Origin: Gymnopilus junonius
Taxonomy: Eukaryota; Basidiomycota; Agaricomycetes; Agaricales; Galerinaceae
NCBI GenBank assembly: GCA_015501075.1
Contig: JADNYJ010000094.1
Location: 1-64,000 of the forward strand
Direction of reading: 5' to 3'
Length of the DNA: 64,000 bases
Of the stretch, positions 1 through 64,000 are shown in pieces. Numbering within the stretch: position 1 is the first letter of the stretch; every line of letters begins with the position of its first letter. Under the pieces are notes generated by a model, which worked only from the letters and a program-made list of their open reading frames with translations, had not been told where the DNA came from and searched no databases. Position numbers and translations under genes: made by a program.

Positions 1-161
1 CGAGAAGTTGAGACGACACGGAAAGCCGCAGCAACAGTGGTGAGACACCTATTTTGAAAGCATTCATCAAGGCATCCCTGCAGATGATAGAAGTCTGTGG
101 TGGACATGACGATGAGCTCAGGCATTTCTTCGAACTTCGAACTTGGGATACTTGTTGACAT
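1..161 (-). CDS. 5' end of an unidentified gene cut by the window edge
   Basis: An ATG at 161 on the minus strand opens a frame that stays open for 53 codons to the window edge. A second in-frame ATG lies at 125. The visible residues include ELIVMSTTDFYHLQGC and a Thr/Val/Ala-rich stretch. I do not recognise a family. A TATA-like motif lies only about 15 bp upstream of the first ATG, which is too close for a normal promoter and favours the inner ATG. It could also be a chance frame. Confidence 0.25.
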   Translation of the reverse strand, partial: MSTSIPSSKFEEMPELIVMSTTDFYHLQGCLDECFQNRCLTTVAAAFRVVSTS

Positions 162-1943
162 GGAAGTCAAACATTTATAGTCCCAGGGAGGTGTGAGGGT
201 CGCCCTCAGACTGTCCTGTAAATCGGATAAAATATAAATTTATTGGGCAACTTACCGAGTGATGCGCACAAGAATTATGGTGCCGCGTGATGCACCATCG
301 CACCATTATCTCGACTCGAGCGACAAATTTCCAAATAAGGAAGTGTCCTCATCAAGCACATGAGCGCGTAACAACTCTTCCGAATTTCAAACGGGTTCGA
401 AAATCAAATATCCACCTTATCTTCCAACGTTATCATGCTATCCATCAACAAGCTGACTCATTTCTGAGCCTTGGCCTTACAAATCCGACTCTCCTATAAT
501 TTTCCTCCTTCTTATCTGCGCCAATTTCAATTTCTTTCAGTAGACTAGACCCGTCTATTCCTTTCTAAACCATTCACCTGACCTTATCTGTGGATTACAG
601 AGCATAATAATTAGTAAGGCGATGAGCCCGCAGCAAAATCAGCTCTAGAATAGACCTTTTATTTCAAATTTCGCTTTTCACCTCTTTTTCTCTCCTCAAA
701 CTTGACCCTTTCTCTACAGTAGCTACAGTATAAATACTGGTACAGTGTATCGTAGCTACTCAGTGAATTTAGTACCGATCCACTCACCAAAGAAACAAAG
801 AAATCGGCCAATTAACGGGCCAACCACCTCAAAATCTCATTTATCTCATTCTCAAACGGTTATCTTATCACGTCTTATCAAAGCGTGATTGGATTAATCC
901 CTACTCTACAAATTAAATCCCTATCTAAACTACGCTTTTGGTCCCTCATCAGACGGAGTCTGATTCCGAGTCCCATTCCGGACTTCCGAAACTTCCTCGC
1001 ATTTACAGCTCTTCGGGGAACAATGAAATTGTGGGCAAATGTGGTATAGATGTGTTCCACCGAACGCGTTTTGGTTGTGGTGTACCCTTGGCGATGTATA
1101 TACGTGCACTAATTCGCTGGGTATGAGGGAAGGTAGTTAACTAATGCGGTTCCGACGCATATGGTAGATACACAAGTCCTATCCGCAAAAAATATAAGTG
1201 GTTTTTAATAACCCACGCTCTTCGACTCTAATTTTACAGTTTCGAATAGAAGCTAAGGCGCCGGGAATGAATTCCTATAAATGTACAAACCGTACCCCAA
1301 TTATATAGTCGAATCGAAAGTCGGCCACCGAGATGATACCCTTTGTTATTGAAGAGAAAGGGTAGCTTGGTAATTTGTACTCTAGGATTCATAGCGCAGG
1401 GATCAACGTGAAGGCTACTCTCGCGCACAAATTTTTTTATGTCAAAGCAGTCCATAGAGGTCTATAGGATTCCGAGCGGTGATCGGCGTAGGCTTGTCCG
1501 CCTAAATATATTCCCCTGATAGAACGGGAAAATGGATTCCTTTTCTGGCAATTGTCCGGTTCATCTATATTGTTGCCATCGCGTTCTCAAACATTTTATA
1601 CGCCCGACAGGAGCTCACCTTTGTCATCGACTACCAACTCCTCCTACCTGTTCAAATGCGCTCAACGTCATCTACACGAATATCTTCGTAATCGAGTGCC
1701 TTGCCTAGTAACCTTCCTCATATAAAGGACCAGAATGCAGTAAGCAGCCCGATCATTCGTAGAAGCGGCTGTCAGGTGGCCGTACTCTAATTTGTCAAAT
1801 CTATCTCACACGGTGCCCCTAGAATAGCTTCACGTATGACGGCCATCGTGATGGGCTTTCAGATATAAGTAATCAGTCCGCCACCGTCCGACATAAGACA
1901 TCATTAGGACAAGGGGGTGGCTTTGCTTTGCCCATTTTACGAC
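162..1943. other. Intergenic, no gene seen
   Basis: AT-rich sequence with only short unsupported frames. A TATAAATA motif near 730-737 sits inside a 9-bp inverted repeat (AGTAGCTAC near 718, GTAGCTACT near 752). This could be a promoter or operator-like site, but no gene starts just downstream on either strand. Confidence 0.5.
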
Positions 1944-3002
1944 ATGTGCTTCCCAAGTAAAAAGCAGAAGAACAATTTCTCGGACAATACAGAAAAGGAT
2001 ACAAAACCGACATCAGCCCGAAATGGAGCAGGTACAAAAAGCGAGTCGAATTCGGCTCCTCCATCCCAACCATCCCAAGTACCAGCTGCACCTGTCTCAT
2101 CCACACCAGCACCGACACTACCCCCGTTGACGACTACCGAAGCACCTCTCTCGATGGCACCCAAAGTCGCTATTATCATCTACTCTATGTACGGCCACGT
2201 TGCCAAGCGTACGTTCCTCACCCTCTCTTGCTCATGAATGACCCCCTGATCGAACTCACTCTCAGTGGCCGAGGCTGAGAAGGTTGGAATCGAGAAAGCT
2301 GGAGGAAAGGCTGAGATTTACCAGTGCGTTTACAATTCCTTCGGTGTGTGTACAACCACATCTGACGACGGCGTACAGGGTTGCCGAGACCTTATCTGAG
2401 GACATCCTCGCCAAGATGTACGCGCCTCCCAAGGCCGCTTACCCCATCATCACTCCTGATATTTTGGCCACCTTCGATGCCTTCCTTCTCGGTATTCCCA
2501 CTCGCTACGGAAGCATGCCTGCTCAATGGAAGGTTGGGATAATGTTCCATTTATATCTCAAGAGGCGACACGATGATTCTAATTCACTTCTTCTATATAG
2601 TCGTTCTGGGACTCCACTGGACAGTTGTGGCAATCGGGAAAGCTTGCAGGCAAGTATGCTGGGTTTTTCGTCTCCACCGCCGGCCTGGGAGGAGGACAGG
2701 AGGTGACAGTCCTTTCCTCTTTATCGACTTTGACCCACCACGGTATCCTCTACGTGCCTTTCGGTTACTCCACCGCCTTCGCTCAGTTGACAGGCGTTGA
2801 GGAAGTTCATGGCGGTGAGTCTTCTTCCACCCATTCCAGGCGGCGTGATTACTCATCATCCTTGTACGCTGTAGGTTCTCCATGGGGAGCTGGAACTGTC
2901 ACGAATCCCACTGGATCTCGTCAACCCTCTGCGCTCGAACTCGAGGTAGCCACCATCCAGGGCGAGGCATTCTACAAGACTGTCAGCAAAGTTTCCTTCT
3001 AG
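1944..3002 (+). CDS. WrbA-type NAD(P)H:quinone oxidoreductase (flavodoxin-like)
   Basis: Five exons: 1944-2208, 2266-2323, 2379-2532, 2601-2814, 2875-3002 (272 aa). All introns are GT-AG, 55-68 nt. The protein has a Pro/Ser/Thr-rich N-terminal extension of about 70 residues starting MCFPSKK, then a flavodoxin fold: VAIIIYSMYGHVAK binds the FMN phosphate, followed by GIPTRYGSMPAQWK, STAGLGGGQE, THHGILYVPFGY and HGGSPWGAGT. These are signatures of the WrbA/Pst2/Ycp4 family, which makes two-electron quinone reductions with FMN and protects against quinone stress. The extension is unusual against about 200-residue WrbA; its Cys at position 2 beside basic residues could be lipidated (inference). 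Every join was checked for phase. Confidence 0.93.
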
Positions 3003-3335
3003 ATTTCTATATAGAATCTCGGATTCGCGATAAATATCTTTTTGAAGCCGCTCAATTGTCGTAACATTTGATCATGTACTGCTATATGGACATAATGAAC
3101 AATTGTTTTCATTTACCATACATCATATTCTTCCAGTCTTGCTAACCTACTTTCCTTTGGATTTTTATTACTCAAAATTTGTCTTCGTGGCTAAGTTCAC
3201 GTTTAATTTCAGTATGACATTCAAAGTGTGTCATCACGATGATGCCATCCCTAGACGGCATGGCGAGGATGATACTAGAGCATTATTCAGACACGGCCTG
3301 ACTCCCTCGGGCTCTTCTCACGTTGTCTCTTGCGC

Positions 3336-3342
3336 TATAAAA
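3336..3342 (+). promoter_or_regulatory. TATA box of the SDR gene
   Basis: TATAAAA lies 69 bp upstream of the ATG at 3411, a normal distance for a fungal TATA promoter. Confidence 0.5.
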
Positions 3343-3410
3343 CGCCCAATGACCCATCGTTATGTCTTATTTTACCAACAATCTCTTCTTCCTAGTCTTG
3401 GATATTGATC

Positions 3411-4709
3411 ATGACCGGAGTAGCATTGGTTACTGGAGCTTCGCGTGGAATAGGACGAGCAATAGCATTACGACTAGCGAAAGATGGATTCGACGTTGCC
3501 ATTAACGACCTTGCAACCCAGCAAAATGAATTGGAAGAACTGCGCGCAGAAATTGTGAAGCTCGGGAGGGTGTCCCTGATTTTCCCGGCAAACGTATCTG
3601 TGGAAGAGGAGGTGGAAACGATGATTAGCACCGTGGTGGACCAAATGGGGGATCTTGATGTCGTATGTCCATTTGAAGATTGAATGATATGCGAGGTATA
3701 TAAATCCAATACCATACCCCCGTGTAGATGGTCGCAAACGCAGGAATATGTATAACGAAACCTTTCTTTGAAAGTAAGCCTTCTCCTTCCTCTTTTCGTG
3801 GATACAGAATCGCTTACTCAGTGGTAGCCACTGCCGAGGATTTCCACCGACTATTCGCAGTCAACGTTGACGGTGTATTCTTCTGCTACAAGCACGCGGG
3901 GCTCCAAATGATCAAACAAGGAAAGGGTGGTAGAATTATTGGCGCTTCATCTCTAGCTGGAAAGAAAGGTATCTTCTCGCTAATTTTCCCGTGTCATGTC
4001 CCCCTGACAAATAGAATTTAGCTACCCGACTTCTTGGCGCATATAGTACCAGCAAATTTGCAGTGCGAGGTTTGACTCAGGCAGCAGGCCAGTGTGTAGT
4101 CGCTAACTTGCGGAGCACTGAAAATGAACATTTGTGATCGTGATCCAGCTACTGAACTAGCACCACACCGGATTACCGTCAATGCCTATGCTCCGGGTGA
4201 GATTATTTGATAGGAGGTCTCCCTCAACTATTAGTTCTCACTTCAGTAACCTACAGGAGCGGTTGACACCGATATGCGTCAGTATCATCCATCACTTCAT
4301 GCTAGGCATATGTTTATTGATAATTTCTTGCAATACTAGTCCAAGATTTACGCCAAACGGCTAGGAAAATTAACGGAGAGAAGGAACCAACTCCATCTGA
4401 GGTACATCATCCAAATTCTCTCTGCTAATCGTCGTCTCATTGTTTTTATAAGCCTCGCAAGTCGATGATTCCGCTTGGCCGAGACTTGAGGGCAGATGAA
4501 ATTGCTGGTCTGGTATCGTATTTAGTTTCGGAGGACGCTGCGATGATCACAGGTATGAAAACTCATCTTATGCATCGGCAAATTAATGCTGACTTAACCT
4601 GATAAAGGTCAAAGCGTAAGTCGATAGCAGATATACTTTTGAAGAAACTGGGAAACTGAAAACGTACTTGACATAGGTCTCTATCAATGGCGGGCTGTCC
4701 TTCGAGTAG
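3411..4709 (+). CDS. Short-chain dehydrogenase/reductase (diacetyl/acetoin reductase-like)
   Basis: Ten exons: 3411-3662, 3728-3773, 3822-3968, 4022-4087, 4149-4196, 4257-4277, 4340-4401, 4453-4552, 4608-4615, 4677-4709 (260 aa, the usual SDR length). The Rossmann motif TGASRGIG is at residues 8-15, NAG at 88-90, the catalytic Asn at 114, Ser 142/143 in GASSLAG, and Tyr156/Lys160 in YSTSK. The PGAVDTDM and INGG C-terminal motifs resemble meso-butanediol/diacetyl reductases, so NAD(H)-linked reduction of a small diketone is the best guess; substrate is not proven. Odd points: exon 9 is only 8 nt, and intron 4 (4088-4148) uses a GC donor (CAG|GCCAGT). The dead paralogue at 6289 has GT there. 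Confidence 0.9.
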
Positions 4710-6288
4710 TCGACTGTACGGCCATCTTCTCTGCTACCTTAATTTTATTTGAATTGGGTGATTTACAGTCCCCGTTATGTACCCTGCTGGAACGCATCAC
4801 AAAGGGCTGAGATTTGACCCCGTGGCCGTGGCTCTCAGTAGCTTCTCACGGGTACTATAAAATACTCACCAGTAGTGGCACTGGTCAACCTTGAGCTTGA
4901 TTGTTTGATCGCCCCTCTGTCCTTGTTCTGACTCGTACCGTTGATAAGTTTAGGTAGTTTGTAGGTATGAAAAACGAAATAGATCGCTTTTATTGAACCC
5001 AACAAATATCCCTTGACTTGTGTAAGTTCTGGGGAGTGTAAGTATCAATGTCTTTTAATTAGGTTCGCTTTTATGGGGTTTTACAATGGGTTGTAGGGGT
5101 TCTTTGGATAATGGATCGCTTTAATTGACTTCTGGCTTGGAAACTTTCTCTAAACTTGACTGATCTCTTCTTGAGATAAACTAGGCTCTGGCTATGCTTT
5201 TGAACTAAAAGACTTCGTACTTTTGTAGCTGAGTGACGCTCTGTCTACTCCCAACTACTCAACTAGGTCCTGACTTGAATAATAAGCCTTTGCTTAATCT
5301 ATCTCTTATTTGAGCTCAATTCTAAGTTTGTCTGAAGCTTATCTCGCTTTTATATCAATCAATTGTCTTTCTATTATCTAGTTTAGAAGCCAGACGCTCG
5401 ATTGTATTGCTATGACTCGAGGGGTGCTGTCTGCTTGCTTTTCTACACTAATTCTACTGGGTTTTTATACTATTTTACTGGGCATCTTACTAAGCTAATT
5501 TGATAAGCGCTGTGTAATTAATTATCTCGTCATTAGTCCAATTCGGAGTGAGGGGAATTATGCCATTGGTTGGGCATATTCATCAAGCGCCGAATATTTA
5601 TCTCATTGCCATATAAGGCATTTTATCGGATTAATATTCCTGCTGTTGCGATCGTGCAACGGCCGGTTCATTATAGCGTCTTTAATATTTGTCTACCTCG
5701 CAGAGGATTTTGTCTATGTCCTCAGGGGCTTGCTAATGTGTCTAGGATAGGTGTATATTTATTAGTTCTATGAGGGAACGCGAGGGGACGAGCGTCCTTG
5801 CGTCGCGTCTTCATATTACCAAAAATAGCACCCACTCCGATGTCGATCATCGTGGATTATTCCTTTTCCGGTTACATTCCTCCAGATGATAAAAATAGAT
5901 TACACCGGCTTCGGGGTAATTGACTTGTTTGGGCTGTCGCTCTGCATGTCTATATCGGGTCAAAGGTCGTTCCCATTGTCTGTGCATGTTTCCGCGCTCC
6001 CTTGGTAGTTATTTTAAATAAACTCGAGGCCCCTACTAGTGTGTAAGGACTGTAGTAATTCGCTTGTGTATCTTATAATAAATGATTAATGATTACTAGG
6101 TGATCATAATCATTATATCTTTTGATATTAAGCTTTTAATGTTTAAATGTGGTTTTCTCGAGTATATTCGGGATGTTTAAGCTTGGGAAGGCTATCAACA
6201 ACCTATATTAATTTATAGAGATGGTCGAAAATAATGGGGATGGCCTGTTTTCACACATAACCGTGTAACAGTCTCATCACCATTCATT
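4710..6288. other. AT-rich spacer between SDR paralogues
   Basis: No gene recognised. The 4975-6180 part has CT-rich, stop-riddled sequence that on the minus strand looks like a decayed repeat (phrases such as AATAAAAGCG recur). I could not find terminal repeats or target duplications, so no element is called. Confidence 0.4.
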
Positions 6289-7597
6289 ATGACTGGCGCA
6301 GCATTGGTTACCGGGGCCTCGCATGGCATAGGACGAGCAATAGCATTACGACTGGCGAAGGACGGATACGACGTTGCCATCAATGACCTTGTATCACAGC
6401 AGAACGAGTTGGAAAGGTTGCATGCTGAAATCATGGAGCTTGGGAAAGCATCTTCGATTTTCATAGCAAATGTATCTGTGGAGAAGGAGGTGGAATCGAT
6501 GATTAGCACCGTGGTGGACCAAATGGGGACCCTTGATGTCGTAAGTGCAATTGAAGATTGAGTGATAAGACAAGTCAACCCGATAACTTACGTCACCACC
6601 ACCTAACCGCATAGATGGTTGCAAACGCCGGAATATGTATAACGAAGCCTTTCCTAGAAAGTGAGTCCTATGTGTTCTCCTCTGCGATATTAGTTACTGA
6701 CTGTGTTGGCAACGGCCGAGGATTTCCATAGATTGTTTGCAGTTAACGTCGACGGTGTATTCTTTTGCTACAAGTACGCAGGGCTTTAAATGATTAAGCA
6801 AGGCAAGGGCGGTAGGATCGTCGGCGCTTCATCCGTAGCCGGAAAGCAAGGTATCAATTTCGGCTAGTTTCCTTTCTCAAATCAAATCTCGAACCCAATA
6901 CGACTTAGCCACCCCCATGCTTAGCGGATACAGTTCTACTAAATTTGCAGTACGAGGTCTGACCCAAGCAGCAGGTATGTGTAGTTAGCTACCAGCTCCG
7001 GGTATCAATCAAATAACACGGTTGTTGCAGCCATTGAATTAGCTAAGTACAAGATTACAGTCAACGCCTATGCTCCAGGTGACGTTTTTCGACCCTCTAG
7101 TCTAACAAACTAATCCTAACTTTTCACTGTTTGATATTTAGGAGCGGTCAACACTCTTATGAGTCAGCACCTTCGCCACTTCACATCATATCTTCACTGA
7201 CAAAATGTTGAATCCAAGTCGAGGATATCCGCCAAACTGTTAAAGAAAGAGGTGTACAGAAGGAGTTAAATATATCTGAGGTACGTACACCTTTCCAAAT
7301 ATCTTGAATAAGTCGCATTCTTAACTTATACGTGTCAGAGCGGCGGGTCGTCGTTTCCACTTGGTCGAGACACGACCCCAGACGAAATTGCAGGTCTTGT
7401 ATCCTATTTGGTTTCGAAGGACGCTGCGATGGTCACAGGTATGGAACCCTCATTACTGAATCATTACCCATGATCACTGTTGACGGAAGCCGTTAAAAGG
7501 TCAAAGCGTAAGTTGATTGCCTACATATGGAAAAGCAAGGCTATTGAAAGCTCATTTGAACCAGATTTCTATCAACGGTGGAATGTTCTTCGACTAG
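6289..7597 (+). pseudogene. SDR pseudogene, paralogue of the 3411 gene
   Basis: Same exon order as the intact SDR at 3411, with exon-level similarity from the MTGAALVTGASHGIG start to INGGMFFD and TAG at 7595-7597. It is broken at two places. A Gln codon of the intact copy (CAA) is TAA at 6787-6789, just after YKYAGL. The acceptor before GCC GAG GAT TTC (near 6705) has lost its AG, and the nearest upstream AG puts the exon out of frame. The GASSVAG and YSSTK regions remain. The 8-nt microexon is kept. The distance to the intact copy is about 2.9 kb start to start, so this is a tandem duplicate that has died. Confidence 0.85.
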
Positions 7598-7903
7598 CCC
7601 ATTGCATGATCATTTCCCCCTACTTTGGTTTTGATTTATTAGAGATGAGAAAATTATTGTATTGATTCAGGCCGACATTCTTGAAAAATTGGCTCGACAA
7701 TCCGCGCCCTATTGCTGAGTTATAAGACATTATCAACGTACTGTCTAAGATTATGTGTTGGACCCAGCCCAAACCCAGCAGTTATCTCCCTGAAGTCTTT
7801 GTTCGTCTAAAGACTAGCGCACCTTGCTGAAACTTAAACCGAGACGATTTCCTTTCCAAGACCTCCCTACTGGGCTCCGAATCCTCTGCTTCTCTTTCAT
7901 GAC

Positions 7904-8746
7904 CGTCGAAACAGCGTTGTCAATGACCCGGGTCTTGACCGGTCAGTCCGGGGTCTGACCCATTTTAGGTCAAACTGGACTGACTGGTCAAACAGGGTCA
8001 TGGGAAACCGGGTATCTTTGGTTCCGTGAAGCCGGCTGATCATGTCCTCTCGTCCGCCAATGTCAAGTGCTCTCTGCTGTATTATACTACATTACAGCCT
8101 TTAAAATTCAAAGTGTTAAGCATTTCTTCAAGATAGATACCAATATATCAATACTGAATAAGGATACACGCAAGATATCAAGACATGAGTATGAACAGTG
8201 GATTGCTTACACGGCAGCAGAGGTTGCGGCTGTTGATGAACACGCTTGGTCCATCTCTCGCAAATGTGGCTTCATGGGCTAATAGCTCCTCAAGTTTCTT
8301 TTTACCCCCTGGCCAATAAAACTCCAATCCCAGTTCAAGAGGAAGGGTGAAGTTGAACAACTGCGAAAGTGGGATCTGTGTCTTCGAGGTTCTGCGAGTA
8401 GTCGTTGTCGGATAGCTTGAAGGTTGTTGAGATTCCTGAGAGTGCTGACCCAGTCATAACAAGAGTAGTGACAAGGCGAGAGGGGGAATAAAATCTCATT
8501 GACGGTCTCTATCTATATTACTATCTTTTTGAAAAAACGAAGTTGTTCGTAACACGACGTGCAGTAAAATATCTTTCTATCCCATTTGCCTTCTCAAATT
8601 AATGCTGTCGCGGCTGAGGCAGTCGTCGGAGGTACATGTGATCTTTGACCCCGTTGACCTAGGGCTAAGTCAAAGAAGGTCTGACCTGGTGATGGGTTTG
8701 ACTTTTTTGACTGGGTCAAGAGGGTCAAGACACCACTGCGTCGAAA
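7904..8746. mobile_element. hAT-like MITE with 8-bp target duplication
   Basis: The 8-mer CGTCGAAA occurs at 7904-7911 and 8739-8746. Between them, 7912-8738 (827 bp) begins CAGCGTTGTCAATGACCC and ends with the reverse complement of CAGTGGTGTCTTGACCC, an imperfect 17-18 bp terminal inverted repeat starting CAG. Both ends are packed with GGTCA/TGACC subterminal words (7920-8010 and 8650-8735). The interior has no transposase; short frames inside are not genes. hAT elements make 8-bp duplications and carry CAG-type ends, so this is a non-autonomous hAT-like element. Confidence 0.75.
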
Positions 8747-9056
8747 CACTCATCGCTTCATATCTTGTTTGCTGGGATTCTGATTTTTAGCGCGTCCGCA
8801 TTGTTACTACGATCACAGCAGGATGCCCGTCGCCGTAGCTGCGGAAAACATGATATAAATTAATAGGTTAATAATCTACCAATGGGAAGCATAGTACAAG
8901 TTCTACACATACACAAGTTAACCAGGAGGATGACAACAACACAGGCTTATCATCAAAGTAAAGCGTGGTACCCAACGTGACTGCAACCGCCCGCAAGAAC
9001 GAGAACTCGCAAAGAGGAAGAGGGATCCACTGGATTAAACCAATGGTATCAGAGTA
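8747..9056. other. Short spacer, no feature seen
   Basis: Lies between the MITE and the 3' end of the antiporter relic. Nothing recognised. Confidence 0.4.
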
Positions 9057-10110
9057 TCATCGAGCTCCTCTACCTTCGGCTGCCTGCACCACAATGATCC
9101 CAGATCCAACACCAGCAGCCACAAACGCAGAAGCCACATCGCCCATCGTCTGCCTCACTTCTGAGCTTACACTCCCCATGCTCCTCCATCAGCTGCTTCA
9201 ACTCCTTATGGTGATTCTCCACCGCCAACCGCCTCGAACGGCCAGTCACAATGACCAGCATGCTCTCTGCAGCCTCTGTGAGATAAGGCGAACCTGAAGA
9301 AGAGGACGCCGAATGAGCAGCATCGGATGCAGCTTGGAGGCTGCCTGAAGAGGTGTAGGCGTTGAGAGCGTTTTGAACATAATTCTTGAAGGTGCGGAGG
9401 GGAGCGAATAATACGACGACGATAATGAGGCTGTAGCAGATCCTTCCAGTTTACTGTCAGGATTTACTGTAGTGGTGATTGGCGAAGCATAACGTGCCCA
9501 GATAAGGTTATCCGCCGTTTCAGATAGTCGACGGATCTCTGGTGTGTGACTACCATAGTCTGTATCAGGGAAACGCTAAAGAGTAATGGGGATGGCACTC
9601 AGATTTGTGTCATTTACGAAGAAGAAAAGTAATTATCACATACCGATCCAACTGTGAGCATATTCAAATCCTCCACGTTCCTCCCTTCCTCGCCGTTCAT
9701 ACCCAAATGCACCAGCAGGTTCAGATCTTCAGTCCTTCCAGGGATCTCAACTCCCTCCGACTTGGTAATCCTCACCACAGTCCCTCTCATCGTCGGGCTA
9801 GCACACAGCTGCACTACAAACTCCAGCGCAAGTCGATCGTCGGGTCCGCCAAAGAAAGGCAAGAAGACATGCTCCGCATTTCCTGTACAATTACTCAAGC
9901 CACCTCCTCAAGCCACCTCCACCTCCAATTGGAGCTTCAAGTGCGGAAGAAAACGACGCCGGGTCAACAGTGTGTTGGTCTACGAAGAGCGCGATGTCTG
10001 TCTCGGCTTTTGCAAAAACTCCTCTTACGAATTGGGAATGAATGACAGAGGCCGATGTGACAGTGAGATCGGGCTCCTCGGACAGCGTCACAGATAGCTA
10101 GTTAGATTAG
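9057..10110 (-). pseudogene. K+/H+ antiporter (KHA1-type) C-terminal relic
   Basis: On the minus strand the cytosolic C-terminal part of a CPA2-type potassium/proton antiporter can be read: HSQFVRGVFAKAETDIALFVD, LPFFGGPDDRLALEFVVQLC, GTVVRITKS, SHTPEIRRLSETADNLIWARY, SRIMFKTLSTPTPLQAA, LVIVTGRSRRLAVENHHKEL, then EVRQTMGDVASAFVAAG and a TGA at 9057-9059. The 12-helix transport domain is missing. Frame is broken by a 13-bp tandem duplication (TCAAGCCACCTCC at 9895-9907 and 9908-9920), again near 9330, and by one extra G in the run at 9174-9177. It ends upstream next to the truncated F-box-like copy at 10.6 kb. Confidence 0.8.
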
Positions 10111-10589
10111 ATTAGATTGCATCAGCGGCTGTGCATGTTCTGTATGCCAGCGCGTCCTCCCCTCGGAATATCACAAACTTTGCCCGCAACGCTACACTGC
10201 GTGGCTGCTCGAGCGTCTCCGAGTTCCAGCTTCCCAGGTCCGAGGCAGAACGGCCTGCCCCAATGGGTATATGGGTATGTCTTCCTTTCGTTACTGGGTT
10301 ACTTTTCTGTATCTCACGTGTGCGTTACGTCAGTCTCTCTTCATTGATGAAATCGCGTCTATATTACATTAAAAAAAAGGTCTACTCGTGGCTCGTATCC
10401 AACAGAGGAGGGGACGGTGGTACGGCCATGGTATGTAAATGGTTCGAGCACCAATTCCCAGCTCGTTTCATACTCATTTCTCAAAGCTGAATGACTTGGT
10501 GCAGGTGTAAGCGTACCTGCAACGCCAGACCCTCCGACGGCTTGGTCCGACACGACAACTGCACCGTTTCTCGTATATGACCATAGAAA

Positions 10590-11280
10590 CACGAAATTGA
10601 CAGGAGATGGAAATGTTCCAGTGCAAACATCTAGGAAATATGGTGCAAACTATGTGGCGGAAATACAACCGGAGATTCATGAGGGAACTGTCACACATAG
10701 TGAAAAATGCCGATGTCGTGCAAACGTGCCATCTCTGTGCATTTGGCAGACGCGTTGGCTCGAACTTTATGTTCCGGGTCAAATACCTCCTGTCCAATAT
10801 CGCGGTTTCGAGGACGATGTGACTTTAGTGAGGAAATTTATTCCATTCACTCATAAATCTTTTTTCTTCACTCGCTGACAAGTTGTCTCACTTTGTTAGT
10901 GGGACTGTAATATATGGATGGTCTTTTCCAAAAAGTCTCCATTGTTTGGCAAAGTGCTGGAAGTTCACAATGGTCATTTCCCAACTACAGATGAGAGGTT
11001 TGCACAACATAAAGTGAAGACGGCTGATGACTGTTTTGACTGGATTGAATATCTCGAACTGCGATGGGATGGGACGCCACCTTGTGGGGGGAATTCTCGT
11101 GGTACTGTCATACCTTCCTTTACGCTTGATGTTCCAGTTGTCAGGGTAGATCATAGGGAAGACGATGGAAAGATAATGCGAAATGCAAGATACGGATGGC
11201 TCTTTGATGTGTTTTCAAGCGATTCAATCCCTCAGAAAGCCAAGGTACATTGGAACTGCTCAGTGACCACCGCTTATTGA
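10590..11280 (+). pseudogene. F-box family copy, C-terminal half only
   Basis: Two blocks match the C-terminal half of the family seen at 19631: SRKYGANYVAEI to QYRGFEDDVTLV (about 10640-10833), then, after an intron, WMVFSKKSPLFGKVLEV to ARYGWLFDVF (about 10915-11220). The F-box half and the first ~180 residues are absent; sequence upstream of 10590 is unrelated and adjoins the antiporter relic. It runs opposite to the other copies. An open frame of 120 aa remains in the last exon, but a functional product is unlikely. Confidence 0.7.
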
Positions 11281-11364
11281 GGTTCTTTTCCAGCTTTCGA
11301 TTGATATGAAGTAAATGACCTTAGCTGTTGGGTTCGCACTAGTCTTCGAGCGCGGTCCTGTATA

Positions 11365-11515
11365 TTTTGTTTGCCGAAATTTGGAGTACAGTAAATCCCA
11401 GGCGCTAGGCACCCAGCGGGGAGATTCATGGACTAGGAGGATGGATGACGATCCCGACTGAATTGAGTATTTTAAATTGCAATGGCAGAGGCAGGTGGTG
11501 CCGATTTTGCACAGT
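11365..11515 (+). pseudogene. F-box family last-exon relic
   Basis: About 100 bp downstream of the previous copy a second, more decayed piece of the same last exon can be read in broken frames: CFAEIWSTVN matches YFGKV-type sequence, and DDDPD-stop-IEYFKLQWQRQ matches DTLPDWIDYLKLQWDG. It has in-frame stops. Confidence 0.5.
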
Positions 11516-11984
11516 CTTTAATACATCCACCTTTAAATCCGTGATTCCATTCAGGCTTTTCCAGGCATAAAGCATTAGTTATTCGATTAAATTCAAGTAG
11601 TTTCTCAAGTACAATAGCCCACCCCAAGTTTACCGACGTCCAGCTTCGAATTCCAGTCCACGAGAAAAAGTTATTGTGAAGGAACTTGTTTCGAAAGTAT
11701 ATTGAACTGCCTCTTTCCTATCACTGTTGCGGTTTGGGTTACAGACAGGCTGCACGCGCTTAGAAGAAGACAACTTTGTCATCTACCGGATCGCACCAGG
11801 CCGTCAGTCTGTAGTGCGTTAACTGAGGCTCGGAACAGGAAAAGGTGGGTGTGAGGGCTTTTGACCATACGCCTGTGGGAATAGCTGCTGTAGTCGAGAA
11901 TTAACTAACACGGGTTGAACCCTGTATTGAAGACGGTTAAGAAGAACCTACAGATGACAAGCACGGTGGATTAGCATTTTCATT
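11516..11984. other. Spacer, no gene seen
   Basis: No supported frame on either strand. Confidence 0.4.
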
Positions 11985-12818
11985 TTAAATAGTAGAGATC
12001 AAACATGGACTGACATGCTGGCCGAGGATAATGAACGTCACACCGTTGGGGAGCTCAGGACGGAAGTGAATGAACGAGCTTATGGTCTGATTTACGTTTG
12101 GGAACCTGGTTATACAATGAGCGAAAGCAGCGAGCAAGACATGAGCGGAAGAGCATCGCACCTGATTTCCTTCACGGCATTGCCTTCGGTAGGATTGTCG
12201 GCATCGAGCTGACTGGTAGGAATGAAGGAGGTTTGCGCACCGGTGTCCTGGAGGAACCAGATGTTCTTGAAAACTGTCCGAGGTTGATTTTCGAACATGC
12301 ATGGTGCGCTTGCCACCGCACTACTTGAGGTGCTAATGAAGGAAAGGTTATCGACTGCGACATCCCCCAATAAACCAAGCCACGTTACTATGAATGGGTC
12401 TGGAACATTGTCATTGGGGAAGGCTTGTTTGGTGAGTTCAATGATACGATGGCGACGTTCCTTCGCCAATGGATCGGGATTGGTAGGTTCGGAGGATTGG
12501 GCACAAACTCGGAGACGGTGGTGATATTGAGGCCGACACCTGCCTCGGGTGGTTGAAGAGCAACTGGAAACATCGGATAGGGCTGTTGTCAGACAGTGAG
12601 CAAGAGATCAGGGTTAACTTACACTTAGACAATGCTGCGCGCCGTTGTTGGATTCCTCTATCGTTCAATTCGGAGCGCCTAGCTTCGTCTTCGTCATGTA
12701 TGGCCCTGAGCAGATCCTCGACTGGGACCTTAATGTCTAGTTTGGCGAGTGCGGCGATAAGGGAGGGGATATAAACGACCTGAAGAGAATTATCTGGAGG
12801 CGGCGGTGGGGGCAACAT
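11985..12818 (-). CDS. Small protein with a retropepsin-like aspartic protease motif
   Basis: Three exons on the minus strand: 12818-12623, 12582-12162, 12105-11985 (245 aa; all joins phase-checked). The N-terminus starts MLPPPPPPDNSLQ and is followed by a charged helical stretch (EDLLRAIHDEDEARRSEL). The C-terminal half carries FLQDTGAQTSFIPTSQL, matching the D-T-G-A active-site loop of retropepsin/DDI1-type proteases, and near the end NGVTFIILGQHVS, which resembles the hydrophobic-hydrophobic-G motif that supports the active site. There is no gag, RT or integrase around it and the gene has introns, so it looks like a host gene or a domesticated retroelement protease. Substrate unknown. It would have to dimerise to be active. 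Confidence 0.6.
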
Positions 12819-13744
12819 TGCAGGTGGTTGAGATGATAGTAGTGATAGTGATAGTGATCAGACGAGTCAGACAAGGTCACGAGCCGTCACACGCGCACTC
12901 ACAGGTCCCCGCTGGACTCTACATGTATTGTTGATGCATTGATTAGCTCCCTCTCTTAGGATCATTCTCTTCTGCCTTAAAATGAGCGCTTAACACGGGT
13001 AGTTCAGCACCAGGACCTATTCATACCGGAGTACCTTAAATGACTAGGTACCAGTTCTCCAGCACAGAATACCTATGAAAAGGTACACGGCTGCATGTAA
13101 GTAGGGTAAGCACTAAATCCAGATTATTTTTATCCCTGTCGATCCAAATGTTGTGGAAGTTCACTCAGGGGTATTTCCGTTGAGAATGGGCTGGCGAGCG
13201 CAGTGGTAGGTAAACGTTCTTCACTAGGATATTCTGCAAAAAATGAGTCACAAACGCCACCACTGGAGATGATATGTAGCAAAGCGTACGCATAGCCGGA
13301 TCGTATGCACTATCATTCCCTTGGAAACGACCGTTTCTACAGATGGAAAAGGAGGTTCAGAAACCATAGTACTTGAAGCAATGCTCAAGAAAACGCACTG
13401 CCTTGTTTATCTGTCACATTGAGGCTTCGAAATGCAAATTATACGATCAAGCTCAAGGTCGAGGATAGCGTAGGAGTATGGGAGTATGGGTCGGGAAATT
13501 TGTGCGCTGTTGACCTCACTGTGCTGCTGACAAGCATGCAAGGATCCATTTTACATACCCCATTTCCAAATTCCTGCGCCAACGTCGTGTCTCTAGTCTA
13601 TTTCGCAATTATCTGCAAGAAGTTGTCAAAATGATCATATTCCGCGTTCTACAGAACAGCCTGAAGTCTCCCCCACACTAGGAGTTCTATGCACTAAGAG
13701 CTTACAAGTGATAAGGTTCAATTGCAACGAAGTTGTTTAATGCG
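12819..13744. other. Intergenic with a short GATAGT repeat
   Basis: A small GATAGT-type microsatellite lies at about 12834-12860, right upstream of the retropepsin-like gene. The rest (to 13744) has no supported gene. Confidence 0.45.
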
Positions 13745-13748
13745 CGTC

Positions 13749-14776
13749 TTAAAACGGATAACAATTCCATCCAAGTCTTTCGACCACCATCCCCACTCCG
13801 TCTCCACCAGGTACCGTAATAAGTGGGAGGTCAAGCGTAAAACAAGGGATGATAGTACCGCGCGACTCCTTTTGACATGGTGCTGTCCCATCCCACTGCA
13901 ACTTGAGGTAATCAATCCAGTCAGGCAAGGTATCTACCACGTCATCTTCGTCTAGACACGGTGATCCGTCATCGCAAAGTTGCATAACTTTGCCGAAATA
14001 ACAAGACTCTTGGTCAATGACCAACCAAGTATCGCAATTCCACTGGTAAATGAAGACGACCTGTCAGAAAAACATTTTTATTTATACAGACAAGTGCGCT
14101 TACCAAAGTCACATCGTCGTCCAAGCCCCGGTATCTAACGGGATGGAGGCGCCAAGGAACTTGAAGCCTGACCCAAGTTGTATCCCAAATATGTAGAGAT
14201 GGCGTCCAATTATCGGGTGGATGTTCTGGGTCAAGTTGGACATTTGCGACCTCTGGCGATTTACGCGCAATAAAATTGAATCCATATTTGCGAGATGAGC
14301 CGCCAGTCGCCGTCGTGTCGAGATAGCACCTCGTGAAAGGCAAGCCTGGCCAAATGCCATTCACCACAAGCCTCGCTGGCCATTCCAGAACCCAAATACC
14401 AAATTCTTCCGGAATCAAGGGGTACTGCCTCAGTATACGGTTCATATATGCGACCCTGTTGAAACGATGATTGAGTTTTTTTCGATAATACGCCTGGGCT
14501 TTTTTGTCTGGCTTGGGATTATTGATGATGTGCCAATACAAGTCGAAAAGGCGGCGACGAGGAAGGTAAATGTTGGCCAAGGGGACGAGTCGACGCCAGT
14601 CCCAGCAGACTGCGCAAGACACGATGAGTGTGTCGAGAGTCATAAACGAGAAACAATGAAGTTGGAGTTCGACATGAAGGCTTTGGAAACGAACTCGCTT
14701 CCGCTTCCACTTGCACTGGATATAGTCCGCTTCAGTAAAGCACAAGGCGTTTGTGTAGAGGGTGAGTTGATGACAT
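13749..14776 (-). pseudogene. F-box protein gene, near-intact copy with a broken 5' end
   Basis: The last exon (14060-13749) and first exon (to 14104) flank a 43-nt intron and read almost identically to the gene at 19631. The F-box (LHVELQLHCFSFMTLDTLIV) and the rest are intact. Compared with the 19631 copy, two single bases are missing near the start (AAAGCAC for AAAAGCAC near 14734, GCACTGG for GCACCTGG near 14711). The conserved ATG at 14776 therefore runs into TGA after 14 codons. The main frame stays open upstream to 14889, so a novel longer N-terminus is possible, but loss of function is simpler. Confidence 0.75.
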
Positions 14777-15011
14777 TGTGATCGATAAAAGCGAAGGAGA
14801 TGTGAACACCGATGACCTGTAAATGATGTTTCAAATTCTGTCTTGTAAATAGGAGATATACCAATCCCGTAAGTTGATAGGACGCCCATCGGTCGGTCAT
14901 TCCTTCATTGGGAAACCACTAGTTATTGACCCCTTATGGACGGCAGGAGTTCATGCATCGGAAGCCAACAGCTCGATTTCAATGGCAGCTTAAAGTTGTT
15001 CAGTGTGTATT

Positions 15012-15151
15012 TGGATTCCGGAATTGGAGAAACAATGTAGTCGAAGCTCGACAGGAAGACTCTAGAAACGAATTCGCTTTCGCTTGTGCTTGGATACTAT
15101 GTGCCTCAGTAAACAGGCAAGGTGGTCTTGTAGACGTTGAGCTGAGGCCAT
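15012..15151 (-). pseudogene. F-box family N-terminal relic
   Basis: From an ATG near 15151 the minus strand reads MASAQRLQDHLACLLRHIVS, KHKRKRIRF, stop, SLPVELRLHCFS, then leaves the family. It matches the N-terminus and first F-box helix of the gene 0.3 kb away, including upstream sequence, and is the extra segment in the left duplication block. Confidence 0.65.
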
Positions 15152-16092
15152 CGCGATCAATAAAGTGAAGTGAACGCGAACGCCAGTAATCCCCGAATGA
15201 TGTCTTAACCTTGACGTACATGAATAGGAGATCAAGCCCCGAAATCCAAGTTTGAGTTTTGCTATGATTATCGGTTGCATGTACACGAGAGAGTACGACG
15301 ACACTATGTGTATGTCCACACAGGAAAATGTGTTAAAATGCGGCTTGCATATAGCTTGAATCAAAGAATTTTCAAAAAAGAGGCGACCACATATCAGTGA
15401 AAGAGTCATTGTCAAGGGCCCCTAGTCTTTCCTCTGCCGATGGAGACAAGCCACGTGATCGTCGCGTCGCGTTTACGAGGCAAGTTTTTGTGGTCATTCG
15501 TTGCGCGTACATAGAGAGGGTCAACCGCTGCGACGAACACATCTGAGTACTTCTTACTGATATCATCGATCTGTAAACCAGAAAAAATGGTCTGAAAGTC
15601 ATGACCAGAATAAGTGCCTTACCAGGTCATACAAGAACAACTATATTCGGCCACACAACGTCGACGTGGCTACGTCCCAGTTGCATACTCAGCAGCTTTG
15701 TATCGCATGCTGAGTTTCCTTCGGCGAGCATACGACCTTGATTTCGAGAGTCGTCATAGAACCCCATACAGTTCTGGCACGTGTCAGCGTGTTAATGAAG
15801 GAAGCATTGACCAAGAAGGCGTACCCAAATTCAGAGAAAAGGAATAGGCGACCAGCCAACCTCGCATTTACATAGGTTTCGCAGCTCCAGAGTCCCATCC
15901 AGGCCTTCCATCGCTAGTGTCCAAGGCTGTCCCTCCTATTCACTTCACGCAGCATCTGGGAGATACAGGCCAAGTGAGCCGGAGCTCATAATTCCCTCAA
16001 AAACTCGATTGCGCACTGGGGAAAACCTTGAGAACAAATTTTGATGGCCTATTTCTGAAGTAAAGTGATTCAGTCAAAAGCACGTTCGAACT

Positions 16093-18052
16093 ACTGATAC
16101 AACTAAATATTAAGTACCGGGACAACCTTAATAAAACGACAAAGCTAACTCCTGTTATATGATGTTCTGATGCAACCCTGCTTTTTGAAGTTCAATTCCA
16201 GCAATATTGAACTACTGATACAACTAGGATGCATCTCCTGATATAACCCAGAATTACATGTTCTGAATCTTTTCATATCTGGCTACTGAATCAACCCTGA
16301 TATTTTATTTATTGTACAAACCCAACATTGTATTTTCTATCAGATAAGTACTGACTCAACCCTTCTTTTCTAGCTATCTAAACTTCTGATTATAAGCTAC
16401 TTAAAGATGTATTCAAGTCCTAGATCAACCTCTATTTCGCTTTACAGAGTCATAAAATAACTCTCTAATATAGCTTACAGAAGTACTGTGGAGCATGCAC
16501 TCCGACTAGGCTCAGAACTTGGACATTCCTCCTCATCATATGGCTGACAGGTATCTGGTTCAAGCGCGATCGACGCTCCCATTGTGCCTTGGCAGAAAGT
16601 ATTCCATGCGGTTCACCCCTCATCTATTTTATTTCTTCCCATTTTCGCTTTAATTTTAGGAACTCGACGACTTCACACCACCGACAATTTCCTTTTATAT
16701 ACTTCATATTTCCTCACCATATTTTCCTCTAATTTCGTTGACTCACCACCAAGTTTGCATTCTAATTTTCTGTGCATCAGTACGTCTTTTTTGGACTTGC
16801 AATAACAGTTTTTTTAGTCATAACTCTGTAGCCAGATAGGTATAAAAACACATGTACTCGATACAAGTACCAGTTGGCTTAGAACTTGACTCCAGAAACT
16901 AAGGGTGGAATCAGAACTTGTCTTGTTCAGATTAAGAGTTGTGTTGGTACTATTAGTGAAGAAAAAACCCATGTTTAATCAAAGACTACAGGGGGTAGAA
17001 ACATATTTTGGGTTAAGAAAGATTGAGAAAATTTAGCCGCACATCGATCAAGACCTCAGCCAGCACCTCCTCAAAGGTATCCCCTGCATATCCTATAAAC
17101 TGCCATTGCCGTCGCCAGAGCCAAAAATGGTTGGAACAGCACTGCTTGAGAAGGTCGATGGTCAGTGAAGTACGTTGCTTTGAGCAGCTTAAGACCATCC
17201 GTGATTGACAACGTGGAGCACAATAAACTTTCTGTGGTTTCCATTGAGAGAAACGAGGAGATAAATGTACATACAATTGTAAGCTTTGGAGAATTGGTAA
17301 GTAGAAGCGTTTGACAGTCACATACCTCTATGCTGCCAAGTAAAATATCCTCGTGATGAACTATCATAGGACTGGGCAGTTTCCGGATTAGGATACGGGT
17401 ACAGAAGGCATCAAAACATACAAGGAGTCGAAATGAACTCAAATTGAGAGGACCTTGCGAGTTGGTTTTGGCCATGGGAATTTGACATGCGGCACTGCCA
17501 CTAAATTTCGCCCTGCTCATCCGACGTCCATTCATTCCTCAGGGCTTTGGGCTAGTACGTACTTTTGAAATGGCCTTGATTCCATACCGTTCTCTACATT
17601 GACATCTTTCCTCTCTCTAATGCTGGTTCTAAACTCTTCACTGCCATTCTGTTCCTTCACTTAATCCTTAATCTCCGTCTTAAAGGATTTCGTGAAGAAG
17701 CTTCAAGTTACGAGGAGTCACATTCATTTTTTCTGCTGTTCTCCACGTCCTCCATGCCAATTTTTTGGGGGAGGGTGCGTTTTCTATACCGCAGCCTGAC
17801 TAATTTGAATGGCCCATTGTGACATTTGGTCGCTGCACTGCATCTCTTGCTTGCGGGTTAGCTGGCCCGTACATCATTGCAGAAAAGACTAGCAGCGCGT
17901 CGGCGCAGAAATTTGGTAATGGGTAGAAATGAATCTTGCATGTTAGTCAGCCGCACATTGAGGTCAAAAGCGCACTAACCTTCGTTTCGATAATCCTACG
18001 ACACTGCACTGTCTTTGACCTTGTGCCTGGTCCTACCATTTTTGATGTCATA
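16093..18052. other. AT-rich spacer with loosely repeated words, no gene seen
   Basis: Between 16088 and 16460 the words CTGATACAAC, CTGATGCAAC, CTGATATAAC, CTGAATCAAC and CTGACTCAAC recur every 25-75 bp; GAACTACTGATACAACTA occurs twice, 121 bp apart. A minus-strand frame of 154 aa (17535-17071) has a hydrophobic end but no family I know; I do not call it a gene. Confidence 0.35.
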
Positions 18053-19096
18053 ATGTCGACTAACGGCGGTGCGTTTTCCTTATATCATCTCCAGTCTAGG
18101 CTTCTAATGTTGTTCTTGTAGGAAACCGTGGTTCCAGAGAAACCAATCAGTCATCCTATCGACCTATGCGTGCGCCTTCCTTATATCATCTTCAGTACTA
18201 TGTTTCTGACCTTATTTTTGTAGAACTGCCTGGTTTTGAAAGACGACGAATTGGGGCCGGTTTGGTCGCTTATGATCGAATTGATCGAATTCAGCCCTTA
18301 CCAACTGAGAGCGATATCGAAACTTCTTCCGAACATCATTACAAACTTCTTTCCGACTTTTCGTACTTGTGGGTGCTCAAGCGCTTCTCTGTCTTCGTTA
18401 GCATTTCTGATGTAGTAGAACACTTGTGACTTTGCAGCGGAACACTCGCAATCGTCCTGTCGTCGCTATGGGATGGTTTAATCCATGCGACAAACTTACA
18501 AACAGTTTTCATCGAAGTGCAGGTAGTCCTTGGTTTGCTGTTCATGCTCGAAATATGGGCAGGGCACTATTGTTTTCTAATAAACGAGAGATTCAACGGA
18601 ATAGGTAAGGCATCGTCTTCCAATGTTCATGCTCAAGATAACCATTCGTTCAACATAGTTTTTACGTCCCAAGGCACGATTAACTTGTGCATCACCATCC
18701 TGGCTGCAAGTTTCAATGCGAAGGGGCTCGAACAGCATGAGACTGGCAAGCCATTGGGATTGCTGTACTCACTTCTGCTCTGTTTAGAACTTATTTTGCT
18801 GTATGTTTGATTTCTTTCGATATCTTTGCCTAGATTTACAGCTTGATGCCAGCATCGAGGCGCTCAAACGTCCCAACTTGGCCAACAGGAAATCTTCTGT
18901 TGCATTCTTCACATTGTGGTGCGTGCGTGCGGGCCTCGGTGTAGCCAGCTCATTCTTGAACAAAGCCTTTAAAGGGTGCGTATATGTATCATTTATCTTT
19001 TTCAATTCTGACTTTTCTCGTAGATTAGATATTTCTATTGTAATTATTTTGCTGGGGATTGCGGCCCTTGGGGCGTTCACTTTATGCAGGAATTAG
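18053..19096 (+). CDS. Multi-pass membrane protein of unknown family
   Basis: A set of phase-compatible GT-AG joins gives one protein: a short soluble N-terminus (MSTNGG, FERRRIGAGLVAYDRIDRI), then about four hydrophobic segments: TLAIVLSSLWDGLIHATN, VVLGLLFMLEIWAGHYCFLI, LLYSLLLCLELILLY and ISIVIILLGIAALGAFTLC before TAG at 19096. Likely intron borders include 18075-18120, 18176-18222, a 69-nt intron starting GTGGGT near 18370, and a final intron ending near 19021. The join near 18370 is the least sure; the obvious donor 36 bp later would put the next exon out of frame. Function unknown; location would be a membrane. Confidence 0.4.
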
Positions 19097-19199
19097 AGTC
19101 TGTTTTCTGAATCTTCAACGCATCATTGTCATTTCACAAATCACTATTAATTTCAATGTCTTATTCTTCGGATATCGTATTATTTATTTTTCTACCAAT

Positions 19200-19560
19200 G
19201 TGAAAATGTCGTGGCAGACGTATCAGGCATGCACCGAGGGTAGAAAAAAAAAGTTCAAAGTGGTCAAGAGCCGGCTTTGGGTTAAAGACTAGGCTGTTGC
19301 TCATACAGGCAGGACTTTCTGTAGCCGCTTCGTTACTGGAAGGTTCCTATTAAGGGTATATATATGCGTCATTTATCTCTGGCATTATAGTAACTATTTT
19401 TCGACTTTTCATCGCATGATACTCTTTCCGCTGAACACTGGATTTTTATGTATGGAATTGGGTTGCTGTTTGGATATGACAATATAATTTTATCTTCTGT
19501 GTGAGTGCTGTGGATGTGACAGCCTTGGGGTTCAAAGCGCCGATCCATTGTAGCCTACTA
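19200..19560 (+). pseudogene. Decayed tandem copy of the membrane gene's last exons
   Basis: GGGTATATATATGCGTCATTTATCT near 19355 matches the last intron of the upstream gene (near 18976), and the preceding CTGTAGCCGCTTC...AAGGGT matches its penultimate exon end. The copy has stops and no open frame. Confidence 0.4.
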
Positions 19561-19626
19561 AGCACTGTGATCGGCTTCCATTGCTACTGCTTTGAACACG
19601 ACATATTCAAGAGAACGAAGATAATA

Positions 19627-21732
19627 CACCTTAAAATGAATAACAACTCCATCCAAGTCTTTCGACTACCATTCGCTCTCCGTCTCCACCAGGCACCTTG
19701 ATGAGTGGGAGATCAAGTGTAAAACAAGGGATGATAGTACCGCGCGACTCCTTTTGACATGGTGCTGTCCCATCCCACTGTAATTTAAGGTAATCAATCC
19801 AGTCAGGCAAGGTATCTGCCACGTCATCTTCCTCTAGACACGGTGATCCATCCTCACAAAATTGCACAACTTTACCGAAATAACTAGATTCTCCGTCAAC
19901 GACCAACCAAGTATCGCAATTCCACTGTAAAATGGGGACGACCTATCAGAAAACATTTTTATTTATACAGACAAGTGCCCTTACCAGAGTTACATCATGG
20001 TCCAAGCCCCGGTATTGAACGGGATAGAGGCGCCAAGGGAATTGAAGTCTGACCCAAGTTGTATCCCAAATATGCAGAGAGGGCGTCCAATTATCGGGTT
20101 GACGTTCTGGGTTAAGTTGGATTGATTCACGTTCTGGCGGATGATTCGCTATAAAATTGAATCCATATTTGCGAGACGAGCCGCCAGTCGCTGTCGTGTC
20201 GAGATAACATCTGGTGAAAGGCAATCCGGGCCAAATGCCATTCACCACAAGCCTCGCTGGCCATTCCAGAACCCAAATACCGAATTCTTCTGGAATGAAG
20301 GAGTACTGGTCCAGTAGACAGTTCATATATGCAACCCTGTCGAAATGGTGATTGAGTTTTTTTCGGTAATACACCTGGGCTTCTTTGTCCGGCTTGGGAT
20401 TATTGACGATGTGCCAATACAAGTCGAAGAGGCAGCGACGAGGACGGTAGATGTCGGCCAAGGGGACGAGTCGACGCCAGTCCCAGCAGACTGCGCAAGA
20501 CACGATGAGTGTGTCAAGAGTCATATACGAGAAACAATGAAGTTGAAGTTCGACATGAAGGCTTTGGAAACGAACTCGCTTCCGCTTCCACTTGCACCTG
20601 GATACAGTCCGCTTCAGTAAAAGCACAAGGCGTTTGTATAGAGGGTGAGTTGATGACATTGTGATCGATAAAGCGAAGGAGATGTGAACACCGATGACCT
20701 GTAAATGATGTTTCAAATTCTGTCTTGTAAATAGGAGATCAAGCCCCGAAACCCAAGTTTGAGTTTCACTATGGTTATCGACATGCAGACAAGAGAATAC
20801 GGCGACAGAATGAGTATGAGCACGCAAACCAAGGGGTTATAATGTGGCTTGGTTGCCGAAATCAGGATCAGACTCTACACAAAGAGAAGCGACCACATCG
20901 CAGTCAAAGTATATTAAGTCATCATTAGACAAGTAAAAAAGCGAGACTAATGGGACTGAACTTTCTCTTAAATGTAAATATTCATGCAGTGTGCTCAGAG
21001 TGAGTCAGAACCGGCCAAAGAGAAGAATAACATAGCTTAGCAGCGTTCCAGGCTTCGCTCATGGTCAGAGGGCTGCGCAATGGAAGATAGCAGTCAAGCC
21101 ACGTGATCGTCGCGTCGCGTTTACGTGGCAAGCTTTTGGGGCAGTTCGTGTTACGCATTAGGAGGGTCAACCGATGGCATCGACGCGTCTAAACAGTTTA
21201 AACCCAGAGAACCTATCTGGATACGAGAAAATAATGAGCTTAAAGTAGTGACTAAATCAGAAAAGGCCAAAAAGCCTTACTAGGTCAAAGAGAATTGCAT
21301 TCCGCCACACAACTTCGACGTGCTTACGTCCCGGCAGCATATTGCTTTCTGGGCCAACATGAGACGTTAACACGCTGTAGAACCGTATACAACTATGCCA
21401 CGTGTCAGCGAGATAGTAAAGGAAACTTCGACCAAGCAGACATACTCAGAGCAGAGGAACCGTCGACCAACCAAATCCGCATTTCCACAGGCGTTGGCGC
21501 TCTCACTTCATCCATACTGTCTCTCTCCAGTGTCTAGGATGCAAGGCCATCCCTTCATTTTCGAAGCATTGCGGGGATACAAGCCATTTTCGCCGGAGCC
21601 CAAGGTGGTTCTCATCAATCCTCGACATATACAAATAACCGAGCCACTTCAGCAGGCATCGCTTTGAGAATAAATTTTCTGGCCTATTCCTGAAGTAAAG
21701 AAGTTCAGCAAAAGCGGGTTCGACCTTTAATC
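19627..21732. repeat. Segmental duplication, right copy
   Basis: Collinear partner of about 13745-16092. It contains the intact F-box gene and its upstream flank. Lacks the 0.38-kb internal extra segment of the left copy. Confidence 0.8.
19631..20659 (-). CDS. F-box-like protein, intact copy
   Basis: Two exons, 20659-19985 and 19942-19631, with a 42-nt intron (328 aa). The start MSSTHPLYKRL is chosen because the more distant homologue at 24584 has the same spacing from start to F-box. A basic stretch (KWKRKRVRF) precedes an F-box at about residues 32-75 (LHVELQLHCFSYMTLDTLIV then CAVCWDWRRLVPL). The rest has conserved blocks EEFGIWVLEWPARLVVNGIW, SSRKYGFNFIA and DWIDYLKLQWDGTAP, which look like a binding domain but match no repeat type I know. 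F-box proteins hand targets to SCF ubiquitin ligases through Skp1; the target here is unknown. Confidence 0.8.
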
Positions 21733-23538
21733 AAACAATAGTATACCTTTCCAGAGTCGGGGCGACGGATTAGCCGTGATCTTCAACTCAGAACTCGATC
21801 TACAGTCCCATAGAGCTGATGAAACGATGTCGGGACTCAGCATCGACAAAGGCATTGAAATGGCTGAAAAAAGTAGGGATGAATGGAACGAGTAGAAAGG
21901 GAAGATGCACCGAACAGGAAGGACAAAATGAAAGGATACCTTAAATAACGCATGGATCCTGGCATTTCCGCCTGTTCGATTGACCCTAGTATTAGCTGCT
22001 CGTAAGCCAACTGGAAGATGTCAATCAATAGGGAAGCAATTCTCACCTGCGCTGTTCAAGCACACAGTAAGCCCCCGACTGCTCGTTGGGTCGAGCAACG
22101 GCCAACCTGCCTCCACAAACAGCAACTGCATTACGAGCTGCAGGCGGCATAATAGTAAGGCCAGTGAAAACCCATTAAACCCGTTGTAAGCGTCGCCCCG
22201 TTGTACTGGACGTTGATGACGAGTCTTACCATGAAGGGGTTCGTGTGCTGTCGGTGCCGCTGGGATTTGATGCCTTGATAGTAATATATATGCGCTGGTG
22301 AGGGAAGACGTGAGGAAGGGAAGAAACCTGCAAATTTGGTGATTCGTACATATGTACCCACGGAGCCTCTTATAGCGAAATTCTCCTCCCATAGGCGACT
22401 CCGTCAAAGCTCCAGCGTGCGTTGCTAATTATACACGCGTGCAGGCAATCATAAGCAAAGTCGCGCAGGATGCGACGTCGAGGGTAAGGACGACGAGGTG
22501 TACTTGAACAAAGAATAAGTAGACGAGCAAGAAAGAATTGGAAGGGTAGATAACGTACCTGTCCCAACTAGTTTAGTTAGTATGACTTCTGCCCCAGAGC
22601 CGTATGGACGCGTACATTTGCTGAGACTCAAGAGGTGGAAAGAACCTAGGGAATAGAACGCGTCAAAGGTAGAATTCTATAGCATAAACGCCAGAGTAGA
22701 CGTACCAGACTAAGGCCAATGACACACTTTGCCTACATCTCACCTTCGTCAAACCCCAGTGGCTCTTTCAGTTGGGTGGTGATCGAATGTGTGCCGTTGA
22801 ATACTCTGTAGCGTGTTAGGGTTCTACGTTGATGGAATAAGAGGCAATACTTACCTGACAGTAGTAATATTTGACCAAAGGAACTTCCTCGAACAAAATC
22901 CTTGTCTTTGCCATTTGGTCCGATGTGGCCAGGGCATATTCGAGGAATTATCAAAAAATATATCGAATAATCTCGTGTGATGTCCACTAGCAGTCTGCAA
23001 GCGGTGTGAGGGAGCGAAGAGGGAACAGTATGGGATGAGTACGGGAGGGAGTCGGGCAGGGGTTGGCATCATTGTGTATTTGTCATCTGGCACTGCCACC
23101 AGCACGCCGGTCGGCAATCTTTCCACAACTCCTCCATCCTACATTATATGCCCTCCGAAGCTAGTTTCAACATGGAATACCTCCTTTTTTTGTGGCACAT
23201 ATGACTATATTTCTCTCAAGGAAAATGACCACGCACAACTTTCCTGATTTTAAGGGTACCGAAACCATTTGCTGAAGGCTTGAACGGACTCGTTTCAATG
23301 ACTCGTTTCATGTCTCTCATTGCGTCTTTGTATACACATTCAGACTACAGTCACAATTCCTCAGGTGCCATTTTCACATCCGGAGGTACCAAGTAAGTTG
23401 TATGTCTGGGCAATTTGTCTTATGCACCTCTTATGGTCCAATTGACAGGATACGATGACTGAGTGAGAAACCTTGATATAAGCTACGCATTATTAATTAC
23501 ACATAGGACTGGCGACGCTACCCCTCTCCTTTAAATAT
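21733..23538. other. Stretch with unassigned frames
   Basis: Several minus-strand frames of 60-130 aa lie between 21837 and 23126, for example one with ICPGHIGPNGKDKDFVRGSS near 22900. They may be exons of a decayed gene, but I could not join them consistently or recognise a family. Confidence 0.3.
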
Positions 23539-24584
23539 TCACGTAATTTCCAATTGATTTTTTGTCCACGGCTCGGCTGGTATACAGTCTTGATGGATAC
23601 TACCTACCTCGAATTTAATTTTGCGAATATCACGGTTGAAGGTGAATCGAGGGATGATGTTACCCGATGTCTGTCTTCCGCAAGGTGCAATTCCATGCCA
23701 TCGCTGTTCCAAATACTGGATCCAATCCGGGAATTCTTCCTTTGCCCTGTACTGGAATTCTCTTGGTATTTTACCCACATCCGCAGAATAGAGGTTGGGA
23801 CATTCCAACACTTTGCCGAAATATTTGGACTCTTCGTCAAATACAAGCCAGGTATCGCAGTCGAATTCCTAACCGATAATTGTATGCATGCATTTAAGTA
23901 ACGAATTAATGGACTCACGAAGAATTCCTCCTCCCCCAACTCATGGGGTGGTCGAAAGCTATTCAACCACACCCACCGCATCCTCCAGACAAGTAATGAA
24001 GGGGCATATTTAGGATCGCAGGACACTCTGTCGTTCGCAAGAAGAGCGCAAAGCTGTGGAGGTTTCAGCGACAACCAGTTGACTCCGCATTTCCTTGACG
24101 ATCCCCCTGTGGATGGCCCATCTAAGAGGCAATGCTTTAAGGTCAGACCAGGCCATATATTATTGACGATTAATCTCGCTGGCCATTCGAGAACCCAGAT
24201 ACAGAACTCCTCCGGAAGAGCACAGTGCTGTTTGAGAAGACTGTTGATATATTCCTCCCTATTAAATGAAGGCTCGAACCACCTTCCATAGTACAACTGC
24301 GCTTCCCTGTCTGGCTTGGGATTGTCAATTACCATGGAATATAGGTTGTAGAGATGGCGCCGCGGAGGGTACATGTCAGTGAGTGGAACAAGTATTCTCC
24401 ACTCCGCACAGACTGCCTTCGATGCGATGAGTGCTTCAAGTGTTAAGAATGAGAAACAGTGCAATCGGAGTTCATTTGGAAGGCTGTCGAAAGGAAAATA
24501 TTTGAGTGGACCCTTTTTGAACAGGGATGCGAGTCGATTTCCCAGGCGAATAAAGCGTTTACGCCAAACCAGAGTCCTAGGCAT
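23539..24584 (-). CDS. F-box-like protein, diverged intact member
   Basis: Two exons, 24584-23919 and 23868-23539, with a 50-nt intron (331 aa). The F-box is clear at about residues 32-75: FDSLPNELRLHCFSFLTLEA then CAEWRILVPLTDMYPPRRHL. Shared blocks with the 19631 gene are EEFCIWVLEWPARLIVNNIW, GGSSRKCGVNWL, DCDTWLVFDEESKYFGKVLE and DWIQYLEQRWHGIAPC. Intron position is the same. Sequence is much more distant than that between the two duplicated copies, so this is an older family member. Probable SCF substrate receptor; target unknown. Confidence 0.8.
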
Positions 24585-26106
24585 GGTGGGAGAGGTAAAG
24601 AAAACCACTAACGGTGGGGATACCTCCTATTCTGTACCTTGAGACATTTTTTTTCTGAGGAAAAACAGAGAGTTTCACCTCATTATCTTCAACGCACGGC
24701 TTACATCAGGTAGGCCACCAATGAAGAAACAACCTCCCTACGTAGGGCCTCGCTCTCTATTTGGCTTTGTTCGACGATAATGTGTCCCAGCCTACGTTCT
24801 GATTCTCCTCTTTCTTTTTTCACCCTTCATTGACCACGCGATACAGAGAATTCAATACTCCTTTAAACAATCGCAAAAGGATGAAGGCAGAGATAGGATC
24901 TGCTGTTCCTACCGGAACGACAATCCAGTCTTCCCCTCTTTATGGACTCGGAGGTAAGGGCGACCTCCTCGAGTTTTGGAGCCATTGGCAATGGCAGGGA
25001 ATCCGGTATTTTATAACGCTACTGAAATCATGCACATTCCGCATCTGTTCCCTCAGGTTTGCATTCTTCCCACCTCTTGTTCGACCAAGCAAAATTCACT
25101 GTCATCATGATAGGATGCGAAAGATTGTCAGGCTGGCATGAATGGGTAAGAAGATGACGACAGAATGACTTAAATTTAATAAGAACATACTGCAGGAGCA
25201 TTGGAGTACTTAAGACTCGATGGAAAGGTCGCCTCTGAGGACAAAATATCTAAAGGACAGGAAACTGCAGCTGACAAGGCAGGCTAACACGTCTTTCAAG
25301 CAAATACAGTCGCCCAAGCGATCCGATGTACTAACTGCTATGCGATTTCGCTGGTGTCAGAGTTGCTCGGCGCATACTGCTGAAGTAATCTACGATCTAC
25401 AGTGTAAGTCATTGGAAGAATGCGAACGAGCAACAAAAACTCGCCTTATCTCCGTCACCTCAATTCAAACATCCTGCTCACCATCACCTCACCATCACCT
25501 CACCATCACCTCCAAACAAATAAGGCCTCGAGATGGTGCAAAAGGGTGTGGGGGACATAAAGTACTGGACTAAGTGGAATAAAGTTCCTACACAGGGAAA
25601 GAGGACATACCTATTAAAGCTGGAAAAACAAGAAGATCGCACCATCGAAAGATGCTCAGGTGAAAAATTTGAAGGACTTCATGAACGGTGAGTCGGTGAT
25701 GCTGAATGTGAGTCCTGTGGCCCGTTCCCAATCAACACAACCTGAAGGAATATTCGCTCCCAAGATTTCTAGTTAAAGGAGTGACTTTCCAGGAAGAAAG
25801 GTGCTGAAAAAGTTTAGAAAGAAAGCAGGGGTTTCGAACTGGGCCTAACGGAGTTCAAACTGAGTTTATTCGGCATCAATGTTACCGCATCGCTTCCTGA
25901 AGCTGAGTTCAAATATCAAATGCCCAGGTCAGCCTCGTCCCCGCTCAAGTCCACATTAAAGCAACTTTTCTTACTTTCCTACCAAGGCATGAAGCAGGAC
26001 TTTTCTATTTATTATAATGGAGCCCATAGCTCTTTTTTTCAATGAGTTTGAATGTCTATTTCCCAGTTAATCGTTATCCTCTCCAGAGCGTGCAAGATTG
26101 ACCGTG
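24585..26106. other. Spacer with an 11-bp tandem repeat
   Basis: TCACCATCACC is repeated three times at 25478-25510. The plus-strand frames 24830-25141 and 25220-25573 have no recognisable family and no splice support. Confidence 0.4.
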
Positions 26107-27305
26107 GCAAAGGTGTGATCAAAATGGAGGTTTGAGTGACTGATCTCCAAGATATCCTCTCGCTTATCAGCCGCGGACAGTACTCAAATTACCATAATAG
26201 TCGGTGCAATTCCCTGGTCCAGCTTTTGTAAGTGCATCGATCCCAAAAGAAGATGGCAGACCGAATAAACGTACTGCTGTGGAGAAGTAGAAAATAGATA
26301 TGTAACTGCGCGCTGCATTGATAGATTCGAGGGTGTCAATGGGAATAATTGTTGTAATTGCATACACAATTATAACTATTGAGTAAGCGGCAGCAGATTG
26401 GACTAGTATTTCGACTATGCGCTTGAATCGGGATCTGGACTCAGGAAAAGGGTTCCGTTTGGCGAAAGAATTAATGCGGTAAGAGATCAGGACCGTTGTG
26501 GAGAGAGTGATGGCTAGGTCCATGAAAAGTAGCACTCCAGTCAATATATCCAGCATGTGAGAACCCCTTGTAGACGAGGAATATGATTGGGTGACGAATG
26601 TTATTACTATCATCGCCATGTATAATGCTACAAGAAAAATCAATGTCGTTAAAGTGGAGTTATGAGCTTTTTCAATATGTATAGTACCAATTGCGCAGAC
26701 AACAAAGAATATTGGTAACATGATGGCTCGAAATGAGCCATTCCAAATTTGATAGCATCGCCATATCTGTGAATAAAATAGTTAAATCAGATGGATGGAA
26801 ATGCTCGAAGACAAGTGTTTCTCACCAACAGTCCATTAGCAATAGCGCCGGCAACAAAAAAAGATATGTCATTCACGAGGTCAAACCAACTAGGAAGTTC
26901 CATGAACGTGACAACGATAGTATCTTGCGCCCCTCCATTATCGATGAAGCTCTTCTTAAGTATGTACCACTGAAGACTCGTCTGGATAGCTGAGAAAAAA
27001 TAAGACAATGAAATCGAGCCGATGACAGTTCGATGTTTGGAAGACTGGGATAACCTCGTCGCTGCCAATGATAAAAAAAGAGATTTTCATTGAATATTCA
27101 TTTCCCCAGAGAAGGAGGATGCTTACAATACGTGTACATCGTACCGAAGTAGACCACGGAGTATGCGCCTGAAGGATATCAATGTCGTAAGTCAACCAAG
27201 GAAATATGGACATCATACTGAACAACATGAATTGCAGTAACAGTGTGTTAAAGTTGGTCACGATGACGTCTCTTGAGTTGAGCTTGGGGGAAGTGGTGTG
27301 GACAT
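26107..27305 (-). pseudogene. Multi-pass membrane protein, dead tandem copy
   Basis: Aligns exon by exon with the intact gene at 28268. Blocks include IWRCYQIWNGSFRAIM, LDILTGVLLFMDLAITLSTT, RINSFAKRNPF, RIVEILVQSAAAYS. Lesions against the intact copy: one base lost in exon 1 near 27268, so the ATG at 27305 runs into TGA at codon 16; one base lost near 26233, shifting the frame before the QGIAPTIMV motif; and a TGA at 26184-26186 in the restored frame. Introns keep canonical borders. Confidence 0.8.
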
Positions 27306-28267
27306 GATGGGGAGTTCTCGGCAGTGAGATAAAGCCACCAGTAAGCCTTGCTTTATTGAATGTTACCCTGGCTTTGAATAGAACAATCACAATGATTTAA
27401 CTGTCGACCACGTCAGACATGGGAAAGGCCATCTAAATATAAGGTTTTTGTTTCAAAATCAGTAATGTTCAATAGATAAAAATCCAAACCAGTATCAAGA
27501 GTGAGTTTGAATACAGCATCTCTGTATCGTAAACGGCCTCAGCACTTGCCTCAGACCGTGGAACGGCAGCTGGGCGAACAGCCGGTTTCGACTGCGCATC
27601 CTAAATCTGGATTTAGGTCAGCGCCCATTTATAAAATCTCGCAGTACTTACAATAATGATGAACTGTGACGTCTATCATGATGCCACCCGCCCATACACG
27701 TTTGTGCAAGGAAGGTACCATGAAAAGGATAGACTAGATAATGGTAAATAACAATATCATAACTAGAAAGATAAACCAGGTCAACACAACCTAACAGAGT
27801 TTCCGAAAATTTTACATCATTTGGGTCTAGAAAAACCCTGAAAGGTATCTTATGCATTATAAGAAAGGACCGAGATATGTTTTAAAGATCTCCAATTGCA
27901 CGACGAGCCTTCAGTGAGAGCCTTCAAAGTGACAGTGTGTTGGACTTGATTATTGAGTAACATCCGAGCCAGCAGGGTACAGAGCCAATATGAATAGATG
28001 CTGATAAATAGCAAAAGCGAAGGCGCAGCCAGCTAATAGGTTTTCAAGCTAAGAGCATGAAATGTTCCCATGCTGAGTGCTGCAAGGGTAATAAATGAGG
28101 TGAAATTGTATTGGATATGACATTCCGGAATCGTCACCGGTCATAACCTGACAAGGTCTAACACTTACAAGGAAAGGGCAGGGAAACAAGACACTCATGC
28201 CCGTCAGAGCTTTCCATTCATGGTTTAACTTCCCCATAACAGGATTGAATTTTTTTTAGGTGAGTGT
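27306..28267. other. Spacer, partly duplicated downstream flank
   Basis: The stretch near 28040-28120 (GAAATGTTCCCATGCTGAGTG) recurs near 30000 (GAAATGTTCCGGCTGAGTG), so the membrane gene was duplicated together with flanking DNA. No other gene seen. Confidence 0.5.
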
Positions 28268-29471
28268 TCATACTGGTGTATGATCGAACTGAAGGCTTGA
28301 GTGGGAGATCTCTAAAATCTCTTGCCTCCCGTCTGCCATAGTGAGGACTCGAGCAACCATGATTGTCGGTGCAATACCCTGATTGACATTTGTAAGCGCC
28401 ATCGATCCAAAAAGCAGGAGCAGACTCAATAAACATACTGCTGTGAAAAAGTAGAAAATAGATGTATAGCTCCGTGCGGCATTGACAGATTCAAGGGTGT
28501 CAGTGGGAATAATTGACGCAATTGCGTATGCAATTATAACCAAAGAGTATGCGGCCGCGGATTGGACCAGTATTTCGACTATGCGCTTGAATCGTGATCT
28601 GGAATTTCGGAAAGGGTTCCGCTTAGCGAAAGAATTGATTCGGTACGAAATCAAGATTGTCGTGGCGAGAGTGCTGGCCAAGTCTAGGAAAAGTAATACT
28701 CCAGTCAATATATCCAGTAATTGGGAATCTTGGGTCACAGAGGCTAAAGTATACAACTTGGTGGTAAATGTTATCACGACGATCGACGCATATACGCCTT
28801 CAACAAAAAATCATCTCACGGAAAGAACTCTATAAAACCTTGAAATACTAACCAATTGCACCAACAGCGAAGAGCAGTGGTAACGAGATGGCTCGAAAAG
28901 ACCCATTCCAGATTTGGAAGCATCGCCATATCTTCGGAACAGAATGTGTTGATCGACTGAATGAGCATTCATACTTTGGGATAAGATGGTTCTCACCAGC
29001 AATCCATCAGCAACACCGCCTACAATGAAGTACGAGATATCTTTCACGAGATTAGGCCAACCGGGACCTGCGACGAATGTGACGATGACAGTATTTTGCG
29101 TCCCTCCGCTATCTATGAAGCTCCTTTTGACCAAGTACCACCGAACGCTCGTCTGGATGGTTGAGATTAGATAGGACAACGAAATTGCGGCAATGACAAT
29201 TCGACATTTGGCTGATGACCGGGTCGCTGTCAACGATATAAAGGACTTTACTTGAAAATTGGCTTCAGGAAGAAGTAGAACACTCACAGTACATGTACAT
29301 GGTGCCAAAGTAAACCACGGAGTATGTGCCTAAAGGGTATTGACTTCGTCAACCAACCAGGTAGATATGTATGTATACCATACTAAACAACATGAATTGC
29401 AGTAGCAATGTGTTGAAGCCGGTGATGATGACCAACTCCTGCCCAGAGCTTGGGGGAAGAAGTATGGACAT
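28268..29471 (-). CDS. Basidiomycete multi-pass membrane protein, intact copy
   Basis: Five exons on the minus strand: 29471-29384, 29329-29288, 29226-28997, 28931-28853, 28797-28268 (322 aa; phases checked). Hydrophobic segments alternate with short loops, about seven in all: TGFNTLLLQFMLFS, YSVVYFGTMYMY, IVIAAISLSYLIST, DISYFIVGGVADGLL, ISLPLLFAVGAI, LLDILTGVLLFLDLASTLAT, YSLVIIAYAIASIIP, SIFYFFTAVCLLSLLLLFG. Family marks are IWRCFQIWNGSFRA, YRINSFAKRNPF, and QGIAPTIMVARV before a short acidic tail. Agaricomycetes have many such genes; their role is unknown, and a sensor or receptor-like role would be guesswork. Confidence 0.75.
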
Positions 29472-30300
29472 GATGGTAGATAGCGAGAGAAAGCCAGCAG
29501 CAAACTCCCATCTTTATTTGATTAGTCCTGAAGAGAACATTGATCACAATGATGGGTTCGATAAGAATACGCAGCATACCGGACATCGGAATCAAGGGTA
29601 CTATTCATAGGCTTCTCCCTGCGAAATGAATTGCGATCCAATCTAGGTATTGAAAGGAGGGACAGACCAGTATCAAGAGCGACAATATATAACGCTTCTT
29701 CCGCCTGTTTCGAGTATAAAACTTAAATACTATGGATAGCCATCGACACTCCTTTGGGAAACCTAGAAGAACTAATGGAAGATGAGGATGAATTATGATA
29801 TTTCTGAATGATAGCCATACTTGAGTCGATAGTCCATGCCTTCCACCTGCCTTACTTCACTAACTCAGGCCTAATTCTTGAATAACGAGCCAGTCGGAAC
29901 TCTCAGGAGTCAGCACACAGAACAATAGAGCATGAATAATTGTAGATAGCTGTAAGTGCTTAACGCTATCACAGCGCAAGTCCAGAAAGAAGGGGGCGCG
30001 AAATGTTCCGGCTGAGTGCTGCGAGGGCGATGAGGTGAAATTATAAATTCTACTGTGAAGGAGAACTATAAATGGAGCTCACAAGGTGGCAGCGTTGCAT
30101 AGCAATGCATAGCGTAGTGAATAATGCGCGAATTGTTTCGTGTTGTCAGTTATTTTACAGTTACAATTTTACAGTTACAATCTTTGGTTTTTTTCGATTT
30201 AAATACGACAGTACGCTTTCAGCCCTACGAAAAGAAAAGCTGACGGCTGTGAGTCAAGGGGAATGTACAGGTTACAGCAGCAAGCCTACCTTGCACAAAA
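29472..30300. other. Spacer, no gene seen
   Basis: Includes the second copy of the duplicated flank near 29985-30070. No supported coding frame. Confidence 0.45.
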
Positions 30301-30909
30301 TCATTTCCTCCTACCACTCGACTTGGCCTCCGGTCCCTTATCAGGTTTGCTCGTCTTAGGCTCTTTCGTCTTCGCCCAGCTATCCTGACCACCATAAGAA
30401 CCTTTGCCTCCGTTCTTCGGCGTGTATGGTCCCTTCTCAGCACCCTCCACGTGCCTATACTCCTCCGTCTGCGCACCTGCGCGGCTCCATTCACCCGAAG
30501 GGCTTGGTTCATTAGGCTTTTCGACTGGCTTCGACGCGTCTACAGTGTACACCGTCGAGCCTGGAGCGACCGGGTCAGCTTCCTCATTCTTCAAGTAAGA
30601 ATCCGTCGTGTGCTTATTGGCTTCGACGGAAGAAGGGTGTTGGTCTGTAGCCGTCCAACCTGCGTCGATGTCTCGATTGGGTTTCTGGACGATGACATTG
30701 AATGGATCGACACGGTGAACGGTATCATCGAGAGGTGGAGAGTCGTCCACTTCTCTCGAATAGGAATCTGTGGTATGTTTAGGATCCCGCGCTACAGACG
30801 AGGTGTGCATCGAGGATTGTGACGTAGACACTATCTGGAACCGCCGAGAAGATGCCGTCGCCATTCGTGCGCTAGAAATGACCGCGCGTGCTCTGAGGAT
30901 GGTGAACAT
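30301..30909 (-). CDS. Putative mitochondrial protein with duplicated KHTTDSY motif
   Basis: Single exon, 202 aa from the ATG at 30909 (MFTILRARAVISSARMATAS). The N-terminus is rich in Arg, Ser and Ala and lacks acids, as in mitochondrial presequences. The middle holds two copies of a ~37-residue unit, KHTTDSYSREVDDSPPLDD and KHTTDSYLKNEEADPVAPG, each followed by T-V-H/Y-x-V-D and a short Pro/Asn tail. Then come EWSRAGAQTEEYRHVE and a GGK/KGPE-rich basic end. I recall similar unnamed proteins in other basidiomycetes. No enzymatic motif. An upstream in-frame ATG at 30930 is possible. Confidence 0.65.
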   Translation of the reverse strand: MFTILRARAVISSARMATASSRRFQIVSTSQSSMHTSSVARDPKHTTDSYSREVDDSPPLDDTVHRVDPFNVIVQKPNRDIDAGWTATDQHPSSVEANKHTTDSYLKNEEADPVAPGSTVYTVDASKPVEKPNEPSPSGEWSRAGAQTEEYRHVEGAEKGPYTPKNGGKGSYGGQDSWAKTKEPKTSKPDKGPEAKSSGRRK

Positions 30910-31878
30910 GGCGCTGAAGTGGAGGATCACTGGATATGTTTAGGCAAAGATAGTGGTCTGACGAGAAGCTGGTAGCTATGGCGTGGGTGGATGGTGAGTT
31001 GGTCGAGGCTTTGCCTTAGGCAAGTCACCAGACCATAGGGGCACATGACGTCAGATCAGGTGCGCAGCTTGTGACGTAATTTGCCGTTGATTTGCCGACC
31101 CCACTCTTTTTGAGTCCAAACCATGCCAGTTGAAGCTTCAAGCTTCAAGCTGTCGCCCTCATGAATCATGGAAGGGCATAGCTTCCAATCCTCGTTTTCG
31201 TATTAGTACCGTAAGGTCAATGAAGATGAATGGGATCAAGCGCTCCAAGTAACTTCTCGTAAGACGTGCCCACCTCTACTTATTTAGAAGAATTTTACTC
31301 AGTATCATCTACGTAATAGCTGGAAGTTCAGTTACCATAGATACTTGTGGTGAAGTAATCCACCGTCTTCTACTCTTCTGATATAGTCACTAATCACCCA
31401 CCACTGCAATAGTGCATAATTCTACTACGAATCTGAACGATACTATATGTATCCCTGCGTCAAGTGGCGTACGGCGCGCATTAGTTTAGCCATTCGGAAG
31501 AAAAGAAAAACTGTAAGCACCATCTACGAAATTATAGCTTAACTGTCTTTCAGACCCAAAACGGCCCACCTACCGACTGGCGACCGACCAACGTGGCGTA
31601 TTTCATTTCGAACAATCATGAAGGGCGCGAACTTGGAGATCATTAGTACTCGAGGTGAGGGGGCCCAGCAGTCTACTCTTTTACCTAGTCAAACTCCATT
31701 ATCATAGCGCAGAACAGTGGAGCAAACTGCTACCGCATTCCCAGCGGCGTCCCGCTGTTGAGACTAGAAGGAAGACCGATCTCCACAGCGATCAGAGGAG
31801 GCGGTAGGAAAGAGATAAAAGGCCGTCGAAGCTCATTTACAATTCTGCAACAACTTCAAGAAATCCAACTCGAAGAAA
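30910..31878. other. Divergent upstream regions, no gene seen
   Basis: Separates two divergently transcribed genes (30909 minus, 31879 plus). Contains a GATAAAAG motif near 31813 about 65 bp before the plus-strand gene. No other gene seen. Confidence 0.45.
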
Positions 31879-32538
31879 ATGAAGCCCTTCATGAATCTCT
31901 CCACCTTCATTGCTCTCGCTTTCTTCCTCCTCGGGAACACCGCAGTCGCTGCTCCTGCAGGGGGTTTTGTCATCCCATTCGACCAGTCTGTCACACAGGC
32001 ACAGTCGAACATCGCGAGTGTCTCTACACTATCTCAAGCAGCTGAATCTGCAGCTAGTTCCGCCAGTGCGTTCCCTACTTCCCTGGCAAACGAAACGAAA
32101 GAACGCCCACTCCTTCCGGCTATGTGAGTATCCCTTGAAAAATTGTGATCCAAAAATGTTGAGAATACTTTATTTGCCTACCTAGTGTCCACCACGGCGC
32201 CCCAATCGCCCGTCGTGATCAAGAGCCTACGCCATCTGTGTGGGCTTCACCGTCGGCAGCAACTGCATCCGCGACCACACCTTTCGTCATTTCAACGGAG
32301 ACCGCCATCCCTCTTGGACCGTCGACAGAGTCCGAGACCGTTGGACCTTCTGGTGAAGGAATCAGGTACGTTGGTATTGATAGGCGATAAGTCGCCATAT
32401 ACCTTTCCAGACCGTTTGCTGACTCGGGCTCAAAGTGTCACCAAGGCGGTTCGAAATGAGATGGATGCTGACCCCGCTGCCAATGCGACTATGGAATCTG
32501 GAGCGACAGAGCCCGCATCGGCTTTGCTTTCTTTCTAA
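31879..32538 (+). CDS. Small secreted Ser/Thr/Ala-rich protein
   Basis: Three exons: 31879-32123, 32186-32365, 32436-32538 (175 aa). Residues 1-25 (MKPFMNLSTFIALAFFLLGN then TAVAA) form a signal peptide with an A-x-A cleavage site. The mature part is Ala/Ser/Thr/Pro-rich, with an ARRD dibasic site in the middle that Kex2 could cut, and few Cys. No known domain. It lies 0.4 kb from the methyltransferase gene, on the other strand, facing it tail to tail. A cell-wall or effector-like role is possible but unproven. Confidence 0.65.
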
Positions 32539-32939
32539 TTGGGGAGGAGAATCCCCATTCCTGGATTCAAGGAGGAATATAGTTTGGAATCTCAACTTAC
32601 TCTATCAATTTTGCGGTCGAAAAGTTGCATCAAACTTTAAGCAAATGTATTGAAATGATCTATCGAAATACATCGAGGAATAAGATGGCCCATTTTTTGT
32701 TGGATTTCAACGAATTTCCCTCTTCTGAGACGCAAACCACACATCGATAAGAGTCTTCAACCTCGGATCATTTCTCTTTTTCAGCCAACTTTTCTTCAGA
32801 TCCGGAGTGACTCCTGCAGCTTGTATGTCCTTATTCATTATTCAAGCTCATCAAATTCTCCATCATTTTAACGTTTGTCGAACCGATCTTTTCTAACACC
32901 CGAAAGGTAGCTTTACATTCGGTCGCGTATCCTCTCATA
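32539..32939. other. Convergent 3' spacer
   Basis: Lies between two genes converging on it. A decayed duplicate of the methyltransferase 3' end may be present near 32700-32830: the plus-strand words GTCTTCAACCTCGGATC and CTTCAGATCCGGAGTGACTCC parallel GTCTTCA...CGGCTCC and TCCGGGGTGACCCC in the gene. Confidence 0.35.
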
Positions 32940-34224
32940 CTATAGAACTATAGAAGTCTGTCTTTTTTGAGCCCACGTAAACCAGATATCAGTCGTGGTC
33001 TTCAATTTCGGCTCCTGTCTTTCTTCCAGCCAAGCTTTCTTGATGTCCGGGGTGACCCCGGCAGATCGCATATCTTCACTAATGTTCATCAAGGTTTCCA
33101 CAACTTTGATGCTGGTTGACCTGACGGCGTTGGCCAATGCCCGCTCTCCGGGGGAGATCCGTGCTTGTTTGGTATCTTATCGTTAGAGTATGTGATAGCG
33201 TCGATGTAGACTCACGTACCTAGAAATTCAGGGTCTGTAGTTAAAATCATTTCTGCTTTCTTTACGTTTATTTCACTAAATGCGTCTGCGTCTTGCAAAA
33301 ACGCCCCAAGGCTCTCGCCGACTTTTGTGTCTAAGCCCTTCCTTTGCAACATCCCTGTGTATATTGCCTCTATTTTTTCTTGGACCGGACTGCCAGTATG
33401 TCCGATTATATGTCGGCCGAAGTCTTCAATAATGAGCCATCCTTGTGGCTTCAAAATGCGTGAAATTCTTTGAATGACTGAAGGGATTTCGGCCGGAGGT
33501 AACTGACACGCGTTAGATGGCTCCACACTCAACAACATATGGGAACTTACGTGGTACATTAGAAGACGCATATGAACAACATCGAAGCTGCTGTCCACAA
33601 AAGGAAGAGTGACGAGAACATCGCAATGTTGGTATTTCACGTTTGGAGGAAAAGGTCTACAAGACAAACACTGTTGAATTTTGTATGGTATTGAGGTGCA
33701 AGAGAGAACTTCGAACCTTTCTGGGAGAGGTACAATGTCAGCGGCGATTACCTCTGCATGCGGATATATGTTTGCGCTTCCAATACCCTTTGAAAATGGA
33801 TAAATAAGTAAGGGAGAACAAATATTTGTATGACGGAGAACTCACCATGCACCTGACCCCGCTCTGTTCAGGATTGAACATCAACGTTAAGGTAAGACAA
33901 TGTTCAAAGGAATGCCATTTTTACCCCAAATCGAGAATTTTTAAAGGATTGTCTAGAGGTGCGAAGGTTAGCTCGCCATTCATATACGCTGTAAATCCCC
34001 GATGAAGCTCATCGAGTCTTCATCGCTGCTGAATCAGCGATACGAAGTCGACCCATATCAAAGATCAAGTACCTTTCCCATTCTGAGCCGTTGAGGTTAT
34101 GATCCTGTGGATTTCAGGAGTTGTGAGCCTATATTTTTTAAACTTATATCTCTCTCACCTTGAATAGGTATTGCTTGCCAGTGGTGGCTGAATTGACTCC
34201 AGTTTGTCGGTCTGCTTCAGACAT
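32940..34224 (-). CDS. SAM-dependent methyltransferase (class I, UbiE/LaeA-like)
   Basis: Eight exons: 34224-34159, 34104-34073, 34017-33925, 33861-33846, 33787-33717, 33656-33551, 33502-33220, 33175-32940 (300 aa). The start MSEADRQTG leads to YLFKDHNLNGSEWERLDELH, the usual entry of fungal methyltransferases of this type. Motif I follows KILDLG, then YPHAEVIAADIVPLPER, the acidic loop binding SAM ribose (D in AADIV), DVLVTLPFVDSSFDVVHMRL and RISRILKPQGWLIIED. The 16-nt exon 4 is fixed by frame: the acceptor 2 bp upstream would break it, although it gives the more classical GAGSGAW. A TATATAT lies about 50 bp upstream. Its neighbours suggest it could modify the nearby secreted repeat peptide, but a soluble small-molecule substrate is equally possible. 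Confidence 0.85.
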
Positions 34225-34753
34225 TGGGATATGTTGACAGCCCAGCCGATAGTGTTCAGCTCACTATCGCACTATATATGTCTTTCCACATCCATTTCCC
34301 AAGGCTCCTTCTGTATGTCAGGAGAAATGGTACCGTCTGCTTCCTTCTGATCAATTCCTCATGAGCCTTCATCGAGGGAATTGATCATGAAGGTACTCAG
34401 GCTGCGAACTGGGATAGGGAATTGTTTTCCAGGATCACGAAAAACGTTATAAATAGGTCGGCCCGAAATTCGGCTACTCTCTTCCGAACTTTTCTCCCGA
34501 AATTTCTCTTCCAAGTTTTCCTCCTAGCTGACTCTGCTCAAACTGGCGTGAAACAAGGAAGTTTTCCACTTTCCATCTCTAAGAAAGGTGTCACTTTCCA
34601 TAGTGCCAAAGGAAGCCACTACGAACGTGCATTGCTCTGCTTTTCCGCCTTGGGTGAATTGTGGCCAAAGTTTGTGGTCTGGTCTATTACAGTGGTAACG
34701 TAGGTTCGACTGATTATGCTCGGACATCCATCATTGATAAGCCTACTATTATC
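34225..34753. other. Spacer between methyltransferase and UstYa-like gene
   Basis: Holds the methyltransferase promoter (TATATAT near 34273-34279). No gene seen; the 93-aa plus-strand frame here has no support. Confidence 0.45.
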
Positions 34754-35426
34754 CTAGACGTCCTTTCTGACTTGGATCATCTCGCCCCTCAATGAATTCC
34801 ATCCAACTACTATCGAGTCCCTTGTAAATGCATTCCCAATCCCAGCAAGCCATATCACTTCAGTTCTTTGCTTGTTGAAATCTCTCTCCAGGAAGTCACC
34901 CTCCTCCAGGCTGTCGACTGCTGAGCAGAGTAACGTCTGCCGCAAGTAGTCCATGCAATGCTTCATATGGTGCAGTGTGGCCTCTGGATCATCTCTGTTG
35001 AAGAGGCCTTTCTCTACCTCCCTGATGCAGTGAAGCTGGTGATAGAAAGTTACAAGGAATGCTCTGTGCTCGGGTCCCAGGATCACATGTCCAAGCCCTC
35101 GAGGATACCTCATCAGGCTATTCCATTCATTCGATGTGATTGGGTCACTCTTGTTTCCACTGTATCGTACAGATTCTTGGAGTGTTAGAGAGGCAGGGTT
35201 GAGCATTATAGAGGGATGGATAGATGGAAAATCAGTCCCAATATAGGTATAATATGCCTTTTGTTCTATGCAGCGCAATGGCAGTGAGTGATCTTCCCCT
35301 CCAAATGAAGTGCAGCTAGCATACTCATTTTTCTGATCCATGGAGCAGCTGTCTTTCCAATGTGCCAAACAGTCAGGAAACATTAGCCGCAACCAGAAGG
35401 ATCATCAGTAAATGCACATGAGCCAT
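34754..35426 (-). CDS. UstYa-like protein (DUF3328)
   Basis: The minus-strand frame from ATG 35383 to the stop at 34754 (about 209 aa) carries both UstYa hallmarks: the HxxHC motif in FYHQLHCIREVEKG and the second in HHMKHCMDYLRQTLLC. WNSLMRYPRG and ESVRYSG are also typical. In known fungal pathways UstYa-type proteins are membrane-anchored oxidases that cyclise or crosslink peptides from ribosomal precursors (ustiloxin, phomopsin, asperipin). Usually a transmembrane helix starts the protein. Here a hydrophobic start MAHVHLLMILLVAANV exists at 35426, but one base out of frame with the rest. Either a short unseen intron or a 1-nt indel separates them, so the gene may be damaged or mis-sequenced. 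Confidence 0.7.
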
Positions 35427-35803
35427 GGATGGAGAGATTGGCAACCGATTTGTCTTGGCTGGCATGGTTCATATTAAAGGTGGGGAGGCACTCTCCTTCG
35501 AGATTTATCTTACTTATCTGTCCTTTCATCTTGATTCGGGTGTGTTATTTTCAGGCAATCCCGGGTGACCACCAATATGATTGCTGTGACCGGCAAACCA
35601 TGTATATCGTCTATGGATACAAATATATCAAACTGGGGTTACTGAATCCGTCAACCTGTCGGGCAGTCATTCAAAGCCTCTGCCGAAATTTACTGGCAAG
35701 CATAATATGAGTCATATTTCGTGACAGAAAGTCTCAAGTGCTCCGCCGAAATTTGTTATCACTGTCCGACCACTTGTACATCTCAAAATTGTCTTCAATG
35801 TTT

Positions 35804-36193
35804 TCAAGGCCTCATTTGTTCAGACTCAGGCTCTTCAACGCGAGGCCTCATTTGCTCAGGCTCAGGCTCTTCAATACGAGGCCTCATTTGCTCGGGTTCA
35901 GGCTCAATTTCTGCTATAAGAAAACTTTAAAATCCGCGACGGAAGCAAAAGGGGTATAGGTACCTTGGACTATGTGGAGGAACATGCACGCACTGATACC
36001 ATCATCTGCCCTCTTGTCAACACATTCATGACGGAGCAATATGATGCTATCTCCGGAGCCAACTGCTCAGGATGACATTCAGATAGAGACTAAATGGAGA
36101 AAAAAAGCAATCCTCACTTGGACGAGCGGAAGCAGCAATGGTGCCTAGCAGAACAATTGAACAGGCAAGGCGGAGAAGGTTGACGAGTTGCAT
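35804..36193 (-). CDS. Candidate secreted repeat-peptide (RiPP-type) precursor
   Basis: Three exons: 36193-36118, 36062-35964, 35913-35804 (94 aa; both introns GT-AG, 55 and 50 nt, phases fit). Residues 1-23 (MQLVNLLRLACSIVLLGTIA then ASA) form a signal peptide. A short linker holds a dibasic KR (Kex2 site, residues 42-43). Residues 60-94 are repeats: EIEPEPEQMRPR, IEEPEPEQMRPR, VEEPESEQMRP, then stop. Signal + Kex2 site + tandem cores is the design of fungal RiPP precursors cut in the Golgi. Pro-Arg is a known Kex2 site in yeast K1 killer preprotoxin, so RPR could free 12-mers. Unlike most dikaritin cores, the repeat has no Tyr, Phe or Trp. It could instead be another Kex2-processed repeat protein. 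DUF3328 and methyltransferase genes flank it on the same strand. Confidence 0.6.
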
Positions 36194-36262
36194 ATCAGTG
36201 GTGGACAAGAACGAATTCAAGTGGTTACCAGGTTCCAATGGCATTGAAGTCTTTCGAGTGCC

Positions 36263-36270
36263 CTTATATA
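36263..36270 (-). promoter_or_regulatory. TATA box of the repeat-peptide gene
   Basis: TATATAAG on the minus strand, 70 bp upstream of the ATG at 36193. It supports transcription of this strand and the choice of 36193 rather than the in-frame ATG at 36244, which would lie only about 20 bp from the TATA. Confidence 0.5.
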
Positions 36271-37180
36271 CTCTACTATTTGCGCTTCGTGTGCTCCAAA
36301 GCTAAGTATACCCGCAATGCGAACACCCATTTTCGTTTCCTGCTTCTTCCTGTGTTAAATTTCTCAACGGCGCACAGGTTACGAGGAAAAAATAGAATGA
36401 TCCACGACTATACCTGTGTACTATTAAGGAAGTCTTTCTTTGGTTTCTTATCCATGACAAAGGATAGATTTATGATAATGATCTTGATAGCAGCCTCGAG
36501 CATCCCACAGCCAGGTTGGAGCCTGACAATCCCGGATCCAGTAAGAGGACGAAAATATCATGCCAAGATGACGGCTTTGAGGCTTCTGTTTAGTGCCTTG
36601 ATGTCTATATAGAAAGATATAGGTCCTGAGCAGTTCTCGTGCCTTGGAGTTCTGCAGAGCAAACTAGGGCAGAACCAAGAATCAGGCTGAACAGCTACAT
36701 AAGAAAAAATGTAGCTAGGACTGCAAAGAATTTTGTCATTGAGACAAATGATACAACTCTGATTCTGTGGCTTGCTTGTGATATTAATCATAGAGAAAAG
36801 ACAGCAGAGCACAGCACCCAGTGACAGATCCACCTATCTACCAGATACATTCCCTCGCTATAACTTAGCTAAAATAAGGCTATTCATTGCTGCAGCTGAG
36901 ATTTATTTCTCACAACCAAACCACCCAAGGAGCTTACATTTTGATAACTTTGATCAGTGATTGATTTGCTACAGACAATGAACAATAAGCTAAATTAATC
37001 AGATGACTCGCATATCTTGATCAACTCAAAGGTCACAGTGCTGTGGCACCGGTCATAGTAAGAGCATGTGGAACAAGGTTGTTTTTTGCCATTTGATCTG
37101 TGGAACTGAATAGTCAAATAATTACCTCATGCAGGTTTGAGAACTGCTATTCTTTCTAACTTTCAGAGCTTCAGCCCCTG
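36271..37180. other. Spacer, no gene seen
   Basis: AT-rich; from about 36600 CpG becomes rare. No supported gene on either strand. Confidence 0.4.
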
Positions 37181-37722
37181 ATGTCCCAACACAAGTGGTT
37201 CCTTTTCATGAAGAATGTGACCATCTTGATGATTTGTGTGCTCTGCATGCAGATTGCATTGCTCCTGTGGACACATAACTACAAGTCAACCACTGCAAGT
37301 ACTGGTAAGATTCATATGTTAATGACTTCATGCAAGCTTACTTTCTGGTTTTGATCACAGTTGGCAATTACTTTGAGACCTCACATTGAAAGCCCATCAC
37401 ACTTTGACTTTCATCCACCATGCATTATAAGCTAGAGAATACAAAAACCTCTTCAGATGATTTCTCAGCTTTACTTCCAAGTGGTGGACACATCATTTAT
37501 GTCAATGATGATCTTGGTATTCCTCAGGCCTACATGGTAACATTGTTCCATCAGATGAAATGCCTGGACATCATACAAAAATACTATGTTGCAGAAAGGC
37601 CAGTCAATCAAATGTTATCCCCCATTATCAGGCATTGTTTGAATTACCTAAAACAAACAATCCTTTGTCAGCCCTCTCTCAGATTGGAGTCGATACAAGG
37701 CCTGGATGGACATTCAGTATGA
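37181..37722 (+). pseudogene. Second UstYa-like (DUF3328) gene, decayed
   Basis: An ATG at 37181 begins MSQHKWFLFMKNVTILMICV followed by more hydrophobic residues, a membrane anchor typical of UstYa proteins, and ends at a GT donor after SZT-type sequence near 37304. After the acceptor near 37359 the frame meets TGA twice. The family frame resumes near 37420 with GIPQAYMVTLFHQMKCLDII and IIRHCLNYLKQTILC. The first motif is HQMKC instead of HxxHC, so a metal-binding/catalytic His is replaced by Lys. It is on the opposite strand to the 34754 homologue. CpG is nearly absent here. Confidence 0.6.
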
Positions 37723-38232
37723 AGTTATGAAGCTATATGTAATGATTGGTCAGCTGTGTATGCTGAAGCAGAGTGTAATCATAAGTCATACTTGGCTTAC
37801 AGAGGGGGAGGATTATTCTATAAATTATAGTGCTTGTAACTGGGCCATAGTCACAAAACCAATTAATCAATGTTTAACTTACCTTCCAACTCCCATTCCC
37901 TCTTATCTCAATAAGATAAGAATATGTCACATGCTTGTATTCATGCATTGGACAGGTCCAGAAAGTTTCCTGTTCCCATCTCCCATCATCTTGGCCTTCC
38001 TCTTGTTCTCTCATGCTTCCAAGATATTTCTGTCCAGAGAGTGCTTGCAACTGAAACTATGTTTCAGGCTCTAAGCCACCTGTCATCTCCAGCTTCCTCA
38101 GTGATGGAAATGATGACCTTTCACAAGCCAAACCGGTCTCTCTGTGACCATCTGTATCATATCATAATCTCATAATGAAAGGTTTGTGGTGAATCAGTAT
38201 CCTTTTTAGAGATGATTGGCCTTATAAAAATG

Positions 38233-39403
38233 CTCTTTCAAAAAATGATGTGCAGGCACTCATGATGGAAGTTCCAACCATGGGAACCACTGACTTTGTC
38301 ATGGATGGAAAGACACACCAAACCTGGTACAAAGTATTTGGCACTCTGCACACCATTAATTGTTCTACATGGAGGTCCAGGTCTTTCTCATGACTATATG
38401 TTGTTCATAAATTTTATAATGATAACTGCTATTATCAAGTGCTAACCTCTTTTTCACAGGCCCAATAGCATATTTTTCTATGAGTCCAAGTTTGCTTTTT
38501 CATTTATTCTTTTGACAATATAACTTACCAGGCAAACAGGATACCTGTCATTCTGTATGATCAATTAGGTTGTGGGAAATCCACCCATATTGTCAATGCT
38601 CTGCAGTCCTTCTGGTCGTTGAATTGTACATGGACAAGATTGAAAACCTACTTCACCATCTCAAAATATCTGGCGGGTATGATCTTTTAGGACATTCATA
38701 GGGAGGTTCATCAATGTGACATTTTTCTGTTTGATTGGGGGTTTAATTCAGACATCTAGAAATGTTGGCTGCTAATTTTGCAGCAGCCTGTAAGTCCCCA
38801 GGTCTTAGGTGTCTCATCTTAGCCAACTGTCCTTCTTCCAAAAAGCTGGCCATAGAAGGGACACTCAACAGATTAATTGAAAGATTCCTACCTGACTTCA
38901 TTGAGATGATCAAAAGGCACGAGGATGCTGGTGATCTCAGATCCCAGGAGTACAAGGATGCCATCATGCACTTCACCCAGAAATTTATTTGCACATTGGA
39001 CCTGTGGCCCACCAAACTGTTAGCATCATTTACAGAGTACAAGAAGGACCCATCTCCACATGAAGCTTTGTACATCTACATTTTGGCATATTCAAGTCAT
39101 TTCTTTTTTACTGCCTTCTGCAGGATGGGTGGCTACTTGCTCAAAACAATTGGTAATATGAAAGATTGTGACATTGCACCTATTCTCCATTCCCTGGTGG
39201 ATGAGATCCATGAAATCATTGTTAAGGCATTTTTTGAACATATCCCAAAAATCAAATGGGTTGAGTTTATCATAGCTCTCATTTAGCCCAATTGGAAGAA
39301 CCAGAGAGGTGCATCTTCTGAAGTCATGATACTCTGCTAGTATGCGACTGACCTCCTCATTTATCATAGATACTTTCAAGTTGTCACTGAATTTTTATCT
39401 TGA
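38233..39403 (+). pseudogene. Proline iminopeptidase-like alpha/beta-hydrolase, decayed
   Basis: Pieces of a proline-specific peptidase (peptidase S33 type) lie in order: GTTDFVMDGKTHQTWYKVFG, PLIVLHGGPGLSHDYM (oxyanion motif), IPVILYDQLGCGKSTH, YDLLGHS-stop-GGS (nucleophile elbow), RCLILANCPSSKKLAIEGTL, IERFLPDFIEMIKRHEDAG, VKAFFEHIPKIKWVEF, HLAQLEEPER and, after an intron, YFQVVTEFLS with TGA at about 39401. In the nucleophile elbow the Trp codon is TAG, right after the catalytic Ser. The frame also breaks near 38355 and by one base near 39266. Such enzymes remove N-terminal Pro from peptides. The link to the peptide cluster is only by position. Confidence 0.75.
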
Positions 39404-41100
39404 CTTGTAAATAGTTTACCTTGAATCTCAACCACACTCATTTCAGCTCTTCCCATCAAATTGTAGTTATTGATGGCTCCACATGGCAAATGTTCTCCTC
39501 AACTCATATTATTCTCAAATGCTCTGCTTCCAAATGCTACTTGCTCTGATCATTTTGATCTCGACCTCTCATCATTCCAGATGACCATGTTTTTACTGGA
39601 AATTAAGGACTCATGGCAGAAGGTGTTTAATGCAATTATGTAAGTAAATTTGGCTCTCAATGTTGGGGCTTATGATATGGGTCTATAATTTGCCTGTGCT
39701 TCTTCATCATCTGTATTCCAACTACTCAGACAGTCGCATGTTGGCACATAATAATACCTTTAAACAGCACAGTGAGTATGTCTCACTGAGCATAGCACAG
39801 GTTGGCAATGGCAACACTATGAACCTTGCACAGGATTCTCATCCTCTTCATCTTGCCACCATGAAATGAAGCATCTGTCATCTACATGTCCATTCTTCGC
39901 ACTAGAGCAGGACATCTCAAATGTCATGAGCTTGTCCCAAGAACAGGTGAGGTTTTTACTCCAATCTACAATGCCTGGACTGTCTATGTTGATGTTGTCC
40001 AATGTTAACAGGCGTGCTGGTTGAATTCTGTATGATGATGTTTTTTGTCCAGAGTTCTGCTGGAAAGTAAAGTATGGACAGAAATAACCACTGACCATGA
40101 CAAGGTCAGCATCAAGAAGCGCACTTTGAGTTTGCACAATTCCATTCCAAAATCAATGGCTCAAAATTGGAAGACTGTGGAAACCTGGACAGTTTTTGGT
40201 GGTTATACTTAGCCCCTAAATATTCAATAATGCTAGTTCCAGACTTACTGATTCTGTCACATGAACTTCACAAGCTGTGGTGATACTGTCCCTGTCTTGG
40301 ATAAATAGTGCTTGGTGTCATCCTCAAATACATGGCTTGGTTCCATAGCATCCACCTGGGATATGATGTGTGGGAAATTGGTTATTGTTCAGGTAAGGGT
40401 ACTCCTTTCTGCCTTACTTTGTCAAGTCCAATGTATGGTGAGGGTTGTGCAACTCATCGAGCTGACTCTTTGGGATAGAAGCTAATTCATCATGGCAGGA
40501 GATGGTGCATTAGTAAAGAACCTGAGCAGCAGATTGATCATGGTACAGGTCACACATAATAGTAAAGCCTACCTGGTGAAGGTTGAACTATGATGACACA
40601 TTGTTCTGTATGATGAGGTGTGTGGATTGCTTCCTTTGTGAGCAGTGTTTGGGATTCTTGTTCATTTTCAAGGTCAAAGTCTTCTTCTGCTTGAGACATC
40701 ATTGTACATAGCTTCAACAGGCTGACCAGATCCTTCAGGCTGGTATAAATATCTCAAAGCAAAGTACCCGCTATGAATGGATATCCCAACTTGATTTCTA
40801 CACCAAATTTACTGTCAGTCTACACCTGAGCCTGATACCCCTTGGCTTGGGAGATAAGTAAACATCAATGTTCTGTCTATACTTAGGCATGGAACTCTCT
40901 TGTACTTATGAGCATTGGTCTAACTTCTCAACTTTCCCTAGAAGTCATGTGTAAAAACAGCACTCAAAACTGACACCCTGGAGAACTGACAATTGCCTCC
41001 GAGGTCAATGCTGATGAATGATCACAACCAACCTTTTCTGTGGTGCATGTCCAAAGTTATAAATTTAGTCTCTTATCATATGCTGCATGTATCTTTTTTG
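39404..41100. other. CpG-poor stretch, no readable gene
   Basis: Sequence continues the low-CpG, TG/CA-rich style of the neighbouring pseudogenes. A minus-strand frame 40137-39817 (106 aa) is unassigned. Probably further decayed genes, but no family can be named. Confidence 0.4.
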
Positions 41101-43800
41101 ACATCAGGAAAACATGTTTTAGCTCTCCACTGATCCGAAAGCACGGCCGCACTACAGCAACTCTGAGGCTCCCTGTTGTTCTCTCAGCTGGTCTGAGTCC
41201 CTCTCTGGCCACCTCTGACAGCCCTTCCCCACTGCTTTGCTTGTCTTAAATTCAGTCAAATAAGCATAGAAATAAATTGTATTAGTTTATAAGTTAGTAG
41301 ACTACTGTATATACATGAGCTGTAGACTACAAAAAAGAAAAGGAAAGGCAACAGGAGCAAAATCTGTGTTGCAGGGACAGGAAGAGGGGTGCTGGTAAGG
41401 GAAAGGGGCCTTCGTATCCACAGCCATTGACCAGCTCAACACCTTGCATGAGCAGGGCAGTCAGAGCCTCATACCGTTGACCACGGGACACACCCCCACC
41501 CTCCTGCCTGCATTCGCAAGCAAGGGGGGATACGGCCATGAACCGTTGTCATGGCAGCCACGATCCAAGATGCCCACATTTGACTCAGTCTTACAGACAA
41601 GGGACGTGGCGTGTCAGCCATGACGCAATGCCGCAGGCATCTACCCTGAACTCGCACATAGCGAGAGGGTGGAGCCGCGGCAAGGTCGATGGCATAGGCT
41701 GGCAGTAGCGGGGTGCAACGGCGCCAGCTACAACCCCAGCTCGTCCTCCACGAATGAGCCAGGAGCAGGGGGGCAGCTGGGCGTAACCTGCAGCAAGCAA
41801 CCCACACCTTTGGCTTGCTGTGACAAGCGAGGAAGGGTGGGCAGCAGCGATGGCAGCGATGACGATGGCCACTGCCTACCAGAAAGGTAGATGAGCCACC
41901 TCCGACTCGCTCTTCAACGTGAGGGAGGTGGCATTGGGCGCTGGCGGCAGAGGGAGGGCGGGGAGAGTCTGCTATCTTCACCACACCTCCTGCTCATCTT
42001 CCCGAGCGATGAGGAGGTGGGGAGGTAGCGATGGTGACAGCAATGGCCCTGGGCTGGGTTGGAGAGGTGAAGTAACCCACCTCCAACTCACTCTTCCATG
42101 TGAGGGAGATGGGGGGTGGGGTTGGCACAAGGAAAGGGAAATATCCATGCCCGTCTCGCTATTGCATGGCGAGGAGGGCAGAGGAGGCACTAGGGCCAAC
42201 ATATAATCAAATCTAAGAAAAAGAAACAAAGGTTTGTTAGTAGAATATGAATCAAGAAAAGATATCAAAAGAAAAAGAGCATACACACACGGAATGCATG
42301 TATGCCCTTGTACGCACCTGTTGGGCCTCCCACACCATGGGTCCCCCTACGTGAAGCCTACCCCGCACCCAGCTTGAAGGAGCCCACATCCTCATTGGAG
42401 GGAGGGGCGAGAACGGAGGAGGAGGAGGAGGAGGAGGAAGAGGAAGAGGAAGAGGGGAGGTGATGGAGAAGAAGAGAGGAGTGGGGCTCCATCAATGATG
42501 CACAGACCATTGATCGCATCTCGGGGTTTGCCAGCCAGCTGGGTCTGGCTGACCTCTCACCCCAAACGCGTCAAGGCACATCAATTCCTCCTCTCAATAA
42601 ACATGATTCAATGTCACATTGTGGAATGCGATGCGTGATCACGTTTGTTGAATAAGGAGAGGTGGGAAAGTGCAAACGCAAAGTTGACTTTGCATTTGCA
42701 CTTTCCCATATGTCACATGATGGCAATCAATAGAAGTTCGAACTTCTGTTCGAACTTCTCTAAGTCTTGTCTTTATACTGTCACCTCCACTCCCCCTTCT
42801 CGTCTCTCTACCCCTTCCACTCACCTTGACCTCTCACCACTGCCTCTGGCATCCATGTCGACCCATGGATGCCAGTTGGTTGGCAATGCTTGGAACCGCG
42901 ACATGCACGTCATGACGTGGCAGCCGCCACCACCGCTTCATCCAATGTTGCTGGCCTAGGTATGTGCGTCCTCCTCTTTCTTATTAACTACTCATTTTGT
43001 AGGATACTCTCACCCTTGTCACCGCCTCCTTCTGCCTCCTCCTTCCATCTCGACACCTCAACCATGCCCACTTGGACTCCACCTCCACCTTCCGCGCTGA
43101 CGTGCACACCACCTAGCCCATCGACGGGCTGATCGCTGCATGGCCCATGTCATGATGTGGTGGTCGTGGCTGCTCACGCAGCTCTGGTAAGTCCTCCCTT
43201 CCCCTCCTTTTCTATGCTAACAAATGACTTTAACAGTATATCCTGAGCTCCGCGGGTGCCAACACACCTTGACGGCAGTCCTCCGCTTCCACCACCATTT
43301 TGTGCATGTCTTCTCCATGGCCTCTCCCTCTCCTCGTCCTCATGCTTCTCGTCTCTCTGTCACCTCTTGCCACTCACCCTGGCATCTATGACTGCATCGT
43401 GGATGCTCGTCTGGTTGTCAGCTCCACATTGGCAGGTGCAGGGTGTGATATGTCGCACCCGCCACTGCTGTTGTCCAGCCTTGCTGACTGCAGTATGCTC
43501 TTTCTTTTTTCCTTTTCTATTCTGTAGCACTAACATGGTAATTCAATAGGCTTTGACTATGCTTCTTGCAGCCGGCTCTGAAGGTATACCCCTCTAACCT
43601 TTCATTTCTTTCTACTGCTAACCAGCTGCTTTGATACAGTGCTCAGCTTGACTTCTCACTACCATGCTGTCCTATACTCAGGTATGTTTGTTATTCTATC
43701 TTTTATTAACTCTTTCTAATCAAAGCTTCCATGATAGGTTTCTGTTACTGTTGTAGAGAGGAGAAGAGGAAATAGTGCTATTCTGCAAGTAGTTAGGATA
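41101..43800. other. GC-richer island with purine/pyrimidine tracts and a palindrome
   Basis: Base composition changes sharply near 41130 and back near 43560. Contains a GGA-rich run at 42415-42460 and CT-rich stretches. Frames up to 171 aa are low-complexity (Ala/Pro/Cys/Trp/Arg) and mutually overlapping, as expected from biased composition. It may be an unrecognised transposon, but I found no terminal repeats. Confidence 0.35.
42663..42708. repeat. 46-nt near-perfect palindrome
   Basis: Two 22-nt arms, TGGGAAAGTGCAAACGCAAA(GT) and its reverse complement with one C/T difference, separated by 2 nt. As RNA the mismatch becomes a G-U or A-C pair. A second palindrome, AGAAGTTCGAACTTCT, follows 25 bp downstream near 42732-42759. 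Confidence 0.8.
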
Positions 43801-45850
43801 TCCCTTGTCTGTACACAGCCCATGTACCCCTTATGTAGATTATATGTTCTTTTTACACCTCTTACTTCTCCATTCTGAGTTAAATGAGGCTTCAATACAA
43901 AGTATTCCAGTCAAGATCTGACTTCTGAGACACTCACAGGGATTTGCAGAGAAAGTCAGAGTACCCCAGAGCAAAGGCTGCTTTGGACCACGGTCAAGAC
44001 TTTGCTCTGTGGCACTCTGAGCCTGACTGGTGCTCTTGCGGCTCTGAGGTTCTCTGAACATCTCTGGCCGTCTTCTCACTTCTCTCTCCCCACCTCAGAG
44101 CCAAGACCCTTTTTCCTGATGGACCTACAAGCAGTCTGATTGACTCTATTTGATCAATGTGCCCTTGATGCAGAGAAACCACTATTGCCATCAAGAACAG
44201 AACTTACTATTCTTGATCTACATGCAATCTGATCCAGCCTGCTTGGTTGACTTGTGTTCTTGAGACAGAAATTTGTTATCACACTCCCACAGAAACATTG
44301 AAGTAAATTGACCCAATTAGCACAAGCTACAGACACAGCTTGTCAAATGCCTGTAGCATGTGGAGGTAAGGAGTTTCTTGTGATGAACATGAACTTCTGC
44401 TGATGGGGAGTTCCCACTCAGGCTGCATCAATGGAGGCTGTCATATAAGTCTTCAAAGATCCACAGTGTTACCCTTCCCCTAATCCACCATGTCTGGCCC
44501 TCCTACTGTTGTCCCTCCCTTTGGGAGTGAGGTCATCATGCTTTTGATTGCCAGTCATTCTGGGGAGCCACTTGTGTCCAAACATTGGTTATTTTCATAT
44601 TTACTCTGAAGTCGGTTGCGTGCTGAAAAACTTGAACATCAATTAGGTTCATTTACTTTTTGCAGTGCATCTTAAATCCATTTCACTATCAAAGGACCAT
44701 TGCAAACTTGACTTCTCTATAGCTTTTCTTACAAGGACTCCTTTGGTACTAAATTACTGGTCAGTTGTCCACTAGATTTCATTTTAGACTGCCAACTAAG
44801 GTTTCTCTGAAGGTCATCTGGCTATGGTATTTCAATTAGGTGCTTATCAGCCTAATGTCTTCCCCTCATATCAACATACAGGCTAGCAAACACAGTGCAC
44901 ATTGTGCTTGTGGGAGGTAATAGGCCTCCAGCATAAGGGCTTCCTTTAATTATATATTAATCAAGTGATTGGCAGTATATTCCTCTCAGTCACACAATGG
45001 GGAAACTAGGCATTCCTCGATGGGACTAGTCAAGAGTATCTTGTACATCCAACTCTGTTTGGATACCTGAGTGGAATTCAACTAATTACTTCCTAGTGGT
45101 CGCTTATGTTCATGGTATGACCTGACATATGGCACTGCCATCATCTCAAGCTCACACTGAAAGATTTATAGGCAGTAGTGCCTGTTCAGTACATCTATTT
45201 TTTGCCTATCGTGTATGGACTTGTACATAGTTTTTTTCATGACTAACTCCATGTGCTCAAGGGATCCATTTAGTGAGTCCTGGAAATCCTATTGCATATA
45301 TATTGGTTCATCATTATTGCTTCTGTCATAATGTAATAAAATTGAATGCCCACTTCTGACTTGAAAGCCATTACTTGCAATCTTGCAACCAGGTGAGCAA
45401 AGGTGCCCTTTTGCATCATTCATACTTCTGCTGATCATGAATGACATTCTCTAGTGGTCTACATGGGTAGGTCCAAATGTCATCATGTTAATGGATATAG
45501 TCCCTGACAGATGTTTTATTCAGCCTTCTTAATTCTTTGGTAAGTAGTAGAGTCCAGTCAAGAATGCCGAATGCCCAAGTCATAACATTAACATCACATA
45601 ATAGTTATAAAGATTTAGCTGTGTTCTCCCTGACTCTTGTCATAAGCAATGAGTCTGGCCTTTGATATTACCTCATTCTAACTCATGATGCTTTGGAACC
45701 TCCTGCTGGTAGAATGGGCCCTCTCTGCTGCAATGGATGTCCTGATTGCTATGACATTATTGTACCTCATCTTCAAACTGTGATCTACAGCTGAGAATGG
45801 CAGTGATAGGGTACCTACCTGGTTACCCATGAATTTTGCAATTTTACTAT
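43801..45850. other. CpG-poor stretch, no gene seen
   Basis: TG/CA-rich, stop-rich in all frames. Looks like old decayed sequence forming the target into which the Tc1 element inserted. No feature supported. Confidence 0.4.
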
Positions 45851-45851
45851 A

Positions 45852-46063
45852 CAGTGAGGGACAAAACTATTGCAATGTTTTATACATTTGAAGTAAACCA
45901 GGAATAACTTAGGAACCAAGCAAGCTAAAACCTTGAAATTTTAAATGTAGATAGCCCCAGGTATTTCTACCCAAACATATATAAATGATTATGTAAGCAT
46001 AATTTGTTCCCACACTACAAATTATTTAAAAGCACAAGTACATTGTAATGGTTTTATCCCTCT
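45852..46063. repeat. Left terminal inverted repeat of the Tc1 element
   Basis: 212 bp, matching the reverse complement of 60542-60753. The outer end (AGGGACAAAACTATTGC) and the inner end (GTAATGGTTTTATCCCT) are themselves inverted copies of one motif, so each TIR is bracketed by a short inverted repeat. Confidence 0.9.
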
Positions 46064-46210
46064 CAGACAAATCACCTGACTTTGTTGATAACAGCCAAAT
46101 AAATACAAGTAAAATCATGTAAATGGGTTGCGAAAGGTATATATAGTCTTGTACAATGTTTTCAACCCCCCACAACTCACTAATTCACTATGCACTGACT
46201 TACCTCTGCC

Positions 46211-46218
46211 CAATGCAC
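46211..46218. repeat. Left 8-bp target duplication of the KDZ-type element
   Basis: CAATGCAC, repeated at 59530-59537. A C before it is also shared, so 9 bp cannot be excluded. Rejoining here restores the Tc1 transposase frame. Confidence 0.85.
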
Positions 46219-46430
46219 GGCCGAAGGAAGAATTAGTAAAAGCATTGCAATCAATAGAGAGGCATGTGTGTGGTGGACGGATGGAAGGAGCACATAGGCG
46301 GGCCGAGTCTGAGACTCCACAGAAGCAAGGAGGTCTTTACCCTCATCCACAGATTCCTCCTGGACTCCAGTGGACTCCACCCGGAATCCTGGGAAATCTG
46401 CCGGAGTCCAGTCATATACTATGTCACTTA

Positions 46431-46443
46431 CAGTATAGCTGAA
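46431..46443. repeat. Left 13-bp target duplication of the LINE
   Basis: CAGTATAGCTGAA, repeated at 53779-53791 directly after the poly(A) tail. Confidence 0.9.
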
Positions 46444-46625
46444 GACTCTCTTGATCCGCTACCACCACCACCACTGCTCTTCCCATGGGTCAAACAGTGG
46501 AGAACAGAGGTCGGACGGTACAGTACGGTATTGAAGTAGAGTAGAAAGGCAAACCCTCAACTAGTCCTCCGCTTCTCTTCTAAGTAACTACTTGCGCACT
46601 GCAACTTACACACCCTGTGAAAGAA

Positions 46626-48194
46626 ATGAGCCAAAGGCAGAACTCCCGAGTCACAAGGGGAAGTGCCGGACCTAGCACCACCGTCTCCGAATCGACAAAA
46701 AATGATATCCTAAAGGACTCATGATTGAGGATCAAGGACAAAGAGGCAGCTAAGAGGTTTTTAGTTGTGAAAGAGCTAGTGCCAGAAGGTGAATGAATCA
46801 CTACTGCTTCACTGTCAACTGCTCTACTCTGGGCCACCATAGATAAAAGACTACTGACACACAATGATTGGATCGATATGATGAGGGCTGTTGCGATCAG
46901 CCTCGACAACCTACCGGCGGAAGAAGCGATGGAAGCAGTGACCACACACATGCAGAACCTCTTCGATGACCTGGCAGACAACCTGAAGAGGGACATCGGT
47001 AAAACTTTGGAGGACGGCAAACAGGCAGTGGCCGACAAGTTGACAGCACACAAATCTCAATACTACACACTGGCAATGGAAGAACTAGAGGAGATGGTAT
47101 GGCAGGAGGCCAATGCACTAAGACGACCAACGTACGCTGACGTCCTGAGGATGAAAGTAAATGGAAACAACAAAGGTGACAACATCCACACAGAAGTGCT
47201 CTCGAGGGAAAGCAAAAGGAATCGGCAGATCCTCATGGACATGGTCCCAGGAGTAGCAAGCGCGGTCACCAATTTAACCCCGATGGAAATTGTGGAGAAA
47301 GCCAACATCGCATGGGAGGCCTTACCAGACATGGACTTCAGTCACAGCAACTCTAGGTGGGACGAGCCCGAGCCAACATCAGACCACAAACCCAGCAACT
47401 CGAGGTTCATCATCGCCAGAGTTTTGAAGAATGGAGGAGTGATTTTGGAGATGTCAAATGAGGAAGGAGTAGAGTGGCTCAGCAGGGAGGATGCGAGGAG
47501 AGCTTTTGAAACACACTTCGGGCCCGCAACCATTAAGGATAGACAGTACTCGCTCATCATCAAATTCATCTCAACCAGCCTCAAGAACATTCTCAGCGAC
47601 TGAGTCAGAAAGATAGAGGAGTACAACGAGATCCAAAGGAACAAGATAGAACAGATCAGATGGATGCGAGATCCATCGAAGAGCTGGAACCCAACCCAGA
47701 CATTTGCACATGCCATCCTTACAACAAGAGATAGAGAAGTAGCGAATACCATCATTAAAGATAGACTAATCATTGAAGGCAGCAGGTACAAGGCAAGGAA
47801 GCTCGAGGAGGAGCCCAGGTGCTGCTACAAGTGCCAGGTGATCAACGCGAACCACAAAGCCGCAGAATGCCCTGAGGACAAGGTGTGCGCAAATTGCTGC
47901 TCAAGACAACACCCCACAGGACAGTGCGACAAGAGCCAAACTGAACATTCCTGTGCAAGCTGCAGAAGAGCACAACGTGAAGATGTACGACACGCCACCT
48001 GGAGCAGGAAATGCCCCATCTATTTGGAGCAACATGAGAAGCTACAAGACAAAATCCCTGAGAATCACTATATCTACTACCTGGACCGCGATGTTGAATG
48101 GACCTGGAAGATGAAAGACAATGAATTCGAAAACAACACGATGCAGGAGAGACAGAACGGAAACCTCAACACCCAGAGATATGAATTTAACTGA
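46626..48194 (+). pseudogene. LINE ORF1 (gag-like, zinc knuckles)
   Basis: One frame from ATG 46626 to TAA/TGA near 48194, interrupted only by three TGA codons (46722-46724, 46794-46796, 47601-47603). The N-terminal half is helical (ITTASLSTALLWATIDKRL, coiled AVADKLTAHKSQYY). The C-terminal half has zinc knuckle clusters CCYKCQVINANHKAAEC, CANCCSRQHPTGQC and CASCRR, typical of nucleic-acid chaperone ORF1 proteins in the Tad/CR1-jockey groups. Product would bind LINE RNA. Confidence 0.85.
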
Positions 48195-48658
48195 CAACGC
48201 CGATGACAGGAGATGGAGGATCAACAACCCGGCAGGCGACAATGTAGACCAAGAGAAGACTCCTACTGGGCCCCACAAGAAGAATACACCATGACCAATA
48301 CTACAACAGAACCCCGGTCCCGAGCCTCTCAGCAGGGCGCCAGCTCACAAGTCAGACAGACAGAAGACCCGAGGCGCAGGCCAGCCCCAACACCCAGCAG
48401 GACCCCCTCTAGAACCCCCTCCAGAGCCCCCTCCAGGGGATGAGTTTTCGCCAGATGGCACAGCATAAGCAGAGTGAGAAACACTAACAACAGGGACTCC
48501 CCACGAGAAGGCCCAGCCTTAGGAGGCACACAGCGCACTTTACCAACTGATTGGATAGCAACGCAACGTAGCCGCGAAGGCAACCACGAGATGCATCGAC
48601 CGACAGCATCAGCAACCACCAACGGACTTAGATGAACAACACGAGGACATGACCTTTT

Positions 48659-51600
48659 ATGAAGATATGGCAGCAAAATTCGAGGAAATCCCTAAAAGCC
48701 CAGCTCGAGACCCTACATGACATACCACCAGACACTGACCTCATTTGCATACAGGAACCGTACTTGTACAAAAGTGGGCTCACGGCAGCCACCGCAGGAT
48801 GGCAGGTGGTATACCCCCACAAACATCGTCTTACGAATGGACAGGGCAGATCGAGATCGGTAATGTTGATAAACCAGAAAATTTTTACTAACACTTGGGA
48901 GAAGATTTACATAGATTCGACAGACATCATAGCAATTCGGATCACTCACGAGGACCGGGCCATTGAAGTATACAACATCTACATTGACTGCACACACTCC
49001 GACGCACTCATGGTATTATGACACCACCTCCTGGACAGAGAATGAAGGATAGAAGAATGAGGTGACATGGACAACTTCATCGGAGATGTGTGGCTAGGAG
49101 ACTTCAACCAACACCACCCGCTGTGGGAACCCGATGAAAACGAATGACTATTCACAAGACAGGAGACGGAGAAGACTGAGCCACTACTACAACTAATCGC
49201 AGACTACAACATGGAACTAGCCCTGCTGAAAGGCATAACAACTATAATAAACTCACATGGAAATCTGACATGACCTGACAATGTATTCATCTCACAGGAA
49301 CTCAACACATACCTAGCTGAATGTCAGGTATTCGAAGAACACAAGCCGGAAATGACGGACCACTTTCCAATTGTCACAACGATAGAGTTCCCCATCACCA
49401 ACACGGTCGAGAGGCCTGCCAGAAACTGGAGAGAGATGGACTGGGATGACTTCGGAGAAGAGCTGACAGCCCAACTCGCTGCCATCCCTGAACCCAGAGA
49501 GTTACAAACAGCAGACGAAATCGATGAGGCCCTGGAACTCATAGAAGCAGCAGTCCTCAAAACCGCAGACTTAGTGGTCCCCAGGAAGCGACCAACACCC
49601 TACTCGAGATGATGGTGGACCAAAGAGCTAAAGAAGGCAAGGGACAAAGCCAGAAAAGCCGCGAGACGAGCCCGTGAGCAGAGAAGCTTCCCAGACCACC
49701 CAGCGCATGAAGAACACAGATGAGCCAGGAATGACTACACCAATCTTCTCAAGAAAACAAAACAGCAGCACTGGGAAGACTGGATCGAGGACCTCGACAA
49801 CACGACAATGTGGAACGCTCACCAGTACTGTGTACATCAGAGCACCAGCAACCGATGGGGGAAAGACCCGAATCCCAGCCCTCAAAATGACGGATGCGCA
49901 GGGCAATGTGATTGAGACCAGGGACAACCAAGAGAAGAGCTGCATCCTTCACAGGGCCTTCTTCTTCAAGCCGCCAGCTGACCTACAGATACCAGCGAAC
50001 CCAAATTACCCACCGGCCGCCTTTCCCTTCAGGGAAATCACAAATGAGCATGCAGCACGAGGTGCAAAATGGCTAAGTCCCTATAAAGCCCCTGGTCTGA
50101 ACAATATATCAAATTCAGTACTGACACATTGCACAGATCAACTAGTCCCATATCTGGGCCCCATCTACTGAGCCACCTTCAGAGCAAAACACTATCCAGG
50201 CAAATGGAAGAAGTACAGAACCGTTGTCCTCAGAAAACCCAGTAGAGCCGACTACAAGATCGCAAGCTCATACCGACCGATAGCCCTACTCAACACCTTC
50301 ACCAAGCACTGCTCAGCATGTGTAAAGGACCTCATGGAACACCCCATGGAATGCTTAGGTCTGCTGCCAAACAGGCAATTCGGAGGATGCCCAGGATGCA
50401 CAACTAGGGTTGCCGAAGTTCAGTTCAGTTCAGTTCTTTGGCCAATTTTCTGAACTGAGAACTGAACTTCCCAGTTCAGTTCAGTTCTCAGTTCGAACTG
50501 GTTTGAACTGTTCTGAACTGGCAATGGCCAAAACATAAAATTTCCTTTCATCTGAGGCTTTGAAATAGTAGACAGACTACAGATATGTCTATCTTCTATC
50601 ATTAGACATTGCTATATGTACAAAACAGTATATTATTTACTGATTTTTCAAGCATTGGGTAGTGTCATGTAGCTCATGTCCTCACACAATAAATAAAATC
50701 ATTTTAAGAAATTATTTTATGTCATCTAGTGCTTGGGATTAGTGCTAAGGAGTTCTCTATACATTATGGGAATCTAATGGTAATTTTTTGATGCCAAAAT
50801 AATCACTTTTGAAGGTCAAAATTTGATAATTTTAACCACACCCAACAAACAGTTCAGTTCAGTTCGAACTGACTGGCCATAGGCCGAACTGAGAACCAGA
50901 ACTGCATCTGAACTGCAGTTCAGTTCAGCCAGTTCAGGTTCAAACTGTCAGTTCTGAACTGAACTTCGGCAACCCTATGCACAACAACTGACTCACTGCA
51001 TATGTTAATGAAATTCACCAAGGATGCCTGGTGACGAGGTCAAGAGGTAGCAGCCATCTTCATGGATGTCAAAGTGGCCTTCCCAACGACAGTCATCCCG
51101 AGACTCATGCACAACATGTGGCAATATGGAATCCCAGAGGAATACACACAATGGATAGCCCACAAGGCCGAGGGACATGAAACCATGCTCACTTTCGATG
51201 ACTTCCAATCAGAGCCATTTCCGGTAAACAACGGACTGGACCAAGGATGCAACTTATCACCATTTTTATACAGATTCTACAATGCAGACCAGATCAAAGC
51301 CTCAGTAGGCCGCAAACACGAGCTTGCCACCAACTATGCAGACGACGCCATTGTGGCGGTAGCCGGCAAAGACAGCGAAGAGGCCACCAAGAGGATAGTG
51401 ACCCTCTTCCACAGAAGGGGCAGCCCACTAACATGGGCTAAGACACATTTTTGCACATACGAGTATCACAAATTTGCTTATCTCAAGCTAACTAGGAAGA
51501 AAATACCGGATCCTGCAAACCCCAGAAAGCGGATACAACAACCGAGGTCCACCATTCAGCTCGACGGAAAAGACATCACCTCCACCGACAGCCACAAGTT

Positions 51601-53245
51601 CTTGGGCATTACCCTCGACAGTGAGCTCTGCTTCAAAAAGCACATCCAACACATGCTGGAAAAGGACACCAAAATTGTCATCAGCATAAGAAGACTGTCC
51701 AAGATGGCCAAAGGTTTGCAGGGTGAATACGCGAGAAGGATGTATCTGGCCAGCACCATTCCCAGTATGCTATATGCAGCAGATGTATGGTGTCCACCAC
51801 CTCCAAGGAAGGCAGACGGAAAATGCCCCAGGGGAATGAATGGAGCCATAGGAAAGATGGAATCCATCCAGAGGAAAGCAGCGATACAGGCCATGGGAGC
51901 GCTGAGAACCACTCCAACTGATCTCCTCTTTGCACATACTGACCTTCTCCCCATGCAGGAACAAATAGTCAAGATCTGCGAGAATGCTGCAATGCACATG
52001 GCGACACTCCCGAAAATGCACCCATTATATGAAGAAATCAAAAGATCGACACTGAGAATGCCAAAAGCACACCCTTCGCTGCTTCACATCATAATGAACA
52101 TGAACAAACTGATGAGACAGGGAATGGAACACATTGACATGCTTTACAAGGACCCAGACTGGGAACCCCCCATAAGAATTACCATCGCCGGTACAAGAAA
52201 AGAAGCAGCACAGCAAGATCAGGATGACAACAGTGACATTAGAGTATACACGGATGGATCGGGGCAAGGGGGAAAGATAGGAGCAGCAGCAGTTTTGATG
52301 GAGGAAGGGCAAAGGGAGAAAGTGGCACGACGACACCTAGGACCTTCAACCAGACACATTGTTTTTGACGGGGAGTGCATTGGACAGATACTCGGATTGC
52401 AGCTATTAGAAGAAAGGGTACTGGAACTCAACACACCACACACAACTGCCAGCATCACCGTCAACAACCAGGCATCATTGAAACGACACCTCCAGTGAAA
52501 ACCGCAGCCGGGAGCGCACCTTATTGAGGAGATACAGAGGATACATGACAGGATCACGAGAAACCATCCAAATGTCAGCATCAAGTACAGATGGGTACCG
52601 GGACACGAAGGCATCCAAGGTAGCGAGAGGGTGGATGAAGAGGCAAAGAGAGCAGCAGAAGGGATGCAGGAGAACAAGAAGGGAAACCGAGACGCACTCA
52701 GAAACACTGTCCCAACCAGCAAAGCAGCGGTATGTCAGGAGTGCAGAAGTAGACAAAAAGAGAGATGGAAGAAGGCCTTCCGAGAGTCACCCAGACATAA
52801 AAGGATGATCACAATCAACAACACCACCCCATCCTCTAAATACCACCACCTCTGCTGAAAACTCAAGCTACCAAGACGAAATGCCAGTCTCCTCACACAA
52901 CTATGCACCGGACACATCCCGCTACAGACGTACCTACACCAGTTCAACCTAGCGGAGTCACCAACCTGTCAATACTGCGGAACAGAACTGGAAACAGTCA
53001 TCCACTACCTCAAGACTTGTCAACATTTCCGCATGCAATGACAACAGCTCAGAAAAGATTTAGGAGCAGGGAAAGAGATAAGCCTCAAACTCCTGGCGGA
53101 AGAGAAAGCGATATGACCTCTATTCAAATTCATAAACAGTTCAAGATGTTTTAAGGGATCACACGGGGACGTAGAACTGCTGGCAACACAAGACGAAGAA
53201 GGAGACGAAGACGAAAATCACGAAAGACAACAGTGGACTGCATAG
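48659..53245 (+). pseudogene. LINE ORF2 (endonuclease, reverse transcriptase, RNase H)
   Basis: Order: APE-type endonuclease (MKIWQQNSRKSLKAQ, ICIQEPYLYKSG, WLGDFNQHHPLWEP, TDHFPIVT), linker, RT (SPYKAPGLNNISNSV, SYRPIALLNTFTK, IFMDVKVAFP, NNGLDQGCNLSPFLY, YADDAIV at 51334 with both catalytic Asp, FLGITLD), RNase H (VYTDGSGQGGKIGAAAV, FDGECIGQILGLQLLEE, VPGHEGIQGSERVDEEAK), then a CX2C-H-C knuckle (CQYCGTELETVIHYLKTC). The frame is cut by at least thirteen TGA codons, a 1-nt frameshift near 49830, and the MITE at 50405-50977. RNase H has Asn (VNNQASL) where DxQA-type Asp is usual. No TAA or TAG occurs in the reconstructed frame before the end. Confidence 0.9.
50397..50985. mobile_element. hAT-like MITE inside the LINE
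   Basis: Element 50405-50977 (573 bp) flanked by TGCACAAC at 50397-50404 and 50978-50985. Ends read TAGGGTTGCCGAAGTTCAG inward on both sides. Subterminal parts are dense in GTTCA/TGAAC words. No coding capacity. Removing it with one 8-mer restores the LINE frame exactly between GCTT and TDSLHML. An 8-bp duplication and a TAGGGTTG end fit the hAT superfamily. Confidence 0.9.
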
Positions 53246-53259
53246 ATAGTTTTTGTACA

Positions 53260-53505
53260 CAACTTCTCACTTCTTTTTGTAGTTTTTTTCTTTTTCTTTT
53301 TCTTCCTTTCTTTCTTTCTCTTCTCTTTTTCGTTCCTTGTTTCCTTTCTCTCTCCCTCTTTTCTTTTCTCTCCCCTCCCCCTTCATGCTTTTTCCTCTTC
53401 TTTTTCTCACCTTCTCCTTTTTCCTTGCCTTCTCCTCCCCTCTTCTCTTGTTCTCTCTCTGGAAGTTCACACACATCTGTATATAGCAAACAGCATCTTT
53501 CTCAC

Positions 53506-53543
<38 letters not shown>

Positions 53544-53560
53544 CCTTTTCTTTAACGTAT
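53260..53560 (+). repeat. Pyrimidine-rich tract in LINE 3' UTR
   Basis: About 300 nt almost purely C/T on the plus strand, including a CT microsatellite at about 53509-53540. The lysine/arginine/glutamate-rich minus-strand frames here are composition artefacts. Confidence 0.85.
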
Positions 53561-53778
53561 TTTAATTCACAGTAATTCTGTACACCTTACCTTATACTTA
53601 CATGCAGTACTAACATGGCACGCATGATGTGCCTGCGCATCTCTCCAAGTAGGCCCACCTCTTAACTGTCGAGTACAAAGTATATAGAACTGGACGACAA
53701 AGTAGTACACCATAGATAGAAGTCCGACATAAGGCAAGCGCCTCAAAGGACAGTAAATGGGAAAAAAAAAAAAAAAAA

Positions 53779-53791
53779 CAGTATAGCTGAA
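53779..53791. repeat. Right 13-bp target duplication of the LINE
   Basis: CAGTATAGCTGAA immediately after 17 A residues; matches 46431-46443. Confidence 0.9.
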
Positions 53792-54019
53792 TTGCCCAGA
53801 GAATTCCACCCGGACTCCAGTGGACTCCAGAAGAAATCCGAGTGGACTCCAAAATTCCACCTTGAGTACAGCTGGAAATGATCAAGGTTGGCCAGAGTCC
53901 ACCCGGAGTCCACCTAGAGCATACTCATTTAGCCAATATTAATAATTGGTAATAGGTACTCCAGTGGGAATTCCAAGGGAATCACTTCTATTTATTTAAT
54001 TTTAATTTTAATTGATAAA

Positions 54020-54110
54020 GAAAAAAAAAGCACACAGTGGCAGCATTGAACCCATGACTTCATGGCACATAATCAGCAGTGCTTACCGTTGCACCATCAG
54101 ACTGTAGTTA
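54020..54110 (-). ncRNA. tRNA-like sequence (SINE head or tRNA relic)
   Basis: The minus strand reads TCTGATGGTGCAACGGTAAG with a perfect GTGC/GCAC D-arm stem (A-box-like, plus 54080-54102), then CATGGGTTCAATGC (B-box-like GGTTCAA, plus 54043-54053), then a run of nine T (plus 54021-54029) that could end Pol III transcription. The T-arm does not pair well and no clean anticodon arm is visible, so a tRNA-derived SINE or relic is more likely than a working tRNA. Confidence 0.4.
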
Positions 54111-54149
54111 GGGTGTAAGCATCAATCGATCATATAGGCGAAATTTATT

Positions 54150-56733
54150 GCCGCGGACAATTGCCTCGGAATGGAATTCGAACTCCGACGGGCGATTCCG
54201 GAATAGGACGGAAACAGCCATGCCATCACTTGTTTCCTCCCACCATGCCCAACCACCACCGCCGCCTTCCTTTCTCCCCACACGTCGCTCCCTCCTGCCC
54301 CACAATCACCATGCTGCCATGCCCCCCCAACTCATGACAACAACCCACCAGGAGGCAACCGCCTCACAAATGCCAGGGGTCCGGAGCAGACCAAGAAATC
54401 GAACCAGCCATGAAACGGGCATGACGTGGCATGAAGAACCAGGCGGATCGTGATGATGAAGAAGAGGAGGGTGGGGAGGAGGAGGAGGAGGAGGAGGAGG
54501 AGGGAGATCCCGAGCTGATGAGCTCGCCGATCTCGAAGATCGCGCCATGACCCCGCGGAAAGGGACTGGCAAAGGTGGTAAGAAGGGCAAGGCAGCCAAA
54601 AGGTGAGTACCTGCTGCCATTTTTTTTTTCTTAAACTAATTCTACATTGTTTTAAGCAGGAAAACAGCTATAGACCGTGCTCGCGAGGATGCGGCTGCCG
54701 TTACCCCCTAGCTTCCCAGCTGAAGCCGTGAGTACCACCCTGCCCCCCCCCCTTTTTTTTTAATCAACTAATTTATTAATATCATCTTCTTCTAGCACTG
54801 AGCGCATGCTCGAAAACAGCAGCATCAGCGTCGCCCCGCCGCCAGTCCATCTGGCTCCGCCAAGAAGCCAGCACCCACATCCAACCCCACTCTGGACCCC
54901 TCATTGAGGAGGCGAAGGGACAGCAACAGCGGCAACGACACCAACAATGACAATGGCAGCAAGGATGACAACAGCAAGGGCGACAATGACAAGGACAGAG
55001 AAAATGGCGGTGACCAAGAAAACGGCAACAACGGCAACAACGGCGTGGTGCGCGAGCACCCCAAGCACCTCGCCATCATAGCCCATCCCCTCGCCATCAT
55101 AGCCCATCCCCTCGCCACCGCAGCCCATCCCCTCACCGCCGCAGCCCATCCCTCGCCACCACAGCCCATCCCCTTGCCCAGACAATATTCACGGGAGGGA
55201 CAAAACACCCACCCCTGCCCGTGAATGTGAGGGTCGAGAAAGGAGGCCCAGTGGTCCTCACGACGTAGTGCCTCCTGTCGCTGAGGATCACCATCATCGA
55301 GAGCAGACTCCACCCCATCGCTCACAGTCTGAGCCCCGTACTCCTCCATCCAAGCACATTCCTGATGAGGGTATTAATTTATTTACATTATTATTTACTT
55401 TTTATATATTAATTAATGTGATAGATGTTAAAATGGCGAGCCCACCTGCCCGTTCTGCTACTGCAAAAGAACATATACCAGCATATGGGTCTTCTGCTCT
55501 TACGGTGGTGTTTTGCGAGGACGAGCCTCTGGGAATCATCCCAATATAGCAGATGTTCCTGCTGCCATTGCTGACTTTCATCAAGAACCAGGCTATGCTG
55601 CTCGAGAGATGGGCAATATCCATGTTTATATTTCCAATGATGATCCAGCGAACATTGATGTTATGTGATGAAGAGCACATTTTCTATCAAGGTTCAAGAC
55701 ATCGATAGCTTTTCAACAATCCAGGAGGTGGCACAACGGGCTGGAAGAGATTATTCTCCTGTTCGCAGTATGTCTTAGATTTAGTCTATCCATAAATTAT
55801 AACTAACTTTTTGCAGACAAGAAATATCATCTATTTGTGGCTGAGGATTCTGAGTGGATTATCAAAGGACATTACGAGAATATTGTGAAAGAGAAACCAA
55901 CGGATGAAGATTTTGTTGAATGGACCAAGAATGTTGATAAAAATGTTCTTCATCTTCTTTGCATAAGTTTTACCTTCAATTAAGTTCATGTTTTGAACTT
56001 ACTTTGTATCATATTAGACCACCTTTGATCCTAGTCAACCAATGTCAGCTGGATTTCCTCCCCGATTTGGCTCCAGCATGGATCTCACTCTAGCTGTTCG
56101 ATCACTCCTGTTGGTCTTTCGCGTTTGTCTATCGGAGTGCAGGAAGATGCATCTCCTTCTCCAAGCCCATCTGAGGATCCTTCTGGGCCTTTGGATATTG
56201 TCAAGACACTGTTCATGCAAGAATTCAGTATCTCTGAGAGTGTTATGGCTCAGAAGTGGCGGGGCTTACGTTTTGCCTGGACCAAGTACTTGGCTTGTAA
56301 AAAGACACTTCATGCTGCTAAGAACCTCGTCGACTCTGGATCTTGGCCTGTTTCCCTCCCTCATTACAGTGAACATTTGATTGTTGAGCTTTTCATTGGC
56401 AAGACTACTTGGTATGCAAACTATGCCCCCCCTTTGACAAAGTCAATGAAAATCATCCAGAGATGGCTGAATGGCTCGAGCTTATTGATGCAAGTCAGGA
56501 GGATGATAAACGTGTTTGGGGATTTTTGAAGCAGGCATATTCGTTCTTGGAGCTTAGTGATTGGATCAAACATCGGGAGAAGGAGAAACAGCAGGAGAAG
56601 GAGGAGAGGGAAAGAAAGGAGAAGGAGAAGGAAAAAAAAAGAGATGGAAGAGATAAGAGGAGAAGTCGGTCTAGGTCAGAATCTCCTCAAGGAGGCAAAG
56701 GCCATTCTAAAGGGAAGCAGTGTCGGAGGTAGG
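54150..56733 (+). CDS. KDZ element accessory gene region (multi-exon, incomplete)
   Basis: Several exon-like pieces lie in order: an acidic Glu run (GGA repeat at 54466-54507), ADELADLEDRAMTPRKGTGK and KGGKKGKAAKR joined over a GT-AG intron (about 54604-54658) to KTAIDRAREDAAAV; a Pro-rich minisatellite part; then from about 56160 a good frame GPLDIVKTLFMQEFSISESV, KWRGLRFAWTKYLACKKTLH, SLPHYSEHLIVELFIGKTTW. At 56424-56431 a run of seven C sits where eight would continue into FDKVNENHPEMAEWLELIDA and an RS/KE-rich tail ending SKGKQCRR at 56730. So there is a 1-nt frameshift or read error. Function unknown; such proteins travel with CxC5 genes. Exact exons not resolved. Confidence 0.4.
55069..55173 (+). 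repeat. 21-bp minisatellite, about five copies
   Basis: Unit CTCGCCATCATAGCCCATCCC at 55069, repeated with drift (CACCGCAG, ACCGCCGCAG, CACCACAG variants). Copy four is one base shorter. Encodes a Pro/Ile/Ser repeat on the plus strand or Gly-rich on the minus. Confidence 0.85.
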
Positions 56734-56869
56734 CTGGGCTGGATATTTTGATTTGAAATTGCTTTATATGTGCTGATTGATGATTTGAAAATCTTTTGTG
56801 TACTTGTAGCTTCATTTTGGTTTTGCTTGGTCTCATTCTTGTGTACTTGGCTTCATCAACTATTCAGCC

Positions 56870-59212
56870 TTGCCATGTGATCTATTATGCCTTGCTTTTG
56901 CTTTGTTTTCTGTCTATGCTACAGTGCCATTGTACATCAGAGTTATAGCTTTGGTTTTGTTCTTTCCACTTGTTGAAGCTGCACCTGCAAAACAACAATT
57001 TCCAGACATATCATTTAAAGCTTTCAACAAATTTGTGGAAAGAACATTTAGCTCTGATGTGTCTTTGGCTACAGTGTTAGCAGTCTTATTTTCTTTAACA
57101 GAAAATACGGACTTGCTCAACCTTCATGCTAGACAGCGACACCCAGAATTTAGTGGCGAAAACAACACACTAGCAACTGGATGGATACGTGCATTATCAC
57201 GGGCTTTGATTCATCAGCTTGATGATAGAATTGAGACTCTTTTTTTCCCTGGAGAGTATCCACATACTCGGATTAAGCAAGCAACAGCTCTATCATCAAA
57301 ACTTGATGACTTTGTAGAGTTGCTTTCTTTAACACCATATGATTGGAACAATACACTAGGCAAAAAATTATTGCCAGTATCATATGACTCAATTCGTGGA
57401 GTGCAAGTAATTTGCCCCAGTACAATGTTTTGCTTAAACCGGAAATGTCAGCCCAGGGCTCTTCTTCAAACAACTCGGACTTCTCAGATACCTTTGGTTA
57501 CTTTGCTCAAAGAGGATGTCATTTATAAAGATGTTCCTGTCTTGATTGGGAAATGCACCACTTGTGATACAACATATCATGCTGATCATGAAAGATTCAA
57601 AGACCACTTTGGTATTTGGAACAACTGCTATCTGAACTCTGCCCAATTTCTTAAAGTTGGTCAATCAACATGGGTTGATCGAAAATTTGGCCATGCTGTT
57701 CTAAGTGGAATCTACAATTTTCATGCTTCAGCTTCAGCATATACACAATTTTGGAATGACTGTGCTTCTAACAGTGGTGTTGATTTTATGCTCACTCGAT
57801 GCCATACTTGGCAGACATTTATTCAAGAGTCAATCCGAATAGTGTCAAGTACAAAGAAGATTGATCTTGAATTAAAAGAGAACTTGAATATCAATGAAGT
57901 CACAAAAGAAGCATATGCAATTCTAGGAAATGCTGGAATAATTGAACTGGGTCTTAAACATTCATGTTCACAGTGTCATCAACCATATAAAGAAGTTGCA
58001 GATCTTATTGGAAATGAAGATCCAGCTGCAGTGCTTGGTGCTGATGGTAATAGTGCTGTACCTTCATTGGTTGGAGAATATGCTGCTCAGTCTGCCCATG
58101 AAACTACTCAAGCAAGGCAACAAGCAAGAATCTGAGCAGAGAGAATTGGAAATAATGATGAAATGAATGTTGACTATGATGATGTCAATATGATTGTGTT
58201 AGATGGAATTGTAATGGGGCCTGTGGTAAATATTATTTAAAAACTAGCTCAAAGCATAGGCTAATTTATTTACTAGCATTGTGCTCATCCGGGATGCACT
58301 AAAGATGTGAGAAATGCTCGAGGCGGAGCATTCTGTTATGATCATGAAAGAGCCTTTAAGGACCGGTGCCATATTCGTGACTGTCCGAATGATAACATAA
58401 CTGGAACTCTTGCATGCCAGCATCACCAAAGTGCTTGGAGAAAACATAAACTTGAACATAGCCGGTCAAGCTATGCTGGTATGCGACGGTTACTACAAAG
58501 GCCTGAGGAAAATTTGCCATGGCAGCCTAGAACAGAAAGGTCCAACCAACCACATGATAATGATGATGATGATGAACCACCTCCTAGATCACACTATTTC
58601 AATTCTTCAAGATTTTACTGTGTTGAAACTATTTGTGCACCATGTGGAGTGGTCATTGCATGGACCAAGTTCGATAAATCTGAATCACCAACTAAAATAT
58701 TGAACTTCTTGAAATCTGTATATCCTACTCAAGATTCACGTCCAAATTATATTTGCATTGACAAGGCCTGCAAAGTACTTCGGACAAGTATTGCAAATCG
58801 ATCCTGGGATACATGGCAGCAAACTAGTCGCTTTATTGTTGATTCATACCACTATATCAACCACCGCACTACAGACTATTTGTGTCGCAAATGGTGTAAT
58901 CCTGCTCCATTAGATGGATCAGCACCTAATTTGGTGAAAGTGGCCAAGAATAAAGAAGGGAATGACTATCTACAAAGAGCTTTTAATACTCAGGCATGCG
59001 AGCAGCTAAATTCCTGGCTTGGTGGATTTGAAGGAATTTTAAAGCGGATGACGATTGGAAACTTCGATTGGCTTTTGCATACAATGCTTCTATATCACAC
59101 TCAGCAAGTTATTAAAAAGCAAGCCAAGAAACAAAAACCAGTTCAGATCGAAGATCCAGATGAAGATGATGATGATAATGATGATAATCCGATTCAGTAT
59201 TGGGATGACTGA
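56870..59212 (+). pseudogene. CxC5/CxC6 cysteine-cluster protein associated with KDZ transposases
   Basis: Exon 1 (about 56870-58225) and exon 2 (58277-59212) join over a 51-nt intron. Exon 1 holds the CxC5-like part: SYDSIRGVQVICPSTMFCLN, CQPRALLQTTRTSQIP, IGKCTTCDTTYHADHERF. Exon 2 starts HCAHPGCTKDVRNARGGAFC and CHIRDCPNDNITGTLACQHH (CxC6-like zinc cluster), then a transposase-like core with FYCVETICAPCGVVIAW, YICIDKACKVLRTS, FIVDSYHYINHRTTDYLC and ACEQLNSWLGGFEGILKRMT, and an acidic Asp tail. These proteins are spread in basidiomycete genomes with Kyakuja-Dileera-Zisupton elements. One in-frame TGA (58133-58135, QQARI-stop-AERIG) breaks it. No ATG is seen at the very start; an upstream exon is likely. 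Confidence 0.8.
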
Positions 59213-59529
59213 TAAATATTCAGCAAAAGAAGTATACCATAGTGTAATTTTAGGTGTTTGAAAGTCTAGGAAAAGAAGTGTACCATAGTGTAATTTGATA
59301 TGTTGTATTGTCAAATATAGTCTGTGATATTCTATTGGAATCCACCTGGACTCCACCTGGACTCTAGTCTGACCCATGACTGATCTCTAGCCTTGAAGCA
59401 ATATTGGTGGACTCCAGGAGTTAGATAGCAAAATACTAACTGTGGTGTCATGAGCCAGCTGGACTCCAGTAGGATCCATTGGAATCAGTGGAGTCCACCT
59501 GGACTCTGTGGACCAGTGTAAAGTACTGC

Positions 59530-59537
59530 CAATGCAC
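59530..59537. repeat. Right 8-bp target duplication of the KDZ-type element
   Basis: CAATGCAC; matches 46211-46218. Confidence 0.85.
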
Positions 59538-60541
59538 CCACATTATTCATTTTCTTAACCTAGGACATTCTACTCTCCAAATTGAAGGAATGACTGGTTG
59601 TTCTACTGGCTCTATATCCCATATCCACAACAAATTCTGCCCTGACCTTCCCAAGTCCACTGGTGGTCATCCTCGCAAGCTTTCACCATCCAATGTCCAA
59701 TATGCTCTATGCCTTATCACTTCTTGCAAGGCTGAAAATGCTGTTGGGATTGCCAAAACCTTAAAAGACATCATTAATGAGCCTCTCTCATCAAAGACAG
59801 TCCACAGGGCACTTCAGGACACAGGATTAAAGCCTGTTGTCAAGAAAAAATGGCCTTTTCTCTCCAAATGACATAAGAGGGAATGTATGGACTTTGCAAT
59901 GGCTCACCTCCACTGGACTGTTGAGGACTGGAAGAGGGTGGTTTACACAGATGAGACCAAAGTCAATTGTTTGGGGTCAGATTGGAGGAAATGGGTGTGG
60001 AAAATGCTAGGGGAAGCACTTTCTGATAGGCTGGTGGAAGGCACAGTCAAGTTTGCAGGAGGAAACTTGATGTTCTGGGGCTGTATGTTTTGGGAAGGAG
60101 TTGGATATGGGACCAAGATTTATGGGAGGATGGATGCTGACCTTTATGTGTCTATCCTGGAAGATGAACTTCAGCAAAGTCTTGAATATTTCAACAAAAA
60201 ACCTGAAGATGTCATTTTTCAGCAAGACAATGACCCCAAGCACAAGAGTAAAAAGGCAATGAAGTGGCTAGAAGACAGTGGTTTGGAAGTTATGATATGG
60301 CCACCTCAATCAGCAGACCTCAACACCTTTGGGTTTACCTCAAGGCTAGGCTTGCAGAGTATAAAACCCAGCCTTCTAGCATAGCAGAACTTTGGGAGAG
60401 GACACAGAAGGTGTGGAATGAAATTCCAGCTTCTGTATGTCAGAATTTGATAGAAAGTATGCCAAGGAGGGTTGCAGCTGTTGCAAAGGCCAGGGGAGGC
60501 TATACCAAGTACTAAATACTCTAAATAGTATATAATTTTCA

Positions 60542-60753
60542 AGAGGGACAAAACCATTACAGTGTACTTGTGCTTTTAAATAATTTGTAGTGTGGGAAGA
60601 AATTATGCTTACATAATCATTTATATATGTTTGGGTAGAAATACCTGGGGCTATCTACATTTAAAATTTCAAGGTTTTAGCTTGCTTGGTTCCTAAGTTA
60701 TTCCTGGTTTACTTCAAATGTATAAAACATTGTAATGGTTTTGTCCCTCACTG
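60542..60753. repeat. Right terminal inverted repeat of the Tc1 element
   Basis: 212 bp, inverted match to 45852-46063, followed by TA. Confidence 0.9.
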
Positions 60754-60755
60754 TA

Positions 60756-61525
60756 TTTATGCACTAAATATATCATTAATAATCCCAGATAACACACCTA
60801 ATACAAGGATATTAAGAGTAGGTGGTATGACCTTGTACTGGCCAACTAAAGACAGAGTGTCTATTATGAAACTACTATCAATAGCGTGATGGTAGTAACT
60901 GAGTAATGACCTAGGACTAGGTCTATTCAGTAAGCTTAGAGGCACCTATAACGAAGGTTACCAAAGATCTAAATGGGACCTAGTAATACACTTGAGTCAT
61001 TAACTATCAAGAGGGGCATTGCTGATATGTGATGATACCCAAGACCTGATAATAGTGCAAACCTCTAAATATGGAGGTAGCCCAGAATATCTAAATAACT
61101 CACATAAGGAAATATGGTGATTGGCATGGAAACTGTAGGCACATTCCCAGGAGCAACCAGTCCAATAATAGATATGGCTTAAGTGGGAGATAGTCCACCC
61201 ACTGGCCTGGTACCACAATGGTGCAATAGCTCAAGGCCTAGCATCTAGACTAAATAGCACATCATTATCCCGATGATAAGACCACCAGCCAAATTAATCA
61301 GACCTAACTGAGTGGACAGTTTCCCTGTCACTCAAAAGTACATTAGTAAAATAGTGCACTGATTTAGGCATGGACCTGCTGAGTAGGGATAGAGTACACC
61401 CAGTAGTTTTACATGCTAATAATAGAGACTCTCTCATAGGTATAAAAGCTGTAGAAAACCAGTAGAATAGGCAGGCAATCCACCCCGTAGAGTGCAGATA
61501 ATAGCATGGACACATTCAGGAGGAG
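60756..61525. other. Spacer between Tc1 and gypsy element
   Basis: CpG-poor and stop-rich. Short readable pieces such as TSKYGGSPEYLNNSH occur but no family is recognised. Confidence 0.4.
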
Positions 61526-61981
61526 TGTTATGACTCCCCATTTCTTATCTTATCGCGTGCCCCCCATTCCTTTTTCTTTATCATTTATTGAACGATTTAT
61601 TATTTATAGTTTCTTCATGATCATCTTTGCTCGCAAGATGATCATTCACCTTCTTACATGTATGCAGACAATCTTTCCTTTTGATCATCATCCCTTGTAC
61701 TGCCCCGATGATGATCACCCCTTTCTGATTTCCCTTGTTTTACTTTTGTTTCATTTATATTATTATCAAACCCAAATAGTATATAAACTGTAGCTAGTCT
61801 ACATGTATTCTTTAGCTTGTTCTTGAGAATATACTCTCTTGTAACAATCAGAGTGAACTTGAACTACTAAGGCATTCTTCTGTCGAAGACAATACCTTAG
61901 CAGACTTCATCGAATGACCTCTACAACTACTACGCCAGACCTTATCTTATCAGATTAGGTTCTGTTGTCAAAGTCATAACA
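61526..61981 (+). repeat. 5' LTR of the gypsy element
   Basis: 456 bp, starts TGTTATGAC and ends GTCATAACA, a perfect 9-bp inverted repeat with TG...CA ends. Contains a TATATAAAC near 61778-61786 and a probable transcript start after it. The 3' LTR lies outside, so the length rests on the inverted ends alone. Confidence 0.75.
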
Positions 61982-62242
61982 AAAGAACAAGCTACCACCT
62001 CATCCAACGCTTCTGCCTAGCAAGCATTATCCGCTGACATTACGGCTCGAAGAAGAGGATGATTCGCCGCTAGTTTTAGTGATGAAGAATTCTCTGACCC
62101 GAACACTGACCGAACCTCTGATGCAGGTGCGTCCGACAACTTCGAAACACCACCTGAAGGAGATGAATCTCCTTTAACCCAATCGACCTTCTTTGGATCT
62201 ACCGTCCAAGAACCCGGCGTACTAAGACCTGACTTCGAATCT

Positions 62243-63301
62243 TTGCTAGATACCCTACTCAGATTTCAACCCATCTTTTACCCAATGAATGAACCCGAAA
62301 TGCCAGAAGGAACCTCTGACACTGCCCCTCCTGCCCCCACCTCCTCCACTGGAAAAGGAATAGGAATCATCCCTACACCTTTCTCTGGAGACTGCTCCAA
62401 GGTCAAAACCTTCATCCAAGACTTGGGTGACTATTTCGAATTAAACGGCGACCTTTACAACACCGACGCCAAGAAAATCGTATTCACCCTTGGACTTCTC
62501 AAAGGAGGAGAAGCAGAAGCCTGGAAGAAGGCTTGGAGAGAAGACCACACCAAAGAGGTCAAAAATGCCGCAGGCGTACCAACTGGAGCTATCACCAAAA
62601 ACTATGGTTCGACCTTAGATTTTGAAAGGGCTTTTAACAAAGCCTTCAAACCGACCAAGACAAAGGACCAAGCATTCTTTGAACTCCGAAACCTGAAGCA
62701 GGGAAAAGCTTCAGCCACCGCACTAAACACTAAGTTCAACAAACTTGTCAAGACTGCCAAGATTCCCACTACCGGGAATGAGAGCATCTTGATCGACTAT
62801 TACATGAACGCCTTGAACAATTGGCTTCAAGAAAAGATTATGGGGCCCGACATACTCCCAACCATGCTCGCCGCCTGGCAGCAAAAGGCAGTTGAGTATG
62901 ACACCCATCGAATGAATTTAGCACGCCTTTTGGGCAAGACCACCACCCAGGCGCCAAACGAATGAAAGACTTGGTGGGCTAATATAGCCAGAGGAAACCC
63001 TGCCCCGCACTACCATGCCCCGGCGCCCCGAACAAACCACCGAGACCCAAACGCCATGGACGTTGACAAGATTGATGTCAATGCCATGACCCAGGAAGAA
63101 CAAAGCGAGCTCATGAGAAAGGGGCTCTGTTTCCGATGCAAGAAGCCCGGGCATGTCTCAAGAGACTGCCCGAGAAGGGCAAGAACAGGAGGAACCCTCC
63201 ACCGAAGAAGAACCCCCTCAAGGGAAGAGCGCTCCATGCACATATCAGGTCCCTCATGCAAGACCTTACCGAAGAAGAATGAGAAGAAGTATACAAGATA
63301 G
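62243..63301 (+). pseudogene. Gypsy gag with CCHC zinc knuckle
   Basis: One frame from about 62285 (MNEPEMPEGTSDTAP) with the retrotransposon gag core (PTPFSGDCSKVKTFIQDLGD, YFELNGDLY, FELRNLKQGKASATALNTKF, YYMNALNNWLQEKI) and a zinc knuckle CFRCKKPGHVSRDC (CX2CX4HX4C). A single TGA at 62963-62965 (APNE-stop-KTWWANIARG) interrupts it. The codon position fits Arg CGA. The frame then reads on to 63301. Confidence 0.85.
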
Positions 63302-63439
63302 GAGACCAAGAGGGTTTTCAATAAGGAGATGCATGAAACCAACATATGCAACTCCTTCTTAGATATTTATTCTGTAGTCTCAGCTGAATCGAAAATAAAT
63401 CACTCCAATTACCCTTTTCATTCGAGACTGAGAACAGAA

Positions 63440-64000
63440 CAAAAATCATTGGAACTGCTCTGGGAGACACCGGAGCAAAAGGGAAGTTCATTGACCAGAA
63501 CTTCATGAAGAAACACAACCTGGAAACGAAGGCACTGGAAAAGAGATCCGAGTTTCAACATAGACAGAACCCTGAACAAAAAGGGAACCATCAAGCACTA
63601 TGTTGATCTAAGCTCGATATAGATGGACAACCCGAACGGAACACTTACTGGTCACCGGCCTAGGAAAACAGAAGATTATTCTTGGTTTTCCCTGGTTGAA
63701 GAAAACAACCCAGACATCAATGGAAAAATGGACACGTCAAACTCAATAGGGAGATTACTACTACTTCCCAAGTAGAAGAAGTACCCAATGAGGAAATCCA
63801 ACAGGTCAATCAACTGGATGACTCTTCAGACTAATCATTTCCTTTTTAGGTAAAACCCCTTCCAGAAAGAAAGAGATTTGGACATCCCTGAGGATGACAA
63901 AAATTTGGATCAACACGAAACTGACTTCCTCGCAAATCTTCGCTCAGAAGCATGACATGAAGAAGGAAGAAAAGCACTCAAAGAAATGATCCCACCGGAA
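63440..64000 (+). pseudogene. Gypsy pol, start (protease region), partial and frameshifted
   Basis: GTALGDTGAKGKFIDQNFMK carries the retropepsin D-T-G-A motif. Further on, in other frames, HYVDLS, KQKIILGFPWLKK, ITTTSQVEEVPNEE and, at the window edge, ALKEMIPPE are recognisable steps toward the RT domain. At least two frame changes lie between 63550 and 63700. RT itself is beyond the window. Confidence 0.75.

What the first reader, a model, noticed from the sequence alone, without database searches (positions are those of the whole stretch)
32940..36193. Candidate ribosomal-peptide (RiPP) cluster with a new repeat core in a basidiomycete
Seen in sequence: on one strand within 3.3 kb lie a methyltransferase, a DUF3328/UstYa-like protein with both histidine motifs, and a three-exon gene for a 94-aa secreted peptide with a KR site and the repeats EIEPEPEQMRPR, IEEPEPEQMRPR, VEEPESEQMRP. 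A TATA box lies 70 bp upstream. Known: dikaritin-type clusters (ustiloxin, phomopsin, asperipin) and epichloecyclin clusters combine exactly a Kex2-cut repeat precursor with DUF3328 proteins and sometimes a methyltransferase. Inference: this is a related but undescribed system. The core lacks Tyr, Phe and Trp, so if UstYa acts on it the chemistry would be unlike known members.
Basis: partly seen in the sequence, partly recalled or inferred. Interest (0 to 1): 0.88.

Follow-up and report, generated by a model that had tools for sequence, protein, structure and literature searches.

The report
Mushroom repeat-peptide gene, decaying UstYa cluster
A mushroom gene for a small secreted protein built of repeated acidic peptides sits beside a gene of the UstYa family, which modifies such peptides in other fungi; several genes around it look damaged, but the same genome holds four other pairs of this sort, so it is best read as one worn member of a larger, probably under-counted family.

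Summary
Observation largely confirmed. A secreted-peptide gene with three 12-residue repeats (36193-35804, -) lies about 0.5 kb from a UstYa/DUF3328 gene carrying both histidine motifs and 1.6 kb from a methyltransferase. The organism is Gymnopilus junonius (100% protein match). The public gene model splices exons 1-2 onto UstYa and, as I read it, leaves the repeats in a 383-nt intron, hiding the precursor. Splicing is not unique (83, 84, 93 or 94 aa). The cluster looks damaged: the conserved UstYa C-terminus continues in another frame, the methyltransferase reading that keeps its cofactor motif has an out-of-frame joint, and a second UstYa plus an iminopeptidase-like gene at 37.4-39.3 kb are degenerate. 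No relative of the repeat was found in the genome or the protein database.

Support for the RiPP reading comes from the same genome: 5 of 14 UstYa loci scanned, this one included, carry a signal-peptide-plus-repeat gene. One (C68) has sixteen 39-nt micro-exons, one core each. Only 1 of the 5 has dibasic sites between three or more repeats, so surveys with that rule should miss the other four. The window gene alone has no aromatic residue in its repeats; whether UstYa acts on it is unproven.

The parts
36261..36270 (-). TATA-like box TATATAAGGG
   Evidence: read; starts 77 bp before the ATG at 36193
36118..36193 (-). P1 exon 1: signal peptide MQLVNLLRLACSIVLLGTIAASARP, ends in phase 1 at donor GTGAGG
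   Evidence: same exon in public protein P0001
35964..36062 (-). P1 exon 2 (leader with KR); ends at 35994 with donor GTGCGT or at 35964 with donor GTACCT
   Evidence: the part to ADDGI is in P0001
35804..35913 (-). P1 exon 3: three 12-residue repeats and stop; starts at 35913 or 35910 by acceptor
   Evidence: lies inside an intron of the public model (read by eye)
34861..35401 (-). UstYa/DUF3328 gene, part with HQLHC and HMKHC; membrane-anchor exon not placed with certainty
   Evidence: PF11807 38.8 bits; alignment A1; 100% to P0001
34752..34859 (-). conserved UstYa C-terminus (CWDWE...) in a different frame from the main frame: frame break
32940..34224 (-). methyltransferase, eight exons read by eye; the reading that keeps the cofactor motif is out of frame with canonical sites at the joint of exons 4 and 5
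   Evidence: Pfam Methyltransf_25 49.2 bits on the joined reading, exon flanks
32707..32832 (-). second, partial copy of the methyltransferase 3' end
   Evidence: read by eye
37408..37722 (+). second UstYa, degenerate: HQMKC and IIRHC in place of the two HxxHC motifs, no C-terminal CxDW
   Evidence: PF11807 34.5 bits; alignment A1
38266..39286 (+). proline-iminopeptidase-like pseudogene, stop codon right after GHS
   Evidence: TIGR01250 37.5 bits for 38747-39283, below its cut-off of 167.65; relatives lie between UstYa genes on C36 and C423

Best explanation
The locus is a UstYa-type repeat-peptide cluster of the mushroom Gymnopilus junonius in partial decay. Exons within 36193-35804 encode a secreted precursor: the signal peptide takes it into the ER (inferred), a kexin removes the leader after KR (inferred), and the repeat block is cut after the single Arg that ends each unit. 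The last unit stops just before that Arg, as expected if Arg is a cutting residue and not part of the product, which would give acidic 11-mers such as IEEPEPEQMRP (inferred). A membrane-bound UstYa would then oxidise or cross-link the peptide, with a methyltransferase possibly adding methyl groups (inferred from family membership only). Shown: the reading frame, the repeats, their position, both enzyme families, and four further UstYa-linked repeat genes in the genome. Not shown: transcription of exon 3, cutting, modification, or that the damaged enzyme genes still work.
For: Repeat and frame: in codons 3-12 of the three units 4 of 5 variable columns are third positions and none is a second position (the stop codon was left out). 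UstYa about 0.5 kb away on the same strand. In the same genome 5 of 14 scanned UstYa loci have a signal-peptide-plus-repeat gene: window; C301 (SDAVFLR, 4 copies, all differences within that heptapeptide synonymous); C708 (AxAMFKR type; publicly annotated as CPB84DRAFT_1809158); C36 with its second copy C423 (two units ending in RR); C68 (EEFTDDVQSRYGR type, 16 copies). All 5 signal-peptide exons, with donors chosen by eye, end in phase 1. Base-shuffled sequence gave no row in 3 runs of the first scan and a top score of 39 in 1 run of the second, against 107, 100, 98, 93 and 45 for the five genes.
Against: No homologue of P1 found. No dibasic site between repeats. The public model uses exons 1-2 for UstYa, and RNA-seq was used in annotating the published genome set (PMC8480192, passage). 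Repeats 2 and 3 alone vary at positions 1, 2, 3 in 2, 0 and 1 columns, so the codon pattern is weak; the P3 units vary at all three positions (4, 5, 6 columns). Both window UstYa copies lack in frame the CxDW tail that the other 13 of 15 aligned proteins keep. Methyltransferase joint out of frame. P1 units align with those of P2-P5 no better than shuffles. P1 is the only one of the five without an aromatic residue in its repeats. The scan also gave low-complexity rows scoring up to 151, set aside by eye.
Confidence: 0.55

Rival explanations
1. The public model is right: exons 1-2 are the N-terminus of the UstYa protein and the repeat is intron sequence with no product.
For: P0001 reads exactly so, with exon 1 at 100% identity and exon 2 present. 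No transcript of the repeat exon was seen here; no RNA data were at hand.
Against: It needs a 383-nt intron (read by eye) where the 15 introns between the C68 micro-exons are 49-64 nt, plus an extra exon that the tblastn did not place and that is outside the UstYa match. Related UstYa proteins with a longer N-terminus (P0004, P0007, P0010) start with their own membrane helix (by eye). The supposed intron holds an in-frame repeat that ends in a stop, and four other UstYa loci have a separate repeat gene.
Confidence: 0.15
2. A secreted repeat peptide that stays linear: cut by kexins and trimmed, but not touched by UstYa, which is a neighbour in decay. (Overlaps in part with the best explanation.)
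For: Peptides from repeat precursors of four agaricomycete mushrooms were found linear and minimally modified (PMC9769878, abstract and discussion read). The P1 units lack Tyr, Phe and Trp and UstYa has a frame break here. Only 103 of 1680 basidiomycete repeat precursors in one survey had a DUF3328 neighbour (PMC7329392, Table 1).
Against: UstYa lies directly beside it, as near four other repeat genes of this genome; the repeats have no dibasic sites.
Confidence: 0.3
3. A dead cluster: precursor and enzymes are relics of one that worked in an ancestor. (Overlaps in part with the best explanation.)
For: Frame problems in UstYa and methyltransferase, stop and lost motifs in the second UstYa and the iminopeptidase-like gene, no second copy of P1 in the genome.
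Against: The precursor frame itself is intact with usable splice sites. The assembly is not free of indels: the C652 copy of the C301 precursor is frame-shifted while the C301 copy is clean, so single breaks may be errors.
Confidence: 0.3
4. Chance: a short open stretch with a DNA repeat, no gene.
For: The same stretch is also an open repeat on the other strand.
Against: Signal peptide, phase-1 introns, repeat frame and end of the last unit agree; exon 1 and part of exon 2 are in a public protein; no row in 3 shuffles.
Confidence: 0.07

Closest known systems
Dikaritins (ustiloxins, phomopsins, asperipin-2a)
   Same: Secreted multi-core precursor beside UstYa/DUF3328 genes; tailoring enzymes nearby.
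   Different: Known products are from ascomycetes; cores separated by KR, RR or KK (PMC9769878, passage) and closed through Tyr (PMC7329392 and PMC9233826, passages). Here: mushroom, no aromatic residue in the repeats, single Arg between units, enzyme genes damaged, no product known.
Epichloecyclins (GigA)
   Same: Imperfect repeats in one secreted precursor, kexin processing proposed.
   Different: Cyclic nonapeptides with a proposed Ile-Tyr link (PMC9233826, passage); no Tyr in P1.
KEX2-processed repeat proteins (KEPs)
   Same: Signal peptide, repeats, processing by kexins proposed.
   Different: The survey of Umemura 2020 asks for at least 3 repeats of 8 or more residues between KR, KK, RK or RR (PMC7329392, section on detection read). 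P1 has no dibasic pair between repeats.

Membership tests
Dikaritin / UstYa-type RiPP | UstYa (PF11807) gene beside the precursor with both HxxHC motifs | tested here: met
   38.8 bits against 25, motifs HQLHC and HMKHC; but with a frame break before the conserved C-terminus
Dikaritin / UstYa-type RiPP | Secretory signal peptide and repeated cores in the precursor | tested here: met
   Hydrophobic N-terminal stretch by a hydrophobicity rule, not SignalP; three repeats
Dikaritin / UstYa-type RiPP | Dibasic kexin sites between cores | tested here: not met
   Only dibasic pair is KR at residue 42 in the leader
Dikaritin / UstYa-type RiPP | Tyr (or other aromatic) in the core as cross-link partner | tested here: not met
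   No Y, F or W in the repeats
Dikaritin / UstYa-type RiPP | Modified cyclic product | not testable with these tools
   Needs mass spectrometry
KEX2-processed repeat protein (Umemura criteria) | At least 3 repeats of 8 or more residues between dibasic sites | tested here: not met
   against the methods text
UstYa protein family (the enzyme) | PF11807 above curated cut-off, two HxxHC motifs, intact frame | tested here: inconclusive
   First two met; frame broken at the C-terminus, N-terminal anchor unplaced

The most novel reading that the evidence does not exclude
Mushrooms hold a branch of UstYa-type RiPPs whose precursors differ from the ascomycete ones: cores are mostly separated by single Arg residues instead of dibasic sites (3 of 5 loci here), can be carried one per phase-1 exon (2 of 5 loci; sixteen exons of 39 nt at C68), and turn over so fast that the window units align with none of the other four types better than shuffles. 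Surveys that ask for dibasic sites and trust gene models miss most of them, so the reported rarity of DUF3328-linked precursors in Basidiomycota (103 of 1680, against 1647 of 5372 in Ascomycota) is in part a detection effect. The window gene is an aromatic-free offshoot of this branch.
Probability: 0.35. Interest if true: 0.75.

Novelty: new variant of a known kind. Interest (0 to 1): 0.5.

Why it matters
If the five loci are what they look like, one mushroom genome carries at least five UstYa-linked peptide precursors where a published survey, with a stricter definition, averages about one per three basidiomycete strains (103 in 317; PMC7329392 Table 1). That makes a direct test possible: rescan basidiomycete genomes around UstYa genes without asking for dibasic sites or for correct gene models. 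The micro-exon array would also be an unusual way to copy, swap and perhaps splice out single peptide cores. The window gene itself matters mainly as a case where the annotation hides a precursor inside an intron.

Tried and rejected
Search for P1 elsewhere: one place only, itself, in the genome; 8 candidates in the protein database, none with E up to 10. The length rule of that search hides longer fused models such as P0001.

Kinship of P1 with the other precursors: unit alignments no better than shuffles (shuffles as good: P5 542, P3 1304, P2 1468, P4 772, each of 2000). The five are similar in plan, not shown to be related in sequence.

Kinship of UstYa loci: the best match of the window UstYa in the genome is at C301 (42%), the locus with the SDAVFLR precursor; but proteins of other fungi are closer (69% P0002, 61% Sphaerobolus stellatus P0003), so this link was not used.

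Structure search of the UstYa alignment: 0 hits in solved structures at E up to 1. No structure was predicted; it would not settle the question.

Kex2 cutting after Pro-Arg: I recall such a case in a yeast precursor, but the passages I read (PMC8999023) speak only of Lys-Arg for Kex2, so it stays recalled.

Introns inside the repeats of the Epichloe gigA gene: recalled as a possible precedent for the micro-exon array; the passages read (PMC6374014) do not settle it.

Set aside by eye in the scan: low-complexity rows (L031, window 51-56 kb, L018), a hydrophobic repeat on C92 (L040, score 111, not excluded as a gene), antisense readings of C708, and UstYa's own two motifs (L019, L023). The shuffles were of single bases and do not copy low-complexity stretches. 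The P4 row scored 45, close to the control maximum of 39; it is kept because its three exons read in frame to a stop with RR in both units and its repeat DNA is also on C423.

The yardstick (0.026 expected against 5 seen, from 5.30 per genome in PMC7329392 and an assumed 20 kb for each of 14 loci; the stretches really scanned vary in length) uses a stricter published definition than mine and is only a rough guide.
Full report
What is there. On the minus strand, 36193-35804, an ATG opens a 25-residue hydrophobic leader (MQLVNLLRLACSIVLLGTIAASARP), followed by a donor in phase 1, a short second exon with the sequence VDKRADDGI, and an exon that encodes EIEPEPEQMRPR, IEEPEPEQMRPR and VEEPESEQMRP and then stops. 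I enumerated GT-AG pairs within length limits: 41 two-intron models keep the repeats in frame and no one-intron model does. With the first acceptor used by the public protein, four models remain, of 83, 84, 93 and 94 residues. The DNA repeat (36 nt, 2.8 copies) has the highest tandem-repeat score of 21 rows in the window. Among codons 3-12 of the three units 4 of 5 variable columns are third positions, none second; but units 2 and 3 compared alone vary in 2, 0 and 1 columns at positions 1, 2 and 3. The codon pattern agrees with a coding repeat and is weak.

Which organism. The UstYa reading frame matches, at 100% over the query, a 278-aa protein of Gymnopilus junonius, CPB84DRAFT_1749885. A genome of this species was published among 14 Agaricomycetes sequenced de novo, with RNA-seq used to improve annotation (PMC8480192, abstract in the listing and passages); G000 is presumably that assembly, since contig C708 has the length (14,625) given for the contig of P0019. 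The public protein begins with exons 1 and 2 of the precursor and continues into UstYa, so in the public model the repeats lie in an intron that I read by eye as 35993-35611, 383 nt. Either that model is right and the repeat has no product, or the model is a fusion that hides the precursor. I favour the second: the 15 introns between the C68 micro-exons are 49-64 nt, three related UstYa proteins with a longer N-terminus start with their own membrane helix (P0004, P0007, P0010), and separate repeat genes lie near UstYa at four other loci.

The enzymes. UstYa 35401-34754 passes its Pfam cut-off (38.8 against 25 bits) and keeps both histidine motifs. In alignment A1, 13 of 15 proteins have a CxDW tail; the two window copies do not. 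The tail of the first copy is present but in another frame, 34859-34752. The stretch upstream that looks like a membrane anchor has stops in its frame. The methyltransferase reads well as eight exons (Methyltransf_25 49.2 bits on the joined reading against 25.2 for the open frame alone), but the joint of that reading at the cofactor motif is not in frame with canonical sites, and a partial second copy of its 3' end follows at 32832-32707. Its 3 matches at E up to 1e-10 in the genome are its own exons. On the plus strand 37408-37722 is a second UstYa with both motifs damaged, and 38266-39286 an iminopeptidase-like gene with a stop right after its GHS motif. Relatives of the latter sit between UstYa genes on C36 and C423, and also on C235 and C832, where one search lists no UstYa. 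On C36 the order is UstYa, alpha/beta hydrolase of this type, a second alpha/beta hydrolase, UstYa. So the window looks like a UstYa cluster in decay, with the caution that this assembly has indel errors: the C652 copy of another precursor is frame-shifted, the C301 copy not.

The rest of the genome. PF11807 gives 42 exon matches in G000 (a lower bound). I fetched the surroundings of most places, in stretches of uneven length; with apparent second copies merged by eye (C36/C423, C244/C12, C301/C652; C215 and one C4 place may be a further pair) 14 loci were scanned and three places were not. Scans for a signal-peptide-like start followed by repeats, plus reading of C36, gave five genes. P1 is the window gene. 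P2, C301: SDAVFLR four times, every difference inside the heptapeptide synonymous. P3, C708: five AxAMF(K)-type units, mostly with KR, public protein CPB84DRAFT_1809158; its units vary at all codon positions. P4, C36: two units ending in RR, one per exon, 90 aa. P5, C68: a signal-peptide exon and sixteen exons of exactly 39 nt, each one copy of EEFTDDVQSRYGR or a close variant, introns 49-64 nt with GT and AG ends; joined they read through in one frame. I did not place any exon between the signal peptide and the first unit of P5, nor its last exon. All five first exons, with donors chosen by eye, end in phase 1. The nearest UstYa match lies about 0.5 kb (P1), 5 kb (P2), 2.5 kb (P3), 0.7 kb (P4) and 1.6 kb (P5) away (positions).

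How it most likely works. Signal peptide to the ER, kexin cut at KR in the leader, cuts after the Arg of each unit, trimming, then oxidation by UstYa and perhaps methylation. All steps after translation are inferred. Two features of the sequence bear on the cutting: the last P1 unit ends just before the Arg, and the last P3 unit ends just before its own Arg. Three of five precursors (P1, P2, P5) have no dibasic pair between units, apart from one RK in P5. Coprinopsis cinerea and other agaricomycetes have three kex2 genes (PMC9769878, discussion read), so a kexin with a taste for single Arg is a possible cutter; this is a guess.

Against the known. Umemura 2020 found 1680 repeat precursors in 317 basidiomycete strains, 103 with a DUF3328 neighbour (PMC7329392 Table 1, section read), and asked for at least three repeats between dibasic sites in annotated proteins (section read). 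By that rule, as I apply it, P1, P2 and P5 fail for lack of dibasic sites and P4 for having two repeats; P3 may pass. In the main text of that paper Gymnopilus is named only in a type without DUF3328 (passages). Le Marquer 2019 likewise scanned protein catalogues for sites of the KR, RR, KK kind (PMC6339444, passages). Vogt 2022 found linear, minimally modified peptides in four agaricomycetes (PMC9769878, abstract). Pleurotus has 16 UstYa-like genes called probably dikaritin-related (PMC8893723, passage). I saw no paper on a Gymnopilus UstYa peptide or a one-core-per-exon precursor in the listings, which cover only open-licence papers; one search returned mostly unrelated papers, and the lichen survey PMC12048977 was seen in listings only. 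So I claim no priority.

Verdict. The window gene is probably a real precursor of the UstYa-linked type, worn and perhaps dead, with no aromatic residue in its repeats. Its claim to unusual chemistry is unproven. The finding gains most of its weight from the four sister loci.

Noticed in passing
L027 (G000 C68) 4977-3215, minus strand: Precursor gene with a signal-peptide exon and sixteen 39-nt micro-exons in phase 1, each encoding one EEFTDDVQSRYGR-type unit, introns 49-64 nt, about 1.6 kb from UstYa matches at C68:208606-210989.
   Followed up: partly
L025 (G000 C301) 1283-1632, plus strand: Precursor with four SDAVFLR units whose differences are all synonymous; UstYa about 5 and 7 kb away; frame-shifted second copy on C652.
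   Followed up: yes
L017 (G000 C708) 6117-6611, plus strand: Precursor with five AxAMFKR-type units, public protein CPB84DRAFT_1809158; UstYa about 2.5 kb away.
   Followed up: yes
L018-L019 (G000 C36:58028-66500): Cluster UstYa, iminopeptidase-like gene, second alpha/beta hydrolase, UstYa, and a 90-aa two-unit precursor with RR sites; second copy on C423.
   Followed up: partly
L024 7212-8221 and L025 6556-6930 (G000 C301): Open frames on either side of the SDAVFLR precursor that look like multi-pass membrane proteins, without a Pfam match.
   Followed up: no
window 46797-62962: Mobile-element remains: reverse transcriptase (51035-52495), CxC5 and CxC6 domains linked to KDZ transposases (56810-59209), DDE endonuclease fragment just under its cut-off (59872-60381).
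   Followed up: no
L040 (G000 C92:48000-57900) 1743-2400, plus strand: Long 30-residue hydrophobic repeat (PVSDSFDFDFDLLSPS...) about 3 kb from a UstYa match; looks low in complexity, not judged.
   Followed up: no
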